Shown: positions 1 through 64,000 of the stretch, one piece after another
How positions within the stretch are numbered: position 1 is the stretch's first letter
Layout: every line of letters begins with the position of its first letter
Origin: Puniceibacterium sp. IMCC21224
GTDB lineage: Bacteria > Pseudomonadota > Alphaproteobacteria > Rhodobacterales > Rhodobacteraceae
Assembly (NCBI RefSeq): GCF_001038505.1
Contig: NZ_LDPY01000001.1
Location: 434,001 to 498,000, forward strand
Direction: 5' to 3'
DNA length: 64,000 nucleotides
Translations under genes and position numbers: made by a program
Notes under the pieces: model-generated
Databases searched by the model: none
What the model was told of the DNA's origin: nothing
The model's input: only the letters and a program-made list of their open reading frames with translations

Positions 1-828
1 GAAATGGCGCCAAAAAAGATCCCTCCGGTCAGTCGCAACGACGATCCACAAAGCTTTGCGCCCGAAGGGCCGCGCCGCAAACGCGTGGCGCTGATGACGG
101 GCTGTGCGCAAAAGGCACTGAACACCGATATCAACGACGCAACGATTCGGCTGCTGACCCGACTGGGTTGCGAGGTGGTTGTCGCCAAAGGTGCGGGGTG
201 CTGCGGTGCGCTGACCCATCACATGGGCAAGACCGGCGAAAGCCACGCTGCTGCGGCGCAGAATATTCGCGCCTGGACCCGTGAAATCGACGGCGCGGGA
301 TTGGATGCCATTGTGATCAACACCAGTGGTTGCGGGACCACGGTCAAGGATTACGGCCATATGTTTCGCAATGACCCTCTGGCTGCGGACGCAGCCCGTG
401 TATCAGGTGTCGCGATGGATATCAGCGAACTGCTGATGACTCTGGGCCTGCCCGAGGCGGTGCCGCAGAATCTGACAGTGGCCTATCATGCGGCCTGTTC
501 GCTCCAACATGGGCAAAAGATCAAGACGTACCCCAAAGAATTGTTGAAGCGCGCCGGTTTCACTGTGGTCGAGCCGTCAGACAGCCATTTGTGCTGCGGC
601 TCAGCCGGAACCTACAATCTGATGCAGCCAGAGATTTCAAAGCAGTTGAAAACTCGCAAGGTTCGCACACTCGAGGCGCGTAATCCGGATGTGATCGCTG
701 CGGGGAATATCGGCTGCATGATGCAGATCGGATCTGGCACCGCCATACCCATCGTGCATACGGTTGAGCTGCTGGATTGGGCACTGGGCGGGCCGATTCC
801 GCCTGCGCTGGCGCTCACGACATCGTGA
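1..828 (+). CDS. glcF: Glycolate oxidase iron-sulfur subunit GlcF, 3' part (5' end outside window)
   Basis: The frame is open from the first base, so this is the C-terminal part (about 275 residues) of a protein that is usually a little over 400. What remains carries two cysteine-rich CCG modules: CAQKALN, GAGCCGALTHH and SGCGTT form the first, and YHAACSLQHGQ, LCCGSAGTYNL and GNIGCMMQI the second. These match the heterodisulfide-reductase-like C-terminal half of GlcF. In the family, GlcF passes electrons from the GlcD/GlcE flavoprotein when glycolate is oxidised to glyoxylate. The N-terminal 4Fe-4S ferredoxin part lies upstream of the window, and glcD/glcE would be expected there as well. 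The stop is TGA at 826-828. Confidence 0.88.
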   Translation, partial: EMAPKKIPPVSRNDDPQSFAPEGPRRKRVALMTGCAQKALNTDINDATIRLLTRLGCEVVVAKGAGCCGALTHHMGKTGESHAAAAQNIRAWTREIDGAGLDAIVINTSGCGTTVKDYGHMFRNDPLAADAARVSGVAMDISELLMTLGLPEAVPQNLTVAYHAACSLQHGQKIKTYPKELLKRAGFTVVEPSDSHLCCGSAGTYNLMQPEISKQLKTRKVRTLEARNPDVIAAGNIGCMMQIGSGTAIPIVHTVELLDWALGGPIPPALALTTS

Positions 829-915
829 TCGCGAGAATTACGGTTTAATTTATCCTTTTTGCCCCAATTTTGCCAAAGCCGGTCAATAGACCCAGAGAAA
901 AATTGGAGTGATTTG

Positions 916-1731
916 GTGCCACGGCGGATATGCGTCATAATTTTGTCCCTGCTGTGTCTGTCAACGGCGCCTTTGCTGGCTCAGCAAAGCGGGCTGTTCT
1001 TGATGGAGAGCGCCGAAGACGGACGCAATTGGGAGGCGGTTGGCCGCCTCGAAATCGCAGGCGAGGCGTTCTGCACTGGTGCCCTGATCGAACCGGGGCT
1101 GGTGCTGACAGCGGCGCATTGCCTGTTCAATCCCGAAACTGGCGCGCGTGTGCCCGCCGACCAGATGCAGTTCCTTGTCGGATGGCGCAACGGTCGCGCG
1201 GCGGCCTACCGGCGGGTGCGGCGCGCAGAACCGCACCCGGATTACGATTACCGCAGCGCTACGGATGCTGATCGGGTGCGCGTGGATGTGGCCCTGCTCG
1301 AACTACAGCATCCGGTGCGCAACGGCAGCATCGTTCCGTTCGAGACAGACCACCGCCCTGAAAACGGCGATCGCGTCGGCGTCGTTTCCTATGCGCATAA
1401 CCGGTCCGAGGCACCGTCCCTGCAAGAGATCTGCGACGTCAAGGCACAGCAGCGGGGCGTTCTGATTCTGACCTGTCAGGTGGATTTTGGTAGCTCTGGC
1501 TCTCCGGTTTTTTCTTTTGATACCGGTACACCGCGCATCGTTTCTGTGGTCTCTGCTAAAGCCGAAGCCAATGGCGAGCCGGTGTCGCTGGGCACCACGC
1601 TCGAAATCCCGATCGCGCTGATCAAAGAGGTATTGGCCCGCAAAGACGGCCTTGCTGCGACTGGTATTACCGGCGTCAGCCGCGTAGGCGCCATCCCGAG
1701 GAACACCGGAGCAAAGTTCATAACGCCATGA
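916..1731 (+). CDS. Secreted trypsin/V8-like serine protease (first of a tandem pair)
   Basis: The chosen start is GTG 916, with GGAG about 8 bases upstream. It gives a clean Sec signal peptide ending near STAPLLAQQ; a longer TTG-started frame would put polar residues before it. The catalytic triad is visible: His68 in LTAAHC, Asp124 in DVALLEL and Ser194 in GSSGSP. Four cysteines (CTG, AHC, EICDV, LTCQV) are placed for two disulfides as in chymotrypsin-fold enzymes. The active-site motif GSSGSP, in place of GDSGGP, resembles glutamyl endopeptidase/V8-type members. The gene overlaps the next protease by 4 bases (ATGA), so the two are probably co-translated. The substrate is unknown; export to the periplasm or outside is inferred from the signal peptide. 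Confidence 0.85.
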   Translation: MPRRICVIILSLLCLSTAPLLAQQSGLFLMESAEDGRNWEAVGRLEIAGEAFCTGALIEPGLVLTAAHCLFNPETGARVPADQMQFLVGWRNGRAAAYRRVRRAEPHPDYDYRSATDADRVRVDVALLELQHPVRNGSIVPFETDHRPENGDRVGVVSYAHNRSEAPSLQEICDVKAQQRGVLILTCQVDFGSSGSPVFSFDTGTPRIVSVVSAKAEANGEPVSLGTTLEIPIALIKEVLARKDGLAATGITGVSRVGAIPRNTGAKFITP

Positions 1732-2531
1732 AATATATTATTTTTCTCCTGGTGTGCTCGCTCGGTCTGCCTGCTGCGGCTGAGAGCTCGGATGGTCTTT
1801 TGGTCATGCAGCGCCGGGGTGAAATTCTGGGATGGGAGGGGGTCGGCCGGATCGACATGCCAGGTGGCCTATGTACCGGCGTGCTGATCGGGCCCGATAT
1901 CGTGCTGACGGCGGCGCATTGCGTGGCGGGGCGCAGTGCGCGGGACCGGATTACCTTTCGGGCCGGCTATCGCAATGGTGGCTCGATGGCGGATCGGCGT
2001 GTGGCGCGTATCGCTGTCGCGCCCGGCTATCACGCCTCTTCGGGGGGGCTGATACGGTCCGATATGATTGTTCACGATGTGGCGCTGCTGCGCCTCGCCG
2101 CGCCTATTTCCAGCGCCGAAGCCAACCCTTTCAAGCTTTTTGACGGTGTCAGTTCCGGTGATGCCGTTAGTGTTGTGTCTTATGGTCGGGGCCGTGAAGA
2201 GGTTCTGTCACGTCAGCCTGATTGTGCCGTGACTGGCCGCTTTCGTGATGGATTGATGTCGTTTGACTGCAATGTGACCTTTGGGTCGTCCGGCGCGCCG
2301 GTTTTTGTGCGTGATCAGGGGCGGATGCGGATCCTATCGTTGATTTCGGCAGGTACCGATCTGGGTTCGGGTCACAGCACTGCCTACGGCATGTCACTCC
2401 CAGAGGTGGTGTCTGGTTTGATGCGTGAACTGACCAACGCAGACTCGCAGCCTCGGATTTCGGCGGGCGCGCGCCGGGTCAGCGTTGGCCAGCGCATGAC
2501 CGGAAATGGTGCGCGGTTCGTGCGACCCTGA
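1728..2531 (+). CDS. Secreted trypsin/V8-like serine protease (second of a tandem pair)
   Basis: This 267-residue protein has a signal peptide (residues 1-18, ending PAAAES). It has the triad His64 (LTAAHC), Asp117 (HDVALLRL) and Ser188 (GSSGAP), with four cysteines at the same places as in the preceding gene. Both proteins share the W-E-x-V-G-R segment near the N-terminus and a similar tail (RVSVGQRMTGNGARFVRP here), so the pair looks like an old tandem duplication. Its start overlaps the stop of the first gene by 4 bases. Cleavage specificity cannot be read from the sequence. Confidence 0.85.
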   Translation: MKYIIFLLVCSLGLPAAAESSDGLLVMQRRGEILGWEGVGRIDMPGGLCTGVLIGPDIVLTAAHCVAGRSARDRITFRAGYRNGGSMADRRVARIAVAPGYHASSGGLIRSDMIVHDVALLRLAAPISSAEANPFKLFDGVSSGDAVSVVSYGRGREEVLSRQPDCAVTGRFRDGLMSFDCNVTFGSSGAPVFVRDQGRMRILSLISAGTDLGSGHSTAYGMSLPEVVSGLMRELTNADSQPRISAGARRVSVGQRMTGNGARFVRP

Positions 2532-2545
2532 CACTGATCGCGGGC

Positions 2546-2574
2546 CTTGAAACCCGCAAAACCCTACCCACATT
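2546..2574 (+). promoter_or_regulatory. Candidate heat-shock (RpoH-type) promoter upstream of hsp20
   Basis: CTTGAA at 2546-2551 is followed after 15 bases by CCCACATT at 2567-2574. This resembles the sigma-32 pattern CTTGAA-N13-15-CCCCATNT. It lies about 100 bases before the small heat-shock gene, which fits that gene's usual control. The -10 half is imperfect. Confidence 0.35.
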
Positions 2575-2677
2575 CTTGCCATCGGGGCGCCAATCAATGG
2601 GCCTCGGATCACCTCCGCTTGTCCCGGGACGGGAAGGCGGATTATCGAAAATGGTATCGCTCACTGGAGGATGACCC

Positions 2678-3145
2678 ATGCGTAGCTTTGATTTTGCACC
2701 ACTTTACCGTGCCACCGTCGGATTTGACCAGATCGCCGACATGATGGATCGGGTACTGGCCAACGATGTGGCCCAGCCGACCTATCCCCCCTACAATATC
2801 GAAAAGACCGCTGACGACGCGTATCGCATCTCAATTGCTGTTGCGGGTTTCACGGACGCTGACCTGTCGGTCGATGTCAGGGAACATGCGCTGATCGTGT
2901 CGGCCCGCAAGGCGGACTCCAACGAGGCCCGTTCTTTTCTGCATAGGGGCATTGCCACTCGGGCGTTTGAACGTCGGTTCCAGCTGGCTGACCACGTTCG
3001 CGTCACCGGAGCCAGCCATGCGGATGGCATGTTGCATATCGACCTCGCCCGCGAGGTCCCCGAGGCATTGAAGCCGCGCCGGATCGAGATTGCCAAGGCC
3101 GAAAGCACCAGAAAAGATGTCGTTGACGCGCAGGCCGTCAACTGA
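2678..3145 (+). CDS. Small heat-shock protein (Hsp20/alpha-crystallin family, IbpA-like)
   Basis: The 155-residue protein has the alpha-crystallin layout. The N-terminal arm (FDFAPLYRATVGFDQIADMM) is the form seen in IbpA-type proteins. It is followed by PPYNIEK, then a beta-sandwich core with YRISIAVAGF and LHRGIATRAFERRFQLADHV, and the ADGMLHIDLARE strand before the tail. Members bind unfolding proteins without ATP and hold them for the DnaK/ClpB system. The start at 2678 has a strong GGAGG seven bases upstream. A heat-shock type promoter is possible about 100 bases upstream. The gene stands alone on this strand. Confidence 0.92.
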   Translation: MRSFDFAPLYRATVGFDQIADMMDRVLANDVAQPTYPPYNIEKTADDAYRISIAVAGFTDADLSVDVREHALIVSARKADSNEARSFLHRGIATRAFERRFQLADHVRVTGASHADGMLHIDLAREVPEALKPRRIEIAKAESTRKDVVDAQAVN

Positions 3146-3194
3146 GGTTGCGAGGATAGATCAGGCATTTTGCCGATCTAATTCACATTGAAGG

Positions 3195-3217
3195 TGTCCG
3201 GCTCTGAGGGCCGGACA
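3195..3217 (+). terminator. Hairpin downstream of hsp20, possible terminator
   Basis: TGTCCGGC (3195-3202) and GCCGGACA (3210-3217) form a perfect 8-base stem with a 7-base loop, 50 bases after the hsp20 stop. No long T-run follows, so function as an intrinsic terminator is uncertain. The remaining bases to 3424, between hsp20 and the convergent cyclodeaminase gene, show nothing else convincing. Confidence 0.4.
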
Positions 3218-3424
3218 TTTCCGATAGGTTGTTGACACGGGCGCGGCATGGCCGACTTGCGTACAAGAGCAAAGGTGTCGGCGGTAATCGGGGTGTGCAC
3301 GTGATGGGCGGCATGCCTATCGAAGACTCTATCAACCAAGTATATGGCAAGGCGCCCAACCGAACGCGCTTGATCGGGTTCATCGGATCGCTTTCGCATC
3401 CAGACCGGGCACGTCAGTTGAAAC

Positions 3425-4339
3425 TTAGCGCGTGCGCCATTGATCAAGAATATATCGGCTCACCATCAGATCGAGATGAGCGCCGCCACCGTTCTTGAAA
3501 AGCGTGATATCCTCTGGCGTGCGACGAAACGCGGACAGATTGTAGTAGTCTGCCACGACGTGATCGTGCGAGATGACGCCCTGAGCCAATGGGATTTTCA
3601 GTTCGCCGATATGGCCCAGAACAGTGTCGATATTGTCCACGTGGACACGCGACCGAAGCAACGCAGTGTCATCCGCCTCGCGCATGTCGGGGCGATATGC
3701 GCCGATCAGATCGACGTGCTGGCCGGGGCGCAACCAATCGCCACGCAGCACCGGCGCTGTTGTCATGGTGGCACAGGTGATGATGTCTGCCTGCGTCACT
3801 GCCGCCTCCAGATCGTCGGCCACCCGTACTCCGGGAAACTTTGCCGCGAGTCGCTCGGCCCCGGCGCGGGTGCGGTTCCATACGGCAAAGCGCGCCGCTG
3901 GAAAGGCAGCGCTGTAGGCTTCAATCAGCGTGCCCGCCACGGTACCCGCGCCAACAATCAAGATTTCGCGACTGTCGGGCCGCGCCAGTTTGCGCGCCGC
4001 CAAGAGGCTGTCGCCTGCTGTCTTCCATTTGGTCACCAGATGAAAGTCGATATAAGCTTCGAGCCCGCCATCCCGGTCGGAAAACAGGCACACCGCACCA
4101 TTTACCCCCGGCATCCCCAACGCGGCATTGCCGGGAAAGATCGTTGCCGACTTGACCGCCAGCCCCATTCCGTCGATCCAGGCTGCCCGGTTCAGCAGGG
4201 TATCTTTGCCGCGATATAGAAAGGTATCCGCAATCTCGGCCTTGGGCAAAAGATGCCCTGCCTCCAGTGCAGCCGTCAGCTCCAGCCAGTCAAGCTGCGC
4301 TTCGCCTTGGTCAAAGGGAATGATGACAGGAGTGTTCAT
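3425..4339 (-). CDS. Ornithine cyclodeaminase / mu-crystallin family protein
   Basis: The 304-residue protein matches the family in length. It has the Rossmann nucleotide-binding segment ILIVGAGTVAGTLIEAYSAA in its middle, the substrate-side segment TFLYRGKDTLLNRAAW near the N-terminus, and GAYRPDMREAD late in the chain. Family members include ornithine cyclodeaminase, alanine dehydrogenase and pyrroline-2-carboxylate reductase, and sequence alone does not choose between them. The start at 4339 was picked because it overlaps the stop of the upstream HAD gene (ATGA) and has AGAGGCGGC before it. It is the last gene of the minus-strand group that starts at the AEC transporter. Confidence 0.8.
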   Translation of the reverse strand: MNTPVIIPFDQGEAQLDWLELTAALEAGHLLPKAEIADTFLYRGKDTLLNRAAWIDGMGLAVKSATIFPGNAALGMPGVNGAVCLFSDRDGGLEAYIDFHLVTKWKTAGDSLLAARKLARPDSREILIVGAGTVAGTLIEAYSAAFPAARFAVWNRTRAGAERLAAKFPGVRVADDLEAAVTQADIITCATMTTAPVLRGDWLRPGQHVDLIGAYRPDMREADDTALLRSRVHVDNIDTVLGHIGELKIPLAQGVISHDHVVADYYNLSAFRRTPEDITLFKNGGGAHLDLMVSRYILDQWRTR

Positions 4340-4956
4340 GCCGCCTCTTCCCGCGTGAGCAATCCTTGATCGACGAGCACCTGCGCCCACCCCAAAGGTC
4401 CTTCAAAAAGGTGCGCCTGCCAGCCCCGTGTCTTGGCGGCGGCGATATTATCGGCACGATCGTCAGTGAACAGCAGGGCCTGTGGCGCAATCCCGCAATC
4501 GGCCTCAACCATAGCATAGATCTCTGGATCGGGCTTGATCACCCCCAGTTGGGCCGAAATGTAGCGCCGGTCAAATTCGCCAAGAAACGGATATCGCGGC
4601 TCTGCCAATGCAAACGTCCCGATGCCGAAATTTGTCAGTGCAAAGACTGGCACCGCTTTGACTCGCAAAGCACGCAAGAGGCGAACCGAATGCGCAATCT
4701 CTGGCGTGGCCAGATCCAGCCAGTTGTCGTGCCACATCCGGATTGCGTCCCGCCAGGCGGGGTAGGTTTCGGCGCAGGCATAGACCGTGTCACGAAAATC
4801 CGCGCCGCGGTCAACCACGTCGTTCATTGCGTGAAGGTTTACCTCGGCGAACAACGCGTTGCGCTGTTCAACACCCAGGACGCGATCAAAAAACCGCTCG
4901 GGCTGCCATTCGATCAGTACGTTGCCGATATCGAAAATCACTGCCTGTGGTGTCAT
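4336..4956 (-). CDS. HAD superfamily hydrolase (subfamily IA)
   Basis: The four HAD motifs are in order: FDIGNVL (nucleophile Asp; the family's second Asp is Asn here, as in YihX-like members), LTNFG, KPDPEIY and FTDDRADNI. The alpha-helical cap between motifs I and II is of the small C1 type. Such enzymes are usually phosphatases or haloacid dehalogenases; the substrate is not predictable. The start at ATG 4956 was preferred over a TTG 24 bases upstream because it has GAGGGCAGG before it. The gene is translationally coupled to the cyclodeaminase gene downstream. Confidence 0.82.
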   Translation of the reverse strand: MTPQAVIFDIGNVLIEWQPERFFDRVLGVEQRNALFAEVNLHAMNDVVDRGADFRDTVYACAETYPAWRDAIRMWHDNWLDLATPEIAHSVRLLRALRVKAVPVFALTNFGIGTFALAEPRYPFLGEFDRRYISAQLGVIKPDPEIYAMVEADCGIAPQALLFTDDRADNIAAAKTRGWQAHLFEGPLGWAQVLVDQGLLTREEAA

Positions 4957-4998
4957 CCTGCCCTCGCTATCCTCGCTCAAAAGCTGTGCGGCCCGATG

Positions 4999-5448
4999 TC
5001 ACCGTTGTGCGGCCCGTAGTTCCCGCTCCAGCGCCTCAAGGAAACGGGACCGGTCCGCCTTTGTAAAGCCTTTCCCGCCGCCCTGCCGGAACGGGTCTGC
5101 CGCCCGCAGGTCTGTCATGAGATCCCGCATCGCCAGTTGTTGCCCGATGTTGGCCGGGGTGAACGCGTCGCCGTTGTGGCGCAACACCCGAGCGCCAGCG
5201 GCCACACATTTTGCGGCCAGCGGGATGTCCCCGGTTACAACCACATCGCCGGGGCCTGCGCGGTCTGCGATCCACATGTCAGCCACGTCGGGTCCGTCCG
5301 GCACCACCACCAGTTCGACCAGCGGATTGCGTGGCGGGCGAAGACCGCCATTGGCGACCAAATACATCCGCACACCGTGCCGTGTGGCCACCCGCTCGGC
5401 CTCTTCCTTGACAGGGCAGGCGTCCGCGTCGATGTAGACTGCGGTCAC
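4999..5448 (-). CDS. UPF0178 family protein (YaiI/YqxD, DUF188)
   Basis: The 149-residue protein begins [15 protein letters not shown] and contains [21 protein letters not shown] and [16 protein letters not shown], the conserved blocks of the UPF0178 family. The conserved acidic residues near the N-terminus recall PIN-like nuclease folds, but no activity is established for the family as far as I can state. The start is GTG 5448, overlapping the TGA of the formylglutathione hydrolase gene (GTGA). This places it in the same transcript. Confidence 0.88.
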
Positions 5449-6275
5449 GTGTACAGCGCCTCAGCCGCAAAGGTGACGTGATCCTCCATAAAGCTCGCCA
5501 TGAAGAAATAGCTGTGATCGTAGCCTTTTTGCATCCGCAAGAGTCCCTCTTGGCGACGCCTGACCATTGCTTCGGCCAGTGTTTCGGGCCGAAGCAGGTC
5601 GAGGAACTGATCGGCACTGCCCTGGTCAATCAGGACCGGGCCGTCAAACCCGACCTCGGCCATTTGCAGGCTCGCGTCATGCTTGCTCCATTGTCCCTTG
5701 TCGTCGCCCAGATAGGCGTTCAGCTGTTTCTGCCCCCACGCGCTTTGAGTCGGGTTGGCGATTGGCGCAAACGCCGAGACCGAGCGGAACCGCCCGGGAA
5801 GGCCCATCGCCAGCGTCAGGGCGCCATGCCCGCCCATGGAATGGCCGGTGATCGCCTGCCGTTCGAGATCGATCGCAAATTCGCGCCCCAGCAGGGTGGG
5901 CAGTTCGTCTGCAAGATAATCCCACATACGAAAGTGCGGGGCCCACGGCGTTTGGGTCGCATTTACGTAAAAACCCGCGCCTTTCCCCAGATCATAGGCG
6001 TCATCGTCGGCAACATCTTCGCCGCGCGGGCTGGTGTCGGGAAAGACAAGGGCGATGCCCTGCTCTGCGGCCCATCCCTGGGCACCGGCCTTGGTCATTG
6101 CGTTTTCGTGGGTGCAGGTCAGTCCCGACAAATACCACAGTACCGGAACGGGGCCTTGGCTAGCCTCTTCTGGCAGGAACAGGCCAAAGGTCATGTCGCC
6201 CGCAGTGGAGTCCGAGGCATGAGAGTAGACACCCTGCACGCCGCCATGGCAGCGATTTTCTGATACAATTTTCAT
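5445..6275 (-). CDS. fghA: S-formylglutathione hydrolase
   Basis: This 276-residue alpha/beta hydrolase of the esterase D family starts [12 protein letters not shown]. It has [18 protein letters not shown], the nucleophile elbow [10 protein letters not shown], the acidic residue region [11 protein letters not shown] and the His in KGYDHSYFF. FghA hydrolyses S-formylglutathione to formate and glutathione as the last step of glutathione-dependent formaldehyde detoxification, in the cytoplasm. The usual partner, class III alcohol dehydrogenase, is not in the window. The start at 6275 has AGAGGAC upstream; a longer frame upstream lacks homology. Confidence 0.93.
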
Positions 6276-6336
6276 GTCTGTCCTCTGATCATTTGTCAGT
6301 TTGGCTACCGCAGGGTGTTCTGTCCGACAACCCCCA

Positions 6337-7278
6337 TCAGCCGCCGACCGCACCGCCAGTGACCCAGGCAATGACAGCCGAAACCGTGACGATGCTTAGC
6401 GCGGTGGACACCAGAATTGCCGCCGACACCCGCTGTGGGGCCACGCCATAGTGTTGGGCAAGGATGAACACGTTGCCCGCCACTGGCAACGCTGCGGCCG
6501 ACACGACAACAACCGCCTGATACGGTGTGACCGGGAAGAAAAGGTATGCCCCGGCCGCAACGAACAATGGATGAAGGATGAGTTTGCAAAAGCTCAGCCA
6601 GCCCGCGATTTGGATCCGTTCGGCCGATTTGCTAGCCAGCGACGCGCCGATGGCGAACAATGCGCCGGGCGTGGCCGCATTCCCCAGCGTCGTCAGGAAT
6701 TCGTTGACCGGGACCGGCACCGGCAGACCAGAGCCTGAAACGGCAAGGCCCAGAACGATGGACACGATCATCGGATTTTTGACCAGCCCAAGGCTCACGG
6801 TTCGCAACACCCCTGCCGACATTTTGCCGTCCTGCGACCCGGTCACCAGGATCACCAAAAGAGACGAAAATACGATCAGATCGATTGCCAGAATCAGGAT
6901 GATCGGGCCAACGGCCTCTTGCCCCAGCAGCAGCGCCAGCATCGGCACGCCCAGAAACCCGGTGTTGCCGATGGCGGCACATTGCGCTTCGATCGCGGCG
7001 GTGCGCACGTCCAGTCCGCGCAGAAATGCCACAGCGGTCGCAACGCCATAAACAAACGCCGTTCCCCAGAGATAGGCCGCTGCCAATCGCGCATCAAAAA
7101 TCTCGCCAAAGCTCAGGTTCGCTGAAAACCGGAACAGCATCGCGGAGAGGGCGAAATAAAACACGAACTTGGTCAGGCTGGCCGTCGCCGCTTCGGTAAA
7201 AAAGCGTGTGCGCCCGGCCATGTAACCCAGCCCTATCAGGGCGAAAAATGGCAGCGTCTTGAGGAAGATATCCAGCAT
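6337..7278 (-). CDS. AEC family transporter (auxin efflux carrier-like permease)
   Basis: The 313-residue protein has about ten hydrophobic segments in two blocks of five separated by a polar stretch near residues 150-165. This is the AEC layout. Characteristic segments are GYMAGRTRFF, CAAIGNTGFLGVPML, KNPMIVSIVLGL and LPVAGNVFILAQHYG. Members export or import organic acids and other small anions; the substrate is not predictable here. It is the first gene of the minus-strand group. The formylglutathione hydrolase gene begins 61 bases downstream. Confidence 0.85.
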   Translation of the reverse strand: MLDIFLKTLPFFALIGLGYMAGRTRFFTEAATASLTKFVFYFALSAMLFRFSANLSFGEIFDARLAAAYLWGTAFVYGVATAVAFLRGLDVRTAAIEAQCAAIGNTGFLGVPMLALLLGQEAVGPIILILAIDLIVFSSLLVILVTGSQDGKMSAGVLRTVSLGLVKNPMIVSIVLGLAVSGSGLPVPVPVNEFLTTLGNAATPGALFAIGASLASKSAERIQIAGWLSFCKLILHPLFVAAGAYLFFPVTPYQAVVVVSAAALPVAGNVFILAQHYGVAPQRVSAAILVSTALSIVTVSAVIAWVTGGAVGG

Positions 7279-7371
7279 GACCGCTTTGGTAGCAGCCTCA
7301 GCGCAATCGTCAATCTATTGACGCCGTTTGGTATTGACAGGGCCAGTCATTCGCCGTCGGATCAGCGGCCT

Positions 7372-7962
7372 TCAGTCAGGCAACTCATCGGATGGAATCA
7401 TTGGAAAGAATGAGCCCTGCGACCACAGGCCAAACCAGCGCGCGCCCGCAACCTCGTGATGCGCACACAGATCTGCCAGCCGGTAAAAGCTTTTGCGGTC
7501 GATAAGCGCCTCAAGGTTGCTACGGACGAGGATATAGGGCGACGGTTCGGACGTTTCAGGGTCGCGATCAACACGGATCGAGTGATCGGGGCCTGCGACG
7601 GCCACATCGCCGACATGGGTGTGGAACGTCAGCTTCTGTTCTTTGCCTTTGCCCTCGGCCTCAAAATCGACCGCAACAAACGGGGCGTCATCGACGGTGA
7701 TCCCCACCTTTTCCACCGGCGTAACCAGGAAATAGCTGTCGCCCTCGCGTTTCAGGATGGACGAGAACAGCCGCACCAGCGCAGGCCGCCCGATAGGCGT
7801 GCCCAGATAAAACCAGGTCCCGTCGCGGGCGATACGCATGTCCAGATCGCCGCAGAACGGCGGGTTCCACAAATGGACCGGCGGCAGGCCACGACCTTTT
7901 GTGGCGCGAACTGAGGCAGCGATCCCTTCCGCCGACGGGGTTACAACATTTTGTGTGCTCAT
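7372..7962 (-). CDS. DUF1285 domain protein
   Basis: The protein contains the DUF1285 blocks LPPVHLWNPPFCGDLDMRIARDGTWFYLGTPIGRPALVRLFSSIL and EGDSYFLVTPVEKVGITVDDAPFVAVDF, given here only as landmarks around residues 28-110. Function is unknown. It is divergent from the MoxR operon with 67 bases between the starts, a layout in which a shared control region is likely. Three in-frame ATGs exist (7998, 7974, 7962). The last was chosen for the spacing from GAGGAA, but the choice is weak. Confidence 0.8.
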   Translation of the reverse strand: MSTQNVVTPSAEGIAASVRATKGRGLPPVHLWNPPFCGDLDMRIARDGTWFYLGTPIGRPALVRLFSSILKREGDSYFLVTPVEKVGITVDDAPFVAVDFEAEGKGKEQKLTFHTHVGDVAVAGPDHSIRVDRDPETSEPSPYILVRSNLEALIDRKSFYRLADLCAHHEVAGARWFGLWSQGSFFPMIPSDELPD

Positions 7963-8029
7963 TGCTTTTGCCATTTCCTCGCTGCGCGATACACTCATAA
8001 CAGAGTTTAGCGTTCAAGGGAGCAATGTC

Positions 8030-9033
<1,004 letters not shown>

Positions 9034-9037
<4 letters not shown>

Positions 9038-9909
9038 AACCAGCCCTCGCCCTGCGGCAACGCGCACAGGAAGAGGCGAGCCGCCTTCCGGCGCTGCTGG
9101 CGCGCGCCGAGCATCTGGCGGGCACGGTCATGTTTGGCGATCATGGGCGGCGGCGCTCAGGGATGGGGGATGATTTCTGGCAATACCGCCCGCTGCAAAC
9201 CGGCGATTCTCTGCGTAGTATCGACTGGCGTCGTTCAGCGCGCAGCGATGGGCAGTTTGTGCGCGAACGCGAATGGCAAATCGCCCAGAGTGTGATCGCC
9301 TGGCTCGATCAGGGGGCGTCGATGCGCTTTACCTCGGCCAAAGACCTTCCGACCAAGGGTGAGCGCGCCCGCCTGCTGATGCTGGCCACCACGATCCTGC
9401 TGATTCGGGGCGGCGAACGTGTGGGCCTGACCGGCTGGTCGCTGCCCCCCCGACGTGGCGAGCAGCAGATCCTGAGATTGGCCGAGGCGTTTAGTACCGA
9501 CGACGACGCCGATTACAGCGAACCTGAGGCGCGGGGGATGCTGCCCCATGCCCGCGCGATCTTTGTCTCGGATTTCCTCGGTGATCTGGAACCGGTCGAG
9601 GCCGCGCTGACCAAGGCTGCGGATCGCGGGGTGCGGGGCGCGCTTCTACAGGTGCTCGACCCCGCCGAAGAGGCGTTTCCGTTCGAGGGGCGCACAATCT
9701 TTGAAAGCGTCGGCAAATCGCTGGCGCATGAGACGCTCAAGGCTGGGGATCTGCGCGCACGGTATCTGGAACGGCTCGCCGCCCGCAAGGCGCGGCTGGA
9801 ACAACTCTGCCGCCTGACCGGCTGGCAATACGAGTGCCACCACACCAATACTTCAGCGCAATCGGCCCTGCTGTGGGTCTATCGCGCCATGGACGGAGGC
9901 CACGGATGA
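9034..9909 (+). CDS. DUF58 domain protein
   Basis: The 291-residue protein carries the DUF58 signature around residues 47-75 (GDDFWQYRPLQTGDSLRSIDWRRSAR). A VWA-like second half follows with ARAIFVSDFLGDLEPVEAALTKAADRGV. It starts with GTG 9034, overlapping the MoxR stop (GTGA), and ends in an ATGA overlap with the next gene. DUF58 proteins are regular partners of MoxR ATPases. Its exact task is unknown. Confidence 0.9.
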
Positions 9910-12659
9910 CCCTGTTTGGCGCACTAGGCTTTGTGACCCCCTGGCTTTTGCTGGGGTTACTGGCGCTGCCGGTGCTGTGGCTGATCCTGCGCGCGGTGCC
10001 ACCTGCGCCGATCCGGCGGCTGTTTCCCGGCGTGGTGCTGTTGCTCGGCCTCAAGGACGAAGAGCAGGTCAGCGACCGCACACCCTGGTGGCTGCTGTTG
10101 CTGCGGATGCTTGCCGTGGCGGCGGTGATCATCGGCCTTGCCGGTCCGGTGCTGAATCCCGAGGACAAGGCGCAGGCAGGCGGCAATGCGCCGCTACTGG
10201 TTCTGATGGACGCGAGCTGGGCCAGCGCCGCGGATTGGCGCGCGCGGGTCGAGGCGATGGATGCGCTGTTGACCCGTGCCGCGCGCGACGACCGGCCGGT
10301 GGCGCTGGTTCGGCTGACCGCGCCCGAGGCACCGCAATTTCAGACCGCCGACAGCTGGCGCACGCGCCTGAGTGGTGTAATGCCGGAACCATGGGAGCCG
10401 GACGCTGCCCGCATGACCCGCATGGCGACCCTGCTGCCCACAACCGGTTTTGACACCTACTGGCTGTCCGACGGGCTGGCCCGCGACGGCCGCGCGCCCC
10501 TGCTGTCGGCGCTTGAGGCGCAGGGCAATGTCACCGTCTTTGAATCCCCCCGCAGCCTTTATGCCTTGGAGCCCGCAGGCTTTGCCGAGGGCAACGTCGC
10601 GCTGACCCTGCGCCGCCTGCGCCCCGGCACCGCATCCGAGGTGGCCGTGGTCGCGCAGGGTCTTGACCCCGCCGGCAACCCCGCGACGTTGGCCCGCGTG
10701 TCAGTAACATTCGAACCCGACGCGATCAACGCCACAACCGAGCTGTCGCTGCCGTCCGAATTGCGCGCCCGCATCACACGGTTCGAAGTCGAGGGCACCC
10801 GCAGCGCCGGTGCCGTCAGCCTGCCCGATGACAGCCTGCGCCGACGCGAAGTCGCGCTGATCGCAGGTCGTGAGGATCGCGAAGGGCTGGAGCTTCTTTC
10901 GCCGTTGCACTACCTGCACCGCGCGCTGGAACCGACTGCCGATCTGCTGGACGGGGCGCTGCTGGATATCCTGCCCGCCAACCCGGATGTTATCGTGCTG
11001 GCCGATGTCGCGACACTCGGCGGCGCAGAGCAAGAGACGCTGCTGGACTGGATCGACAAGGGCGGGCTGCTGCTGCGCTTTGCCGGGCCGCGCCTTGCTG
11101 CGTCGGATGTCAGTCGCGACGCTGAGGATCCGCTGATGCCCGTGCGCCTGCGCGCCGGTGGGCGCAGCGTCGGTGGCGCGATGAGCTGGGGGGAACCCAA
11201 ATCGCTGGCCCCGTTTGATACCCAAAGCCCCTTTGCCGGACTGGCGATACCGGCGGATGTCACAGTAACTGCGCAGGTCATGGCACAGCCCGATCCGACG
11301 CTGGCGGACCGGGTTATTGCGCAACTGACCGACGGCACACCGCTGGTCACACGCAAACGGATCGGTCAGGGGCAGGTGGTGCTGTTTCACGTCTCGGCCA
11401 ACGCCGAATGGTCGTCGCTGCCGCTATCGGGCCTGTTCGTGCAGATGCTGGAACGCATGGCGGTATCGTCGACCCCCACCACGCCCGAGGCTGACGATTT
11501 GGTCGGCACGGTCTGGCAGCCGGAGACCGTCCTCGACGCCTTTGGTGCCGAACGCGATGGTGGCACTCTGCCCGGCGTCGCGGGTGAGGATCTGGTGATC
11601 TCGCCGCTTGGTCCTGACCTGCGCCCTGGACTCTATTCGGGCAGCGACCGCAGTCTGGCCCGCAACGTGATTTCAGCCGAAACCGTGCTGGCCGCCGCCG
11701 CATGGCCCCCCGGCATCCCGGTTGAGGGGCTGACCCATTCCCGGGAAACACCGCTGTCGGGCTGGTTGCTCGGTTTGGCGACATTGTTGCTGCTGGCAGA
11801 TGTGATCGCATCGCTGACGCTGTCGGGAAGGTTGCGCAGAGCGCGGGTGGTGACGCCGGTTCTGGCGTTGCTACTGGTAATCCCGCAGCTGGGACGCGCG
11901 CAGGATGCCTTTGCCCTTGCCGCGACGTCGGAACTGGTGCTGGCGCATGTCATTACCGGCGATGCGCAACTGGATGATCTGGCGCATGCCGGGTTGCGCG
12001 GGCTGTCGGAAACGCTGTTTTTTCGCACCTCGGTCGAACCGTCGGACCCAATGGCGGTGAACCTTGAGACGGATGAGCTGGCGTTTTTTCCGATCTTGTA
12101 TTGGCCAGTCACGCCGTCACAACCAACCCCGTCAGACGAGGCTTATGCCAAGCTGAACACCTATCTGCGCTCGGGTGGGATGATCCTGTTCGATACTCGC
12201 GACAGCGATATCGCCCGGTTTGGCACCAGCAGCCCCAATGGCCGCAAACTTCAGGCGCTGGCCGCACCGCTGGATATTCCACCGCTGGAGCCGATCCCAC
12301 AGGACCACGTCCTGACCCGCACTTTTTACCTGCTGCAGGATTTCCCCGGCCGCTTCACCGCCCGCGATGTCTGGGTCGAAGCCGCCCCGCCCGACGCCGA
12401 GTTGATCGAAGGAATGCCGTTCCGCAACCTCAACGACAATGTGACGCCCGTGGTGATTGGTGGCAACGACTGGGCGTCGGCCTGGGCGATGGACACGCGC
12501 GGCAACCCGCTGGTGCCGATCGGGCGCGGCTTTGCCGGCGAACGTCAGCGCGAGATCGCCTACCGCTTTGGCGTCAATTTGGTCATGCATGTGCTGACCG
12601 GAAACTATAAATCCGATCAGGTGCATGTGCCCGCCCTGCTCGATCGATTGGGGCAGTGA
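9906..12659 (+). CDS. BatA-like N-terminal / DUF4159 membrane protein
   Basis: This protein is about 917 residues long. The N-terminus has the aerotolerance (BatA) type hydrophobic entry, FVTPWLLLGLLALPVLWLIL. A second membrane segment, WWLLLLRMLAVAAVIIGLAGPVL, precedes a VWA-like stretch (LLVLMDASW). A third hydrophobic stretch near residues 620-670 leads to the C-terminal DUF4159 region: DDLAHAGLRGLSETL, FFPILYWPV and GGMILFDTRDSD. DUF4159 resembles a class I glutamine amidotransferase-like fold and is probably periplasmic here. The start at 9906 overlaps the DUF58 stop. The role is inferred only from the MoxR/DUF58 context, where envelope maturation or stress is the usual suggestion. Confidence 0.87.
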   Translation: MTLFGALGFVTPWLLLGLLALPVLWLILRAVPPAPIRRLFPGVVLLLGLKDEEQVSDRTPWWLLLLRMLAVAAVIIGLAGPVLNPEDKAQAGGNAPLLVLMDASWASAADWRARVEAMDALLTRAARDDRPVALVRLTAPEAPQFQTADSWRTRLSGVMPEPWEPDAARMTRMATLLPTTGFDTYWLSDGLARDGRAPLLSALEAQGNVTVFESPRSLYALEPAGFAEGNVALTLRRLRPGTASEVAVVAQGLDPAGNPATLARVSVTFEPDAINATTELSLPSELRARITRFEVEGTRSAGAVSLPDDSLRRREVALIAGREDREGLELLSPLHYLHRALEPTADLLDGALLDILPANPDVIVLADVATLGGAEQETLLDWIDKGGLLLRFAGPRLAASDVSRDAEDPLMPVRLRAGGRSVGGAMSWGEPKSLAPFDTQSPFAGLAIPADVTVTAQVMAQPDPTLADRVIAQLTDGTPLVTRKRIGQGQVVLFHVSANAEWSSLPLSGLFVQMLERMAVSSTPTTPEADDLVGTVWQPETVLDAFGAERDGGTLPGVAGEDLVISPLGPDLRPGLYSGSDRSLARNVISAETVLAAAAWPPGIPVEGLTHSRETPLSGWLLGLATLLLLADVIASLTLSGRLRRARVVTPVLALLLVIPQLGRAQDAFALAATSELVLAHVITGDAQLDDLAHAGLRGLSETLFFRTSVEPSDPMAVNLETDELAFFPILYWPVTPSQPTPSDEAYAKLNTYLRSGGMILFDTRDSDIARFGTSSPNGRKLQALAAPLDIPPLEPIPQDHVLTRTFYLLQDFPGRFTARDVWVEAAPPDAELIEGMPFRNLNDNVTPVVIGGNDWASAWAMDTRGNPLVPIGRGFAGERQREIAYRFGVNLVMHVLTGNYKSDQVHVPALLDRLGQ

Positions 12660-14701
12660 TGACCGGAACCATCGTTTTTGATCCACTTTTGCCATGGCCG
12701 TTGATCGCGGTCCTTGCGGCCTTGGCTGTGCTGGGGGTGGCGCTTGCCTTGTGGCGTGGGCTGTCGGGCTGGTGGTTGCGGGCGCTGACCGGGCTGGTGC
12801 TGGTCGCCGCCCTGTCGCAGCCGTCTTATCAGGTCGAGGATCGCGCGCCGCTATCCGATATTGTGCTGATGCTGGTGGATCAAAGCGCCAGCCAGTCGCT
12901 GGCCGAACGCGCGGGCGTCACCGCCGACGCCGCCACAACGCTTGAGGCACGGTTGACTGCCCGTCCAAATACCGAGGTGCGTAGAGTCAATGTTGGTGAC
13001 GGCGAAGGCGACGCAGGCACCCTGCTGATGACCGCCCTAAACGAAGCGCTGGCCGAAGAACCCCGTTCGCGAATCGCCGGCATTTTGTTGCTGTCCGATG
13101 GTCGTCTGCATGATCTGGAACGGGCGCCCGACCTGCCCGCGCCGCTGCATCTGCTGATGACCGGCCGCGAAACTGACTGGGACCGGCGGCTGATCGTCAA
13201 GAACGCCCCGGCTTTTGCGATTCTGGGCGAACCTGTCATCCTGACTCTGATGGTCGAAGATGACGGCGCAGCCCCGTCGGCGCTAAGCACCACGCTGGAA
13301 ATCTCGGTTGATGGCGGTGAACCACAGGTCTTTGAGATGCCGATCGGGCAGGAATTCGAGCTGCCGGTGCCGCTGCCACATGGCGGGTTGAACGTCATCC
13401 AGTTCACCGTGCCCGAAGCTGAGGGTGAGTTGACCGACCGCAATAACACCGCCCTCGTGCAGATAAATGGCGTGCGCGACCGCCTGCGGGTGCTGCTGGT
13501 GTCGGGCGAACCCCATGCTGGAGGGCGCACATGGCGCAACCTGCTGAAGTCGGATTCCTCGGTTGATCTGGTGCATTTCACCATCCTGCGTCCGCCTGAA
13601 AAACAAGACGGCGTGCCGGTCACGGAACTGTCGCTGATCGCCTTTCCCACGCGCGAGCTGTTTCTGGAAAAGATCGAAGATTTCGATCTGATTATCTTTG
13701 ACCGCTACAAGCGCCGCGGGATTTTGCCGTCGATCTACCTAGACAATGTACGCAATTATGTCGAGCAGGGAGGTGCGGTTCTGATTGCTGCCGGGCCGGA
13801 TTTTGCCAGCGCCGACAGTCTGTATCGGTCGCCGCTGTCGGAAATTCTGCCCGCTGCCCCGACAGCACGGGTGATTGACGAGGGCTACCGCCCGGTGGTG
13901 ACTGATCTGGGGCAGCGACATCCGGTCACCAACGGCATGACGGGAGAAGGCACGTGGGGCCGCTGGTTGCGCCAGATCGAGGTGGAACCGAACGACACCG
14001 CCAATGTCGTCATGTCTGGTGTCGACGACAAACCGCTGCTGATCCTTGATCGTGTGGGTGAGGGGCGGGTGGCGCTTATGGCGTCGGATCAGGCGTGGCT
14101 TTGGTCGCGCGGGTTTGAGGGCGGCGGGCCGCAACTCGAATTGCTGCGACGGCTGGCGCATTGGATGATGAAAGAACCCGAGCTTGAGGAAGAGGCGCTC
14201 TGGGCTGAACCGGCGGGCCAAACCATGCGCATCATTCGGCGCACACTCGGGGAAACGGTCGGCGCCGTGACGATAACCCGACCGGATGGCAGCACCGAAG
14301 AGGTGCCCCTGACCGAAGTCAGTCCTGGCCGGTTCGAAGCCCTGTATCAGGGGGAAGAGATTGGCCTCTACCGCCTGCAAGAGGGTGATGAGAGTGCCGT
14401 AATCGGCCTCGGCCCTGCTGCGCCGCGCGAGTTCGAGCAGACCATCGCGACCGCCACATTGCTGGAACCGGTGATCGATGCGGTGCGTGGCGGAGCGCCC
14501 CGGCTAGAGGATGGGGTGCCCGCGATCCGCGAGGTCAGTGCCGGACGTCCCGCTGCGGGACGTGGCTGGATCGGCCTGACTCCGCGCAACGCCTTCGAGA
14601 CGATGGACGTGACGCAGACGCCGTTGCTGCCTGCGTGGTTGGTTCTGCTGCTCGCGGCGGGGTTGATCGTCGGCGCCTGGCTGCGCGAAGGGCGCAGCTG
14701 A
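12659..14701 (+). CDS. Membrane protein with glutamine amidotransferase-like region, last gene of MoxR operon
   Basis: The protein of about 680 residues opens with two membrane segments (WPLIAVLAALAVLGVALALW and the next 20 residues) and closes with one (LPAWLVLLLAAGLIVGAWL). Between them lie a VWA-like part (IVLMLVDQSAS), a beta-rich part, and an amidotransferase-like part with VLLVSGEPHAGGRTWRNLLKSD and GGAVLIAAGPDFASADS. No catalytic cysteine in the expected nucleophile elbow was seen, so it is probably not a working amidotransferase. ATG 12659 overlaps the previous stop (TGATG); a GTG three bases earlier is possible. It completes the MoxR-DUF58-DUF4159 set seen in many alphaproteobacteria. 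Confidence 0.85.
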   Translation: MTGTIVFDPLLPWPLIAVLAALAVLGVALALWRGLSGWWLRALTGLVLVAALSQPSYQVEDRAPLSDIVLMLVDQSASQSLAERAGVTADAATTLEARLTARPNTEVRRVNVGDGEGDAGTLLMTALNEALAEEPRSRIAGILLLSDGRLHDLERAPDLPAPLHLLMTGRETDWDRRLIVKNAPAFAILGEPVILTLMVEDDGAAPSALSTTLEISVDGGEPQVFEMPIGQEFELPVPLPHGGLNVIQFTVPEAEGELTDRNNTALVQINGVRDRLRVLLVSGEPHAGGRTWRNLLKSDSSVDLVHFTILRPPEKQDGVPVTELSLIAFPTRELFLEKIEDFDLIIFDRYKRRGILPSIYLDNVRNYVEQGGAVLIAAGPDFASADSLYRSPLSEILPAAPTARVIDEGYRPVVTDLGQRHPVTNGMTGEGTWGRWLRQIEVEPNDTANVVMSGVDDKPLLILDRVGEGRVALMASDQAWLWSRGFEGGGPQLELLRRLAHWMMKEPELEEEALWAEPAGQTMRIIRRTLGETVGAVTITRPDGSTEEVPLTEVSPGRFEALYQGEEIGLYRLQEGDESAVIGLGPAAPREFEQTIATATLLEPVIDAVRGGAPRLEDGVPAIREVSAGRPAAGRGWIGLTPRNAFETMDVTQTPLLPAWLVLLLAAGLIVGAWLREGRS

Positions 14702-14849
14702 TGGAGGTATGGATGGTGCGCAATGCGCCACATTTGCAGAGGCTCAAAGAACGGGCGACGTCGGGCACCTCACGTTCAGTGGGGTGCCGTAACTTCGATC
14801 TGATGCAGCGGGCCGGGCGCAGATTAACTCCTGCATCGCGGGGGTGGGA

Positions 14850-15239
14850 TTAGTCGTTGGCGGCCAAATCGCTGAGAATCGGGCAATCGGGGCGGCTATC
14901 CCCGGCGCAGGCGTGGACAAGGTCTGCCAGAGTGGTCCGCATCGCCTGAAGCTGCGCAACTTTGTCGTCAATCTGCTGCAGATGCTGTTGGGCGACCCGT
15001 TTCACATCCGACGAGGCGCGGGTTTCGTCCGCGTAGAGCGCCATCAGCGTTCGGCAATCGTCAATGGTAAACCCCAAAGTACGGGCGCGGCTGAGAAACG
15101 CCAGCTTGTGAAGATCCTGATCACGAAAGGCGCGATAGCCATTGGTGTCACGCAATGGTTTGATCAGGCCAATGTCTTCGTAATAGCGGATCGTCTTGGG
15201 CGGCAGATCCGCATGTTTGGCCGCTTCACCAATGTTCAT
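14850..15239 (-). CDS. MerR-family copper-responsive regulator (CueR/HmrR type)
   Basis: The 129-residue protein has a MerR helix-turn-helix (NIGEAAKHADLPPKTIRYYEDIGLI) and a long dimer helix. Its C-terminal metal loop has Cys111 and Cys119 separated by seven residues (CAGDSRPDC). Ser77 replaces the third cysteine, the arrangement that makes CueR selective for +1 ions. It is therefore predicted to sense Cu(I), and perhaps Ag(I) or Au(I), and to activate copper export genes. No copA or oxidase gene is adjacent, so its targets lie elsewhere unless it only controls itself. A promoter with a 19-base spacer sits upstream. The 148 bases between this gene and the MoxR operon show nothing clear. Confidence 0.9.
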   Translation of the reverse strand: MNIGEAAKHADLPPKTIRYYEDIGLIKPLRDTNGYRAFRDQDLHKLAFLSRARTLGFTIDDCRTLMALYADETRASSDVKRVAQQHLQQIDDKVAQLQAMRTTLADLVHACAGDSRPDCPILSDLAAND

Positions 15240-15266
15240 GGCTGTCCCCTCGGGTTACGTACCCCT

Positions 15267-15297
15267 GACATAAAGGTTCCCACAACAAGAAGGTCAA
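15267..15297 (-). promoter_or_regulatory. MerR-type promoter of the CueR-like gene (19-bp spacer)
   Basis: On the minus strand, TTGACC (15297-15292) and TATGTC (15272-15267) are 19 bases apart. This is the over-long spacing typical of MerR-family promoters, which the regulator corrects by bending DNA. The spacer begins CTTC and carries GGGAAC, a partial inverted repeat around the centre. It lies 28 bases before the regulator start and suggests autoregulation. Confidence 0.6.
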
Positions 15298-15335
15298 GTG
15301 CAGGCGCCTAAGGGTCGGTGAGACGCCGCCGGTTG

Positions 15336-15791
15336 TCAGCCGTCACGCATCGCTCGTTGTAGGCGGCAACGGCTTTCGCGGCAGATCAGTGGCAGACCCA
15401 ACCGCCCGGCGGCCAGAAACAACGGCAACATCGCTGCAGGTGTCACCAAAAAGAGCGCGTGTTGCAGCGCCTCTTCGCGGTCCGCCTCGACGCACATCAG
15501 CACAAAGCGGGCAAAGTTGCGTTCCTGCTCGGACAGAGGCGCCTGCGGCGCACCGGGTGTAAGACGCCCCCATCCGTGCTGCCGTATCAGGCGCAGCACT
15601 TCGTCAAAGGCCAGCAGACAGGCGCTGGCGCGCTCTGCCCCCAGATCGTGGCTTAGGGAATTCCAGACTCTTGACTGGCCACTGATACCGTTGGTCCAGA
15701 AACGGAGCATCGTGATCAGTTGCGCCTCGGGTTCGCGCAGATCAATGGTGACGGGATGGCCGTCATCGGCGGTCAGGAACGTGTGCTGCAT
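15336..15791 (-). CDS. Hypothetical protein
   Basis: The soluble 151-residue protein begins MQHTFLTADDGHPVTIDLREPEAQL and has no signal peptide or membrane segment. A central helical region (WNSLSHDLGAERASACLLAFDEVLRLI) and a C-terminal hydrophobic stretch (LFLVTPAAMLPLFLAAGRLGLPL) with two late cysteines (ICRESRC) can be seen. I do not recognise the family. The start at 15791 was preferred because the longer frame adds a basic, low-complexity leader. A TTGACA box (minus strand, near 15846-15851) could be its -35; no convincing -10 follows. Confidence 0.6.
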   Translation of the reverse strand: MQHTFLTADDGHPVTIDLREPEAQLITMLRFWTNGISGQSRVWNSLSHDLGAERASACLLAFDEVLRLIRQHGWGRLTPGAPQAPLSEQERNFARFVLMCVEADREEALQHALFLVTPAAMLPLFLAAGRLGLPLICRESRCRLQRAMRDG

Positions 15792-15994
15792 CTGTGGCGG
15801 CTCTTTGGATAAGATAGGCGAAACATGCGCGGGCGCAGGGGGTCTTGTCAATCCTGATAATTTTAATCGGGTACTGTGCGCGCTTTCCCGCATGGGCCAG
15901 GCAGCATCCCGTCAGGCGGTCTGCGGCGCGCGCTGCAACACCGTTGCGGTAAAACGGGACGTGCATTCGCCGCCAAAGGGCTGACCTTGCGCCC

Positions 15995-17173
15995 TCAGCC
16001 TTGGCCTGTTTCGGCGGCGACCTGCGCGCGCGATTTTCGGGCGCGTTCCGTGGCGGATTTGAGCTGGCCGCAGGCCGCCATGATATCCTCGCCCCGGGGG
16101 GTGCGGATCGGGCTGGCATAACCGGCCTTGTAGATGATGTCCGCAAAGGCGTGGATACGATTGCCCGACGACCGCTGATAGGGCGCTCCTGGCCATTCGT
16201 TGAACGGGATCAGGTTGATCTTGGCCGGGATACCCTTGATCAGTTCGACCAGACGATGGGCGTCTTCATCACTGTCATTCACACCCTTGAGCATAACGTA
16301 TTCAAAGGTGATGCGTTCCGAGTTCGAGACTCGCGGATAGTCGCGCAAGGTGTTCAGCAGCGTCTCGATGTTCCAGCGTTTGTTGATCGGTACCAGCTTG
16401 TCGCGCACCTCGTCCGTGGTGGCGTGAAAGGACACAGCCAGCAGGCAGCCGATCTGTTCGGCGGTCTTGGCGATTTCCGGTACGACACCCGAAGTGGACA
16501 GAGTGATGCGGCGGCGCGACAGACTGATGCCTTCGGGATCCATGGCGATTTTCATCGCATCTCGGACATTGTCGAAATTATACAGCGGTTCACCCATGCC
16601 CATAAGCACAACATTGGACAGCAGGCGTGTCTCATCCTTGCGAGCGCCGGGCTGCGGCCATTCACCCAGATCGTCACGGGCCAGCATGATCTGACCGACA
16701 ATTTCGGCGGCCGTCAGGTTGCGCACCAGCTTTTGCGTGCCGGTGTGGCAGAACGAACATGTCAGCGTGCAGCCAACCTGAGACGAGATGCACAGCGTAC
16801 CCCGGTCAGTTTCGGGAATATAAACCACTTCAACCTCGTGCCCGCCGGCGATCCGCACCAGAAATTTGCGCGTGCCATCGTCCGAGACCTGTTTGGTCAC
16901 CACTTCAGGCAGAGAGATCACGAATCGCTCCGCCAGCAGGGCGCGGAACGGTTTGGCCAGATTGGTCATCGCGTCGAAATCGCGCACGCCCCAGTGATAG
17001 ACCCATTGCCAGACCTGATTGACGCGCATCTTGGCCTGCTTTTCCGGGGTCCCGGCAGCAATCAGCGCTTCGCGCATGGCATCGCGGGTCATCCCGACAA
17101 GGTTCTGTGGTCCCTCCGGCAGTTTGCGGGGGATCGTCAGAACATCCTGGGTGATCGGCGTGGTCGCAGTCAT
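15995..17173 (-). CDS. rlmN: 23S rRNA / tRNA (adenine-C2) methyltransferase RlmN
   Basis: This is a 393-residue radical SAM enzyme. The cluster-binding CxxxCxxC motif is CTLTCSFC, preceded by [10 protein letters not shown]. Other family blocks are [51 protein letters not shown] and the C-terminal AACGQL with the methyl-carrying cysteine. RlmN methylates C2 of A2503 in 23S rRNA and A37 of some tRNAs, using two SAM molecules. The start ATG 17173 has GAGG nine bases upstream; a start three codons earlier is also possible. The 174-base gap between it and the IalB-like gene upstream shows nothing notable. Confidence 0.96.
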
Positions 17174-17347
17174 CGGTCGCATCCTCGAAAAACAAGCCCG
17201 GTCCCTACCAGAACGCGCGTCCGAATCCAAAGCAAAAAGGGCGTGGCACAAGGTCCTGCCCTAGGCTTCTTCTCTTTCCAAATACGCACTCACTGCGTTG
17301 CAACCAACACGACCTGACCGTTTTGACACGGCATCAGGGGCGACGGA

Positions 17348-17878
17348 TCAACTGGCGCAGCGCTTCTCTGCATCCTCGACAGCAGCGGTAAAGCCAAGCA
17401 ACGAAAAGGTATCCTTGGTCGCCGTACCGCGCGACGATCGCGCGCTTACGGCAGCGTCGGTTCCGCGCTTCAGCGCAGTGATCAGCTTGGCATCATCCGC
17501 CGGACTGGCGGGCCAGGCCCATTCGCCCTCGGTAAACAGCTCGAACTCAGTACCGCCCACATTGACGTTGACCGTCGATCCGTCTGCAAAGGGATAGCCG
17601 CCAGTGAACGCAACCTGACCGGTTACCCCAGCGGCAGGGCGGAAAAACACCATCAGCAGAATTTCGCCGCGTGTCACGGCGACGACACGGCCATCCTTGG
17701 TGTTCACGCTTTCCTTGTAGGTGGTCACAGCCCAGCATTCCCGCGGGGTCTGTTCTTCGAACACCGACCAGTCGGTCATGGCGTCCACACGATTGTTGCT
17801 TTCTTCCTGCGCTGACGCAGTGGTTGCGGCCAGCGCCGCGAAAGCTCCGGTCAAGACACGTGTCTTGAATGAATTCAT
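17348..17878 (-). CDS. IalB-family (invasion-associated locus B) secreted protein
   Basis: The 176-residue protein has a signal peptide (MNSFKTRVLTGAFAALAATTASAQ). The IalB-like domain follows with WSVFEEQTPRECWAVTTYKES, GEILLMVFFRPAAGVTGQVAFTGGYPF and a late cysteine (EKRCAS) that could pair with the first. The name comes from Bartonella, but family members are widespread in free-living alphaproteobacteria and are probably general periplasmic proteins. It stands divergent from the asparaginase gene, 167 bases apart. Confidence 0.87.
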   Translation of the reverse strand: MNSFKTRVLTGAFAALAATTASAQEESNNRVDAMTDWSVFEEQTPRECWAVTTYKESVNTKDGRVVAVTRGEILLMVFFRPAAGVTGQVAFTGGYPFADGSTVNVNVGGTEFELFTEGEWAWPASPADDAKLITALKRGTDAAVSARSSRGTATKDTFSLLGFTAAVEDAEKRCAS

Positions 17879-18045
17879 ACGTCCAGCCTCCAGCTGCCTT
17901 TGCCCTCAATACTCAAAGTTGCGCCCTTGGTGTTCCGGCTTATGCTGCCGCGCAACAGTTTTTTTCTCGACCCGGACAGAATAGCCTGAAATACCGACCC
18001 CGCGAAAGCCCTGTTGGCAGAATATCGCTTAGAAGTGAGGACCTC

Positions 18046-19047
18046 ATGACCCGATCCCCCGCCCCCCTGGCCGAAATCTGGCGCGGACCCTTTGCCGAAA
18101 GCCTGCATCTGGGCCATGCGGTGATCTGTGACGCGGGCGGAGAGATTGTCGAGGCCTGGGGGGATCCCGAAGCTGTGGCGCTTCCGCGTAGCTCGTCCAA
18201 GATGATTCAGGCGCTGCCGCTGATCACTTCGGGTGCAGCGGATGCACGGGGACTGACAGAGCGTCAGCTAGCGCTGGCCTGCGCCTCACATCAGGGCGCG
18301 CCGATGCATGTTGAGGCGGTGCAGGCCTGGCTCGGCGATCTGGGGCTGACTGAAGGTGATTTGCGTTGTGGTGCAGAGGTGACCCGCGACCCCGATCTGG
18401 CGCGCGAGATGATCCGGCATGACCAGGCTCCGTGCCAGTTGCACAACAATTGCTCCGGCAAACACGCGGGGTTTTTGACGCTGGCGCAGCATCTTGGGGC
18501 CGGGCCGGAATATGTCGCGCCAGATCATCCGGTGCAGATGGCCTGCCTTGATGCGTTCGAAACTGTAACAGGTCGTGATTCGGATGGATTTGGTATCGAC
18601 GGATGCTCAGCCCCGAACCATGCCACGACCCTGCACGCCATGGCGCGCGCGATGGCGTTTTTCGCGTCTGCCAGAACGCGGTTCGACCCGCTGAGCGCCG
18701 CCGCTGCGCGGCTGACCACGGCGATGTACAACCAACCCGAAATGGTGGCGGGTACTGGCCGCGCCTGCACCTTGCTGATGGGCGCGGCAAAGGAACAGAT
18801 TGCATTGAAGACTGGGGCCGAAGGTTATTTTGTCGCCATCCTACCGGAACGCGGGATGGGACTGGCACTCAAGGTGCAGGATGGCGCAACGCGTGCGTCG
18901 GAATGCGCTCTGGCGGCACTGTTGGTGCGTTTAGATGTGGTCGATGCGGCTGACCCAACAGTGGCCGCATTCCTAAACCCCGACATCATGAACCGGCGCG
19001 GAATGATCACCGGACAAATCCGCCCGGCTGCGGGGCTTCTTTCCTGA
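18046..19047 (+). CDS. L-asparaginase, rhizobial type II family (ReAV/AnsA-like)
   Basis: The 333-residue protein belongs to the asparaginase family typified by Rhizobium etli ReAV, unrelated to the bacterial type I/II enzymes. The SxxK motif (Ser49-SS-Lys52) is visible, as are CSGKHAG with Cys136 and Lys139, and a third cysteine at 187 (IDGCSAP). These positions sit within one or two residues of the catalytic and zinc-binding residues reported for ReAV. The reaction is asparagine to aspartate plus ammonia, in the cytoplasm. The start at 18046 has GTGAGG six bases before it; the frame is open further upstream but without homology. Confidence 0.9.
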   Translation: MTRSPAPLAEIWRGPFAESLHLGHAVICDAGGEIVEAWGDPEAVALPRSSSKMIQALPLITSGAADARGLTERQLALACASHQGAPMHVEAVQAWLGDLGLTEGDLRCGAEVTRDPDLAREMIRHDQAPCQLHNNCSGKHAGFLTLAQHLGAGPEYVAPDHPVQMACLDAFETVTGRDSDGFGIDGCSAPNHATTLHAMARAMAFFASARTRFDPLSAAAARLTTAMYNQPEMVAGTGRACTLLMGAAKEQIALKTGAEGYFVAILPERGMGLALKVQDGATRASECALAALLVRLDVVDAADPTVAAFLNPDIMNRRGMITGQIRPAAGLLS

Positions 19048-19063
19048 CCTTGCAGTTGATCAC

Positions 19064-19110
19064 CCAAGAGTTTTCGAAAAACTCTTGGCAAAACTTTTTA
19101 AAAGTTTTGC
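19064..19110. terminator. Twin perfect palindromes between convergent genes (bidirectional terminator or repeat)
   Basis: CCAAGAGTTTT (19064-19074) and AAAACTCTTGG (19078-19088) form an 11-base perfect stem with a CGA loop. The next stem shares one base: GCAAAACTTT (19088-19097) and AAAGTTTTGC (19101-19110), 10 bases with a TTA loop. The arms end in A- and T-runs, so the structure can serve both strands. It lies between the ends of the asparaginase and serB genes. Confidence 0.7.
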
Positions 19111-19123
19111 GCCGCGCCGCTGG

Positions 19124-19993
19124 TCAGGTGGCAAAATCGCTTTTGGCGAAGCCCTGAAGAAATAGGAGTGCCGTGAGGTCTCCGTGATTCACCCGCACTT
19201 GGCATTGCGCCTGAACGGAAGGTTTGGCGTGCAACGCTACGCCCAAACCGGCCGCGTCAAGCATGCCCAGGTCATTGGCCCCGTCGCCGACTGCAAGGAC
19301 ATCGGCGGGCGTCAGGCCCAGCCGTGCCGAGATTTCGTTCAGCGCTTGAACTTTGGCATCGCGACCAAGGATGGGACGCGCGACTGTGCCGGTCAGGAAG
19401 CCTGCTTCAGACTCGAGCATATTGGCGCGATTTTCATCAAAGCCCAACTGTGCTGCGACGCGCGACGTGAAGGCGGTGAAACCACCGGATACCAGTGCGG
19501 CATACGCGCCTTGCACTTTCATCGTGGTCAGTAGTGTGGCACCTCCGGGCATCAATGTGATGTGGCTTTCCAGGACTTGCGCAATAAGCGCTTCTGGCTG
19601 TCCCCGCAGCAGTGCCACGCGTTCGGTCAGCGCACCTTCAAAATCCAGCTCTCCGTTCATTGCGCGCGCGGTGATCTCTTTGACCTGCGCTCCGACACCG
19701 GCGGCGTCCGCCAGTTCATCGATGCATTCCTGCTGAATCATCGTGCTGTCCATATCAGCAAGCAGCACGCGTTTAGCCCGGTTTTGGGCCGGGAGCAGAT
19801 TCAGGTCAACGCCCTGTGTCTGCAAATCCTGCCAGATCTGTGCGACGTGGCCCGGGGCGGTGCCAAGGGTAAATTCCGCGGCTTCGTCCGGCGCGAGCCA
19901 TTGTAGATCACCGCCCCCCAGGGCGTTACGCAGTGAGACGGCCAGTTCGGGGTTCAGGCCACCGGCACGGGCAATAAGAGAGAGAATGACCAC
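19124..19993 (-). CDS. serB: Phosphoserine phosphatase SerB
   Basis: The protein of about 289 residues has an N-terminal ACT-like part and a HAD phosphatase core. Motif I is LLADMDSTM, followed by IQQECIDELADAAG, motif II LVSGGFTAF and motif III AVGDGANDLGML, all standard for SerB. It removes phosphate from O-phosphoserine, the last step of serine synthesis. The start is GTG 19993 with AGGA eight bases upstream; the longer frame begins with a basic stretch unlike the family. A twin-palindrome terminator follows. Confidence 0.94.
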   Translation of the reverse strand: MVILSLIARAGGLNPELAVSLRNALGGGDLQWLAPDEAAEFTLGTAPGHVAQIWQDLQTQGVDLNLLPAQNRAKRVLLADMDSTMIQQECIDELADAAGVGAQVKEITARAMNGELDFEGALTERVALLRGQPEALIAQVLESHITLMPGGATLLTTMKVQGAYAALVSGGFTAFTSRVAAQLGFDENRANMLESEAGFLTGTVARPILGRDAKVQALNEISARLGLTPADVLAVGDGANDLGMLDAAGLGVALHAKPSVQAQCQVRVNHGDLTALLFLQGFAKSDFAT

Positions 19994-20150
19994 GGTCAGA
20001 TTCCTACAAGAGGCGCGGCGTGCCGCATAACAGGTTCTGGCGGCTGGGTAGCGGCATTCGCGCGATTGTGGAACCGCATATTGCACCGGACCCGGACTGT
20101 CGCGCGAAAAATGACATCTCACATGGGCTGGCGGCCGTCAGGGGCGCGCG

Positions 20151-21077
20151 TCAACGCGGCAAGGCGAAATCGGCAAGGACCGGGTAATGATCCGTGGGCC
20201 ATTCACCCAGAAACTTTTGCCGGAGCACGACCGGGGGGCCAAGCGGCATCAGATCCGGCGTCGCGCCCAGATGGTCAATCGCGCCAAATAGGTTGATGCC
20301 GCGATTGAAATGATAGGTGGCACCGTCAACCGGAGCAAAGCGCAGCCCCGCCTCTGTGAGCAGGTCCATCGTGGCTGATCCGTGCCGCGCGTTGATGTCT
20401 CCTGCCAGAAACGCGGGCGTGCCTCCTGCGATCACGGGGGCTATCCGGTCGCGGACTAAGGCAGCGGACAGGCGGCGGTTTGATCCGCTTTTGTATTCGA
20501 AATGCACGTTGTAGACGCGAAACGGTTTGCTGCCGTCCTGCGGCTGAAATTCCGCCCACGAGGCGAAGGCCGGGTATGATCCGTTGAACGTTCGTGAATA
20601 GATCACGTCCGGAGTGTCCGAGAAAAAGAACCAGCCCTGATCCAACAGCCGCAAACTGTCACGGCGATATAGAATTGGTTGGGTCGCGGGGAAATCGCGC
20701 CAGTCGCCCACGGCAGCTGCGCGATATTCGGGGTTCTGCGCGAGAAGATAGTCCAGTGTCAGGTTGACGCCACCATCGTCGCCGCGGGAAAAACTCTCCA
20801 TCTCCTGAAAGGCAATCACGTCGGCATCCACCGCCTTGACCGCTGCATCCAGCGGCGCTTTGCGTCGGTCCCAATCGCCAAGGGACCACGGGCCGGTGCC
20901 CTGATTTAGAAGGATGTAATGCACGTTATAGCTGGCCAAACGCAGGCTGCCGGGTGGCTTGGGTGGGATCTGCGACTGACCAGAGTTGGCAAGGATCATC
21001 GCGCAGGCAACCAAAGACAGGCCAAGCAATCCCAGCACTGCCACTTTTAACATTGCTCTCAGAAGTCTGGCCGCCAT
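20151..21077 (-). CDS. Endonuclease/exonuclease/phosphatase family lipoprotein
   Basis: The protein of about 308 residues has a hydrophobic N-terminus ending in a lipobox (LVAC near residue 25), so it is probably membrane-anchored outside the cytoplasm. The catalytic fold motifs are visible: LASYNVHY, AFQEME (metal-binding Glu), VYNVHFEY, LAGDINARHG (Asp and Asn) and the final TDHYPVLADF (Asp-His). Family members cleave DNA, sphingomyelin or inositol phosphates; the substrate is open. The start ATG 21077 has AGGA ten bases upstream; an earlier GTG is possible. It lies 90 bases downstream of the RND pump gene and could share its transcript. Confidence 0.82.
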   Translation of the reverse strand: MAARLLRAMLKVAVLGLLGLSLVACAMILANSGQSQIPPKPPGSLRLASYNVHYILLNQGTGPWSLGDWDRRKAPLDAAVKAVDADVIAFQEMESFSRGDDGGVNLTLDYLLAQNPEYRAAAVGDWRDFPATQPILYRRDSLRLLDQGWFFFSDTPDVIYSRTFNGSYPAFASWAEFQPQDGSKPFRVYNVHFEYKSGSNRRLSAALVRDRIAPVIAGGTPAFLAGDINARHGSATMDLLTEAGLRFAPVDGATYHFNRGINLFGAIDHLGATPDLMPLGPPVVLRQKFLGEWPTDHYPVLADFALPR

Positions 21078-21167
21078 TGTCGTGGTATCCTGTTGGTGCC
21101 TGTTCCGCCCCACAGCAGATTAGCAGCTCTTGCGGGGCAGGCCAGTCACGCTATCCGGCGCAAGATG

Positions 21168-24100
21168 TTATTGGGCGGGCACGGGGCGTTCGACCCGAAA
21201 GACGGCCAGATACAGCGCCGGGACAAACACCAGTGTGATCACCGTGCCGGCGATGATCCCACCCATCATGGCAAAGGCCATCGGCCCCCAGAAGATTTGC
21301 CGCGATATCGGGATCAGCGCCAGACTTGCCGCTGCCGCCGTCAGCAGGATCGGCCGGGCGCGGCTGTCGGACGCCTCGAACACCGCGTCCCAGGCGGTCC
21401 GCCCGGCGCGGCGTAGCTCTTCGATCTCGTGGACCAGAATGATCGAGTTGCGGATCAGGATGCCGACCAGCGCCAGCACGCCCAGAATAGCGACAAAGCC
21501 CAGCGGCGCCCCGGAGGGCACAAGCGCCGCCACCACCCCGATCAGACCCAGCGGTGCCACGCAGAGCACCACAAAAGTCAGCCGGAAACCCTGCATCTGC
21601 ACCATGATCAACGTCACCATGATCAGCATCATCAGCGGCACCACAGCGGCAATCGGGCCTTGACTGTCGGCGCTCGATTCCACCGACCCACCAACGACGA
21701 CCGAATAGCCGAACGGCAGATCGTCGCGGAAAGCGGCAATCTTGTCCGTCAGCGCCGCCACAATGGTGTCCGGCTGATCAGAGGTGGTGATGGCCCCTTT
21801 GACGGTGATCGTTGGCATCCGGTCGCGCTGATGGATCACTGGCTGTTCGGTGCCGTATTCAAAGGTCGCAACCGCCCGCAGCGGGATCACTGCCCCGCCG
21901 GTGGCGTTCAGTTGCAAATTTCCCAACGCCTCAACCGAGGTGCGGTCCTGCACCGCGCCACGCGTTACGATATCGACCAGATAGGTCGCATCGCGCAGCT
22001 GTGTCACGGTTGTCCCGTCGTAGATCGCGTTCAGCGCACCTGCGATATCCGAAGCCGAGATACCCAGCTGCCGCGCCTTGTCCTGAAGGATGTTGACCCG
22101 GATCACCCGTGCCGGTTCATTCCAGTCCATCACGATGCTGGTCAGCCGGTCGTCGGTTGCCATCAGTGCGGCCAGATCGCGGGCGGTATCGCGCACTGTT
22201 TCGATATCCGTGCCGCTTAGGCGATATTGTACCGGACGTCCCACTGGTGGCCCGATTTCCAGCAGTTTGACATAGATGTCGACGCCGGGGAAATCGGTGG
22301 CTGCGGCCGCTCGCAACTGCGCGCGCAGGGCATTGCGGGCCTCGATTGACGGGGTCTGGATCACGATTTGCCCGGTGTTCGATCCCGGCGTCAGCGTGTC
22401 AAACGACAGCAGGAACCGGGGCGCGCCCCGGCCGACATATGAGGTCCAGAACGACACGTTTTCATTGTCGTGCAGATGTTCCTCCATCCGGTCCATTTCT
22501 GCTTCGGTGGCAGAGATGGCGGCATTGTGGGGCAGGGTGAAATCGACCAGAAGTTCGGGCCGGTCGGATGAGGGGAAAAACTGGTTCTCGACAAAGCGCA
22601 TGCCAAAGATCGCGCCGCCAAACACCGCGATGGTCGCGATGATCGTCAGCCAGCGGAACCGCATCGCGCCGCGCAGGATCCCGTGGAACATCCGCCGGAT
22701 TCGGCCCGGCCCCTCGTGATGCGCCTTCATCTTGGCGGGCAGGAGCGTCACACCCAGCAATGGGGCAAACAGCACTGCGACAATCCACGACACCAGCAAC
22801 GATACCGCAATCACCACAAACAGCGAAAAGGTGAATTCCCCGGCGGCCGAGGTGTTCAGCCCGATGGGAATGAAACCTGCAACCGTGATCAACGTACCAG
22901 TCAGCATCGGAGCGGCAATCGAGGTCCAGGCATAGGACGCGGCCTTGACCAGAGACGCGCCTTTTTCAAGTTGCGAAATCATCGTCTCGATGGCGATCAT
23001 CGCATCGTCCACCAGCAGACCCAGCGCGATGATCAGCGCACCCAGCGAAATCCGCTGCAGGGTGATGCCGTAATAGTCGATGATGACAAAGGTGATCGCC
23101 AGCACCAGCGGGATGGTGATCGTCACCACCAGCCCGGCGCGGACGCCAAGGCTGACAAAGCTGACGGCGAGCACGATCAGCACTGCCTCAACCAGCGCCT
23201 GAATGAAATGGCCGACGGCCTCGTCCACCACATGCGGCTGGTCGGCGACCTGATGGATCTGAATCCCCACCGGCAGATCGGCCTGCGCCTGCGCGATGGT
23301 GGCGGTCAACTCCTCACCAAAGTTGATGATGTTGGCACCCTTGCGCATTCCGACCGAGAGGCCCACCGCCTCTTGGCCCTGAAAGCGGAAAATCTCGGAT
23401 GGTGGGTCTGCATAGGCGCGGCGGATTTCGGCGACGTCGGTCAGGCGGAAAAAGCGTTCGCCCACCCGCAGGTTGATATCCTCAAGGCTCTGGGTGTCCT
23501 CGAACTGGCCACCGACCCGCACAAGTACCTGTTCGGGACCGGCGTCGATCACGCCTGACGGGATGATTGCGTTCTGCGCCTGCAACGTGCCCAATACTGC
23601 CTGCTGGTTCAGGCCCAGCGCGGCCAACCGGTCGGACGAGAATTCGAGGTAAATCGTCTCGTCCCGGACGCCAAAAATCTCGACCTTTCCGGAATCATCC
23701 AGCGCTTGCACGGATCGGCGCACACGCTCAACATAGTCGCGCACTTCGCGCGGACTAAAGCCGTCTGACGTAAAGGCGAAGATATTGCCAAACACATCGC
23801 CAAAGGTGTCGTTGAACTGAAATCCGGCGAATTCTGACGGGAATTCGCCCTGAATATCGGTCAGAGAATTGCGCACAAGTTGCCAGATGCGGGGCAGTTC
23901 GCCGGGCTTTGTCGATGCCAGAAGTTCGATATAGACGATGGCCACACCCGGCGCGGTGATTGAGCGGGTGAAATCCAGCTCTTCGATATCCTCTAGCTTT
24001 TTTTCGATGCGGTCAGTGACCTGACTCAGCGTTTCGGCGGTCGATGCACCGGGCAGGGCGGCCTGCACCACCATGGTTTTGATCGAGAAATCAGGATCTT

Positions 24101-24215
24101 CTTCACGACCGATGCTAATGTAGGACAATGTGCCCGCAAGGATCGAGACGATCATCAGAAACCAGACAAATGACCGGTGCTGAAGCGCCCAGTCCGACAT
24201 GTTGAAACGCTTCAT
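21168..24215 (-). CDS. RND-family efflux transporter inner-membrane subunit
   Basis: This is a 1015-residue AcrB/HAE-type pump. It has the first membrane segment (FVWFLMIVSILAGTLSY), a periplasmic loop starting GREEDPDFSIKTMVV, the membrane block SLGALIIALGLLVDDAMIAIETM with the proton-relay acidic residues, a second loop, and the closing membrane block ending VITLVFVPALYLAVF. GREEDP and the second-half NSIILVHEIE are typical of the subgroup common in Rhodobacteraceae. It exports hydrophobic or amphiphilic compounds using the proton gradient. It overlaps the upstream fusion protein gene by 4 bases. An outer-membrane TolC partner is not encoded nearby. Confidence 0.95.
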   Translation of the reverse strand: MKRFNMSDWALQHRSFVWFLMIVSILAGTLSYISIGREEDPDFSIKTMVVQAALPGASTAETLSQVTDRIEKKLEDIEELDFTRSITAPGVAIVYIELLASTKPGELPRIWQLVRNSLTDIQGEFPSEFAGFQFNDTFGDVFGNIFAFTSDGFSPREVRDYVERVRRSVQALDDSGKVEIFGVRDETIYLEFSSDRLAALGLNQQAVLGTLQAQNAIIPSGVIDAGPEQVLVRVGGQFEDTQSLEDINLRVGERFFRLTDVAEIRRAYADPPSEIFRFQGQEAVGLSVGMRKGANIINFGEELTATIAQAQADLPVGIQIHQVADQPHVVDEAVGHFIQALVEAVLIVLAVSFVSLGVRAGLVVTITIPLVLAITFVIIDYYGITLQRISLGALIIALGLLVDDAMIAIETMISQLEKGASLVKAASYAWTSIAAPMLTGTLITVAGFIPIGLNTSAAGEFTFSLFVVIAVSLLVSWIVAVLFAPLLGVTLLPAKMKAHHEGPGRIRRMFHGILRGAMRFRWLTIIATIAVFGGAIFGMRFVENQFFPSSDRPELLVDFTLPHNAAISATEAEMDRMEEHLHDNENVSFWTSYVGRGAPRFLLSFDTLTPGSNTGQIVIQTPSIEARNALRAQLRAAAATDFPGVDIYVKLLEIGPPVGRPVQYRLSGTDIETVRDTARDLAALMATDDRLTSIVMDWNEPARVIRVNILQDKARQLGISASDIAGALNAIYDGTTVTQLRDATYLVDIVTRGAVQDRTSVEALGNLQLNATGGAVIPLRAVATFEYGTEQPVIHQRDRMPTITVKGAITTSDQPDTIVAALTDKIAAFRDDLPFGYSVVVGGSVESSADSQGPIAAVVPLMMLIMVTLIMVQMQGFRLTFVVLCVAPLGLIGVVAALVPSGAPLGFVAILGVLALVGILIRNSIILVHEIEELRRAGRTAWDAVFEASDSRARPILLTAAAASLALIPISRQIFWGPMAFAMMGGIIAGTVITLVFVPALYLAVFRVERPVPAQ

Positions 24216-25309
24216 GGCAGTGACACGCGCGGGCCGACGATTTGCCCGTCCTTCAGACTGTGAATTCCCTTGAGGACAACTTCGTCCCCGACTTTCAGAC
24301 CTTCGCTCACGCGGGTGCGTGTGCCGAACACTTCGCCCAAGGCGACGGACCGCCGCTGTACCGTGTCGTTGCTGCGATCCACCAGCCAGACTTGCGGTGG
24401 ATTGTCAGCATCACCGGGGTCGATGATGGCAGATGATGGCAGGCTGAACACCGCATCCGTAGAGTAGTCCGGCGTCACCCCGGCGAGCGAGCCCAGCCGA
24501 AAGCCCGCAGGCGCATCGTCCGCCAGTGCCAGATGCAAGCGGCGTGTACGTGTGGTGCGTTCGGCCACCGGATCTATTCGGGTCAGCGTCGCCTTGGCCG
24601 CAACAGCCGGGCTGGAGAGCAGCACGGCGTCAAAGGTGGCCCCGACTTCCAGACTAGCCACGTCCTGTTCGCTCAGGTCGATGACAACCTCGCGCCCCTC
24701 GCTCGCGGCAAGGGTGACGATGGTGTCGCCGGCTGCAACCGTGGCGCCCGGTTCAAAACGTACCTGCGTGATAATCCCGTCCTGCGGCGCACGCAGGGTG
24801 GCATAGCTGCGGATTTCCTGCGCGCTGGCCAGCGATGCCTGCGCCTGATCCAGCCGCGCCTGTGCCGCAGCAAGCGCACGGTTGGAATCCTCGAGCCGGG
24901 TTTCGGCATCGACACCCCGACCGGCCAGTTGTGCCGCGCGGCTCTGCGCGTCGCTGGCGGATCGCAGGTTCGCAGTGGCCACGGCGACACCCGCTTCGGC
25001 GGCGCGAACGTCTGCCTCCAGATCCTCGGGGTCGAGCTGGGCGATGGTTTCCCCGCGCGCCACACGCTGCCCGGTGTCGACGGGTCGCGAGGCCAGCGTG
25101 CCGATCACAGGAAACCCAAGGTCGGTTTCCGTCCGGGCCGCGACTGTGCCGACAAAGCTGGCCCTGTCGCGGACGGCCAAGCTGATGATTTCAGAAATGA
25201 CCGGGCGGGGTTGATCCAGAACCGGCAGACCGGCGGGCCTGTCCTCGGCCAAAGCTGGCAGGGCGGGCAGTGTGGTCAGCAGCCAGAATGCGGCGTGAAG
25301 ACTCCTCAT
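24212..25309 (-). CDS. RND efflux periplasmic adaptor (membrane fusion protein), second
   Basis: The 365-residue HlyD/AcrA-type protein has a signal peptide (ending LPALAEDR). The first lipoyl half is VIGTLASRPVDTGQRVARGETIAQLD, and a coiled-coil hairpin runs through about residues 100-170 (rich in Ala, Gln and Arg). The second lipoyl half is TLRAPQDGIITQVRFEPGATVAAGD, followed by beta-barrel and proximal domains. It links the inner-membrane pump to an outer-membrane channel. Both ends overlap neighbours by ATGA. Having two adaptors per pump is common for this subgroup. Confidence 0.93.
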   Translation of the reverse strand: MRSLHAAFWLLTTLPALPALAEDRPAGLPVLDQPRPVISEIISLAVRDRASFVGTVAARTETDLGFPVIGTLASRPVDTGQRVARGETIAQLDPEDLEADVRAAEAGVAVATANLRSASDAQSRAAQLAGRGVDAETRLEDSNRALAAAQARLDQAQASLASAQEIRSYATLRAPQDGIITQVRFEPGATVAAGDTIVTLAASEGREVVIDLSEQDVASLEVGATFDAVLLSSPAVAAKATLTRIDPVAERTTRTRRLHLALADDAPAGFRLGSLAGVTPDYSTDAVFSLPSSAIIDPGDADNPPQVWLVDRSNDTVQRRSVALGEVFGTRTRVSEGLKVGDEVVLKGIHSLKDGQIVGPRVSLP

Positions 25310-26358
25310 TTCGCGGGTTCCTCAAAGATAACTGGGCGTCCGGGGTACATCAGTTGCGCGCCATCTGTGACAATCAACGTGCCTTCGTCCAGGCCGTCGC
25401 GGACAATGATGCGTTCCGTCTCGAACCGGTCGATGGTGATCTGGCGTAGGGAAACGGTACCATTTGCAGGGTCCACCACCCATACCGCCGGGCCATCGCG
25501 TGTGGCCGACATGGCGGCAAACGGCAGCACGATATGGTCGTCAACCTGTCGCTGCACGGTGCCGCGCACTGCATCGCCATAGCTGGTCCATGCGGGCGCG
25601 CCGGTCGCGGATATTGTCACCTCGACGGTGCCGGTTGTGGCATCTACCAGGGGCGACACCTCGCGCACATCGCCGGAAAACTCGGTCTCGGGCGCATTGA
25701 GCAGCGCAAGCCGGAGCGAGTCGGGTTTGACATGTGAGGTCAGCATCGTCTCGGGCACATCGAACAGTGCGTCAAGTTCTGTACCCAAGGCCAGTTCTAA
25801 TACCGGTTGCGCCGCGCCGACAACCTGTCCCGGCTCGACCATGCGGTCTGTGATCGACCCGGCCTCGGGGGCGAGCAGCACGGTGTCGTTCATCGCCTTC
25901 TGAGCCTGATCCAAAACCGCCTGCGCCTGCGCCTGCGTCCCTTCGGAGATGGCGACCGCATCCTCGGCGGTGTCGCGGGCGATGCGGGTCGTGGCACCGC
26001 GTTCGAGCAGGGCGGACTGACGTTCCAGATCGGCCTGAGCCTGATGAAAATCTGCTGTGGCGGTGGCAACACCGGCCTCGGCCGCGCGCAGGGATTGCTG
26101 TTGCTGGACCGATTCCATCCGCGCCAGCACCGTGCCTGCCTCGACGTTGTCGCCTTCTTCGACTTCGACGCTGGCGATGCGGCCACCAGTCGGAAAGGAC
26201 GCGATCAGCGTGTTGCGGGCCACGATCTCACCGACAAGGGTGTCGGTGCGGGTGTCGGACACGCTGCGGGCGCTGACCACGTTGACCAACAGGGGGGCGT
26301 CGGCCTGAACCGCGGGTGTCAAAAGCAGGGCGGACAGCAAACAAAGGACACGGATCAT
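25306..26358 (-). CDS. RND efflux periplasmic adaptor (membrane fusion protein), first
   Basis: The protein of about 350 residues has a signal peptide (IRVLCLLSALLLTPAVQADAP). The lipoyl half IASVEVEEGDNVEAGTVLARME comes first, then a coiled coil over about residues 80-150, then LLAPEAGSITDRMVEPGQVV. It is a paralogue of the next adaptor but clearly diverged from it. ATG 26358 was chosen because GAGG stands six bases before it; an ATG four codons earlier is possible. It is the first gene of the pump operon and is read from a promoter with a palindromic operator about 100 bases upstream. Confidence 0.92.
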   Translation of the reverse strand: MIRVLCLLSALLLTPAVQADAPLLVNVVSARSVSDTRTDTLVGEIVARNTLIASFPTGGRIASVEVEEGDNVEAGTVLARMESVQQQQSLRAAEAGVATATADFHQAQADLERQSALLERGATTRIARDTAEDAVAISEGTQAQAQAVLDQAQKAMNDTVLLAPEAGSITDRMVEPGQVVGAAQPVLELALGTELDALFDVPETMLTSHVKPDSLRLALLNAPETEFSGDVREVSPLVDATTGTVEVTISATGAPAWTSYGDAVRGTVQRQVDDHIVLPFAAMSATRDGPAVWVVDPANGTVSLRQITIDRFETERIIVRDGLDEGTLIVTDGAQLMYPGRPVIFEEPAK

Positions 26359-26435
26359 CGGCGACCTCATGGGATCAGGTGTTTCATTTCTGGCTCGCGC
26401 CGTGCCGGGCGCGCATACGCATCGCCTGGCACGCC

Positions 26436-26463
26436 TATCTAACACCCGAATTTCTAAACTCAA
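26436..26463 (-). promoter_or_regulatory. Promoter of the RND efflux operon
   Basis: On the minus strand, TTGAGT (26463-26458) and TAGATA (26441-26436) are 16 bases apart, close to the sigma-70 pattern. It points toward the first adaptor gene, whose start is about 80 bases downstream. The -35 box lies inside the palindrome at 26457-26473. Further down the leader, CGTGCCGGGC (26401-26410) and GCCTGGCACG (26424-26433) form a 9-of-10 inverted repeat. Confidence 0.55.
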
Positions 26464-26473
26464 CAGTTCAGTT
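26457..26473. promoter_or_regulatory. Palindromic operator, TetR-type, before the RND operon
   Basis: AACTCAACAGTTCAGTT reads almost the same on both strands; only one base pair besides the centre breaks the symmetry. It covers the -35 box of the pump promoter, so a bound protein would block transcription. The form resembles operators of TetR-family repressors of RND pumps. No such regulator gene is in the window. Apart from these sites, the roughly 300 bases between 26370 and 26673 hold no gene I can support. Confidence 0.55.
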
Positions 26474-26672
26474 TTTCGGAAATGACATATTTGTCGCCAT
26501 GCTACGGGGTGACGCAACGGAACTTTTGGTGGCAAAGCCCGACGGATTTGCGGGTAGCGTGTTTGATCTCGTTGCCGGAACCGTAATAGTAGACCTGTCG
26601 GGGTATGGCGTTCGGCTCTGTGCTGTCAGCGCCGCGCCAGAATCCCGGCGTGCGGTTCGGCAGAGGTGGCAG

Positions 26673-27539
26673 GTGGCGGATATTTTCGATGCATTGGTGA
26701 TTGGCGGAGGGCCGGCAGGGGCGCAATGCGCGCTTTGGCTGCGCAAACTGGGGGTGCGATCGACACTGATCGAACCGATCCGCATCGGCGGGCTTCAGGC
26801 CCGTTCACCCTATACCAATTCCTGGCTTTCAGTGGTGCAAGCCACCACCGCAGCACATTCCGTTGCGCGCAACATCGAGAATAATCTGATCGCACAGGAT
26901 TGTAGTATCCAGCGCGCCGAATGTCTGAATGTGTCGCAAAGGGCTAGGGACGGCCTGTTCGAGGTGCGAACCAACGAAGGTCTGCAGCTTTGCCGCCATG
27001 TCGTGCTGGCCACCGGCACCCGCGAACGCACCGGCGGGCTGGCGACCCTGCGTGATACGGCAGTTGGGCTGGTCGGGGTGTTCCACGCCGAAAGCGCGGG
27101 GCGTCGCGTCGCCATTCTGGGCGGCGGTGATGCCGCCGGCGAGGCGTATGACATTGTGCAGTCCAAAGGCGCGTCCGATATCCGCGTCTTTGCCCGTACC
27201 GTGCGCGCACGCGGGCCGCTGTGGTCGAAAATTCCGCCGGACCGTATTCACAGCGGCGGCTATGAAGTGTCCGAGGGACAGGTCGTGGCTGCGGATCAAC
27301 GCTTTGATTGCGACCTGATGGTGATTTGTTATGGCTGGACGCCGGTCCTGCCTGACTTGGGGTTTACCCTGCAAAAAGACGCAATCGGGCATGTGACCGT
27401 CGATGCCGCGATGGAGACGAGCCTGCCGGGGTGCTTTGCCATTGGTGATTTGAACGACCGCCCCTATCCTTGCGTGACCACCGCCCTGTCGGACGGTGTC
27501 TTTGCTGCCAAAGCGATTGAGGCAAGGGTGCAGGCATGA
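26673..27539 (+). CDS. FAD/NAD(P)-dependent oxidoreductase (thioredoxin reductase-like fold)
   Basis: This 288-residue flavoprotein has an FAD-binding GGGPAG motif right after the start, an NAD(P)-binding GGGDAAGEA in the middle, ATGTRER, and the late FAD motif CFAIGDLND. The redox-active CxxC of true thioredoxin reductases is absent. It is therefore more like ferredoxin/flavodoxin-NADP reductase relatives or a monooxygenase-type partner. The start GTG 26673 has AGAGG six bases before it; the frame is open upstream for about 120 codons without any recognisable domain. It overlaps the next gene by 4 bases. Confidence 0.78.
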   Translation: MADIFDALVIGGGPAGAQCALWLRKLGVRSTLIEPIRIGGLQARSPYTNSWLSVVQATTAAHSVARNIENNLIAQDCSIQRAECLNVSQRARDGLFEVRTNEGLQLCRHVVLATGTRERTGGLATLRDTAVGLVGVFHAESAGRRVAILGGGDAAGEAYDIVQSKGASDIRVFARTVRARGPLWSKIPPDRIHSGGYEVSEGQVVAADQRFDCDLMVICYGWTPVLPDLGFTLQKDAIGHVTVDAAMETSLPGCFAIGDLNDRPYPCVTTALSDGVFAAKAIEARVQA

Positions 27540-28369
27540 ATATATCCAATCAGGTGCAGATGATCTTTATCCCGTGGTGGATACGAATTCTGGTGGCGGT
27601 GCTGGTTCTTGTTTATGTCGGGTTGGCTGGATACCTTTTGCATGGCGGACTGATTGCGGGCGACAAGCCGGACTGGTTCGCGGCTGGCACGCAGCTGCTT
27701 GGCGTTGGCTTTCCGATCTTGCTGGTTGCGATCGTGATCGCCGGTGCGTCGTTTGGCGAACGGTCGATCATCAGACGCACGGAAAAGATGCTCGTGCGGA
27801 CAATCCCTTACCATCTGCAATTCATCCCCGAGGAAACCCGCCGCTTTGCCGATTTTCGATCCCATTCCCGCCCGCCGATGACGGCGCAGCGGGAATTGGC
27901 GCAGGTGTCTTTGTTCATGTCGCGGGGCCGGTGTTGCGCGGATTACATCCTCAAAGTGCCGAACAATGACGCTTACCTGACGCTGAACCTGCGGGTCGAA
28001 TTGAACGTCAAGCGCGCCAATATCAACGTGGCCTTCCTGCGCAGCCATCTGGATCAGCTTATGGCGGGTGAACAGTTCGATGGCTGCTATGGCGACTTTC
28101 TACGCGGCAAATTTTCGCATTCACTCGCCATCGAGGCGCTACAGGCCCGCGAGCACAGCACAGGCGAGGACCGTTCGACCATTGCCTATGCCTTTAACAG
28201 CGAATTTTTGTCTCGAACGGTTGATGGCCAGGACTATGTGGTGGTCGTGGCGTCGACGGGTGTATCCTATGATACGGTCTGGAACCCATCTGAACGGGTG
28301 TTTTTTGCGCAGGATTTGATGTTCATGATCCGGGCGTTCATGCAGGAATGCCCGGAAATCTTTGAATAG
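27536..28369 (+). CDS. Hypothetical membrane protein with two N-terminal membrane segments
   Basis: The 277-residue protein has two hydrophobic segments, about residues 16-38 (ILVAVLVLVYVGLAGYLLHGG) and 55-75 (GVGFPILLVAIVIAGASFG). They are followed by a soluble part of about 200 residues with KVPNNDAYLTLNLRVELNVKRANINVAFL and DYVVVVASTGVSYDTVWNPSERVFFAQDL. I do not recognise the family. It is coupled to the oxidoreductase gene by an ATGA overlap, and the SDR gene begins around its stop, so it probably belongs to the same operon. Confidence 0.65.
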   Translation: MNISNQVQMIFIPWWIRILVAVLVLVYVGLAGYLLHGGLIAGDKPDWFAAGTQLLGVGFPILLVAIVIAGASFGERSIIRRTEKMLVRTIPYHLQFIPEETRRFADFRSHSRPPMTAQRELAQVSLFMSRGRCCADYILKVPNNDAYLTLNLRVELNVKRANINVAFLRSHLDQLMAGEQFDGCYGDFLRGKFSHSLAIEALQAREHSTGEDRSTIAYAFNSEFLSRTVDGQDYVVVVASTGVSYDTVWNPSERVFFAQDLMFMIRAFMQECPEIFE

Positions 28370-28382
28370 GGTTGCAGGAACA

Positions 28383-29174
28383 GTGGAAACCAAAAAAACG
28401 ACGACGCCCGGCATCCTGATCACTGGCGGGGCCAAACGGATCGGTGCCGAGATGGCACGCCGCTTTGTCCGCGAAGGGTTTCGCGTCATGGTGCATTATC
28501 AATCCTCGCAGAGCGAGGCAGAGGCATTGCGCGACGAACTAAACGCTGGAGGCGAGGTTTGCCGTCTGGTGCAGGGCGACCTGTCCCGCCGCGCGGATGT
28601 GTCGGCGGTGTTTGCTGCGGCGCAGGACTGGTTGGGGCGGATCGACCTATGCCTCAACAATGCGTCGATGTTCCGGGGGGACGATATCTTTGGGGTCGAA
28701 GAGGCGCAGTTTGATGCGCATCTGGCGGTCAATCTCAAGGCGCCGGTCTATCTGGCGGAACTGACCGCGACGCAGGACATGGCGGTCGGGGATTGTCTGA
28801 TCCTCAACATGCTGGATAATAAGGTGTTTGCGATCAACCCGGATTTCTTCACCTATACCCTCAGCAAGGCGGCGCTGCTGACGGCGACGGAAATGCTCGC
28901 TATGCGATTCGACGGGGCGCCACGGGTGTGCGGCATTGCGCCCAGCATCACGTTGATCAGTGGCAAACAAAATCAGGCAAATTTTGAGAAAAGCGCGCGG
29001 GTGAACCCGCTAGGGCGTCGGGTCTTTCCCTCGGATTTGGCGGATGCCGCCGTTTATCTGTGGAACGCCAAAAGCAGCAATGGTCAGGTGATCACCATCG
29101 ACGGCGGGCAATCGCTGCTGAAACTGGACCGCGATGTCGCCTATCTGGTCAAGGAGGGACTGCTGGATGGCTAA
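28383..29174 (+). CDS. Short-chain dehydrogenase/reductase (FolM-like pteridine reductase)
   Basis: The SDR protein of about 263 residues has the cofactor motif ITGGAKRIGAEMA, followed by VMVHYQSSQ (a basic/polar context suiting NADPH). NNAS lies in the middle, the catalytic Tyr-x-x-x-Lys is YTLSK, and the tail has VITIDGGQSL. TGGAKRIG is the form seen in FolM/pteridine reductases. Together with the folB gene that overlaps its end, this points to dihydromonapterin or dihydrofolate reduction. The start is uncertain: GTG 28383 follows AGGA closely, and TTG 28362 would overlap the previous stop. Confidence 0.75.
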   Translation: METKKTTTPGILITGGAKRIGAEMARRFVREGFRVMVHYQSSQSEAEALRDELNAGGEVCRLVQGDLSRRADVSAVFAAAQDWLGRIDLCLNNASMFRGDDIFGVEEAQFDAHLAVNLKAPVYLAELTATQDMAVGDCLILNMLDNKVFAINPDFFTYTLSKAALLTATEMLAMRFDGAPRVCGIAPSITLISGKQNQANFEKSARVNPLGRRVFPSDLADAAVYLWNAKSSNGQVITIDGGQSLLKLDRDVAYLVKEGLLDG

Positions 29175-29505
29175 GTTTACGATCCAGCTCGAAGAGCTGT
29201 GTATTGAGATGTATCTGGGCATCCACGATTTTGAACGCGACACGATGCAACGGGTGCTTGTAACAGTTGAAATTGGCGTCGAGATTGGCGATTTCCGCGA
29301 TGGTGGGTTCTTTGATTATGACCGGATCGCGGATTTCCTGCGTGGTTTTAGCGGTCGCCACATCGACACGCAGGAAGAGCTGATTGTGACTACGCACGGG
29401 TTCATTCTGGCGCTTGAGGGCGTCATCAGTGCGACCGTCTGTTCGAAAAAGCCGGACGTCTATCCCGACGCGCAGTCGGTTGGCGTCTGTTACAGTGGAG
29501 GCTAG
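29167..29505 (+). CDS. folB: Dihydroneopterin aldolase
   Basis: The 112-residue protein has the FolB landmarks: LEELCIEMYLGIHDFERDTMQRVLVTVEI, then FFDYDRIADFLRGF and a late KPDVYPDAQSVGV. FolB splits 7,8-dihydroneopterin to hydroxymethyl-dihydropterin and glycolaldehyde in folate synthesis. The start at 29167 has AAGGAGGG about ten bases upstream and overlaps the SDR stop by 8 bases. The next gene, lacI-type, converges on it with only 10 bases between. Confidence 0.88.
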   Translation: MAKFTIQLEELCIEMYLGIHDFERDTMQRVLVTVEIGVEIGDFRDGGFFDYDRIADFLRGFSGRHIDTQEELIVTTHGFILALEGVISATVCSKKPDVYPDAQSVGVCYSGG

Positions 29506-29515
29506 GCGCTGCAAA

Positions 29516-30538
29516 TCACAGATTGGCGGCCAATAGCACCTCGACCCGGATCTTTTCTTGCGATTTCAGCGTATTGCGCATATCTGCCATAGCCCGAAGC
29601 TTGCGAATGGCGCTGCGTACAAGATGGCCGGGGTCTTGTGTCACCAGCGCGTCCAGCGTCCCGTCGCGCAGCGCTTGCTCGGTAAACGGTGTGCGTTCGT
29701 GCGCGATTGTCACCACGTGTCGGGGCTTGGACAGATCCTGCAGCACGGCCAATGGCACCCGGGCCTCAGAAGACAGGATATACGCGCCGACGATATCGGG
29801 GTTGCGGGCGAACGTCTCGGAAATGATGTCGTGGGCCCGGTCCGCAGAGCCGTATGTTTCCAGCGACGGCAGGTTGCACAGATGCGGAAACGACGCGTTA
29901 ATCACGGCGTCAAAGCCAAGCCGTCGTTCCAGGCTGTCGCGCAGTTGCATGCTCTCGGCGACGACCAGCAATCGGCCGGCCGTGGCATGGATAAACCGAC
30001 CCAGAAGGGTGGCCGCAGTGGCTCCGGCCGCATGATTGTCGATCCCGACCCAGTGATCCCCGGTCAGCGTCTGGTTCGAGATAAAGGGCAGCGCCCGGAT
30101 GCCGCGTTCCTGCAGTCGCAGCATGGCGTCGCGCACCTGCGGTGTTTCGGGCGCCATAATGGCCACGCCGTCGTAATCCACGGATGAGAGGCCGGACAAA
30201 AAACTGGCGATGCGGTGCGGATCATTCTCGTCCACATGGTGCACATCGGCCCAAACCATGTCGGCGGCAAACGCGGTCTCGGCCTCTTCTATATGGCGCA
30301 GGATCTCGGTCAGGAACAAATCCCCGGATTTAGGCAGCACAAAGAGAAAGCGGTAGGTCTTGCCCTTGGCCAGATTCGCTGCCGAAATATTGCGCACAAA
30401 ACCCAATTGTTCGATCGCCGCATTGACCCGGTCGACGGTCTTTTGCTTGACGCCCTCGCGGCCATTCAGCACGCGATCCACGGTGGCACGACTGACGCCT
30501 GCCACCTTTGCAAGATCTTTCGTCGTTGGACGCAACAT
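29516..30538 (-). CDS. LacI-family transcriptional regulator of the ABC transporter operon
   Basis: The 340-residue protein starts TTKDLAKVAGVSRATVDRVLNGREGVKQKTVDRV in outline, a classic LacI helix-turn-helix plus hinge helix (AANLAKGKT). The periplasmic-binding-protein-like ligand domain follows. The start ATG 30538 was chosen because it gives the standard family length; an upstream GTG adds 30 unrelated residues. It is divergent from the carbohydrate ABC operon, and two similar 16-base operators lie between them. It is therefore very likely the local repressor, with the imported sugar or its phosphate as effector. Confidence 0.92.
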   Translation of the reverse strand: MLRPTTKDLAKVAGVSRATVDRVLNGREGVKQKTVDRVNAAIEQLGFVRNISAANLAKGKTYRFLFVLPKSGDLFLTEILRHIEEAETAFAADMVWADVHHVDENDPHRIASFLSGLSSVDYDGVAIMAPETPQVRDAMLRLQERGIRALPFISNQTLTGDHWVGIDNHAAGATAATLLGRFIHATAGRLLVVAESMQLRDSLERRLGFDAVINASFPHLCNLPSLETYGSADRAHDIISETFARNPDIVGAYILSSEARVPLAVLQDLSKPRHVVTIAHERTPFTEQALRDGTLDALVTQDPGHLVRSAIRKLRAMADMRNTLKSQEKIRVEVLLAANL

Positions 30539-30654
30539 GGTGGACCGATCATCCCTCTCAGGAAGTTCGGGCGTTTTATCAGTATCTTGGGCGTGTTCTG
30601 GGGGCATTCTGACTCGGGTATTTTCCACTATGCGTCAGGGTTCATAGCACACTA

Positions 30655-30670
30655 TGAGGCACGTGCATCA
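30655..30670. promoter_or_regulatory. LacI-type operator 1
   Basis: TGAGGCACGTGCATCA is a 16-base palindrome centred on CACGTG, with one mismatched pair. Its centre is 30 bases (about three helical turns) from that of a second copy, which would allow cooperative binding by one tetramer or two dimers. It lies between the lacI-type gene and the ABC operon. Confidence 0.7.
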
Positions 30671-30683
30671 TTTTTTACTTGTT

Positions 30684-30712
30684 TTGAGGCACGTGTCTCA
30701 ATACCAATATAA
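30684..30712 (+). promoter_or_regulatory. Promoter of the carbohydrate ABC operon
   Basis: TTGAGG at 30684-30689 and ATATAA at 30707-30712 are separated by 17 bases, the ideal sigma-70 spacing. The start codon of the binding-protein gene is 60 bases downstream and is preceded by GGGGAGGG. Confidence 0.55.
30685..30700. promoter_or_regulatory. LacI-type operator 2, overlapping the operon -35 box
   Basis: TGAGGCACGTGTCTCA repeats operator 1 with 13 of 16 bases identical and is itself a palindrome with one mismatched pair. It overlaps the -35 box TTGAGG, so occupancy should block the promoter of the transporter operon. Confidence 0.7.
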
Positions 30713-30771
30713 ACACAGACGAGTCGGGGCGAGGAGGTCCCAGCCGTCGCTATCCAGGGGAGGGTAAAAAA

Positions 30772-32094
30772 ATGAATTCCAAATTATTGACAACGGCCTG
30801 TGTGGGCGCATTGATGACTGTCGCGGCGACAACGGCGCAGGCGGATGATCTGACGCTATGCTGGGCCGCATGGGATCCCGCGAATGCGCTGGTTGAGCTA
30901 AGCAAGGAGTTCGAAGCGCAGTCCGGTCACAACATGAGCTTTGAGTTTGTGCCGTGGCCCAATTTCGCCGACCGGATGCTGAACGAACTGAATTCGGGAG
31001 GCAAATTGTGCGACCTGATGATCGGTGACAGCCAGTGGATCGGTGGCGCGGCCGAAAGCGGTCAGTACCTCAAGATGAACGACTTTTTTGATGCCAACGG
31101 CATCACTATGGACGATTTCATCCCGGCGACCGTTGCGGGCTATTCCGAATGGCCCAAAGGCACGCCGAACTACTGGGCGCTGCCTGCGTTTGGCGACGTG
31201 GTCGGCTGGACCTATCGCAAGGATTGGTTCGAACGCCCCGAGCTTCAGGCCGAGTTCCAGGAAAAGTACGGTCATGCGCTGGATGTTCCGACGACCTTTG
31301 CCGAACTTCAGCAGATCGCCGAATTCTTTCAGGGCCGCGAGATTGACGGCACCACGGTATACGGTGCCGCGATCTATACCGAGCGTGGTTCTGAGGGCAT
31401 CACTATGGGCGCGATGGACGTGCTCTATAGCTATGGCTTCCAGTATGAAAACCCGGACAAGCCCTATGATGTCGACGGCTTTGTGAACGCGCCCAACGCT
31501 GTGGCAGGGCTGGAGTTCTACAAGTCGCTCTACGATTGCTGCACCCCGCCGGGGTCGTCCAACGCTTATATGTCCGAAAACATCGACGCCTATAAATCCG
31601 GGCAGGTCGCGCTTCAGATGAACTTTGCCTTCATCTGGCCGGGGATCGAGGCAGACGCCAATGTCGGCGGCGGCAAATCCGGCTATTTCCCGAACCCGGC
31701 TGGTCCTGATGGCGACGCTTATGCGCAGCTCGGCGGGCAGGGCATTTCGGTTGTCGCCAACAGTGAATCGGTTGATGCGGCGCTTGAGTATATCAAGTGG
31801 TTCGCAGAGCCTGCGGTGCAGGCAAAATGGTGGGAGCTGGGCGGTTATTCGGCCCTGCGCGCCGTGGTCGAAGATCCCGGTTTTGCCACCAGCCAGCCCT
31901 ATGCTCAGACGTTCCTGGACTCCATGGCCATCGTCAAGGATTTCTGGGCCGAACCCAGCTATGCCTCGCTTCTTCAGGCCTCCCAGCGCCGCTTTCATGA
32001 CTATGTGATCGCAGGCAATGGTACGGCCCAAGAGGCAATGGACGGTCTGGTCGAGGACTGGATTGAAGTGTTCGACGACGAAGGCAAGTACTAA
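30772..32094 (+). CDS. ABC transporter periplasmic carbohydrate-binding protein
   Basis: The 440-residue protein is an extracellular solute-binding protein of family 1. It has a signal peptide (residues 1-24, ending TTAQADD), LTLCWAAWDPANALVELSKEFEAQSG, WALPAFGDVVGWTYRKDWF and the late SVDAALEYIKWFAEPAVQAKWW. It should bind a sugar, polyol or similar in the periplasm and deliver it to the two permeases encoded next. Aromatic residues are plentiful, as expected for a sugar site. The ligand is not known. The downstream DhaK-DhaL kinase suggests a small ketose or polyol, such as dihydroxyacetone, erythrulose or a tetritol. Confidence 0.92.
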   Translation: MNSKLLTTACVGALMTVAATTAQADDLTLCWAAWDPANALVELSKEFEAQSGHNMSFEFVPWPNFADRMLNELNSGGKLCDLMIGDSQWIGGAAESGQYLKMNDFFDANGITMDDFIPATVAGYSEWPKGTPNYWALPAFGDVVGWTYRKDWFERPELQAEFQEKYGHALDVPTTFAELQQIAEFFQGREIDGTTVYGAAIYTERGSEGITMGAMDVLYSYGFQYENPDKPYDVDGFVNAPNAVAGLEFYKSLYDCCTPPGSSNAYMSENIDAYKSGQVALQMNFAFIWPGIEADANVGGGKSGYFPNPAGPDGDAYAQLGGQGISVVANSESVDAALEYIKWFAEPAVQAKWWELGGYSALRAVVEDPGFATSQPYAQTFLDSMAIVKDFWAEPSYASLLQASQRRFHDYVIAGNGTAQEAMDGLVEDWIEVFDDEGKY

Positions 32095-32139
32095 ACGAAA
32101 CTGACCTCCCGTCCCCTCCCTGACGGGCTAAGGTTCAAT

Positions 32140-32174
32140 CACGAGGGCGCGGCATTGCCGCCGCCGCCCTCGTG
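32140..32174 (+). terminator. Strong hairpin between binding-protein and permease genes
   Basis: CACGAGGGCG (32140-32149) pairs perfectly with CGCCCTCGTG (32165-32174), and an inner CGGC-ATT-GCCG stem extends it. There is no T-run. Such hairpins after binding-protein genes usually protect the upstream message from 3' decay or thin out read-through, giving more binding protein than permease. Confidence 0.65.
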
Positions 32175-32204
32175 CTTTGCGCATTCACATCAATCAGAGG
32201 ACGC

Positions 32205-33155
32205 ATGATGTCCAACGCACCATCAGATCTCGCAGCACGGGCGACGCCGGAACCTGTTGCCCGGCGGATCAGGGGCCTGTCAGACCGGGCCATTGCCTGG
32301 ATATTTGTGGGCCCGACAATTCTGATCCTGCTGGCGGTGAATATCTTTCCGCTGATCTGGACGATCCGGCTTAGCTTTACCAATTTTCGCGTCAATCGCC
32401 CCAATGCCGAGGTCGAGTGGGTTGGGCTCAAGAACTATTCCCGCGTGCTGAACGACCCGGATATCTGGATGTCGATGCAAGCCACGGCGCATTTCCTGAT
32501 CTGGACCATCGTGTTGCAGGTGCTGATCGGCTTTTCGCTGGCCTACCTGATCAACAAGAAATTCAAGGGCAACGACATGTGGACTACGATCATCGTGCTG
32601 CCGATGATGTTGTCGCCCGCCGTTGTCGGCAACTTCTGGACCTTCCTGTATCAACCGCAGATTGGCCTGTTCAACTATGTCGTCGGTTTCCTGATCGGCG
32701 CAGACCCGTCAAGCTTTTCGATGATCGGTGACGTCAATCTGGCGCCGTGGTCCATCGTGATCGTGGACACCTGGATGTGGACGCCGTTTGTGATGCTGAT
32801 CTGTCTGGCTGGGCTTCGATCCATCCCTGACAGCATCTACGAGGCGGCGGAATGTGACCGCGCCAGCAAATGGCGGCAGTTCTGGACGATTACGATCCCC
32901 ATGGCGCTGCCGTTCCTGATGCTGGCCGTGCTGTTCCGCGGGATCGAGAATTTCAAGATGTTCGATCTTGTGGTGCAGCTGACTGGCGGCGGTCCGGGAT
33001 CAATCACTGAACTGACCTCGATCAACCTCAAACGTGAAGCGTTCGAAAAGTGGCGCACCGGTTATGCCAGCGCCTACGCGGTCATCCTTTTTGTCACGGT
33101 GTTCGGGCTGGCCTCGATCTACGTCAAAGCCCTCAACAAGGTGAAAGACAGATGA
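32205..33155 (+). CDS. ABC transporter permease (MalF-type), first
   Basis: The protein of about 316 residues has six membrane segments, the first at IAWIFVGPTILILLAVNIFPLIW. It carries the EAA loop (IYEAAECDRASKWRQFWTITIPMALP) that contacts the ATPase. It forms the membrane channel with the next gene product. The start is ATG 32205 (or 32208), with AGAGG just upstream. It overlaps the next permease gene by ATGA. Confidence 0.93.
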   Translation: MMSNAPSDLAARATPEPVARRIRGLSDRAIAWIFVGPTILILLAVNIFPLIWTIRLSFTNFRVNRPNAEVEWVGLKNYSRVLNDPDIWMSMQATAHFLIWTIVLQVLIGFSLAYLINKKFKGNDMWTTIIVLPMMLSPAVVGNFWTFLYQPQIGLFNYVVGFLIGADPSSFSMIGDVNLAPWSIVIVDTWMWTPFVMLICLAGLRSIPDSIYEAAECDRASKWRQFWTITIPMALPFLMLAVLFRGIENFKMFDLVVQLTGGGPGSITELTSINLKREAFEKWRTGYASAYAVILFVTVFGLASIYVKALNKVKDR

Positions 33156-34090
33156 GCTTTTCAGTAACCGAGCCGTCACAACGGCAGAAATGGATCGCCG
33201 GGATCCTGGTCATTGGCTACGCCCTGATCACGATCATGCCGCTGCTGTGGATCATTGCCACAGGGTTCAAATCCCCCTCGGACGCCATCGCCTATCCGCC
33301 CAAAGTGGTGTTCGAACCGACGCTTGAGGGGTACGTCAACCTGTTCACAACCCGCACCCGCGTCACAGAAGAGGCGTTCGCCGCCTTGCCACCGCCCGCC
33401 ACTTGGTACGAAGAAATCGTGCGGGATTCGGGTGTCGTGATCGCCGGGCCGTCCCGCTATGGCGAACGGTTCCTGAATTCGGTGATCATCGGCTTTGGCT
33501 CGACCTTCTTGTGTATCGTGCTGGGGACGGCGGCGGCCTATGCCTTTAGCCGGTTCAAGGTGCCGCTCAAGGATGATCTGCTGTTCTTTATCCTCAGCAC
33601 CCGGATGATGCCGCCGATTGCCGTGGCGATCCCTATCTTTCTGATGTTCCGCCAGTTAGGGCTGAACGATACCCATGCGGGGATGATCCTGCTCTATACG
33701 GCGGTAAACCTGTCGTTGTCGGTCTGGCTGCTCAAGGGGTTCATCGACGAGATCCCGATTGAGTACGAAGAGGCGGCGCTGATCGACGGCTACACCCGGT
33801 TTCAGGCGTTCTACAAGGTTGTGCTGCCGCAGGCGGCGACCGGCATCGCCTCGACCGCGATCTTTTGCCTGATCTTTGCCTGGAATGAATACGCCTTTGC
33901 GGTGCTGCTGACATCCGGCACGGCGCAGACGGCACCACCCTTCATCCCGACGATCATCGGTGTTGGCGGTCAGGACTGGCCCGCTGTTGCGGCTGGGGCG
34001 TCAATCTTCCTCTTGCCGGTGATGATCTTCACCATCCTGCTGCGCAAACATCTGCTGCGCGGAATCACATTCGGAGCGGTGCGCAAATGA
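33152..34090 (+). CDS. ABC transporter permease (MalG-type), second
   Basis: This 312-residue protein starts MSFSVTEPSQRQKWIAG and has six membrane segments. The EAA loop is EYEEAALIDGYTRFQAFYKVVLPQAATG. A periplasmic insertion after the first membrane segment (about residues 50-105) is longer than in MalG. ATGA overlaps join it to both neighbours, which fixes its start. Confidence 0.93.
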   Translation: MSFSVTEPSQRQKWIAGILVIGYALITIMPLLWIIATGFKSPSDAIAYPPKVVFEPTLEGYVNLFTTRTRVTEEAFAALPPPATWYEEIVRDSGVVIAGPSRYGERFLNSVIIGFGSTFLCIVLGTAAAYAFSRFKVPLKDDLLFFILSTRMMPPIAVAIPIFLMFRQLGLNDTHAGMILLYTAVNLSLSVWLLKGFIDEIPIEYEEAALIDGYTRFQAFYKVVLPQAATGIASTAIFCLIFAWNEYAFAVLLTSGTAQTAPPFIPTIIGVGGQDWPAVAAGASIFLLPVMIFTILLRKHLLRGITFGAVRK

Positions 34091-34275
34091 CGAGTTTTAT
34101 CAATGGCCTGCTGCGGTTGCGCCGTGGCCCGTGGGAAATGGTCGCCACAATCCTGATCGCGCTGGGGGTGGTGATGCTGATGCAGCCTTTTGCGCTGTGG
34201 ATGTACACCTGGTCGTTCCTCGTCACCCTGACCGGCACGGTGATGTTCATCATCGTCAGCCATTTTCCGGAGTAG
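34087..34275 (+). CDS. Small membrane protein of the ABC operon (two segments)
   Basis: The protein is 62 residues with two hydrophobic segments (MVATILIALGVVMLMQPFALW and SFLVTLTGTVMFIIVSHF). Small membrane proteins occur at this place, between permease and ATPase genes, in some rhizobial glycerol and polyol ABC operons (for example DUF2160 proteins). This one is shorter and not clearly that family. It may help assemble or stabilise the permease. It is coupled to the permease gene by ATGA. Confidence 0.75.
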   Translation: MTSFINGLLRLRRGPWEMVATILIALGVVMLMQPFALWMYTWSFLVTLTGTVMFIIVSHFPE

Positions 34276-34280
34276 CCCTG

Positions 34281-34646
34281 ATGCTGGAACAAATCTGTCC
34301 GATCCTGCCGTCGCGCGACTTTGACGTGACCGAGGCATTCTATGCCCGGCTTGGGTTCGCAACGCGCTATAAACAGACGGGTCAATACCTGCTGATGACA
34401 CATGACCCGGTCGAGGTGCATTTCTTTGCCCACCCGGCGCATGAAGCGGCCACCTGCGATCATGGCGCCTATCTGCGGCCCGCTGATGTCGATGCCTTTT
34501 CGGCCGAAGTGGAAACATTGGGGCTGCCCCGCGACGGCACTTTCCCAAAATTCATGCCTGCCGAGGACAAGCCATGGGGCATGCGTGAGGCGGCGCTATG
34601 GGATCCGGATGGCAATCTGCTCCGTGTCGGACAGGAGATCGCATAA
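34281..34646 (+). CDS. VOC-family protein (glyoxalase/bleomycin-resistance type)
   Basis: The 121-residue protein has the beta-alpha-beta-beta-beta vicinal-oxygen-chelate layout twice: CPILPSRDFDVTEAFYARLGF, PVEVHFFAHP, and PWGMREAALWDPDGNLLRVGQ. The last block is the form seen in bleomycin-binding proteins. With a kinase for dihydroxyacetone-like sugars in the same operon, a role in handling a reactive carbonyl such as methylglyoxal is imaginable, but this is inference. GGAG lies eight bases before ATG 34281. The stop overlaps the ATPase start by one base (TAATG). Confidence 0.82.
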   Translation: MLEQICPILPSRDFDVTEAFYARLGFATRYKQTGQYLLMTHDPVEVHFFAHPAHEAATCDHGAYLRPADVDAFSAEVETLGLPRDGTFPKFMPAEDKPWGMREAALWDPDGNLLRVGQEIA

Positions 34647-35743
34647 TGGCCCAGATCAGAATTGAAAACGTACGCAAGGATTTCGGGTCGTTCAACGCGG
34701 TCAAATCCTCGACTTTCACGGTTGAGGATGGCGAATTCTTTATGCTGCTCGGCCCCTCGGGCTGCGGCAAAACGACAACGCTGCGGATGATGGCGGGGCT
34801 GGAGCTGCCAACCTCTGGCCAAATCTACATTGATGGTGAAGAGGTGGGCCAGAAGCCCGCCAGCCAACGCGATATCGCGTTTGTGTTCCAGATGTTCGCG
34901 CTTTACCCGCATCTGAATGTTGGCAAGAACATCAGCTATCCGCTGTTGAGTCAGGGCATGCCCCGCGCGCAGGTCAAGGCCAAGGTGGCCGAAGTGGCCA
35001 AGATTCTCGGGATTGAGGATATCCTGAACCGGCCCGTCGGCGGCCTGTCGGGCGGTGACCGTCAGCGTGTCGCGCTGGGTCGGGCCATTGTGCGTGAACC
35101 CAAGGCGTTCTTTATGGATGAACCGCTGGGTGCGCTGGATGCCGAGTTCCGCGAGCATATGTCCGAAGAGCTGCGCGCCCTGCACGACCGGATGGGCGCA
35201 ACCACAGTCTATGTCACCCACGATCAGCTAGAGGCGATGCAGATGGGTGACAAGATCGTGGTGATGAACCATGGATCGGTCGAACAGTTCGGCGTGCCGC
35301 AGCAGATCTATGACTGGCCTGCGACGCGGTTTGTGGCGCAATTCATTGGCTCACCGCCGATGAATTTTCTCGATTTCGATGGGACCGTGGGCAAGGGCGC
35401 GACCGCGGTGCAGTTTGGCGGCGTCAGCTTTGCTGTGCCGCAACAACTCGAAGGGGCCAGCGGTGCGCTGACTTTGGGTGTGCGCCCCGAACATGTGCGC
35501 CTGAACGACGCCGCGCCCTATCGAGGCGAGGTGGTGGCCAGCGAATACCTTGGCACCACGCAGATCGTCACGGTCAAGACGCAGCACGGCGCTGTCAAGG
35601 CGCGCATCGCATCACACGAGGTTATCCGCACCGGCACCATCACAGGGCTGGATCTGGATGCGCGCACATTGACTGTGTTTGATGCCCGCACGGGACGCGC
35701 GCTGACCTCGATCGCCAACAAGGAGGTGCTGGGACATGGCTGA
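34646..35743 (+). CDS. ABC transporter ATP-binding protein (UgpC/MalK-type), first
   Basis: The 365-residue protein has Walker A GPSGCGKT, the signature LSGGDRQRVALGRA, Walker B FFMDEPLGALD and the switch His in VTHDQ. A C-terminal TOBE/regulatory domain with LTLGVRPEHVRL follows. The signature has Asp in place of the usual Gln (LSGGD for LSGGQ), a minor variant. It energises the two permeases. The start is fixed by the one-base overlap with the VOC gene. Its end overlaps the second ATPase gene by 8 bases. Confidence 0.94.
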   Translation: MAQIRIENVRKDFGSFNAVKSSTFTVEDGEFFMLLGPSGCGKTTTLRMMAGLELPTSGQIYIDGEEVGQKPASQRDIAFVFQMFALYPHLNVGKNISYPLLSQGMPRAQVKAKVAEVAKILGIEDILNRPVGGLSGGDRQRVALGRAIVREPKAFFMDEPLGALDAEFREHMSEELRALHDRMGATTVYVTHDQLEAMQMGDKIVVMNHGSVEQFGVPQQIYDWPATRFVAQFIGSPPMNFLDFDGTVGKGATAVQFGGVSFAVPQQLEGASGALTLGVRPEHVRLNDAAPYRGEVVASEYLGTTQIVTVKTQHGAVKARIASHEVIRTGTITGLDLDARTLTVFDARTGRALTSIANKEVLGHG

Positions 35744-36731
35744 AGTCATCCTTGCAAATGTCTCGAAACGTTTTGGCACCGATGTGGCGCTGGACGATGT
35801 CACCATGACTGTGCCGGACGGCGCCTTTGTGGTGCTGTTGGGGCCAACGGGGGCGGGCAAGACCACGACCCTGCGCATGGTCTCGGGCCTCGACAATCCC
35901 GACAGCGGCACGGTGTCCATCGGCGGCCGACCCATGGCGGGGCTGACACCAGCACAGCGCGATGTGGCGATGGTTTTCCAGCAATATTCGCTTTACCCGC
36001 ATCTGACGGTGCGCGAAAATCTGGAATTCCCGCTGAAATCCCCGATCCTGCGTACCCCAAGGGCCGAAATTGACCGCAAGGTCGGTGAGGTGGCCGAGGT
36101 GCTGCAAATCTCTCACAAGCTGGGCAACAAGGCGACGGCGCTGTCGGGCGGTGAAATGCAGCGCGTGTCCATCGGTCGCGCGTTGGTGCGCAGCCCTTCG
36201 GTGTACCTTATGGACGAACCTCTGAGTTCGCTGGATGCCAAGCTGCGTTCGGACCTTCGGGTTGAGTTGAAGAATATTCAGGCCAATCTGGGCGCGACGA
36301 TGCTTTATGTGACGCACGACCAGATCGAAGCGATGACCATGGCCACGCATGTAGGTGTGCTGGATCACGGGAAATTGGTGCAGTTCGGCACCCCGCGCGA
36401 GATCTATGAAAACCCGGTCAGCATCTATGCGGCCAGCCGTCTGGGTCAGCCTCGGATCAACGTGCTGCCGGCGGATGTGTTTGGCGACGCGCCTGCGGGG
36501 GCCAAATTCATCGGGCTGCGCCCGGAACAGATCGGACAGGGCGATGGGCAGGAAAGCTTTGTCAAACGGGTCGAGCATCTGGGAGATCAGACCCGCCTGC
36601 ATCTATCGTTCAGATCGTATGACCTGATCACGGTCACAGACGCGCATACCACGCTGGAGGATGGCGATATTGTCCGCATCCAGCCACGCAACCCATTCTA
36701 TTTTGACGCCGCCGGCGACCGGCTCGTGTGA
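35736..36731 (+). CDS. ABC transporter ATP-binding protein (UgpC/MalK-type), second
   Basis: The 331-residue protein has Walker A GPTGAGKT, signature LSGGEMQRVSIGRA, Walker B YLMDEPLSSLD and switch VTHDQ. Its TOBE domain is shorter than in the first ATPase. Two different ATPase genes in one operon suggest a heterodimer, as in rhizobial GlpS/GlpT. It begins inside the previous gene (8-base overlap). Confidence 0.93.
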   Translation: MAEVILANVSKRFGTDVALDDVTMTVPDGAFVVLLGPTGAGKTTTLRMVSGLDNPDSGTVSIGGRPMAGLTPAQRDVAMVFQQYSLYPHLTVRENLEFPLKSPILRTPRAEIDRKVGEVAEVLQISHKLGNKATALSGGEMQRVSIGRALVRSPSVYLMDEPLSSLDAKLRSDLRVELKNIQANLGATMLYVTHDQIEAMTMATHVGVLDHGKLVQFGTPREIYENPVSIYAASRLGQPRINVLPADVFGDAPAGAKFIGLRPEQIGQGDGQESFVKRVEHLGDQTRLHLSFRSYDLITVTDAHTTLEDGDIVRIQPRNPFYFDAAGDRLV

Positions 36732-36742
36732 GGGAGAGACAC

Positions 36743-38362
36743 ATGGCACATTTTATGAACCGCAAAGACGACATGGTTACCGAGGCGATCGACGGCGCCA
36801 TCGCTGCCTCGGGCGGGGCATTGTCCCGGTTGGACGGCTATCCGCACATCCGCGTCGTGGTCCGATCCGACTGGGACAAATCCCGCGTGGCGCTGGTGTC
36901 GGGCGGTGGGTCGGGTCACGAACCGGCCCATGCGGGTTTTGTTGGCAAGGGCATGCTGACGGCGGCTGTTTGTGGCGATATCTTTGCCTCGCCGTCGGTG
37001 GATGCGGTGCTGGCCGGGATTCTTTCCGTCACGGGATCAGCGGGTTGCCTGTTGATCGTCAAGAATTACACCGGCGACCGTCTGAACTTTGGGCTCGCTG
37101 CGGAACGCGCGCGGGCCTTTGGCCTGCGGGTCGAGATGGTTGTGGTCGATGACGACATTGCGCTGCCCGATCTGCCCCAGGCGCGCGGCGTCGCCGGCAC
37201 GCTGTTTGTGCACAAGATCGCTGGGGCGTTGGCCGAACAAGGCGCGGATCTGGCACAGGTCGCAAAGGCCGCGACTCGTGTGATCAACGGCACCCGTAGC
37301 ATTGGCATGTCTCTGGACACCTGCACCGTTCCCGGTTCGCCCAAGGAACACCGCATCGCGGCGGGCAAGGCGGAATTGGGTCTGGGTATTCATGGCGAAG
37401 CAGGGGTCGAGCAGATCGCCTTTCCGTCGGCGCAGCAAGCGATGGCCATTGTGGCTGGCCGGCTGGCGGCGACAATGACCGAGGGGCGGCATGTGGTGTT
37501 GCTGAACAACCTTGGTGGCGTCTCGGTGCTGGAAATGTCTGTGCTGGCGAATGAAATCACGCAATCCGCGCTAGCCGGGTCGGTCGATCTGATGGTGGGA
37601 CCGGCGTCGATGATGACCTCGCTCGACATGCGCGGCTTTTCGGTGTCGGTCTATGCCCTGGGCGATGGTGACGCCGATAGTCTGGCCGCCACCACCACTG
37701 CACCTGGCTGGCCCGGTTGCGTGGCGCTGACGCCACCGACTGTACTGCCGTTGCCCGACGGACTGGCCCCGATCAAGGCGATGCCGTCGCCGCATGATGC
37801 GACCAAAGCCTTTCTGACCGATTGCTGCGAACTGCTGATCACTGCCGAGGCGGATCTGAACGCGCTGGACGCCAAGACTGGCGATGGTGATACGGGGTCG
37901 ACGCTGGCCGGGGCGGCGCGGGCGCTGATCGGGGCGATGGACACGCTGCCACTCGCCGATCATACGCAGCTCTATCGCGCCATTGGTCAGGAACTCAGCC
38001 AGACGATGGGCGGATCGTCCGGCGTGCTTTTGGCGATCTTTTTTGCTGCGGCGGGGGATGCGTCATCGGCCGGCATGCCGATGCGCGATGCGCTGATCGC
38101 GGGGCTTGAGCGGATGCAGCAGATCGGCGGCGCGAACCTTGGCGACCGGACGATGGTTGACGCGTTGGCGCCGGCGCTGGATGCGCTGGGCACTGGGCTG
38201 GGTACAGCGGCGCAGGCCGCCCGCCAGGGCGCGGATCACACCGCCACCCTGACCAAAGCCAATGCCGGACGCGCCGCCTATATCAATGCCGAACAACTGA
38301 CCGGTCATGTCGATCCGGGGGCCGAAGCCGTTGCACGGCTGTTCGAGCATCTGGCGGGCTGA
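36743..38362 (+). CDS. DhaK-DhaL fusion kinase (ATP-dependent dihydroxyacetone/ketotetrose kinase family)
   Basis: The 539-residue protein joins DhaK (about 1-330) and DhaL (about 345-539). DhaK has SGGGSGHEPAHAGFVGKGMLTAAVCG in outline, and His217 in GIHGEAG, which forms a covalent hemiaminal with the substrate carbonyl in this family. DhaL has the magnesium-binding aspartates 376, 381 and 383 (LDAKTGDGD), MGGSSG and GDRTMVDAL. Fused enzymes use ATP. Members phosphorylate dihydroxyacetone, glyceraldehyde or erythrulose. The start ATG 36743 has GAGGGAGAG upstream. It ends the ABC operon, so it probably acts on the imported sugar. The 15 bases to the convergent lipoprotein gene hold one arm of a GC-rich hairpin. 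Confidence 0.9.
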   Translation: MAHFMNRKDDMVTEAIDGAIAASGGALSRLDGYPHIRVVVRSDWDKSRVALVSGGGSGHEPAHAGFVGKGMLTAAVCGDIFASPSVDAVLAGILSVTGSAGCLLIVKNYTGDRLNFGLAAERARAFGLRVEMVVVDDDIALPDLPQARGVAGTLFVHKIAGALAEQGADLAQVAKAATRVINGTRSIGMSLDTCTVPGSPKEHRIAAGKAELGLGIHGEAGVEQIAFPSAQQAMAIVAGRLAATMTEGRHVVLLNNLGGVSVLEMSVLANEITQSALAGSVDLMVGPASMMTSLDMRGFSVSVYALGDGDADSLAATTTAPGWPGCVALTPPTVLPLPDGLAPIKAMPSPHDATKAFLTDCCELLITAEADLNALDAKTGDGDTGSTLAGAARALIGAMDTLPLADHTQLYRAIGQELSQTMGGSSGVLLAIFFAAAGDASSAGMPMRDALIAGLERMQQIGGANLGDRTMVDALAPALDALGTGLGTAAQAARQGADHTATLTKANAGRAAYINAEQLTGHVDPGAEAVARLFEHLAG

Positions 38363-38377
38363 CCCGATCGGGGGGCG

Positions 38378-39013
38378 TTAGCGCAGGCGCGCCCCCAGCG
38401 ACGATGCCGTCCAAGCAGCGAATTCGCTCAGCAGGCTTTGGCTGGCGCGGTCAAACGCCTCGACCACGCTTTGGGCATCGGTGTCGGTGGCTTGCGCCGT
38501 TGCGGTAAAGCTGCGGCTGGCGGTGATCCGGGCGTCGCGTTCACGCACCAGACTTGAACTTATGCGCAAGCGGATCGTCACGGGCATATCTTCGCCTGCG
38601 GTCTCGGCCTCGAAATTGGTGATTTCGGTCAGGATGGCGATGTCACTGGTGCCGCCCAGCGGCGTTCGGGCGATGTACCGGAACGCGCCTGTATCTTCGA
38701 GCGATCGCAACATCAGCGTCTGGACAAACACCGGGGTTGTCTCACTCCAGCGGACATCTGGCAGATACTGCGCCTGTAGCGGGCTGGGGCGGATCAGGAT
38801 CCGGTCGGTCTGCAACGCGCCGCCGGTGGTTGGCAATTCGACGGTCAGCGACAGCGGCAGGGCGCGGGTGGCTTGCCGGACATCCGTCGGCGCGCGCAGA
38901 TCAAACACATCCAGCGGCTGCGACGCATCGCTGAGCGCCGAAAGCGCGGAACATCCCGACAACGCCAGAACCGCAATCAGAGGTACCAATTTTGAGGGAC
39001 TAAAGCGTATCAT
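38378..39013 (-). CDS. ABC-type transport auxiliary lipoprotein of the Mla/MCE operon
   Basis: The protein of about 211 residues has a lipoprotein signal with lipobox LSGCS. A fold of the PqiC/MlaC-replacing auxiliary lipoprotein type follows, with LRAPTDVRQATRALPLSLTVELPTTGGALQTDRILIRPSP and VRWSETTPVFVQTLMLRSLEDTGAF as landmarks (each within the family's first 120 residues). It should sit in the outer membrane, facing the periplasm, and help the MCE protein move lipids. ATG 39013 has AGG eight bases before it; ATG 39019 or GTG 39022 are alternatives. It is the last gene of the Mla operon. Confidence 0.85.
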   Translation of the reverse strand: MIRFSPSKLVPLIAVLALSGCSALSALSDASQPLDVFDLRAPTDVRQATRALPLSLTVELPTTGGALQTDRILIRPSPLQAQYLPDVRWSETTPVFVQTLMLRSLEDTGAFRYIARTPLGGTSDIAILTEITNFEAETAGEDMPVTIRLRISSSLVRERDARITASRSFTATAQATDTDAQSVVEAFDRASQSLLSEFAAWTASSLGARLR

Positions 39014-39022
39014 GGGCATCAC

Positions 39023-40762
39023 CTAGCGTCTGTATTCCGGGGTCGATTTGTTCAGAAAGAACCGTGTCGGGTCGCGCTGAATCTGCGTCGTCAGCCGATC
39101 GAGATTGCTGATCAGCGTCCGCGTTTCCTGCGCCAGACGGGCATAAAGCGGCAGACCGTCATTGGCAAATGCCGTGACGGCCCCCCCCGACGATGCGACG
39201 ATGCGCTGCACCTCGGCAAAGGTGGCCTCGGCTGAGCGGCTGGCTGCGCGCAGATCGGACGTCACGCCGGGAATGTCCTCGGACACCTGGGCGATCACCC
39301 CGTTAAGCTGCGAGATCGAGGCGCGCAGATCCCCGGTGATGGCCGAAACATCCTCGTTCATCACCCGGTCCGCGCCGTCAAACGCCCGCTCTGCAGCCTC
39401 CAGCGCGCCTTGTCCGGTGGCAAGGGCAGAGTTGACCGCACTCAGCGTCAGGTTGGCATTGGAAAATGTGTTGGTGACCGTGCTCAGAGTGGTCTGGGCG
39501 GCCAGAGACAGCGTGTCAATCCGGCCGGTTGCGGCGGTCAGATCGGCGCCGACCTGTTGTACAACTTGGTTCGCGGAGTCGGTCGCGGCACGGATATCCG
39601 CCACAATCACCGGCAGATCGGTGTCGGTGATCGCGGTGATCTGACGCACGGCATTGGTGGCCTCGTCGATCATCACACGGGCCTCTGCGACCATTTCGGT
39701 GGCGTCCGTCTCCATCAGCAGGTCGAAGTCAATCGCGGCCTGATCCATATTGTTCACCGCGACATCAAGATTGGCGATCATGTCGACGGTGTTGTCGATC
39801 AGCACTTCGGCTTCTTGCAGGCGGGCGGTTGCTGTTGTCCCGGTCTGGGAAAAGATACCAAGCGTCGTTTGCGCCGAGGCGCTGAGCGTCGCGATCTCGG
39901 TGCGTGCTTCGCTCACCGTCTCGCGCAGCGCATCAGTCAGGGCGGGCAGATCGCTGGCCAGATACCCCTCGGCGGTTGTCAGGGTTCCGGTGGCGGCGTT
40001 CAGGGTCTCTGATCCGTCATCCAGAAATCCCTTGGCCTGTTCGGACAATTCACCAATCGACGCCAGGGTGTTGTCGGCGGTATTGAGCACCTCGGACATA
40101 TCCCCGGTCAGAACTTCGAGTGTGCTGTTAAAGCGGTCGATTTGTTGGGCGAAATCCGCAACAGAGGATGTGACCGACGAAAACCCCTTGAGGGTTGCGG
40201 CAAAATCGTCGGACGCGGCCTCGACATTGATCAGGATATGTTCAACCCTGCTCTGGTTCTCGGGGTTCAGCAATTCGCTGATACCGGTGATTACGTTCAG
40301 CGATTCCTGAAGCAGGCGCGGCGCATCTTCGGACAGGGATTGGATTACGGATCGGCCTGGCTGAATATGCGGCACGCCGTCGGGCGTTTCGGGTTCCAGC
40401 ATCGGGGCCTCGGGTGTGCCTGCGCTGATGCCGACATAGGATACGCCGGTGACGCCCTGCGATTCGATGGTGGCTACGCTGTCACTGCGAACCGGCGTGG
40501 CGGCGTCCACCTCGACCCGCACGGTGACTGATCCATCGCGGTCCGGCGACAGGCGGACATCTACAACCTGACCCACCGGCAGGCCGGAAAACCGGACATC
40601 CGAGGCGTTCGACAGCCCCGCGACCGATTCAAACGACACATCGTAATAGGAAAACTGGCGGTCCAGCTCGACCTGAGCAAACCACAGGAAAAAGGCCAGA
40701 ATCCCACCCAGACCCAGCAGGGTAAAGACGCCGATCAGGACATAATTCGCGCGTGTTTCCAT
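39023..40762 (-). CDS. MCE-family (MlaD-like) lipid transport protein with long helical tail
   Basis: The 579-residue protein has one membrane segment (residues 7-27, VLIGVFTLLGLGGILAFFLW) and one MCE domain (about 35-115) with SNASDVRFSGLPVGQV and SVATIESQGVTGVSYVGI. A helical, Ala/Thr/Asp-rich tail of roughly 440 residues follows, with repeated coiled-coil-like heptads. The tail is much longer than in E. coli MlaD and recalls PqiB/Mce-type proteins that build a tunnel across the periplasm. Its gene lies between the ATPase and lipoprotein genes. Confidence 0.9.
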   Translation of the reverse strand: METRANYVLIGVFTLLGLGGILAFFLWFAQVELDRQFSYYDVSFESVAGLSNASDVRFSGLPVGQVVDVRLSPDRDGSVTVRVEVDAATPVRSDSVATIESQGVTGVSYVGISAGTPEAPMLEPETPDGVPHIQPGRSVIQSLSEDAPRLLQESLNVITGISELLNPENQSRVEHILINVEAASDDFAATLKGFSSVTSSVADFAQQIDRFNSTLEVLTGDMSEVLNTADNTLASIGELSEQAKGFLDDGSETLNAATGTLTTAEGYLASDLPALTDALRETVSEARTEIATLSASAQTTLGIFSQTGTTATARLQEAEVLIDNTVDMIANLDVAVNNMDQAAIDFDLLMETDATEMVAEARVMIDEATNAVRQITAITDTDLPVIVADIRAATDSANQVVQQVGADLTAATGRIDTLSLAAQTTLSTVTNTFSNANLTLSAVNSALATGQGALEAAERAFDGADRVMNEDVSAITGDLRASISQLNGVIAQVSEDIPGVTSDLRAASRSAEATFAEVQRIVASSGGAVTAFANDGLPLYARLAQETRTLISNLDRLTTQIQRDPTRFFLNKSTPEYRR

Positions 40763-40771
40763 GTCGTCCGT

Positions 40772-41572
40772 TTACCTTTGATCGTTGCCCGCAGGCGGCT
40801 GTACCGAATCCTGCGCAGCGCGGGCGCGCGGTCCGTGAAAATATTCGTGAACCCAGGGGTGATCCACCTTCAGCATGTCCTGCATCGTTCCGGTGACCAG
40901 TACACGCTTTTCCGCCAAGACCGCGATGCGGTCACAGGTCGCGTGCAATGTATCCAGATCATGCGTGACGAGGAAGACCGTCAATCCGAGCGAATGGCTG
41001 AGTCCACGGATCAGCCGGTCGAAATCCGCCGCACCAATCGGGTCTAGCCCGGCGGTGGGTTCGTCCAGAAATACGATTTCAGGGTCCAAGGCCAAGGCGC
41101 GCGCCAGCCCGGCGCGTTTGCGCATCCCCCCGGACAGTTCCGACGGTATGTTGTCGCCCGCCTTGTAGGGCAGGCCGACCATCGACACCTTAAGATCTGC
41201 AAGCTGACTGCGGATCGCAGGGTCCAGACCGGGGATGGCGCGCATCGGCACTTCGACATTTTCGCGCACATTGAGCGACGAAAACAGTGCGCCGTCCTGA
41301 AACATCACCCCCCAGCGTTGCTCCAGCGCAGTGCGGGCATCCTCGTCCGCTGTGCGCACGTTGACGCCCAGAACGTCGATTTCCCCGGCCTTGGGGATCT
41401 GCAGGCCACAGATTGTGCGCAGCAACACCGATTTTCCGGTGCCTGATCCACCAACGACGCCCAAAATCTCGCCGCGCCGCACGTCCAGGTCCAGGTCGTC
41501 ATGCACCACATGGCTGCCAAACTGATTGCGAATACCGCGCAGCCGGATAACGATGTCTGAGGTGTCGTTCAT
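40772..41572 (-). CDS. MlaF-like ABC transporter ATP-binding protein (lipid transport)
   Basis: The 266-residue ATPase has Walker A GGSGTGKS, signature LSGGMRKRAGLARALAL, Walker B IVFLDEPTAGLDP and switch LVTHDLD. LSGGMRKR is the MlaF/Ttg2A form. It powers the MlaE permease in moving phospholipids between inner and outer membranes. The gene begins two bases after the permease stop and ends nine bases before the MCE gene. Confidence 0.93.
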   Translation of the reverse strand: MNDTSDIVIRLRGIRNQFGSHVVHDDLDLDVRRGEILGVVGGSGTGKSVLLRTICGLQIPKAGEIDVLGVNVRTADEDARTALEQRWGVMFQDGALFSSLNVRENVEVPMRAIPGLDPAIRSQLADLKVSMVGLPYKAGDNIPSELSGGMRKRAGLARALALDPEIVFLDEPTAGLDPIGAADFDRLIRGLSHSLGLTVFLVTHDLDTLHATCDRIAVLAEKRVLVTGTMQDMLKVDHPWVHEYFHGPRARAAQDSVQPPAGNDQR

Positions 41573-41574
41573 CT

Positions 41575-42705
41575 CTAGACCCCCAGCTGCGCGAAAAAGA
41601 TCGAAAACACGGCGTCCGCGACGATCACGGTGAAAATCGCTGTCACCACGGCGTTTGATGTCATCCGCCCCAGCGATTCCGCGTTGCTGCCAACCTGCAT
41701 GCCGGCGTGGCAGCCCACGACGCCGATAATGACAGCAAAGAATGGCGCCTTGACCATGCCGACGACGACATGGCCGATATCCGTCCCCTCAACCAACCGG
41801 GTGACGAACATCGCTGGCGAAATGCCGAGGTCGATCCAGGCCATCAGCCCGCCCCCGATCAGCCCCATCAGATTTGCGACCAGTCCCAGGATCGGCAGCA
41901 TCAGCAGCAGCGCCAGAATCCGCGGCACAAACAGCACCATCGCGGGATCAAGGCCAAGGGTGCGCATGGCGTCGATCTCTTCGCGCATTTTCATCGACCC
42001 GATCGCGGCGGTAAAGGCAGACGCGGTGCGCCCGGCCACGATGATCGAGGTCAGCAAAATCCCCAATTCCCGCAGGATTGATACCGCAATCAGGTCGACG
42101 ACAAAAACTTCGGCTCCGAACTGGCGCAACTGGGTTGACCCCTGAAAGGCCAGCACCACACCGATCAGGAACGACATCAGCGCGACGATCGGCACGGCGC
42201 GCACGCCAACCTCGTCGCAATGATGTACCAATGCGGTCAGTCGAAATTCGCGCGGGTGACGGATGGCGCGGGCGATCCGGGCGAGGAACAGCCCAAGATA
42301 GCCAGTGAGGTCGAGAACAAAATTCGCCCCCTCCATGACGCGTCGCCCCACCCCCTCGACCAGATCGGTCAGGCTGCGGCGCGGCGCGGTACGGGTTTCG
42401 GCCTCAGGCATTGTATCGCTGATCGTGACCAGCAAGCTTTCGACGCCGGGGCTTGCGCCTTTGATCGTCAGATTTTGTCCTGCTGCTTCAAGACGCTGGC
42501 GCAGACGTGTCAGCGCCCATGCGCCAGACGTATCGAGGTGGCTGACCTCACTCAGATCGACGGTGGCCGCCTGATCAGCGCTGATTGTATCCAGCGTTTG
42601 CACCAGGTTGGTCACATGCGCGATGGTGATCGCCCCGCGCAGGGTGACATGCGGGCCGTCCGCACCGGGCAGAACGTCGATCAGGGGAGGAGACTTGACG
42701 AGCAT
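41575..42705 (-). CDS. MlaE-like permease with fused N-terminal STAS domain
   Basis: The N-terminal 110 residues form a STAS (MlaB-like) domain with VTLRGAITIAHVTNLVQTL and TVDLSEVSHLDTSGAWAL. The rest is the MlaE permease with HCDEVGVRAVPIVALMSFLIGVVLAFQ, AGRTASAFTAAIGSMKMREEIDAMRTLGLDP and five or six membrane segments. In E. coli MlaB is a separate protein; here it is fused, which is usual in alphaproteobacteria. ATG 42705 was chosen; an ATG at 42753 would add 16 residues without homology, and neither has a strong ribosome binding site. It is the first gene of the operon, divergent from the MscS gene. Confidence 0.9.
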   Translation of the reverse strand: MLVKSPPLIDVLPGADGPHVTLRGAITIAHVTNLVQTLDTISADQAATVDLSEVSHLDTSGAWALTRLRQRLEAAGQNLTIKGASPGVESLLVTISDTMPEAETRTAPRRSLTDLVEGVGRRVMEGANFVLDLTGYLGLFLARIARAIRHPREFRLTALVHHCDEVGVRAVPIVALMSFLIGVVLAFQGSTQLRQFGAEVFVVDLIAVSILRELGILLTSIIVAGRTASAFTAAIGSMKMREEIDAMRTLGLDPAMVLFVPRILALLLMLPILGLVANLMGLIGGGLMAWIDLGISPAMFVTRLVEGTDIGHVVVGMVKAPFFAVIIGVVGCHAGMQVGSNAESLGRMTSNAVVTAIFTVIVADAVFSIFFAQLGV

Positions 42706-42882
42706 GTGCGGGCATGCACCCTTACCAGCGAACCATTCGGGCCGGGTTACCATGGCTTGCGCGGAATGATAAGGCGCGTTAACCGGCGCCGGTCCATTCT
42801 GGGCGACGACGAGCGGGGAACAGAACCCTAGCGCTATGCGTTGGACAAAAAGTGCGCGAACCAGCGCAAAAGTGAGGCATGT

Positions 42883-45294
42883 ATGAGTTTTTATCCAGTC
42901 CGTATCAGCCAGTCCCTGTTTCTATCCCTATGCGGGGTGCTGATCGGCCTGATGCTTGCCTCACCAGTCGGGGCGCAATTTGTGCCGTCGGTTGGCACAT
43001 CGGCGTCAGACTCCGCCACAACTGACGCACCCGCCGCAGATGATCCGCTGGCGCCGCTGCTGGACGTGCTCAGGGATGACGTGGCGCGCGCCAGGCTGAT
43101 TGCCGAGCTGGAAAAGACCGTTCCTGCCGACGCCGACCCAACTGCCGAGTCGGCCGCCGCCGCCGAGGCTGCGCCTGCACAGCTGTCGTTTGGCGGGCGC
43201 GTCGCGCTATTGACGCAAGGTATTGTCGAAAGCACGGTGGCAGAAGCCACGCAGGTCATAGCCGCCTTTGGTCAGACTGGCAGTGTGTTCAGCGGGCTGC
43301 ATGGCAATGAATTGCCGGTGTTGTTCGACGCGTTCAAATCGCTGCTTCTGGTGATTGCAATTACGGTGGCGGTGTTTCTGACCTTGCGGACCATGGCGAT
43401 CCCGCTGTTCCGGTCATTGGGGCAGCGCGCCAGTGCGCGCGGGCTGTCGGCCAAAGTGGGGCTGTTCATTGCCTCTGTGCTGATCGACCTGATGATCGTG
43501 CTGGTGGCCTGGGCGATTGGCTATGGTGTGACCACTTTTGCGCTGGGCGAATTTGGCCAGATCGACCTGCGTCAGACGCTCTATCTGAATGCGTTTGTGC
43601 TGGTCGAAGCGATCAAGGTGGCGGTGCGAGCAGTGCTGTCACCCTCAGCCGGAGGGCTGCGGATTCTGCCCATAGGCAACCGTGCCGCCAAATCGCTGAA
43701 CCGGGCGACAAATATCGTCGTCAGCGTGCTGGGCTATGGTCAACTGCTGATCGTGCCCATCGTCAACCAAAACGCGTCCTTTGCCGCTGGTCTGGGTGTT
43801 TCGGCGCTGCTGTCGGTGCTGGTGCTGCTCTATCTCATTGTTTTGGTGCTGCAGCAGCGCAAGGCAGTGACGGCATGGCTAACCGACCGCTTTGCCGATC
43901 CGGTGCTGGTCGCAGATGCAGATGGGCAACTAAGCGAAGCTGACCCCGACGCGCCACCGCCGAACCGCAAGCTGCATGGCTTTGTTGGCGGGATCATGAT
44001 GCACTGGCACTGGCTGGCGCTGGTCTATCTGGCCTTTATGTTCATCGCGGTGATGAGCCAGCCGACCGAAGTTGTCTTTGGCTACCTTGCCGCGTCAGGC
44101 AAGATATTGCTGGCAGTGCTGATCGCTTCGCTGATCACCGGGGCCTTGTCGTCGTCAATGAGAAACGGCGTCGTCCTGCCAGACGATGTGATGCAGCGCC
44201 TGCCGCTGTTGCAACCGCGCCTGAACCGGATCGTACCCAAGATCCTGTTGGTTGTTCGGATGTTTGTGGCGCTGCTAGTGGTGCTGTTTGCCTTTGACAC
44301 GCTGGGTCTGATTGGTCTGCGCGGCTGGATGGAAAGCCAGTTCGGTCAGAATTTGACCGGCGCTATCGTATCGGTGTTTCTGACGCTTCTGGTCGCCTAT
44401 GGCATATGGATTGCCATGATCTCGTGGGTGGATTACCGGCTGAACCCCGATTACGGCAAAGTGCCAACCGCCCGCGAAACCACGCTTTTGTCGTTGCTGC
44501 GCAATGCTGCCACCATTGCGCTGATTGTCCTGACGCTGATGTTCGTGCTGAGCGAGATCGGTTTGAATATCGGGCCGCTGCTGGCGTCGGCGGGGGTGCT
44601 GGGTCTGGCGATTGGCTTTGGCGCGCAAAAGATGGTGCAGGACATCATCACAGGCGTGTTTATCCAGTTTGAAAATGCCATCAATGTCGGGGATGTGATC
44701 ACCGTGGGGGGCATCACTGGCGGCGTTGAAAAGCTGACGGTGCGGTCCGTGTCCCTGCGCGATGTGAACGGTGTGTTTCATATCATTCCGTTTTCGTCAG
44801 TGGACATGGTGTCGAACTTTACCCGCGAGTTTTCGTATTTTGTCTGCGACATGGGGGTCGCCTACCGCGAGAATGTCGATGAAGTGAAAGAGGCAATGCA
44901 TCAAGGCTTTGACGAGCTGCGCGCGATCCCTGAACAGGGCGCTGTGATCCTCGGCGATATGGAATGGTTCGGCCTCAATTCCTTTGGTGACAGCGCCGTG
45001 GTGCTGCGGTCAAGGATCAAGACGCTGCCGGGCAAGCAATGGGGTCTGGGTCGCGCCTATAACGAGATCCTCAAGCGTATCTTTGATGAACGTGGCATCG
45101 AAATTCCATTCCCGCACCAGACCATCTTTTTCGGAGAGGCCAAGGACGGAACGACGCAGCCGATCACCATCACGCAGCAAACCCCTCCGCGCGTCGAGAA
45201 AGAGCCAGAGCAACCTGTCACCCCACCGCGAACCGATCACGACGAGGGCAAGATTGACCTATCGACCACGGATGCGCCAGAGGACGACGATTAG
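42883..45294 (+). CDS. Large MscS-family mechanosensitive channel
   Basis: The protein of about 803 residues has a signal peptide (residues 1-30, ending ASPVGAQ), an Ala/Asp-rich periplasmic part, about ten membrane segments, and the MscS pore and beta domain late in the chain. Landmarks are ASAGVLGLAIGFGAQKMVQDIITGVFIQFENAINVGDVITV in outline (TM3 pore helix) and VNGVFHIIPFSSV. The acidic tail is disordered. It should open under membrane tension to release solutes. GAGG lies five bases before ATG 42883. It is divergent from the Mla operon. Confidence 0.92.
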   Translation: MSFYPVRISQSLFLSLCGVLIGLMLASPVGAQFVPSVGTSASDSATTDAPAADDPLAPLLDVLRDDVARARLIAELEKTVPADADPTAESAAAAEAAPAQLSFGGRVALLTQGIVESTVAEATQVIAAFGQTGSVFSGLHGNELPVLFDAFKSLLLVIAITVAVFLTLRTMAIPLFRSLGQRASARGLSAKVGLFIASVLIDLMIVLVAWAIGYGVTTFALGEFGQIDLRQTLYLNAFVLVEAIKVAVRAVLSPSAGGLRILPIGNRAAKSLNRATNIVVSVLGYGQLLIVPIVNQNASFAAGLGVSALLSVLVLLYLIVLVLQQRKAVTAWLTDRFADPVLVADADGQLSEADPDAPPPNRKLHGFVGGIMMHWHWLALVYLAFMFIAVMSQPTEVVFGYLAASGKILLAVLIASLITGALSSSMRNGVVLPDDVMQRLPLLQPRLNRIVPKILLVVRMFVALLVVLFAFDTLGLIGLRGWMESQFGQNLTGAIVSVFLTLLVAYGIWIAMISWVDYRLNPDYGKVPTARETTLLSLLRNAATIALIVLTLMFVLSEIGLNIGPLLASAGVLGLAIGFGAQKMVQDIITGVFIQFENAINVGDVITVGGITGGVEKLTVRSVSLRDVNGVFHIIPFSSVDMVSNFTREFSYFVCDMGVAYRENVDEVKEAMHQGFDELRAIPEQGAVILGDMEWFGLNSFGDSAVVLRSRIKTLPGKQWGLGRAYNEILKRIFDERGIEIPFPHQTIFFGEAKDGTTQPITITQQTPPRVEKEPEQPVTPPRTDHDEGKIDLSTTDAPEDDD

Positions 45295-45299
45295 GCCCC

Positions 45300-45339
45300 C
45301 AGCGGTGACATTTGGGATAAACGTCCCAAAATGTCGCTG
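45300..45339 (+). terminator. Hairpin after the MscS gene
   Basis: CAGCGGTGACATTTGGGA (45300-45317) can pair with TCCCAAAATGTCGCTG (45324-45339), with two small bulges and a TAAACG loop, six bases after the MscS stop. There is no T-run, so termination is plausible but not proven. Confidence 0.5.
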
Positions 45340-45390
45340 AAATGGCCGAACTGACGGCAGGATCATTGAGCGATGGCGCCAGGGTCCCAT

Positions 45391-45407
45391 ATGATCTGAA
45401 AGATCAT
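45391..45407. promoter_or_regulatory. Palindrome before the secreted RTX protein gene
   Basis: ATGATCTGAAAGATCAT has perfect 7-base arms around GAA and ends 18 bases before the start codon. GATCATTG occurs again at 45361-45368, so part of the element is repeated. Its place fits an operator or an mRNA hairpin near the ribosome binding site. Confidence 0.4.
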
Positions 45408-45424
45408 TGTTCGGGAACAGTATT

Positions 45425-48385
45425 ATGGTGAGCATGTTGCGTCTGACTCTGGCTGTGTTTTTTGGCTTGCTCGCGTGTCAGCCCGCCTGGGCGCAAGGGC
45501 GCGATGGTGCCCGCGTCTATGCGTTTGGTAATTCGCTGATGCATCATCTGGGGGATCTGCCTGATAGCAACGTGCCGCATTGGCTGAATGCCTTGGCGCA
45601 GGCGGACGGGCGTGCCTTTGCGCTGGACGGGCAATGGGGGTTTCTGCGGGATTTCGCATCCGGGTTGCCACCCACGGCGAATTGGGGGTTTCCGGAGGTG
45701 CAGGGGGCATGGAACCCCGACCGTGGGCCGTTCGGCGGTGCGGGATTTGACACCGTCCTGATCAATCCAGCCAATTTTATCCAGTATCAGCCGCCTGATG
45801 CGCCCTATGACGGTGACAATCGGGACCGGGCCAGCCCGCTGTCCGCCACGCTGGAGGTGTTCGACTGGGTGTCAACCGAGGCGCCCGAGGTACGTTTCCT
45901 GATCTACGAAGGCTGGGCCGAGATGGCGACGCAGGTCAGCTATCCGCCGAACAGCCGTGGATTGCGCCGCTATCAGGATTTCAACCGGGCAGCGTATCAC
46001 GATTGGTACGTGGACTATGTCGATGCGCTGCGCGCGGCACTGCCTGATCGGGATGTCCGGCTGATCCCGGTGGCGTCGGTTCTGGCCGAGGTTCTGAGCA
46101 CAGAGCCGCTGATTATTCTGCCCGCGCAGGCACTTTATGTCGATGATGCGCCACATGGCACGCCAACGCTGTATTTCCTTGCGGCGATGGTGACTTATGC
46201 GGCTATCTATGACGCGCCCCCGCCCGCAGATTTTGACGTGCCCGAGGGGATTGATCCGGCTGTCCGCGCGGCGTATCCGCAACTGCGTCAACTGATCTGG
46301 CAATCCGTTTCAGATGATGAGCGGCAGTCCCGCCAGGTGACTGGGGGCGATACAATCGTGGCCGACGCGGCACCACAACCACCCACCGGCAAAGCGGATA
46401 CGGATGCCGCAGATGCGCCGGATATGACCGAAGACCAGCTCGTTCCGGGTGCGATACCAGCGTTGGCCATGGGGTTGAATGGCATTTCCGACTGGTCAAC
46501 TCAGCACCCCTTTGTCGACGTGATGAAGACGGCGCGGACATGGACGGGTCACAAACCCGGCCAATGGGGCGGCATGGACGAAGCGGCGTTGCGGAACGGT
46601 GGTTATCTCGATCTCGATGGGTGGCCGCTGGATATCCCGCCGGGCATCGAACGGATCGAGACCGTGATCCTGACCGATCAGCCCCCAGGTGCGACCCATT
46701 TGTCGGGCACCTATGTCCTGACCTATCAGGGGCGGGCTGACATCACCCTGACCGGGCGCGCGGACAGGATCAGCGCGCAGCCGGGCAAAATCACGTTTCA
46801 ATATACGCCGGGCGAGGGGCTTGTCGGTATTTCGCTGTCGGGCATCGACGCGCGTGATCCGATCCACGACATGCATGTTGTGCGGGCCGACCACCTGCCG
46901 CTCTACGAGGCGGGGGTGCTGTTCAATCCCGACTGGATCGCGCGGGTACAGGATTTGCGCGCTGTGCGGTTCATGGACTGGATGTTCACCAACGGTTCTT
47001 CGATTGCGACATGGGATGATCGCCCGCGCCTGACGGATTACAGCTGGACCTCGCGCGGGGTGCCCATCGAGGTGATGGTGGCGCTGGCCAATCAGATCGG
47101 CGTCGATCCGTGGTTCAGCATGCCGCATCTGGCGGACGATGGCTATGTTCGCAGCTTTGCCCAACAGGTGCATGACACGCTTGATCCGCGACTTATGGCA
47201 TATGTCGAATATTCCAACGAGGTCTGGAATTATATCTTTCCGCAGGCGCATTGGGCCAGCGCGCAGGCAACTGCGCTCTGGGGCGAGAGCGAAACCGGCT
47301 GGATGCAGTTTTACGGGCTGCGCGCGGCGCAGGTGATGGATCTGTGGTCCGAAGTGTTTGCGGCGGACGCGTCGGCGCGATTGATGCGGATCATGTCGAC
47401 CCACACCGGCTGGCCGGGCCTCGAAGAGGCCGTGCTGCGCGGTCCACTTGCCGCCGAGACACTCGGTCAACCGCCGCAGGACAGTTTTGATGCCTACGCT
47501 GTCAGCGGCTATTTCGGTTACGAGATCGGCATCGATGAGGGAGTTCCGCAGGTGCGGGGTTGGCTGGACGCCTCTGAGGGCGCGGCAAGGAAGGCGGGCG
47601 AGGCGCTGGGACTGACCCGCGTCGCGCTGCGCGAATATATTCTTGCGCATCGGTTTGATCTGGCAACCGCGCCCGTGGCGGGGGCCTTGCGCGACGGGTC
47701 CGTGGCTGAAATGGTTGGGCAGGTCTGGCCATATCACGCCCGCGCCGCGCAACAGGTCGGCCTGGATCTGATCATGTACGAAGGTGGCACCCATGTGAGC
47801 GCCGCAGGCGAGGCCGTCAACGATGACCGCCTGACCGCATTTTTCGAGATGTTCAATTACAGCCCCCAGATGACCGGGCTGTACGATGTGCTGCTGGCGG
47901 GATGGACGGCGGCAGGCGGGCAGATGTTCAACGCCTTTGTCGACGTTGCCCCGCCCAGTAAATGGGGCAGCTGGGGCGCGTTGCGGCACCTGAACGACAA
48001 AAATCCGCGTTGGGATGCGCTGATGCGGTACAATGCGCGCGGGGCCGGGGATCAATCCGGGCGCGCACCTGCCGCCTTTTCAAACGGAGTGCTGCTGCAG
48101 GCCGACAGCAGCGGTGCGATACTGACCGGCACCCCGCAGGCGGATATCCTGCTGGGTGGTCCGGGTGACGATGTGCTGATCTCGGCAGGTGGTGCCGACC
48201 ATTTGCACGGCGGCGCGGGGCAGGACCGGGCTGTGCTGCCCGGTCAGCCAGACGATTACGCGTTCGAATTTCTGGACACTGCGCTGATGGCAACCGGCCC
48301 GGCGGGGCCGGTGATGTTAGCCGGGATCGAGGTGGTCGGATTTGACGCCTCGGACAGTGAGATCACGATGCCTGACGGCCCGTAA
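45425..48385 (+). CDS. Secreted protein: possible GH-A clan glycoside hydrolase with C-terminal RTX repeats
   Basis: The protein of about 986 residues has a Sec-like signal peptide (LRLTLAVFFGLLACQPAWAQ). Its N-terminal part starts VYAFGNSLMHH and may be SGNH-like. The middle part has FMDWMFTNGSS, VALANQIGVDPWFSMPHLADD, VEYSNEVWN (Glu599) and LIMYEGGTHV (Glu786). Glu after Asn on one strand and a second Glu on a later strand match the acid/base and nucleophile of clan GH-A (cellulase-like) enzymes. The tail (about 900-935) has calcium-binding repeats GGPGDDVL and GGAGQD. RTX repeats usually go with type I secretion, so a Sec signal together with them is odd. It ends 23 bases inside the convergent glycosyltransferase gene. 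A role in exopolysaccharide handling is inferred from neighbours. Confidence 0.7.
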   Translation: MVSMLRLTLAVFFGLLACQPAWAQGRDGARVYAFGNSLMHHLGDLPDSNVPHWLNALAQADGRAFALDGQWGFLRDFASGLPPTANWGFPEVQGAWNPDRGPFGGAGFDTVLINPANFIQYQPPDAPYDGDNRDRASPLSATLEVFDWVSTEAPEVRFLIYEGWAEMATQVSYPPNSRGLRRYQDFNRAAYHDWYVDYVDALRAALPDRDVRLIPVASVLAEVLSTEPLIILPAQALYVDDAPHGTPTLYFLAAMVTYAAIYDAPPPADFDVPEGIDPAVRAAYPQLRQLIWQSVSDDERQSRQVTGGDTIVADAAPQPPTGKADTDAADAPDMTEDQLVPGAIPALAMGLNGISDWSTQHPFVDVMKTARTWTGHKPGQWGGMDEAALRNGGYLDLDGWPLDIPPGIERIETVILTDQPPGATHLSGTYVLTYQGRADITLTGRADRISAQPGKITFQYTPGEGLVGISLSGIDARDPIHDMHVVRADHLPLYEAGVLFNPDWIARVQDLRAVRFMDWMFTNGSSIATWDDRPRLTDYSWTSRGVPIEVMVALANQIGVDPWFSMPHLADDGYVRSFAQQVHDTLDPRLMAYVEYSNEVWNYIFPQAHWASAQATALWGESETGWMQFYGLRAAQVMDLWSEVFAADASARLMRIMSTHTGWPGLEEAVLRGPLAAETLGQPPQDSFDAYAVSGYFGYEIGIDEGVPQVRGWLDASEGAARKAGEALGLTRVALREYILAHRFDLATAPVAGALRDGSVAEMVGQVWPYHARAAQQVGLDLIMYEGGTHVSAAGEAVNDDRLTAFFEMFNYSPQMTGLYDVLLAGWTAAGGQMFNAFVDVAPPSKWGSWGALRHLNDKNPRWDALMRYNARGAGDQSGRAPAAFSNGVLLQADSSGAILTGTPQADILLGGPGDDVLISAGGADHLHGGAGQDRAVLPGQPDDYAFEFLDTALMATGPAGPVMLAGIEVVGFDASDSEITMPDGP

Positions 48386-49619
48386 CAATCGGGTCCGGCG
48401 ACGGCGCGGCAGAAACCCGCGCCGCTTCGATTTCGGACACCAGCGTTTCTGCCCCCAGCGCAGACCGGAAATGTGCCACCACATGTGCGCGCCCGGCGGC
48501 GGCCAGCTGTACGGCAAGATCGCTGTCATGCACCAGATCGCGGATGGCATGGGCCAGCGTTTGCGGGTCTTTCGGGGGGACAAGTCGCCCGGTACGACCG
48601 TCGGTGATCAGCTCGCGTACACCACCGGCGTCGGTGCCGATGGTGGGCACACCACAGGCCATCGCCTCCATATACGCGACGCCCAGCGGCTCGTGCCAGC
48701 TGGCCAGCACAAAGACGTGGGCGTTCAGCAGCTTTTGCCGTACCGCGCTGGCGTCAATTGCGCCCAGCAGTTTGACGTGGTCGCGCAGATGCAGACGTTT
48801 CAGTTCCGCCTCCAGAACCTTGCGATATCCGGCGCCGCCGGCATCGTCCTCGCCCGCGATCTCAAGGCGCACATCGACGCCCTGATCCAGCAGCAACCGG
48901 ACGGCGGTCATCAGATCCTGATGCCCCTTGACCACATTCAGCCGCGCGCAAGAGAATAGCCGCATCGGAGTGCCGTGGGGCGCAGGCTGGTAGGGCGTGT
49001 CACGGTGCAGAATGTCGGTGTCGACCCCCATGGGCCGGATCACGATGCGCTCGGGCAGAAAGCCCGCCAGTTCTTCACGGACCTCTGCCTCAAGCTTGCG
49101 GGTGATGATGGTGGCAAAGGCGGCGTCGGCCCATTTGAAACGCTGCCCCGGCCCATAATCCGACAGCGGCCCGTGCAGGGTCAGCGAATAGGGTGGGCCG
49201 CCCATCTTGTGCGCGAGCGCTGCGATCAGCGCCGCGCGGCCACAGGAATGCACATGGATATGGTCAAGCTGTTCGGCGTGGGCATGGCGCACAAGCTGCT
49301 CTGCCGCCGAAAGTGTCAGCACGATATCCCGCGCGAAACCCGCGCCGTGTTGCGCCATCCACAGTGGCAATCCGCGCGGCAGCAGACGGCCCGCAGCAGT
49401 CAGCGCCAGCAGCGGTTGTACCATGCCCAGATAAGTGGTGCGGGCCATCGCCTCTTGCGACCAGTCGTGCGCAATCAGCCCCGGCGGCGGCACGCGCGTC
49501 GAGATCAGGTCGATATGATGCCCCATCTGTTCGAGCGCGAGAACCTCGCGCCAGAAAAAGATATGGGTCTGCCCCGGAAATTGGGGCACAAGATATCCGA
49601 TCCGCAAATTCTGCGACAC
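48363..49619 (-). CDS. Glycosyltransferase family 4 (GT-B), exopolysaccharide type
   Basis: The 418-residue GT-B enzyme has an N-terminal half starting LRIGYLVPQFPGQTHIFFWREVLALEQMG and IHVHSCGRAALIAALAH in the acceptor domain. Its C-terminal half has SCARLNVVKGHQDLM and the donor-site E-x7-E motif (HEPLGVAYMEAMACG), with GTDAGGVRELITDG after it. It probably adds a sugar from a nucleotide donor to a lipid-linked or secondary-metabolite acceptor on the cytoplasmic face of the membrane. The start is GTG 49619 with AAAGG six bases upstream. It is the only minus-strand gene in the 45-64 kb region. Confidence 0.9.
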   Translation of the reverse strand: MSQNLRIGYLVPQFPGQTHIFFWREVLALEQMGHHIDLISTRVPPPGLIAHDWSQEAMARTTYLGMVQPLLALTAAGRLLPRGLPLWMAQHGAGFARDIVLTLSAAEQLVRHAHAEQLDHIHVHSCGRAALIAALAHKMGGPPYSLTLHGPLSDYGPGQRFKWADAAFATIITRKLEAEVREELAGFLPERIVIRPMGVDTDILHRDTPYQPAPHGTPMRLFSCARLNVVKGHQDLMTAVRLLLDQGVDVRLEIAGEDDAGGAGYRKVLEAELKRLHLRDHVKLLGAIDASAVRQKLLNAHVFVLASWHEPLGVAYMEAMACGVPTIGTDAGGVRELITDGRTGRLVPPKDPQTLAHAIRDLVHDSDLAVQLAAAGRAHVVAHFRSALGAETLVSEIEAARVSAAPSPDPIVTGRQAS

Positions 49620-49748
49620 ACCACCGGCCTTTGATTGTCGAACGCACCGTCTGACGCGGTGCTACGGATTATTTTTAGACGAATTCATTCTTTGGCCATA
49701 GTTTGGTGGCAACCGGGACACCAAGTCTGGTGTTGAATTTCGCAATGT

Positions 49749-50630
49749 GTGGCTGCTTTGGTACGATTTATAGCGGAAAGCGGGGCTGGCGCGGCATGTG
49801 TGCTTAGCGTTCTTATCCCCGCCAGCAATGAATCCGCGCTGATTGGCGGATGCCTTGATGCTGTACTGGCGTCCGTCTGGACACGTCCGGGGGCGGTGCA
49901 GGTGTTGGTCATTGCCAATGGCTGCGGCGACGACACCGCCGACGTCGCGTGCCACAGGCTGGATGCCTTTGCCGCGCGGGGCTGGCGGTTGGACGTGATC
50001 GAGCGGGCAGCGGGCGGCAAGTTGGCCGCGCTGAACGCCGGTGATTTGGCCGCCGAGGCAGAGAGCCGGGTCTATCTCGACGCTGATGTGACAGTCAGCC
50101 CTGAGCTGATGATGCAGCTATACGATGTGCTGGATGTGGAATCGCCGCGCTATGCCAGCGGACGGTTGCGCATCACAGTGCCCGACAATTGGGTCAGCCG
50201 GGCCTACGCGAGGATTTACCGGCAGGTGCCCTTTATGACGCACGGAGTTCCGGGATGCGGGCTGTTTGCTGTGAACGCAGTGGGGCGGGCACGTTGGGGG
50301 GATTTTCCAGATATCATTTCGGACGATACCTATGTGCGGCTGAACTTTGCACCAAGGGAACGCGTGGCGGTTGATGCCGCGTACGACTGGCCGGTGGTCA
50401 AGGGGCTGCGCAACCTGATACGTGTGCGGCGGCGGCAGGATATCGGGGTAACGGAATTGCGCGAACACTATCCTGACCTCATGCGCAACGAAGGCAAGCC
50501 GCCGTTTCCGACGACCCGCAAACTGGCCATGGCGCTGCGTGATCCGCTGGGGTTTGCGGTCTATTGTGGGGTTGCGCTGGCGGTGCGGCTGACGCCGGGC
50601 ATCGCGGCGGGTTGGAGCAGGGGGCGATGA
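49749..50630 (+). CDS. Glycosyltransferase family 2
   Basis: The 293-residue GT-A enzyme has LSVLIPASNESALIGGCLDAVLAS, VIANGCGDDT, AAGGKLAALNAGD and the metal-binding DxD as VYLDADVTV. Next comes GCGLFAVNAVGRARW with the acceptor loop, then ISDDTYVRLNF (catalytic base region). A C-terminal hydrophobic segment may tether it to the membrane. The start is uncertain: GTG 49749 or GTG 49800 are both possible and neither has a clear ribosome binding site. It is coupled by ATGA to the flippase gene. Upstream, ACACCA-AGTC-TGGTGT at 49718-49733 is a short perfect inverted repeat. Confidence 0.85.
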   Translation: MAALVRFIAESGAGAACVLSVLIPASNESALIGGCLDAVLASVWTRPGAVQVLVIANGCGDDTADVACHRLDAFAARGWRLDVIERAAGGKLAALNAGDLAAEAESRVYLDADVTVSPELMMQLYDVLDVESPRYASGRLRITVPDNWVSRAYARIYRQVPFMTHGVPGCGLFAVNAVGRARWGDFPDIISDDTYVRLNFAPRERVAVDAAYDWPVVKGLRNLIRVRRRQDIGVTELREHYPDLMRNEGKPPFPTTRKLAMALRDPLGFAVYCGVALAVRLTPGIAAGWSRGR

Positions 50631-51994
50631 TCCTCGCCCTCCCTCATCGGTTGCAAGGCGCGTCGCTAACTGCGCGGGCGCTGCGATCCGCGTTGCTGAC
50701 GATGGGTGGTTTTGGGTTCAGCCAGATCGTCCGGTTGGCGTCGAACCTGCTGCTGACCCGGCTGCTGTTCCCCGAAGCGTTCGGCATGATGGCGCTGGTG
50801 CTGGTGTTCCTTCAGGGGCTAGCGATGTTTTCCGACGTCGGCGTCGCCCCCGCGATCCTGCAAAGCAAGCGCGGCGACGATCCCGATTTCCTGAATACGG
50901 CCTGGAGCATTCAGGTGATGCGTGGCCTTGGCCTGTGGCTGGCGGCTTGTCTCTGCGCCTGGCCAATGGCGGCGTTTTATGGCGAACCGCAGTTGCTGCA
51001 TCTTTTGCCGGTGGCCAGCCTGACGCTGGTGATCGCCGGGTTCAATCCAACACGTCTGGACACGGCGAACCGGCATCTGATGTTGGGCCGGGTCACGGTG
51101 CTGGATGTGTTCGTCCAGCTGTCGGGAATCCTCAGCGCGGTGCTGATTGCCTGGGTCACTGGGTCCGTCTGGGCGCTGGTCATCAGCGGCATTGTTAGCG
51201 GGTTGATGCAACTGACGCTTTATACCCGATTCCTGCCGGGTCAGCACAACCGCTTTCGCTGGGAACCAGAGGCCGCGTCAGAGCTGATCAATTTCGGCAA
51301 ATGGATCTTTTTGTCGACGGTTTGCGGGTTCCTGTTCAGTCAGGGCGACAAGATTATCATCGGGAAATACCTTCCGCTTGACCTGTTCGGGGTCTACAAT
51401 ATCGGCTTTTTCCTAGCATCTTTTCCTATGCTTCTGGGCGGCATGGTCACCCGCAAGGTGCTGATCCCGATCTACCGTGAATGCCCACCGACCGATAGCC
51501 GCGCCAATTTCCTGCGGCTGCGCAAGATGCGCTGTCTGGTGACGGGATCGCTGCTGATCCTTGTGGGCATCTTTGCGGCGCTGGGCGTCTGGCTGGTCAA
51601 TCTGATGTATGATCCACGGTATGCGGCGGCCGGGGCGATTGTGGTGCTGATCGGCTGTATGCAAATCCCGCAAATCATCGTGCTGACCTATGATCAGGCG
51701 GCGCTGGCGGCGGGCGATTCCAGACGGTTTTTTGTTCTGGCTGTGGCGCGGGCTGTGTTCATGGTGGGCTGTCTGCTGCTGGGGCTGGAACTGGCAGGTC
51801 TGATTGGCGCGTTGCTGGCGCAGGGGGTGGCGATCCTGCTGGCCTATCCAGTTGTGGTGTGGCTGTCGCGGAGGATGGGGGCGTGGGACGGGCTGCATGA
51901 CGCTGGCTTTGCCCTTGTCGGGGCGGCAATTGCGGCCATGGCGCTGTGGCTGAACTGGGGTGCAATTGTGGCGCTGGCCGGGGCCGGGACCTGA
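50627..51994 (+). CDS. Oligosaccharide flippase (Wzx-like, MATE/MOP superfamily)
   Basis: The protein of about 455 residues has twelve or more hydrophobic segments. The N-terminal signature ALRSALLTMGGFGFSQIVRLASNLLLTRLLFPEAFGMMALVLVF (in outline) is typical of the lipopolysaccharide biosynthesis/Wzx group, and GKWIFLSTVCGFLFSQGDKIIIGKYL follows in the middle. Such proteins flip lipid-linked glycans, or sometimes glycosylated metabolites, to the periplasmic side. The start overlaps the GT2 stop by ATGA. The 183 bases after it contain the PKS control region. Confidence 0.9.
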   Translation: MILALPHRLQGASLTARALRSALLTMGGFGFSQIVRLASNLLLTRLLFPEAFGMMALVLVFLQGLAMFSDVGVAPAILQSKRGDDPDFLNTAWSIQVMRGLGLWLAACLCAWPMAAFYGEPQLLHLLPVASLTLVIAGFNPTRLDTANRHLMLGRVTVLDVFVQLSGILSAVLIAWVTGSVWALVISGIVSGLMQLTLYTRFLPGQHNRFRWEPEAASELINFGKWIFLSTVCGFLFSQGDKIIIGKYLPLDLFGVYNIGFFLASFPMLLGGMVTRKVLIPIYRECPPTDSRANFLRLRKMRCLVTGSLLILVGIFAALGVWLVNLMYDPRYAAAGAIVVLIGCMQIPQIIVLTYDQAALAAGDSRRFFVLAVARAVFMVGCLLLGLELAGLIGALLAQGVAILLAYPVVVWLSRRMGAWDGLHDAGFALVGAAIAAMALWLNWGAIVALAGAGT

Positions 51995-52077
51995 GTCACG
52001 GCGCTACAGCCGGGGATAATAATTCCGATATGCCGTATTGTTTCCAGATGTGTGGCTGATCGGGGCAGGGTGTCAAC

Positions 52078-52123
52078 AAAATGTGGCAAATGCCGGGGTG
52101 ATATCTAGAATTTGCCACATTTT
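52078..52123. promoter_or_regulatory. Perfect 14-base inverted repeat in the PKS control region
   Basis: AAAATGTGGCAAAT (52078-52091) and ATTTGCCACATTTT (52110-52123) are exact reverse complements separated by 18 bases. The centres are 32 bases (about three helical turns) apart. The repeat lies 55 bases before the PKS start in an AT-rich island. The spacing suits a dimeric or cooperative regulator better than a terminator. Confidence 0.7.
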
Positions 52124-52177
52124 CTCCCCATTTCAACCGTATCCCGAACTGGGGCGTGACGGCAAGATTGTGCGATT

Positions 52178-55100
52178 ATGAATAGTCAGAATCACTTATC
52201 CAGCGACAGCGATATTGCGATTGTCGGTATGGCGGCCCACCTTCCGGGGGCCGGTACAATTGCAGAATATTGGCGCAACTTGCGCGATGGTGTATCGTCG
52301 ATCCGCCATCTGTCCGAAGATGCGCTGCGTGACGCAGGCGAAACCCCCGGCCTGATCCGGCACAAGAATTATGTGCCTTACGCCGCGCCGCTCGATGGGT
52401 TCGAAATGTTCGACGCGGATTTCTTTGGGTTCAGCCCCAAAGAGGCGGCGATCATGGATCCGCAGCACCGGCAATTCCTTGAGACCGCTTGGGAGGCGTT
52501 CGAGAGCGCGGGCCACGTACCTGAGGGTTTCGATGGCCAGATCGGTGTTTACGCGGGCTGCGGCATGGGCAGCTATTTCTATTTCAACGTCTGCTCGAAT
52601 CCGGATCTGGTCGCGAACACCGGCATGTTCCTGTTGCGCCACACCGGCAACGACAAAGATTTCATGACGACGCGGGCAAGCCATGTATTCGATCTGACGG
52701 GGCCGTCGATCAACCTGCAAACCGCGTGTTCGACCTCACTCGTGGCGACGCATTATGCCTGTCAGGCGTTGCTGAATGGCGAATGCGATATGGCGCTGGC
52801 AGGCGGTGCCACGATCGAGTTGCCACAGGGACGCGGCTATCTGTTCAAAGAGAATGAGATTCTGTCGCCGGATGGTCAGTGCCATGCCTTTGATCATCGG
52901 GCGCAGGGAACAGTATTCGGGTCAGGCGCGGGTGTCGTTGTGCTGCGACGGCTGGCAGATGCTGTGGCGGATGGCGACCATATCTGGGCGGTGATCAAAG
53001 GCTCGGCTGTCAACAACGACGGTGCGGCCAAGGCGGGCTATCTCGCTCCTTCGGTTGACGGTCAGGCACAGGCCATTGCCGAGGCGCAGGCGGTTGCCGG
53101 CATCACGGCGGACACGGTCGGCTATGTGGAATGCCACGGCACCGGAACCTATCTGGGCGACCCTATCGAAGTCGCCGCGCTGACACAGGCGTTTTCGCAA
53201 ACCACTGACGCGAGGGGATTTTGTCGCATCGGATCGGTCAAGACCAATATCGGCCACCTCGATACGGCGGCGGGTGTGGCGTCGCTGATCAAGGCCGGGC
53301 TGGCGCTGCACAACCGGCAGATGCCGCCCAGCCTTGGGTATGAGGCAACAAATCCGGCGATTGATTTCGAGGCGTCACCGTTTCGCGTCAACGACCGGCT
53401 CACCGACTGGCCAGCGGGGGCATCGCCGCGCCGGGCCGGGGTGAATTCGCTGGGTGTCGGCGGCACCAACGCGCATGTGGTATTGGAAGAGGCGCCCGAA
53501 CGCGCAGTGTCCGACGATAGTGACTGGCCGTTCCAGATCCTTACCCTGTCGGGGCGCAGTAAGGCGGCGCTGGACGACAACGCCAAACGTCTGGCCGCAC
53601 ATCTGCGCGCCAATCCGCAGCAATCGCTGGCCGACGTTGCCTTTACCCTGCGCCATGGCCGTCAGGCGTTTGAAAAGCGCCGGGTGATTGTCGCCGAGAC
53701 GTCTGGGGAGGCGGCGAAGCTGTTGGAGGAGGACACGCCGCGCCGGGTGCATTCCCACACCGCCTTGCATGCGCCCGATGTGGCATTTTTGTTCCCCGGC
53801 GGCGGTGCGCAATATGCCGGAATGGCGCGCGACTTGTACGAGACCGAGCCGGTCTTTGCCGAATGGATGGATCGCGGACTAGAGGTTCTGGCCACGATCG
53901 AGGATCGCGATATTCGGGCGCTGTGGCTGCCGGATGACGCCAACCGGGCGCAGGCCGACGCGGCGCTGACCCGGCCTTCGCTGCAACTGCCGCTGATCAT
54001 GATCAGCGAATATGCGTTGGCGCAATTGTGGATCAGTTGGGGCGTGACGCCGACGGTGCTGTCCGGGCACAGCATGGGCGAAAACACCGCCGCCTGTGTC
54101 GCCGGCGTGATGTCGTTCGAAGATTGTATCGGGCTGGTGCATCTGCGCGGACGGCTGTTTGACACGGTTCCTCAGGGGGGGATGCTGTCGGTCAGCCTGT
54201 CAGCGGACCGGTTGCAGCCGCTGCTGGGCGACGCGCTCGACCTCGGGGCGGTGAATGCCCCGGAACTTAGCGTTGCCTCGGGGCCGCAGGTCGCTCTGGA
54301 TCAGCTTGAGGCGCAGCTCAGGGCGCTGGATATTGATTGTCGGCGCATTCCCATCGACGTCGCTGCGCATTCGCGGATGTTAGAGCCGATCCTTAACGAT
54401 TTCCGTAGCTATCTACGGGCCATCGACCTGAACCCGCCGCAGATTCCTCTGACCTCGAACCGCACTGGCGCGATGATGACCGACGCGCAGGCGACGGACC
54501 CGGAGTATTGGGTCGATCATCTGCGCGGCACCGTGCATTTCGCAGATTGTATTGGCACGCTGGCACAGGACAACCGCATTTTCCTTGAGGTCGGACCAGG
54601 CAAGGCGCTGTCGGCGCTGGCGCGTCAGCATGGCGCGGTGCCAGGACAGCAGGTGCTGTCGTCGCTGCGTCACCCCGACGAGGATGTCGCCGACGATAAA
54701 TATCACCTTGAAACGCTGGGTCGCCTTTGGGCGTTGGGTGCAGAGTTCGATTGGGATCAGATCTGGGGTGACGCGCGGCGCAACCGGGTGCCGCTGCCGA
54801 CCTATGCCTTTCAGCGCGCGCCGTATTTTATTGCCCCCGGCACTGCGCAGCAGGATGGCGCATCGCATTATCTGATGCGCAGCGATGATGTTGCCGGATG
54901 GGGCTGGGCCCCGGTCTGGCGGCCCCGCTCGGCGGAACCCGAGGTTGATGTCGCTGAGGGATTGGATGAGGGCGAACCGCAGACCTGGCTCATGTTCATG
55001 GACGACGCCGGGCTGGCGCAGAGCTGCGCCAAACGGTTGCGCGGTGCCGGTCATACGGTTGTTGAATTGCGCGCGGGCGACACCTTTTCGCGGGTGTCGG

Positions 55101-58100
55101 AAGAAAGCTATGTTCTGGCGCCCGAACGTGGCCGCGAAGGCTATGATCTGCTGGTGCAGGATATGCTGTCGCGCGGTCAGGTGCCCAGTCGGATCGCGCA
55201 TTTCTGGATGGTCACGGCCGATGAAACCCACCGCCCGGGGTCAAGCTTTTTCCACCGCCTTCAGGAGCAGGGATTTTACGCGCTGCTGTTCCTTGCTCAG
55301 GTGATGGCCGAGGAAAATCTGCCGCGCCCGCTGCACATCCACATTGTGACCAATGGCGCTGCTCAGGTCCGCGACGAACCACTGCTGTGGCCCGCCAAGT
55401 CAACCATCGCGGGCCCCGCACGGGTGATTTCGCGCGAATTGCCCGGGGTCACGGTGTCGACGCTGGATATCAGCCTGCCGGTGCCGCCGTCCGCCGCGTT
55501 GTGGCGGCGCGGTACTGTGCAGGCGCAATTCAGGGCGACGCAGGATGCGCTGACCCTGCGCCTGCTCGAAGAGCTGATGTCACCCCCCGCAAACCGGATC
55601 GTCGCCCTGCGCGCTGATCGGCGGTTTGAATGTGCGCAACGCCCCGTGCCGCTGAGCGATCCGGCCCGTCCGGTGGCGCGCGACGGCACCTATCTGATCA
55701 CCGGCGGGTTTGGCGGAATCGGTCTGTCTCTGGCGCGGGATTTTGCGGCACAGGGCGCGAATCTGATTCTTGTGGCGCGGGGCGATTTACCGGCCCGCAA
55801 GGATTGGCCGGACTATCTCGCCCGGCACGCGCCGCAGGACCGTATCGCCGCCCGCATTCGCGCGGTGCAGGATTTGGAGCAGGCCGGCGGCCACGTGATG
55901 ATCGCCGCCGCCGATGTCTGCAACCTGACGCAGATGCGCGGTGTGGTTGATGCCGCTATCGACCGTTTCGGCGTGATCACTGGCGTGATCCACGCCGCGG
56001 GTGTCATCGCCGATGCGCCGCTGCAAACCAAATCCCCGGCATCGATCGAGGATGTGTTCACGCCCAAGATCCACGGGACCCAGGTGCTCGACCAGCTGTT
56101 CCCTGACGGGACGCTGGAATGGATGGTGCTGTTTGCCTCATCCTCGACCGTTACGGCACCAGCGGGGCAGGTCGACTATGTGGCTGCCAACGAATATCTC
56201 AACGCCTACGCCCGGTCGCGCCGGGGTGGGCAGACCCGCGTGGTCGCTATCAACTGGGGCATCTGGAACGAAGTCGGCATGGCCGCCGAGGCAGTTGCCG
56301 CCCGCAATGGCGACGTACCGCAGGCGCCGATCGCAGAGGCGGGTGTGCCGATGTTGGACAAGGCGACGTTTGACGCTGCGGGCAACCGGCTTTTTACCGC
56401 GCGTTACGACGCCAGCGACTGGTTCATTGGCGAACATCGCACGGCGTCAGGTGATGCGCTGCTGCCCGGCACCGGATATCTGACTTTGGCGGCCCATGCG
56501 CTAAGGGCGCAGGCCGAGACGGGGCCGTTTGAGATCCGCGACCTGACATTCTTGCGGCCTCTGTACGTCCCCGAAGGCGGCGCGCGCGACATCCGTCTGC
56601 GGTTGAAACGGGGCGAGGCGGGCTATGGTTTGGATGTGCTGGGCGATGTGACCCTGAACGGCAGATCCGGCCATGCGCTGACCGCGCAGGGGCGCCTTGT
56701 TCTGGTGCCGATGGCACAGCCGCGCGCGCTGGATCTGACGGAGGTCCGGCGGCGCTGTGGTGCGGCGCAAAACGCGGCGGACGGAGGCAAACTGCGCACG
56801 GCGCAAGAGGTGCATCTGGCCTTTGGCCCGCGCTGGAGGGTGCTGGACACCCGCGCGCTGGGCGACGACGAGGGGATCGCCGATCTGTCGCTGCCGCTTG
56901 CCGCGCAGGACGACACCGGGTTCGTGCTGCATCCCGCGCTTTTGGATATAGCGACCGGTTGGGCGATGGATCTGATTGACGGCTATCGCCCGGACCATTT
57001 GTGGGTGCCGGTGTCCTATGCCCGTGTCCGGGTCCACCATCCCCTGCCTGCGCGCATCGTGAGTTGGGTGCGCAATGCCGGCGACAATCAGGGTTCCGGT
57101 GAAACAGCGAGCTTTGATGTGACGCTGTGTGCGCCAGACGGTACGGTCTGTGTCGAAATCGACGGCTTTTCGATCCGGCGGCTAGAGGACGCGCATGTGT
57201 TGTCAGCCGCGCCGCGACTGACCAAAGCCGAGGTTGAGTTCGACGTCCCCCAAGATGGCGTCAGCCAGCCACTGTCCCCGGCCGAAGAGCGCCTGCACCA
57301 TAACCTGTCGCAAGGCATCCTGCCCGCCGAAGGGGTCGCGGCGTTCCACCGCGCGCTGGGTTTGGGCCTGCCGCAGGTGGCGGTGTCTTCGATGAACCTT
57401 GATGCGTTGACTGCGCAGACAGCGGCCAGCACGGCCAAGGTGTCAGACGGCCAGACATTTGACCGCCCTCAGCTTGACGGTGACTATGTTGCGCCCGAAA
57501 CGGATATCGAACGCACACTCGCCGGGTTTTGGCAGGATCTTCTGGGCGTGTCCGCGCCCGGAGTCGAGGACAGTTTTTTTGATCTGGGTGGGCATTCCCT
57601 GATTGCCGTGCGCCTGTTTTCTATGGTGAAAAAGGCCTACCGGATCGAATTCCCGATCTCGGTCCTGTTCGAGGCGCCGACAATCCGTAAATGTGCCGCG
57701 CTGATCGCCGAACAAACCGGCCTGAATGACGCCACCACAAGCGACGCGCCGACCCGGTCGCGCGGACCCGAACGGCGGTTCAAACATCTGGTCGCCATGC
57801 ACGATGGCGAGGGGGGGCCGCGTACCCCGTTTTTCCTGGTGGCCGGCATGTTCGGCAACGTGTTGAACCTGCGCCATCTGGCACATCTTTTGGGGGCAGA
57901 CCGACCGTTTTATGGATTGCAGGCGCGCGGCCTTTACGGCGACGAGTCGCCGCATGATGATCTGCCCCAGATGGCGCGCGACTACATCGCCGAGATGAAG
58001 CAGGTTCAACCGCAGGGGCCTTATCTGCTGGGTGGCTTTTCGGGTGGTGGGATTACCGCCTATGAGATCGCGCAGCAATTGCGCGCGATGGGGGACGAGG

Positions 58101-58648
58101 TGGCGATGATTGTGCTGCTTGATACGCCGCTGCCGCAACGCCGGCCCCTGACGCGCCGCGACCGTCTGCTGATTCAAGTGCACGAGGTGCGGCGCAAGGG
58201 ATTGCGGTATCCGCTGATCTGGGCGCGCAATCGTATCGCCTGGGAAATCGCCAAGCGGCGTGGCGGGGTCGAACCCACTGTAACCGAAGCTGCGTTCCAC
58301 AATGCCGAGATCGAGGCCGCGTTCCTGCGCGCCGTCGACGCCTATCGGATGCGACCCTGGGATGCGCCGATTGCGCTGTTCCGGCCACCGCAGCATGGCC
58401 GTTGGACGGTGTCGGGCGGCCAAATGGTCGACAGCCAGCGGGCTTATGTCTTTCCGGACAATGACTGGGGGCAATACACACCGCAGATCGCGGTGTTCGA
58501 GGTGCCGGGCGATCACGATTCCATGGTGCTTGAGCCGAATGTTCGCGTCCTTGCGGGGTTGATGAAGACCGCTATCGTGCAGGCCGAGGCATCCGCGCAT
58601 GAGCACGGGACTGTTGTTCCCTTTCCCTTAACGCAAGCGGCGGAATAG
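52178..58648 (+). CDS. Type I polyketide synthase, one module: KS-AT-KR-DH-ACP-TE
   Basis: The protein has 2156 residues. KS (about 10-440) has Cys184 in TACSTSL, His320 in HGTGT and His360 in KTNIGH. AT (about 540-830) has Ser632 in GHSMGE, and VAAH (His731) where malonyl enzymes have HAFH and methylmalonyl enzymes YASH. KR (about 905-1350) has GGFGGIG at 1176 and the Ser1321/Tyr1334 pair. DH (about 1375-1680) has His1420 before LLPGTGYL and Asp1590. A stretch at 1700-1745 (ILPAEGVAAFHRAL, GLPQVAVSS) is the usual C-terminal end of a KR. ACP has Ser1807 in LGGHS. TE (about 1885-2140) has Ser1955 in GFSGGG and His2113. It should add one ketide unit, reduce and dehydrate it, and release the product. 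DH after KR is not the usual order. The GT2 gene follows after two bases. Confidence 0.93.
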   Translation: MNSQNHLSSDSDIAIVGMAAHLPGAGTIAEYWRNLRDGVSSIRHLSEDALRDAGETPGLIRHKNYVPYAAPLDGFEMFDADFFGFSPKEAAIMDPQHRQFLETAWEAFESAGHVPEGFDGQIGVYAGCGMGSYFYFNVCSNPDLVANTGMFLLRHTGNDKDFMTTRASHVFDLTGPSINLQTACSTSLVATHYACQALLNGECDMALAGGATIELPQGRGYLFKENEILSPDGQCHAFDHRAQGTVFGSGAGVVVLRRLADAVADGDHIWAVIKGSAVNNDGAAKAGYLAPSVDGQAQAIAEAQAVAGITADTVGYVECHGTGTYLGDPIEVAALTQAFSQTTDARGFCRIGSVKTNIGHLDTAAGVASLIKAGLALHNRQMPPSLGYEATNPAIDFEASPFRVNDRLTDWPAGASPRRAGVNSLGVGGTNAHVVLEEAPERAVSDDSDWPFQILTLSGRSKAALDDNAKRLAAHLRANPQQSLADVAFTLRHGRQAFEKRRVIVAETSGEAAKLLEEDTPRRVHSHTALHAPDVAFLFPGGGAQYAGMARDLYETEPVFAEWMDRGLEVLATIEDRDIRALWLPDDANRAQADAALTRPSLQLPLIMISEYALAQLWISWGVTPTVLSGHSMGENTAACVAGVMSFEDCIGLVHLRGRLFDTVPQGGMLSVSLSADRLQPLLGDALDLGAVNAPELSVASGPQVALDQLEAQLRALDIDCRRIPIDVAAHSRMLEPILNDFRSYLRAIDLNPPQIPLTSNRTGAMMTDAQATDPEYWVDHLRGTVHFADCIGTLAQDNRIFLEVGPGKALSALARQHGAVPGQQVLSSLRHPDEDVADDKYHLETLGRLWALGAEFDWDQIWGDARRNRVPLPTYAFQRAPYFIAPGTAQQDGASHYLMRSDDVAGWGWAPVWRPRSAEPEVDVAEGLDEGEPQTWLMFMDDAGLAQSCAKRLRGAGHTVVELRAGDTFSRVSEESYVLAPERGREGYDLLVQDMLSRGQVPSRIAHFWMVTADETHRPGSSFFHRLQEQGFYALLFLAQVMAEENLPRPLHIHIVTNGAAQVRDEPLLWPAKSTIAGPARVISRELPGVTVSTLDISLPVPPSAALWRRGTVQAQFRATQDALTLRLLEELMSPPANRIVALRADRRFECAQRPVPLSDPARPVARDGTYLITGGFGGIGLSLARDFAAQGANLILVARGDLPARKDWPDYLARHAPQDRIAARIRAVQDLEQAGGHVMIAAADVCNLTQMRGVVDAAIDRFGVITGVIHAAGVIADAPLQTKSPASIEDVFTPKIHGTQVLDQLFPDGTLEWMVLFASSSTVTAPAGQVDYVAANEYLNAYARSRRGGQTRVVAINWGIWNEVGMAAEAVAARNGDVPQAPIAEAGVPMLDKATFDAAGNRLFTARYDASDWFIGEHRTASGDALLPGTGYLTLAAHALRAQAETGPFEIRDLTFLRPLYVPEGGARDIRLRLKRGEAGYGLDVLGDVTLNGRSGHALTAQGRLVLVPMAQPRALDLTEVRRRCGAAQNAADGGKLRTAQEVHLAFGPRWRVLDTRALGDDEGIADLSLPLAAQDDTGFVLHPALLDIATGWAMDLIDGYRPDHLWVPVSYARVRVHHPLPARIVSWVRNAGDNQGSGETASFDVTLCAPDGTVCVEIDGFSIRRLEDAHVLSAAPRLTKAEVEFDVPQDGVSQPLSPAEERLHHNLSQGILPAEGVAAFHRALGLGLPQVAVSSMNLDALTAQTAASTAKVSDGQTFDRPQLDGDYVAPETDIERTLAGFWQDLLGVSAPGVEDSFFDLGGHSLIAVRLFSMVKKAYRIEFPISVLFEAPTIRKCAALIAEQTGLNDATTSDAPTRSRGPERRFKHLVAMHDGEGGPRTPFFLVAGMFGNVLNLRHLAHLLGADRPFYGLQARGLYGDESPHDDLPQMARDYIAEMKQVQPQGPYLLGGFSGGGITAYEIAQQLRAMGDEVAMIVLLDTPLPQRRPLTRRDRLLIQVHEVRRKGLRYPLIWARNRIAWEIAKRRGGVEPTVTEAAFHNAEIEAAFLRAVDAYRMRPWDAPIALFRPPQHGRWTVSGGQMVDSQRAYVFPDNDWGQYTPQIAVFEVPGDHDSMVLEPNVRVLAGLMKTAIVQAEASAHEHGTVVPFPLTQAAE

Positions 58649-58650
58649 TC

Positions 58651-59685
58651 ATGCAGCAGCCGCGTCTGTTGACGGTGGTTTTGAATTACCGCACGCCTGA
58701 TATGACCCTGCGGGCGGTCGAAGCGGCGGTGCGCGAGCTCGTCGATTTGAGGGCCGAGGTGGTGGTGGTCGACAACGCGTCGGGCGACGGGTCGTTCGAA
58801 AAGCTGACGGCCGGTATCGCTCGCGCATCTTGGGGGCGTGATGTTCCGGTGCGCGTGGTGGCATCCCCGGTGAACGGCGGATTTGGGGCGGGCAATAATT
58901 TCGGCATCCGTGCCGGGCTGGCTGATGGATCGCGGCCCGACTATGTCTATATCCTGAACTCGGACGCCTTTCCTGACCCCGGGTCGATCCGTTGTCTGCT
59001 GACGCATCTGCAAACGCATCCCGATGCCGGGTTCGCGGGCAGCTATATCCATGGACCCGAGGGCGACGCCCACATCACTGCGTTTCGGTTCCCGTCGATC
59101 CTGTCCGAACTCGAAGGGTCGGCGCGCTTTGGGCCGATCAGCCGGCTGCTGCGCTACCGTGCCGTCCCGATTGGCGTGCCAAGTGTGACGGTGCGTGTTG
59201 ACTGGCTTGCCGGGGCGTCGATGTTGATGCGGATGGATGTGCTGGACGAGATTGGCCTGTTTGACGAAGAGTTTTTTCTTTATTTCGAGGAAACCGATCT
59301 GTGTCTGCGGGCGGCGCGTGCCGGACATGAGACGCATTATGTCCGTGGTTCAGAGGTCACGCATATCGGGTCTGTTTCCACCGGAATGAAAACCTGGGCG
59401 CGGATGCCGACCTATTGGTTCGACAGCCGCTGGTATTATTTTTCGCACAACCACGGACGCTTCTATGCAGCTTTGGCGACGCTGGCCCACGCCACCGGCG
59501 GGCTGCTGTGGCGGTTGCGACGGTTGGTCCAGTCCAAACCTTCCGCAGATCCGCCACAGTTTTTGCGCGATCTTCTGTTACACGATTTCAAGGCGCTGAC
59601 GGGCGCGCCGCCGGAAAAGCGACTGGCGGTTCGCGCCACGCCGGTTCGGATCGCAGCTAAGGCACGAGCGGAGCAACCAAGATGA
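58651..59685 (+). CDS. Glycosyltransferase family 2 (rhamnosyltransferase-like) between PKS and NRPS
   Basis: The 344-residue protein has TVVLNYRTPDMTLRAVEAAV, VVVVDNASGDGSFEKL, SPVNGGFGAGNNFGIRAG, YILNSDAFPDP (the DxD is NSD) and DWLAGASMLMRMDVLDEIGLFDEEFFLYFEETDLCLRA in outline. That is the WbbL/rhamnosyltransferase pattern, with ED-type catalytic residues in FEETD. It is placed two bases after the PKS stop and overlaps the NRPS start by ATGA, so translation of all three is linked. A sugar on the peptide-polyketide product is a reasonable inference. Confidence 0.9.
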   Translation: MQQPRLLTVVLNYRTPDMTLRAVEAAVRELVDLRAEVVVVDNASGDGSFEKLTAGIARASWGRDVPVRVVASPVNGGFGAGNNFGIRAGLADGSRPDYVYILNSDAFPDPGSIRCLLTHLQTHPDAGFAGSYIHGPEGDAHITAFRFPSILSELEGSARFGPISRLLRYRAVPIGVPSVTVRVDWLAGASMLMRMDVLDEIGLFDEEFFLYFEETDLCLRAARAGHETHYVRGSEVTHIGSVSTGMKTWARMPTYWFDSRWYYFSHNHGRFYAALATLAHATGGLLWRLRRLVQSKPSADPPQFLRDLLLHDFKALTGAPPEKRLAVRATPVRIAAKARAEQPR

Positions 59686-62600
59686 CCAAGTTTTCCTGCG
59701 TTGTGATGGGCAACGAATCTCTGTTGATACAATGCAGTGAAAAACTGTTGGCGGCCGGGCGTCTGCTGCGCGCGGTGATCACACGGTCCGGTGTGATTGC
59801 GGACTGGGCTGCTGCGCGCGGTCTGCCGGTGGTGGCGCCCGGACGCGAACTGGCCGCACGGCTGGGCACCGCGCTGGACGGGCAGCCCGTGGACTGGCTG
59901 CTGAGCATTGCGAACCTCGACATGGTCCCGCGCGACGTGCTTGCGTTGCCGGTGCGAGGTGCCGTGAACTTTCACGACGGTCCATTACCGCGTCACGCCG
60001 GTCTGAACGCGCCGGTCTGGGCGCTGATTGAGGGTGAAGCGCGTCACGGCATAACCTGGCACATGATCGAGGGTGGCGTGGACGAGGGGGATATCCTGGT
60101 TCAGCGCCTGTTCGACGTTTCCGACACGGATACCGCGTTGACGCTGAATACCAAATGCTTTGCCGCTGCGATCGACAGCTTCGATGATCTGATCGTGGCA
60201 CTGGCGAGCGGTGCGCCCAAACGTTCGGCGCAGGATTTGAGTCACCGCAGCTATCACGCGCGTGCGGATCGGCCGGCACTGAACGGCGGTCTGGATTTCG
60301 GCGGTCCTGCCGCGCAGGCGGAGCGGTTGGTCCGGGCGCTGGATCACGGCGGCTACTGGAATCCGCTGTGCACCGCCAAGGTCGTGGCGCGGGGGGCTGT
60401 GCTGCATATCGGCAAAGCTGTGAACGTGGCGGCTGCGGGCGCGCCGGGCGCGGTGCTGTCGGCTGATGACGATCAGATGACTGTGGCGTTTGATATCGGG
60501 GCGCTTTCGCTGTCGGGATTGCGCGACGGAACCGGGGCGACGATCCGACCCAAGGATGTTGTGGCGGTCGGCGAAGTTCTGACCATGCCCGAGCTGGAAG
60601 CGGATCTGGCGGCGTCTGATGCGTTCTGGCGCGGCGAGCTCGCCAAATTTTCCGCAACAGAGATTCCGTCCATCGGCGTGGGACAGGGCGCGATCAAGTC
60701 GCTGCCGTTGGACGGCGCTGGTGCGGGCCACTTGTTGGCGTTGGCCGCTCAGTTGGGCGAGGGAACCGTCGGCGTCGCCTATGCCCACCGCGATCTGCAA
60801 AAGCTGGCCGAAGGTGGGAACGTCTGTCCCTGGGTGCCGTTTGTGGCGGAAACGGACAAGAGCCTTGGGGCGCTTGTCGATAGCGCCGCAGCAACTCAGG
60901 AGCGTTTGCGGTCTCACACGGGGTTTGCCGCCGATTTGCTGCTGCGCGACCCCGCACTTAGGGCTATCGGGACGCCGCAGATCGGTCTGTCTGACGGTGT
61001 CGGTATGATTTCTGGTACCGCGCTGACCATGGATGTCGCGGCGCGAGAGTTGCATTACGACAGTGTCCGGCTCCCTGAAGTTTTGGCGCAGGTGATCGCC
61101 GCACGGCTGCTCCACATCGCGACGCAGCCCGCCGGGACGCCGTTGGCGGACCTACTGCTGATGCCACCGGACGAGCGTAGCCTGATGCTCGACCACTGGA
61201 ACGCCACTGCCACGGATCACGACCGCAACCAGACCATGCATCGCGCCTTTGAGGCGCAGGTCGCTCGCACCCCGGACGCCCCCGCGTTGGTGTTTGAGGC
61301 GACGACGCTTAGCTACGCCGCGCTGAACGCCCGTGCCAACCGCGCCGCGCATGTGCTGCGCGACATGGGCGTGGGGCCGGGCAAAGTGGTGGGGCTGTGT
61401 ACGCGCCGTTCGGTCGATCTGATGGTGGGGGCGCTGGCGATCCTCAAGGCCGGGGGCGCCTATCTGCCGCTCGACCCTGCCTATCCTGCCAGCCGTCTGG
61501 CGCATTTCATCAGTGACAGCGCCGCGCCGGTGATTGTCACACAGGCGGGGCTGGTTGCCGACCTGCCGCCGCATGCGGCTGAGCTGCTGGTGTTGGACAG
61601 CGATCCGCGCCTTGTTTCCGCCGCGGACACGAACCTGCCCGACACCAGCGGGCCACAGGATCTGGCCTATCTGATCTACACCAGCGGATCGACCGGCACG
61701 CCCAAGGGAGTCATGGTCGAACACCGCAACGTCGCCAATTTCTACGTCGGCATGGATCAGCGCCTGAACCACGATCCGGCTGGCACCTGGTTGGCCGTGA
61801 CAAGCCTGTCGTTTGACATTTCGGTGCTGGAACTGTTCTACGCCACCGCGCGTGGGTTCAAGGTGGTGCTGACCTCGGACGAGGATCGGGGTCTGATTTC
61901 GAACGGGCCAATGGCGACGTCAGGCGGGATGGAGTTTTCGGTCTATTACTGGGGTAATGACGATGGTGCCGGGCGCGACAAATATCGCCTATTGCTGGAG
62001 GGCGCAAAATTTGCTGATCAGCACGGCTTTTGCGCAGTCTGGACGCCCGAGCGGCATTTCCACGCCTTTGGCGGGCCCTATCCGAACCCGTCGGTGACGG
62101 GAGCGGCTGTTGCCGCAGTGACGCAGAACATCGGCGTTCGGGGCGGCAGTTGTGTCGCGCCGCTGCACCATCCCGCAAGGATTGCCGAGGAATGGGCCGT
62201 CATCGACAACCTGACAGGGGGGCGCGCGGGCATGGCCATCGCCTCTGGCTGGCAGCCCGACGATTTTGTCCTGCGTCCCGAAAACACGCCGCCCAACAAC
62301 AAGGCGGCGATGATCGACAGCATCGAAACCGTGCGCAAACTCTGGCGAGGAGAGGCGGTCGCGTTTCCAAAACAGGACGGAACCTTGCACGAGGTGATCA
62401 CGCAACCCCGCCCGGTGTCGAAAGAATTGCCGGTCTGGGTTACCACGGCGGGCAATCCCGAGACATGGAAAGAGGCGGGGCGGCTGGGCTGCAATGTGCT
62501 GACGCATCTGCTGGGTCAGACGGTTGATGAGGTTGCAGGCAAGATCACGCTGTATCATGCGGCTCTGCGCGAGGCCGGGCATGACCCGGCGCAGTTCAAG

Positions 62601-64000
62601 GTGACGCTGATGTTGCACAGCTATATCGCCGGAACTCTGGACGAGGCGCGCGAAACCGCCCGCGAACCGATGAAGGATTACCTGCGTTCGGCTGCTGGTC
62701 TGATCAAGCAATACGCCTGGGCGTTTCCGGCGTTCAAAAAGCCTGAAGGCGTGAAAAATCCGTTTGAACTCGACCTTGGATCGCTCTCGGACGAAGAGAT
62801 GGATGGAATTCTGGAATTCGCGTTTGAGCGGTATTTTAACGATTCCGGCTTGTTCGGGACCATTGATGACGCCGTGGCGCGGACTGAAGAATTGAAAAAG
62901 ATCGGCGTGACAGAAATTGCCTGCCTGATCGACTATGGCATCGACACGGATACAGTGCTGGAAGGGCTAAAGCCGCTGGCCGAGGTTCTGCGGCGTACCA
63001 ATCTGTCGACCGAACTGGCGGCGGATGATTTTTCGATCGCGGCGCAGATTGTGCGACATGATGTGACGCATCTGCAATGCACCCCGTCGATGGCGCGGAT
63101 GATCGCGATGAATGACGAGGCGCGTTTTGCCTTGTCCCGCGTGCAGCATATCATGCTGGGCGGCGAACCTTTGCCGGGTGCGCTGGTCGCGGAATTTGCA
63201 CAAATGACAAACGCCAGCCTCACCAACATGTATGGCCCGACCGAAACCACGATCTGGTCCGCGACCGAGGTGGCGCATGCCACCGATGGTGTGGTCAACA
63301 TCGGCCTGCCGATTGCCAATACGCAGTTATACGTCCTGGATGACGCCCAGCAGCCGGTGCCGCTGGGCGTGCCGGGTGAATTGTGGATCGGTGGCGAAGG
63401 CGTCACGCGGGGCTATTGGAACCGGGCCGATCTGACAGCGGAACGCTTTGTGGCGAACCCGTTTCATCCGGGGCGGATGTATCGCACCGGCGATCTGGTC
63501 CGCCGCCGCGCCGATGGCAAGATCGACTTTGTCGGTCGGGTCGATCATCAGGTCAAGCTGCGCGGTTTCCGCATTGAACTGGGCGAGATCGAGGCCGTGA
63601 TTGAAGCGCAACCTGGCATCCGCCAGGCGGTTGTTGCCGCGCGCGAGGATCAGCCGGGGGATGTTCGGCTGGTGGCCTATGTGACTTCGGATGCGACGGT
63701 GGACGAGACCGCTTTGAAAGCCGCGATGGGGGGCAGCCTGCCCGATTACATGTTGCCGTCGCGGATACTTCGGCTGGATGCATTCCCGCTGACACCGAAC
63801 AAAAAAGTGGATCGCGGTGCGTTGCCTGCACCTACCGCCATTGTGGTGCCAAAGCGGGTGCCGCGACTGAGCGCGCCGATAGCAAATGGCGCAGCCCACA
63901 GCGATGCCGCGATCGAGGTGCAGATTGCCGAAATCTGGAGCCGGGTGCTGGGCACATCGGCGATCACCGGGCGGGATAATTTCTTTGACCTTGGCGGACA
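59682..64000 (+). CDS. NRPS: formyltransferase, vestigial C, A split by luciferase-like monooxygenase, PCP (3' end outside window)
   Basis: The frame is open from ATG 59682 to the window end, 1439 codons. Residues 1-200 are a formyltransferase domain with Asn96 and His98 (NFHDGPLPRHAG) and Asp134 (GGVDEGDIL). A formyltransferase C-terminal part runs to about 285. Residues 300-510 resemble the end of a condensation domain (ending LLLMPPDERSLMLDHWNATA), but HHxxxDG is absent. The adenylation domain has A3 YTSGSTGTPKG (666-676) and A4 FDIS (711). It then breaks off for a luciferase-like flavin monooxygenase (about 750-1105, MEFSVYYWGN onward, MupA/Atu3671 type) and resumes with A5 NMYGPTE (1182), A7 YRTGDL, A8 and A10. 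A carrier domain begins, and the window ends at LGG, just before the phosphopantetheine serine. It should activate an amino acid, oxidise it, and perhaps formylate it. Confidence 0.93.
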   Translation, partial: MTKFSCVVMGNESLLIQCSEKLLAAGRLLRAVITRSGVIADWAAARGLPVVAPGRELAARLGTALDGQPVDWLLSIANLDMVPRDVLALPVRGAVNFHDGPLPRHAGLNAPVWALIEGEARHGITWHMIEGGVDEGDILVQRLFDVSDTDTALTLNTKCFAAAIDSFDDLIVALASGAPKRSAQDLSHRSYHARADRPALNGGLDFGGPAAQAERLVRALDHGGYWNPLCTAKVVARGAVLHIGKAVNVAAAGAPGAVLSADDDQMTVAFDIGALSLSGLRDGTGATIRPKDVVAVGEVLTMPELEADLAASDAFWRGELAKFSATEIPSIGVGQGAIKSLPLDGAGAGHLLALAAQLGEGTVGVAYAHRDLQKLAEGGNVCPWVPFVAETDKSLGALVDSAAATQERLRSHTGFAADLLLRDPALRAIGTPQIGLSDGVGMISGTALTMDVAARELHYDSVRLPEVLAQVIAARLLHIATQPAGTPLADLLLMPPDERSLMLDHWNATATDHDRNQTMHRAFEAQVARTPDAPALVFEATTLSYAALNARANRAAHVLRDMGVGPGKVVGLCTRRSVDLMVGALAILKAGGAYLPLDPAYPASRLAHFISDSAAPVIVTQAGLVADLPPHAAELLVLDSDPRLVSAADTNLPDTSGPQDLAYLIYTSGSTGTPKGVMVEHRNVANFYVGMDQRLNHDPAGTWLAVTSLSFDISVLELFYATARGFKVVLTSDEDRGLISNGPMATSGGMEFSVYYWGNDDGAGRDKYRLLLEGAKFADQHGFCAVWTPERHFHAFGGPYPNPSVTGAAVAAVTQNIGVRGGSCVAPLHHPARIAEEWAVIDNLTGGRAGMAIASGWQPDDFVLRPENTPPNNKAAMIDSIETVRKLWRGEAVAFPKQDGTLHEVITQPRPVSKELPVWVTTAGNPETWKEAGRLGCNVLTHLLGQTVDEVAGKITLYHAALREAGHDPAQFKVTLMLHSYIAGTLDEARETAREPMKDYLRSAAGLIKQYAWAFPAFKKPEGVKNPFELDLGSLSDEEMDGILEFAFERYFNDSGLFGTIDDAVARTEELKKIGVTEIACLIDYGIDTDTVLEGLKPLAEVLRRTNLSTELAADDFSIAAQIVRHDVTHLQCTPSMARMIAMNDEARFALSRVQHIMLGGEPLPGALVAEFAQMTNASLTNMYGPTETTIWSATEVAHATDGVVNIGLPIANTQLYVLDDAQQPVPLGVPGELWIGGEGVTRGYWNRADLTAERFVANPFHPGRMYRTGDLVRRRADGKIDFVGRVDHQVKLRGFRIELGEIEAVIEAQPGIRQAVVAAREDQPGDVRLVAYVTSDATVDETALKAAMGGSLPDYMLPSRILRLDAFPLTPNKKVDRGALPAPTAIVVPKRVPRLSAPIANGAAHSDAAIEVQIAEIWSRVLGTSAITGRDNFFDLGG

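Follow-up and report, generated by a model that had tools for sequence, protein, structure and literature searches.

An NRPS gene common in Rhodobacterales pairs a formyltransferase with an embedded monooxygenase and may start a short NRPS-PKS line

Architecture of the NRPS gene

The window, that is the whole stretch of 64,000 nucleotides that was analysed, carries an NRPS gene that combines an N-terminal formyltransferase (FT) with a luciferase-like monooxygenase (LLM) inserted into its adenylation (A) domain. The individual domains are already known; a description of the FT and LLM combination was not found in the open-access literature. This architecture is common and not a one-off. On balance, we favour a reading in which the protein serves as loading module for a short NRPS-PKS line and would pass an oxidised N-formylglycine unit to a PKS, a link to polysaccharides included. 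The gene and its parts are:

59682..64000 in the window and on to 64304 outside it, + strand: putative NRPS loading protein, FT-psiC-A(Gly)[LLM]-T
59682..60581, + strand: formyltransferase domain, N- and C-terminal parts (residues about 1-300)
60582..61196, + strand: putative condensation-domain remnant, C-terminal lobe only, no HHxxxD (residues about 301-505)
61197..61922, + strand: adenylation domain, A1-A4 half (residues about 506-747)
61923..62999, + strand: FMN-dependent LLM between A4 and A5 (residues about 748-1106)
63000..63866, + strand: adenylation domain, A5-A10 half (residues about 1107-1395)
63909..64000, + strand: carrier (thiolation) domain, cut by the window end (residues about 1410-1480; PF00550 on the full protein)

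In the flanking genome the gene runs uninterrupted from 59682 to 64304, 304 bases beyond the window end, and encodes 1540 aa in the order FT, condensation (C) domain remnant, A1-A4, LLM of the MupA/Atu3671 family, A5-A10 and carrier domain, whose GGHSL serine lies just past the window end. The original prediction had read FT, C remnant, an LLM between A4 and A5, and carrier in a single frame, and had proposed extending the assembly beyond the window. With the extension the gene is complete, with its stop at 64304, and every part of that reading holds, the C remnant being the weakest call. A frameshift or assembly artefact is ruled out by the complete gene, together with the finding that none of 80 related loci has a stop in its best matching segment. 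No TE follows the carrier domain in the full-length protein as scanned with Pfam; the ORF ends there. The prediction was also aware of no characterised enzyme that carries FT and LLM together, and our search of the open-access literature likewise found none.

The catalytic Asn-His-Asp of the FT is intact in 81 of 81 sequences, which bears out the earlier call of Asn96, His98 and Asp134. Structure comparison points to an ArnA/Fmt-type fold, and by sequence the F domain of LgrA is a more distant match. The initiation module of LgrA (linear gramicidin) uses valine, and is not known to have a C remnant between F and A or an LLM. The top PDB matches of the FT include the sugar N-formyltransferases WbkC and ArnA, and the locus is a polysaccharide cluster, as would fit an FT that formylates an amino sugar of the polysaccharide instead of carrier-bound glycine, the fusion merely localising it. 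We consider this quite improbable, as the FT is by sequence equally close to Fmt and to the sugar enzymes, and is kept at two loci without polysaccharide matches (L104, L105). Furthermore, the FT shares 40-43% identity with its counterparts in three G484 NRPS fragments; all three have a C remnant, two reach the A domain and have no LLM, and the third stops before it.

Calling residues 301-505 a C-domain remnant is a weak assignment, which draws on hhalign, a profile match and a missing motif. In an hhalign comparison with four real C domains, the region matched columns 240-502 out of 503 (E 2e-4, probability 46), and in a PDB profile search it matched the last part of the McyB C domain (E 0.0015). 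HHxxxD was found upstream of the A domain in none of 81 sequences. A single-sequence PDB search with the remnant returned no C domain, only chance-level matches (best E 0.033), and the region is the least conserved of the protein (29.5% median identity). Since the catalytic half of a C domain is absent from it, the NRPS is probably a loading module, with no functional C domain ahead of the A domain.

The substrate of the A domain is predictable as glycine. Its code in the window is DILQMGMIWK, with D712, I713 and L716 from the A4 half and the rest from the A5-A10 half. All 81 sequences follow DILQ[M/F/Y/L]G[M/L]IWK (DILQxGMIWK fits 80, the remaining one having L for M), and six of six further loci carry DILQ[M/F/Y/C]GMIWK. 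In the excerpt of PMC12283262 used here, four Gly domains bearing a monooxygenase (MOX) all carry DILQLGMIWK, a code that is identical in 2 of the 81 sequences and one position off in the window.

The embedded LLM is the most conserved domain (79% median identity) and scores 481 bits against TIGR04020. It also matches the PuwE OX domain (6ket, puwainaphycin) with an E of 1e-101; the two belong to the same LLM family and are 45% identical in the Foldseek alignment. Unlike the LLM of the window, the PuwE domain stands separately between PKS and NRPS modules and is a proposed acyl-chain hydroxylase, as excerpted from PMC4219810.

Distribution

Among 292 genomes of Rhodobacterales, the order of the window, the FT-remnant part and the LLM mark one and the same set of 124, the two sets being compared by eye. 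This co-occurrence rules out a late accidental fusion of either. G110, G227 and a second G117 row of the FT search were left out, their matches being weak and partial (E 1e-21 to 1e-23, ORFs of 305-403 aa). The sole LLM without FT, in G203, lies on a 4843-base contig that ends inside the gene, and in G231 the gene is split across two contigs. Among the 292, all matches listed for the FT-remnant part and the LLM come from the family of the window. The FT and LLM architecture is also found in Hydrogenophaga and, going by source names, in Ramlibacter, Rhizobium, Phenylobacterium and Sneathiella.

PKS partner

Two genes directly precede the NRPS gene in the window:

52178..58648, + strand: one-module PKS, KS-AT-KR-DH-ACP-TE, proposed partner extending the loaded unit
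58651..59685, + strand: GT2 glycosyltransferase, with a stop that overlaps the NRPS start (ATGA) and a match at each of the 80 related loci

The PKS accompanies the NRPS in 78 of the 80 loci, and at the other two the contig starts no more than about 600 bases from the GT2 gene. It is also present at L102-L107, and NRPS and PKS are adjacent in distant Alphaproteobacteria as well. Two distant loci have the NRPS immediately upstream of the PKS and in the same orientation; at one of these the PKS continues into an intact C-A-T-TE, which fits the order load, extend, release. The residues of KS, AT, KR, DH and ACP are kept in all 81 PKS sequences, the TE serine in 80 and the TE histidine in 79; where a residue is missing, L104 and L105 have a gap. 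The AT motif is AAHS, which we take to be neither of the textbook malonyl nor of the methylmalonyl type.

At L149 the PKS end is supported by tblastn. The ORF L149:16548-19712, considered as that end, is in the wrong frame and shows only an FkbM methyltransferase.

Proposed mechanism

The architecture (FT, C lobe, glycine A domain, LLM, carrier, no TE, PKS) is known from sequence or model, and from it we infer the reaction steps. Glycine would be adenylated and then loaded on the carrier, the FT would formylate the amine of the glycyl-S-carrier, and the LLM, with FMNH2 and O2, would hydroxylate the alpha carbon of the N-formylglycyl-S-carrier, the FT presumably acting before the LLM. The KS of the PKS would accept this unit and add one extender, KR would reduce and DH dehydrate, and the TE would release or transfer a small N-formylated or formamide-derived acid. 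On this reading, formylation would take the place of the acyl chain that known glycine alpha-hydroxylating modules get by condensation. The joint occurrence of FT and LLM would then be explained. Two uncommon NRPS features would meet in one loading module, with a proposed reason for their pairing.

MtaG and MelG are the terminal modules of myxothiazol and melithiazol. According to the parts of PMC10204066 considered here, they carry, like the window protein, a flavin monooxygenase between a4 and a5 of a glycine A domain, the glycyl residues of these synthetases are alpha-hydroxylated, and the chain is released as a C-terminal amide, with a TE following. The window protein, by contrast, has an FT and a PKS partner but lacks a working C domain and a TE. 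Module 4 of SolF (solanimycin) likewise combines a Gly A domain with a flavin monooxygenase and yields alpha-hydroxyglycine; it is an elongation module, with the insertion between a8 and a9 and no FT mentioned in the excerpt (PMC10204066). In the same source, published glycine hydroxylations occur in chain-receiving and not in loading modules, and the hydroxylases act on glycyl residues of the synthetase-bound chain, not on the adenylate. The original prediction had suggested, from the A4-A5 insertion, that oxidation could be tied to amino acid loading; such a coupling is plausible.

In myxothiazol and melithiazol the carbinolamide falls apart (PMC10204066, in part), so a retained N-formyl-alpha-hydroxyglycine may be unstable. 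A hydroxylated N-acylglycine could then collapse to formamide and glyoxylyl-S-carrier, with the PKS using the two-carbon aldehyde and the formyl serving only as a leaving-group device. This agrees with the a4-a5 insertion site, shared with those cleaving modules, and with an LLM-type monooxygenase and an A code as reported for MOX-bearing glycine domains (PMC12283262, in part). We nevertheless regard it as unlikely. A free glycyl residue, once hydroxylated, would be expected on chemical grounds to collapse to glyoxylyl even without an FT; since the catalytic residues of the FT are kept in 81 of 81 sequences, the formyl group seems to matter. Moreover, solanimycin B retains its alpha-hydroxyglycine (PMC10204066, in part).

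An FT, a Gly A domain and a PCP also start the PKS lines of conglobatin (CongA) and, in a counterpart, of oxazolomycin, and for CongA it has been proposed that the FT works on glycyl-S-PCP, with no A-domain monooxygenase mentioned (PMC4504003, in part). By analogy with this arrangement, N-formylglycine might be cyclised to an oxazole after extension, the LLM oxidising the ring precursor. That outcome seems highly improbable: a cyclodehydratase is proposed to form the oxazole after CongA (PMC4504003, in part), and no CongE/OzmP-like cyclodehydratase was recognised among the neighbours scanned with Pfam. KR and DH are kept as well, though ring closure would need a ketone. A line for an N5-hydroxy-N5-formylornithine siderophore is a weak candidate, the A code of the FT-bearing module being of glycine and not of ornithine type; no siderophore genes were recognised among the neighbours scanned with Pfam.

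Polysaccharide context

Upstream of the PKS, the window holds further genes of a polysaccharide cluster:

48363..49619, - strand: group-1 glycosyltransferase (Pfam)
49749..50630, + strand: GT2 glycosyltransferase (Pfam)
50564..51994, + strand: Wzx-type polysaccharide flippase (PF13440/PF01943)

Polysaccharide genes surround 77 of 80 loci versus 1 of 40 control stretches, in a test biased by its 21 queries, which were partly drawn from the tested loci (8 supplying loci), and by the greater length of these loci (80 loci totalling 2016 kb, against 800 kb for the 40 controls). Leaving out the 8 query-supplying loci gives 69 of 72. The neighbours are often non-homologous from locus to locus (WecG, Wza, Wzx, a sugar transferase, ManC), with Wzy-like matches below the Pfam cut-off. 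Most loci thus lie among polysaccharide genes, even if the test is partly biased, and this suggests a polysaccharide as the possible target of decoration by the product. For Rhodobacterales and Hydrogenophaga we propose that a surface polysaccharide would be decorated or accompanied by the acid itself or by a glycoside that the conserved GT2 helps to make.

NRPS/PKS lines usually yield free metabolites, and a secreted signal or antibiotic, with incidental polysaccharide neighbours, is an alternative that we hold to be rather unlikely. It draws on L104 and L105, distant loci that supplied no query: they keep NRPS and PKS, have no GT2 match in the surrounding DNA examined and no match to the 21 polysaccharide queries, and Pfam shows near them a single sugar-epimerase-type gene (L104). 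The contrast of 77/80 with 1/40, with its often non-homologous neighbours, argues against it, as does the GT2 found in 80/80 loci and overlapping the NRPS start in the window. A further-reaching reading takes this NRPS-PKS line, present in some four out of ten Rhodobacterales genomes sampled, to be conserved and dedicated, and to supply an oxidised acyl group, derived from N-formylglycine, with which a surface polysaccharide would be covalently decorated; formylation would be the N-acylation that permits the embedded monooxygenase to hydroxylate glycine in a loading module. This we put forward tentatively, as possible and short of probable. If the polysaccharide link is true, assembly-line chemistry would be used to decorate an exported polymer.

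A known product for this widespread Rhodobacterales line was not found in the open-access literature. In P. inhibens, Inhi_1972 and Inhi_1974 are a PKS and an NRPS two locus tags apart, and LLM-type NRPS genes are SSE37_17955 of S. stellata E-37 and ISM_16730 of R. nubinhibens ISM (PMC4062626 and PMC9769649, in part). Both papers simply take note of these Roseobacter NRPS/PKS genes, and PMC9769649 describes the genes and their products as uncharacterised. Likened by these descriptions, all four probably belong to the same cluster as the window gene, and the polysaccharide link, if true, would give a test for such cryptic Roseobacter genes.

Domain architecture and substrate code

The reading frame of the NRPS opens at 59682 on the forward strand and is stop-free through the window end, as seen in the translation of the window. 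Completed with adjoining genomic sequence (the window being G000:C1:434001-498000), it closes at a stop codon at window coordinate 64304 and encodes a protein of 1540 aa. The original prediction had placed a formyltransferase (FT), a condensation (C) domain remnant (psiC), an adenylation (A) domain harboring a luciferase-like flavin monooxygenase (LLM), and a carrier in one frame. All these parts are present in frame in the single full ORF. Pfam recognizes Formyl_trans_N, a split AMP-binding domain flanking Bac_luciferase, AMP-binding_C and a single carrier domain, and no thioesterase (TE) in the complete protein. NCBIfam places the insert in the MupA/Atu3671 LLM family TIGR04020, with a score of 481 bits where 244 is the cut-off.

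The ten-residue A-domain code, read on GrsA numbering and verified against 1amu, is DILQMGMIWK. Among 81 sequences (the window and 80 related loci), this code occurs in 48, followed by DILQFGMIWK (23), DILQYGMIWK (7), DILQLGMIWK (2) and DILQFGLIWK (1); six further loci carry DILQ[M/F/Y/C]GMIWK. The four monooxygenase-bearing glycine domains described in an A-domain survey all have DILQLGMIWK (PMC12283262).

Residues 301-505 are weakly recognizable as a C domain. PF00668 matches two of 36 remnant members (best E 0.0017), neither of them the window's own, which as a lone query against the PDB matched no C domain. A profile built from the 36 members picks up the final part of McyB's C domain (E 0.0015). 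With hhalign, the remnant pairs with the C-terminal half (columns 240-502 of 503) of four real C domains (E 2e-4, probability only 46). The HHxxxD motif is found upstream of the A domain in none of the 81 sequences. The remnant also occurs, with E 1e-19 to 1e-22, in three NRPS fragments of one genome, G484, which have FT and remnant in common (L099-L101). L099 and L101 extend to an A domain and lack the LLM, and L100 stops short of the A domain. Because these fragments carry the remnant with the FT, two of them without LLM, FT-psiC appears to be a starter cassette that different NRPSs have in common.

Distribution and literature

In the order sample (292 genomes including the window's; Rhodobacterales, judged by named relatives), an FT-psiC query matched 126 genomes at E 1e-20 or better, or 124 without two weak partial matches. 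The LLM query (E 1e-80) matched 125, namely the identical 124 and one whose 4843-base contig terminates within the gene (G203). In the phylum sample 25 of 398 genomes match, ten of them through weak partial FT matches. PF00551, PF00296 and PF00501 were present in all 120 proteins listed, of 2190 matches, in a first protein search, and in 118 of the 120 listed, of 1336, in a second search with a distant member, two lacking PF00551. Sources among the matches listed in the second search include Rhizobium, Phenylobacterium, Sneathiella, Ramlibacter and a Bryobacterales MAG. Where listed proteins bear a name, it was in most cases assigned automatically (MupA/Atu3671 family LLM or LLM class oxidoreductase).

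According to a 2022 review, only three NRPs are formylated by an F domain (PMC8949500). In P. inhibens, of the Roseobacter group, NRPS and PKS genes have been noted whose locus tags lie close together (PMC4062626), and S. stellata E-37 and R. nubinhibens ISM have LLM-type NRPS genes that are termed uncharacterised (PMC9769649); these genes probably belong to the same kind of cluster. We found no description of FT and LLM within one NRPS in the open-access literature searched; the domains themselves are known.

The NRPS and its proposed PKS partner

A GT2 glycosyltransferase gene lies directly 5' of the NRPS gene, with a stop/start overlap (ATGA), and is preceded by a KS-AT-KR-DH-ACP-TE PKS; a phosphopantetheinyl transferase gene comes after the NRPS gene. 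GT2 matches occur in 80/80 loci and PKS matches in 78/80, the two others (L015 and L043) lying on contigs that start at most ~600 bases from the GT2 gene. In 81 PKS sequences, taken from the window, six further loci and those 74 of the 80 loci whose frames exceed 1900 aa, no catalytic residue of KS, AT, KR, DH or ACP is lost. The serine of the TE is conserved in 80 and its histidine in 79; the exceptions are gaps in the distant loci L104 and L105.

In all four distant loci (L102-L105) NRPS and PKS are adjacent, divergently in L102 and L103 and with the NRPS directly upstream in L104 and L105, and the 20 kb examined hold no GT2 match; it is thus the pair of NRPS and PKS that stays together. In the L105 genome the PKS runs on into an intact C-A-T-TE.

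The window PKS (52178-58648) has its KR (1170-1365) ahead of its DH (1391-1674), as do distant partner PKSs; the usual order is DH-KR. In genome G583 (L148:14222-19984) the partner PKS extends into C-A-T-TE, with HHxxxDG intact and an A code of DTIWVGGVT (first nine positions). Two Hydrogenophaga clusters have an extra downstream NRPS (L040:18119-24046 and L051:18747-24752) in which two AMP-ligase stretches are accompanied by one C domain, two carriers and a TE; these clusters may thus make a longer product.

Proposed mechanism

Architecture, catalytic residues, code, co-conservation, and neighbors form the sequence-level basis of the following proposal. Glycine would be loaded onto the carrier and N-formylated there by the FT. 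Formylation on the carrier was proposed for CongA and demonstrated in vitro for linear gramicidin (PMC4504003). The N-formylglycyl-S-carrier would then be alpha-hydroxylated. In our own view, the formyl may substitute for the acyl group met by other glycine-hydroxylating modules, and formylation would therefore be expected before hydroxylation. The unit would pass to the KS, be extended once, undergo the KR and DH steps and be released by the TE.

The insert position, a4-a5, is that of the flavin monooxygenase described for myxothiazol/melithiazol, which hydroxylates glycine to a carbinolamide that splits into an amide and a glyoxyl thioester; it differs from that of solanimycin, at a8-a9, where hydroxyglycine is retained (PMC10204066). 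In the present enzyme the carbinolamide may survive or may collapse into glyoxylyl and formamide.

Polysaccharide neighborhood

The window locus encodes Wzx, a weak Wzz-like match, several glycosyltransferases and sugar-modifying genes. With 21 polysaccharide protein queries, core genes left out, at least one category was found in 77/80 related loci versus 1/40 controls (20 kb stretches from three genomes), and at least two in 72/80 versus 0/40, the lengths compared being unequal (2016 kb against 800 kb). Eight of the 80 loci supplied queries; without these, 69/72 are positive. The 21 queries had no match in L034, L069 and L088, nor in the distant loci L104 and L105; L102 and L103 were positive, yet both are query suppliers. 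Six of the seven Hydrogenophaga loci owe their positive result to other genes (WecG, sugar transferase, GT1 or GT2), so the association is seen again with neighbors that are not homologous.

Adjoining the polysaccharide genes, 45407-48385 encodes a protein of 992 aa in which one RTX calcium-binding repeat is matched; the protein has some match in 45/80 related loci and a good match in 18. Past the window end, at 68093-70201 (L008:16093-18201), lies the gene of a 702-aa protein in which a Gfo/Idh/MocA oxidoreductase is fused to an NAD-dependent epimerase, with good matches in 41/80 related loci. A Mla-type lipid transport operon (STAS-MlaE, ABC ATPase, MlaD and an auxiliary lipoprotein) occupies 38378-42753.
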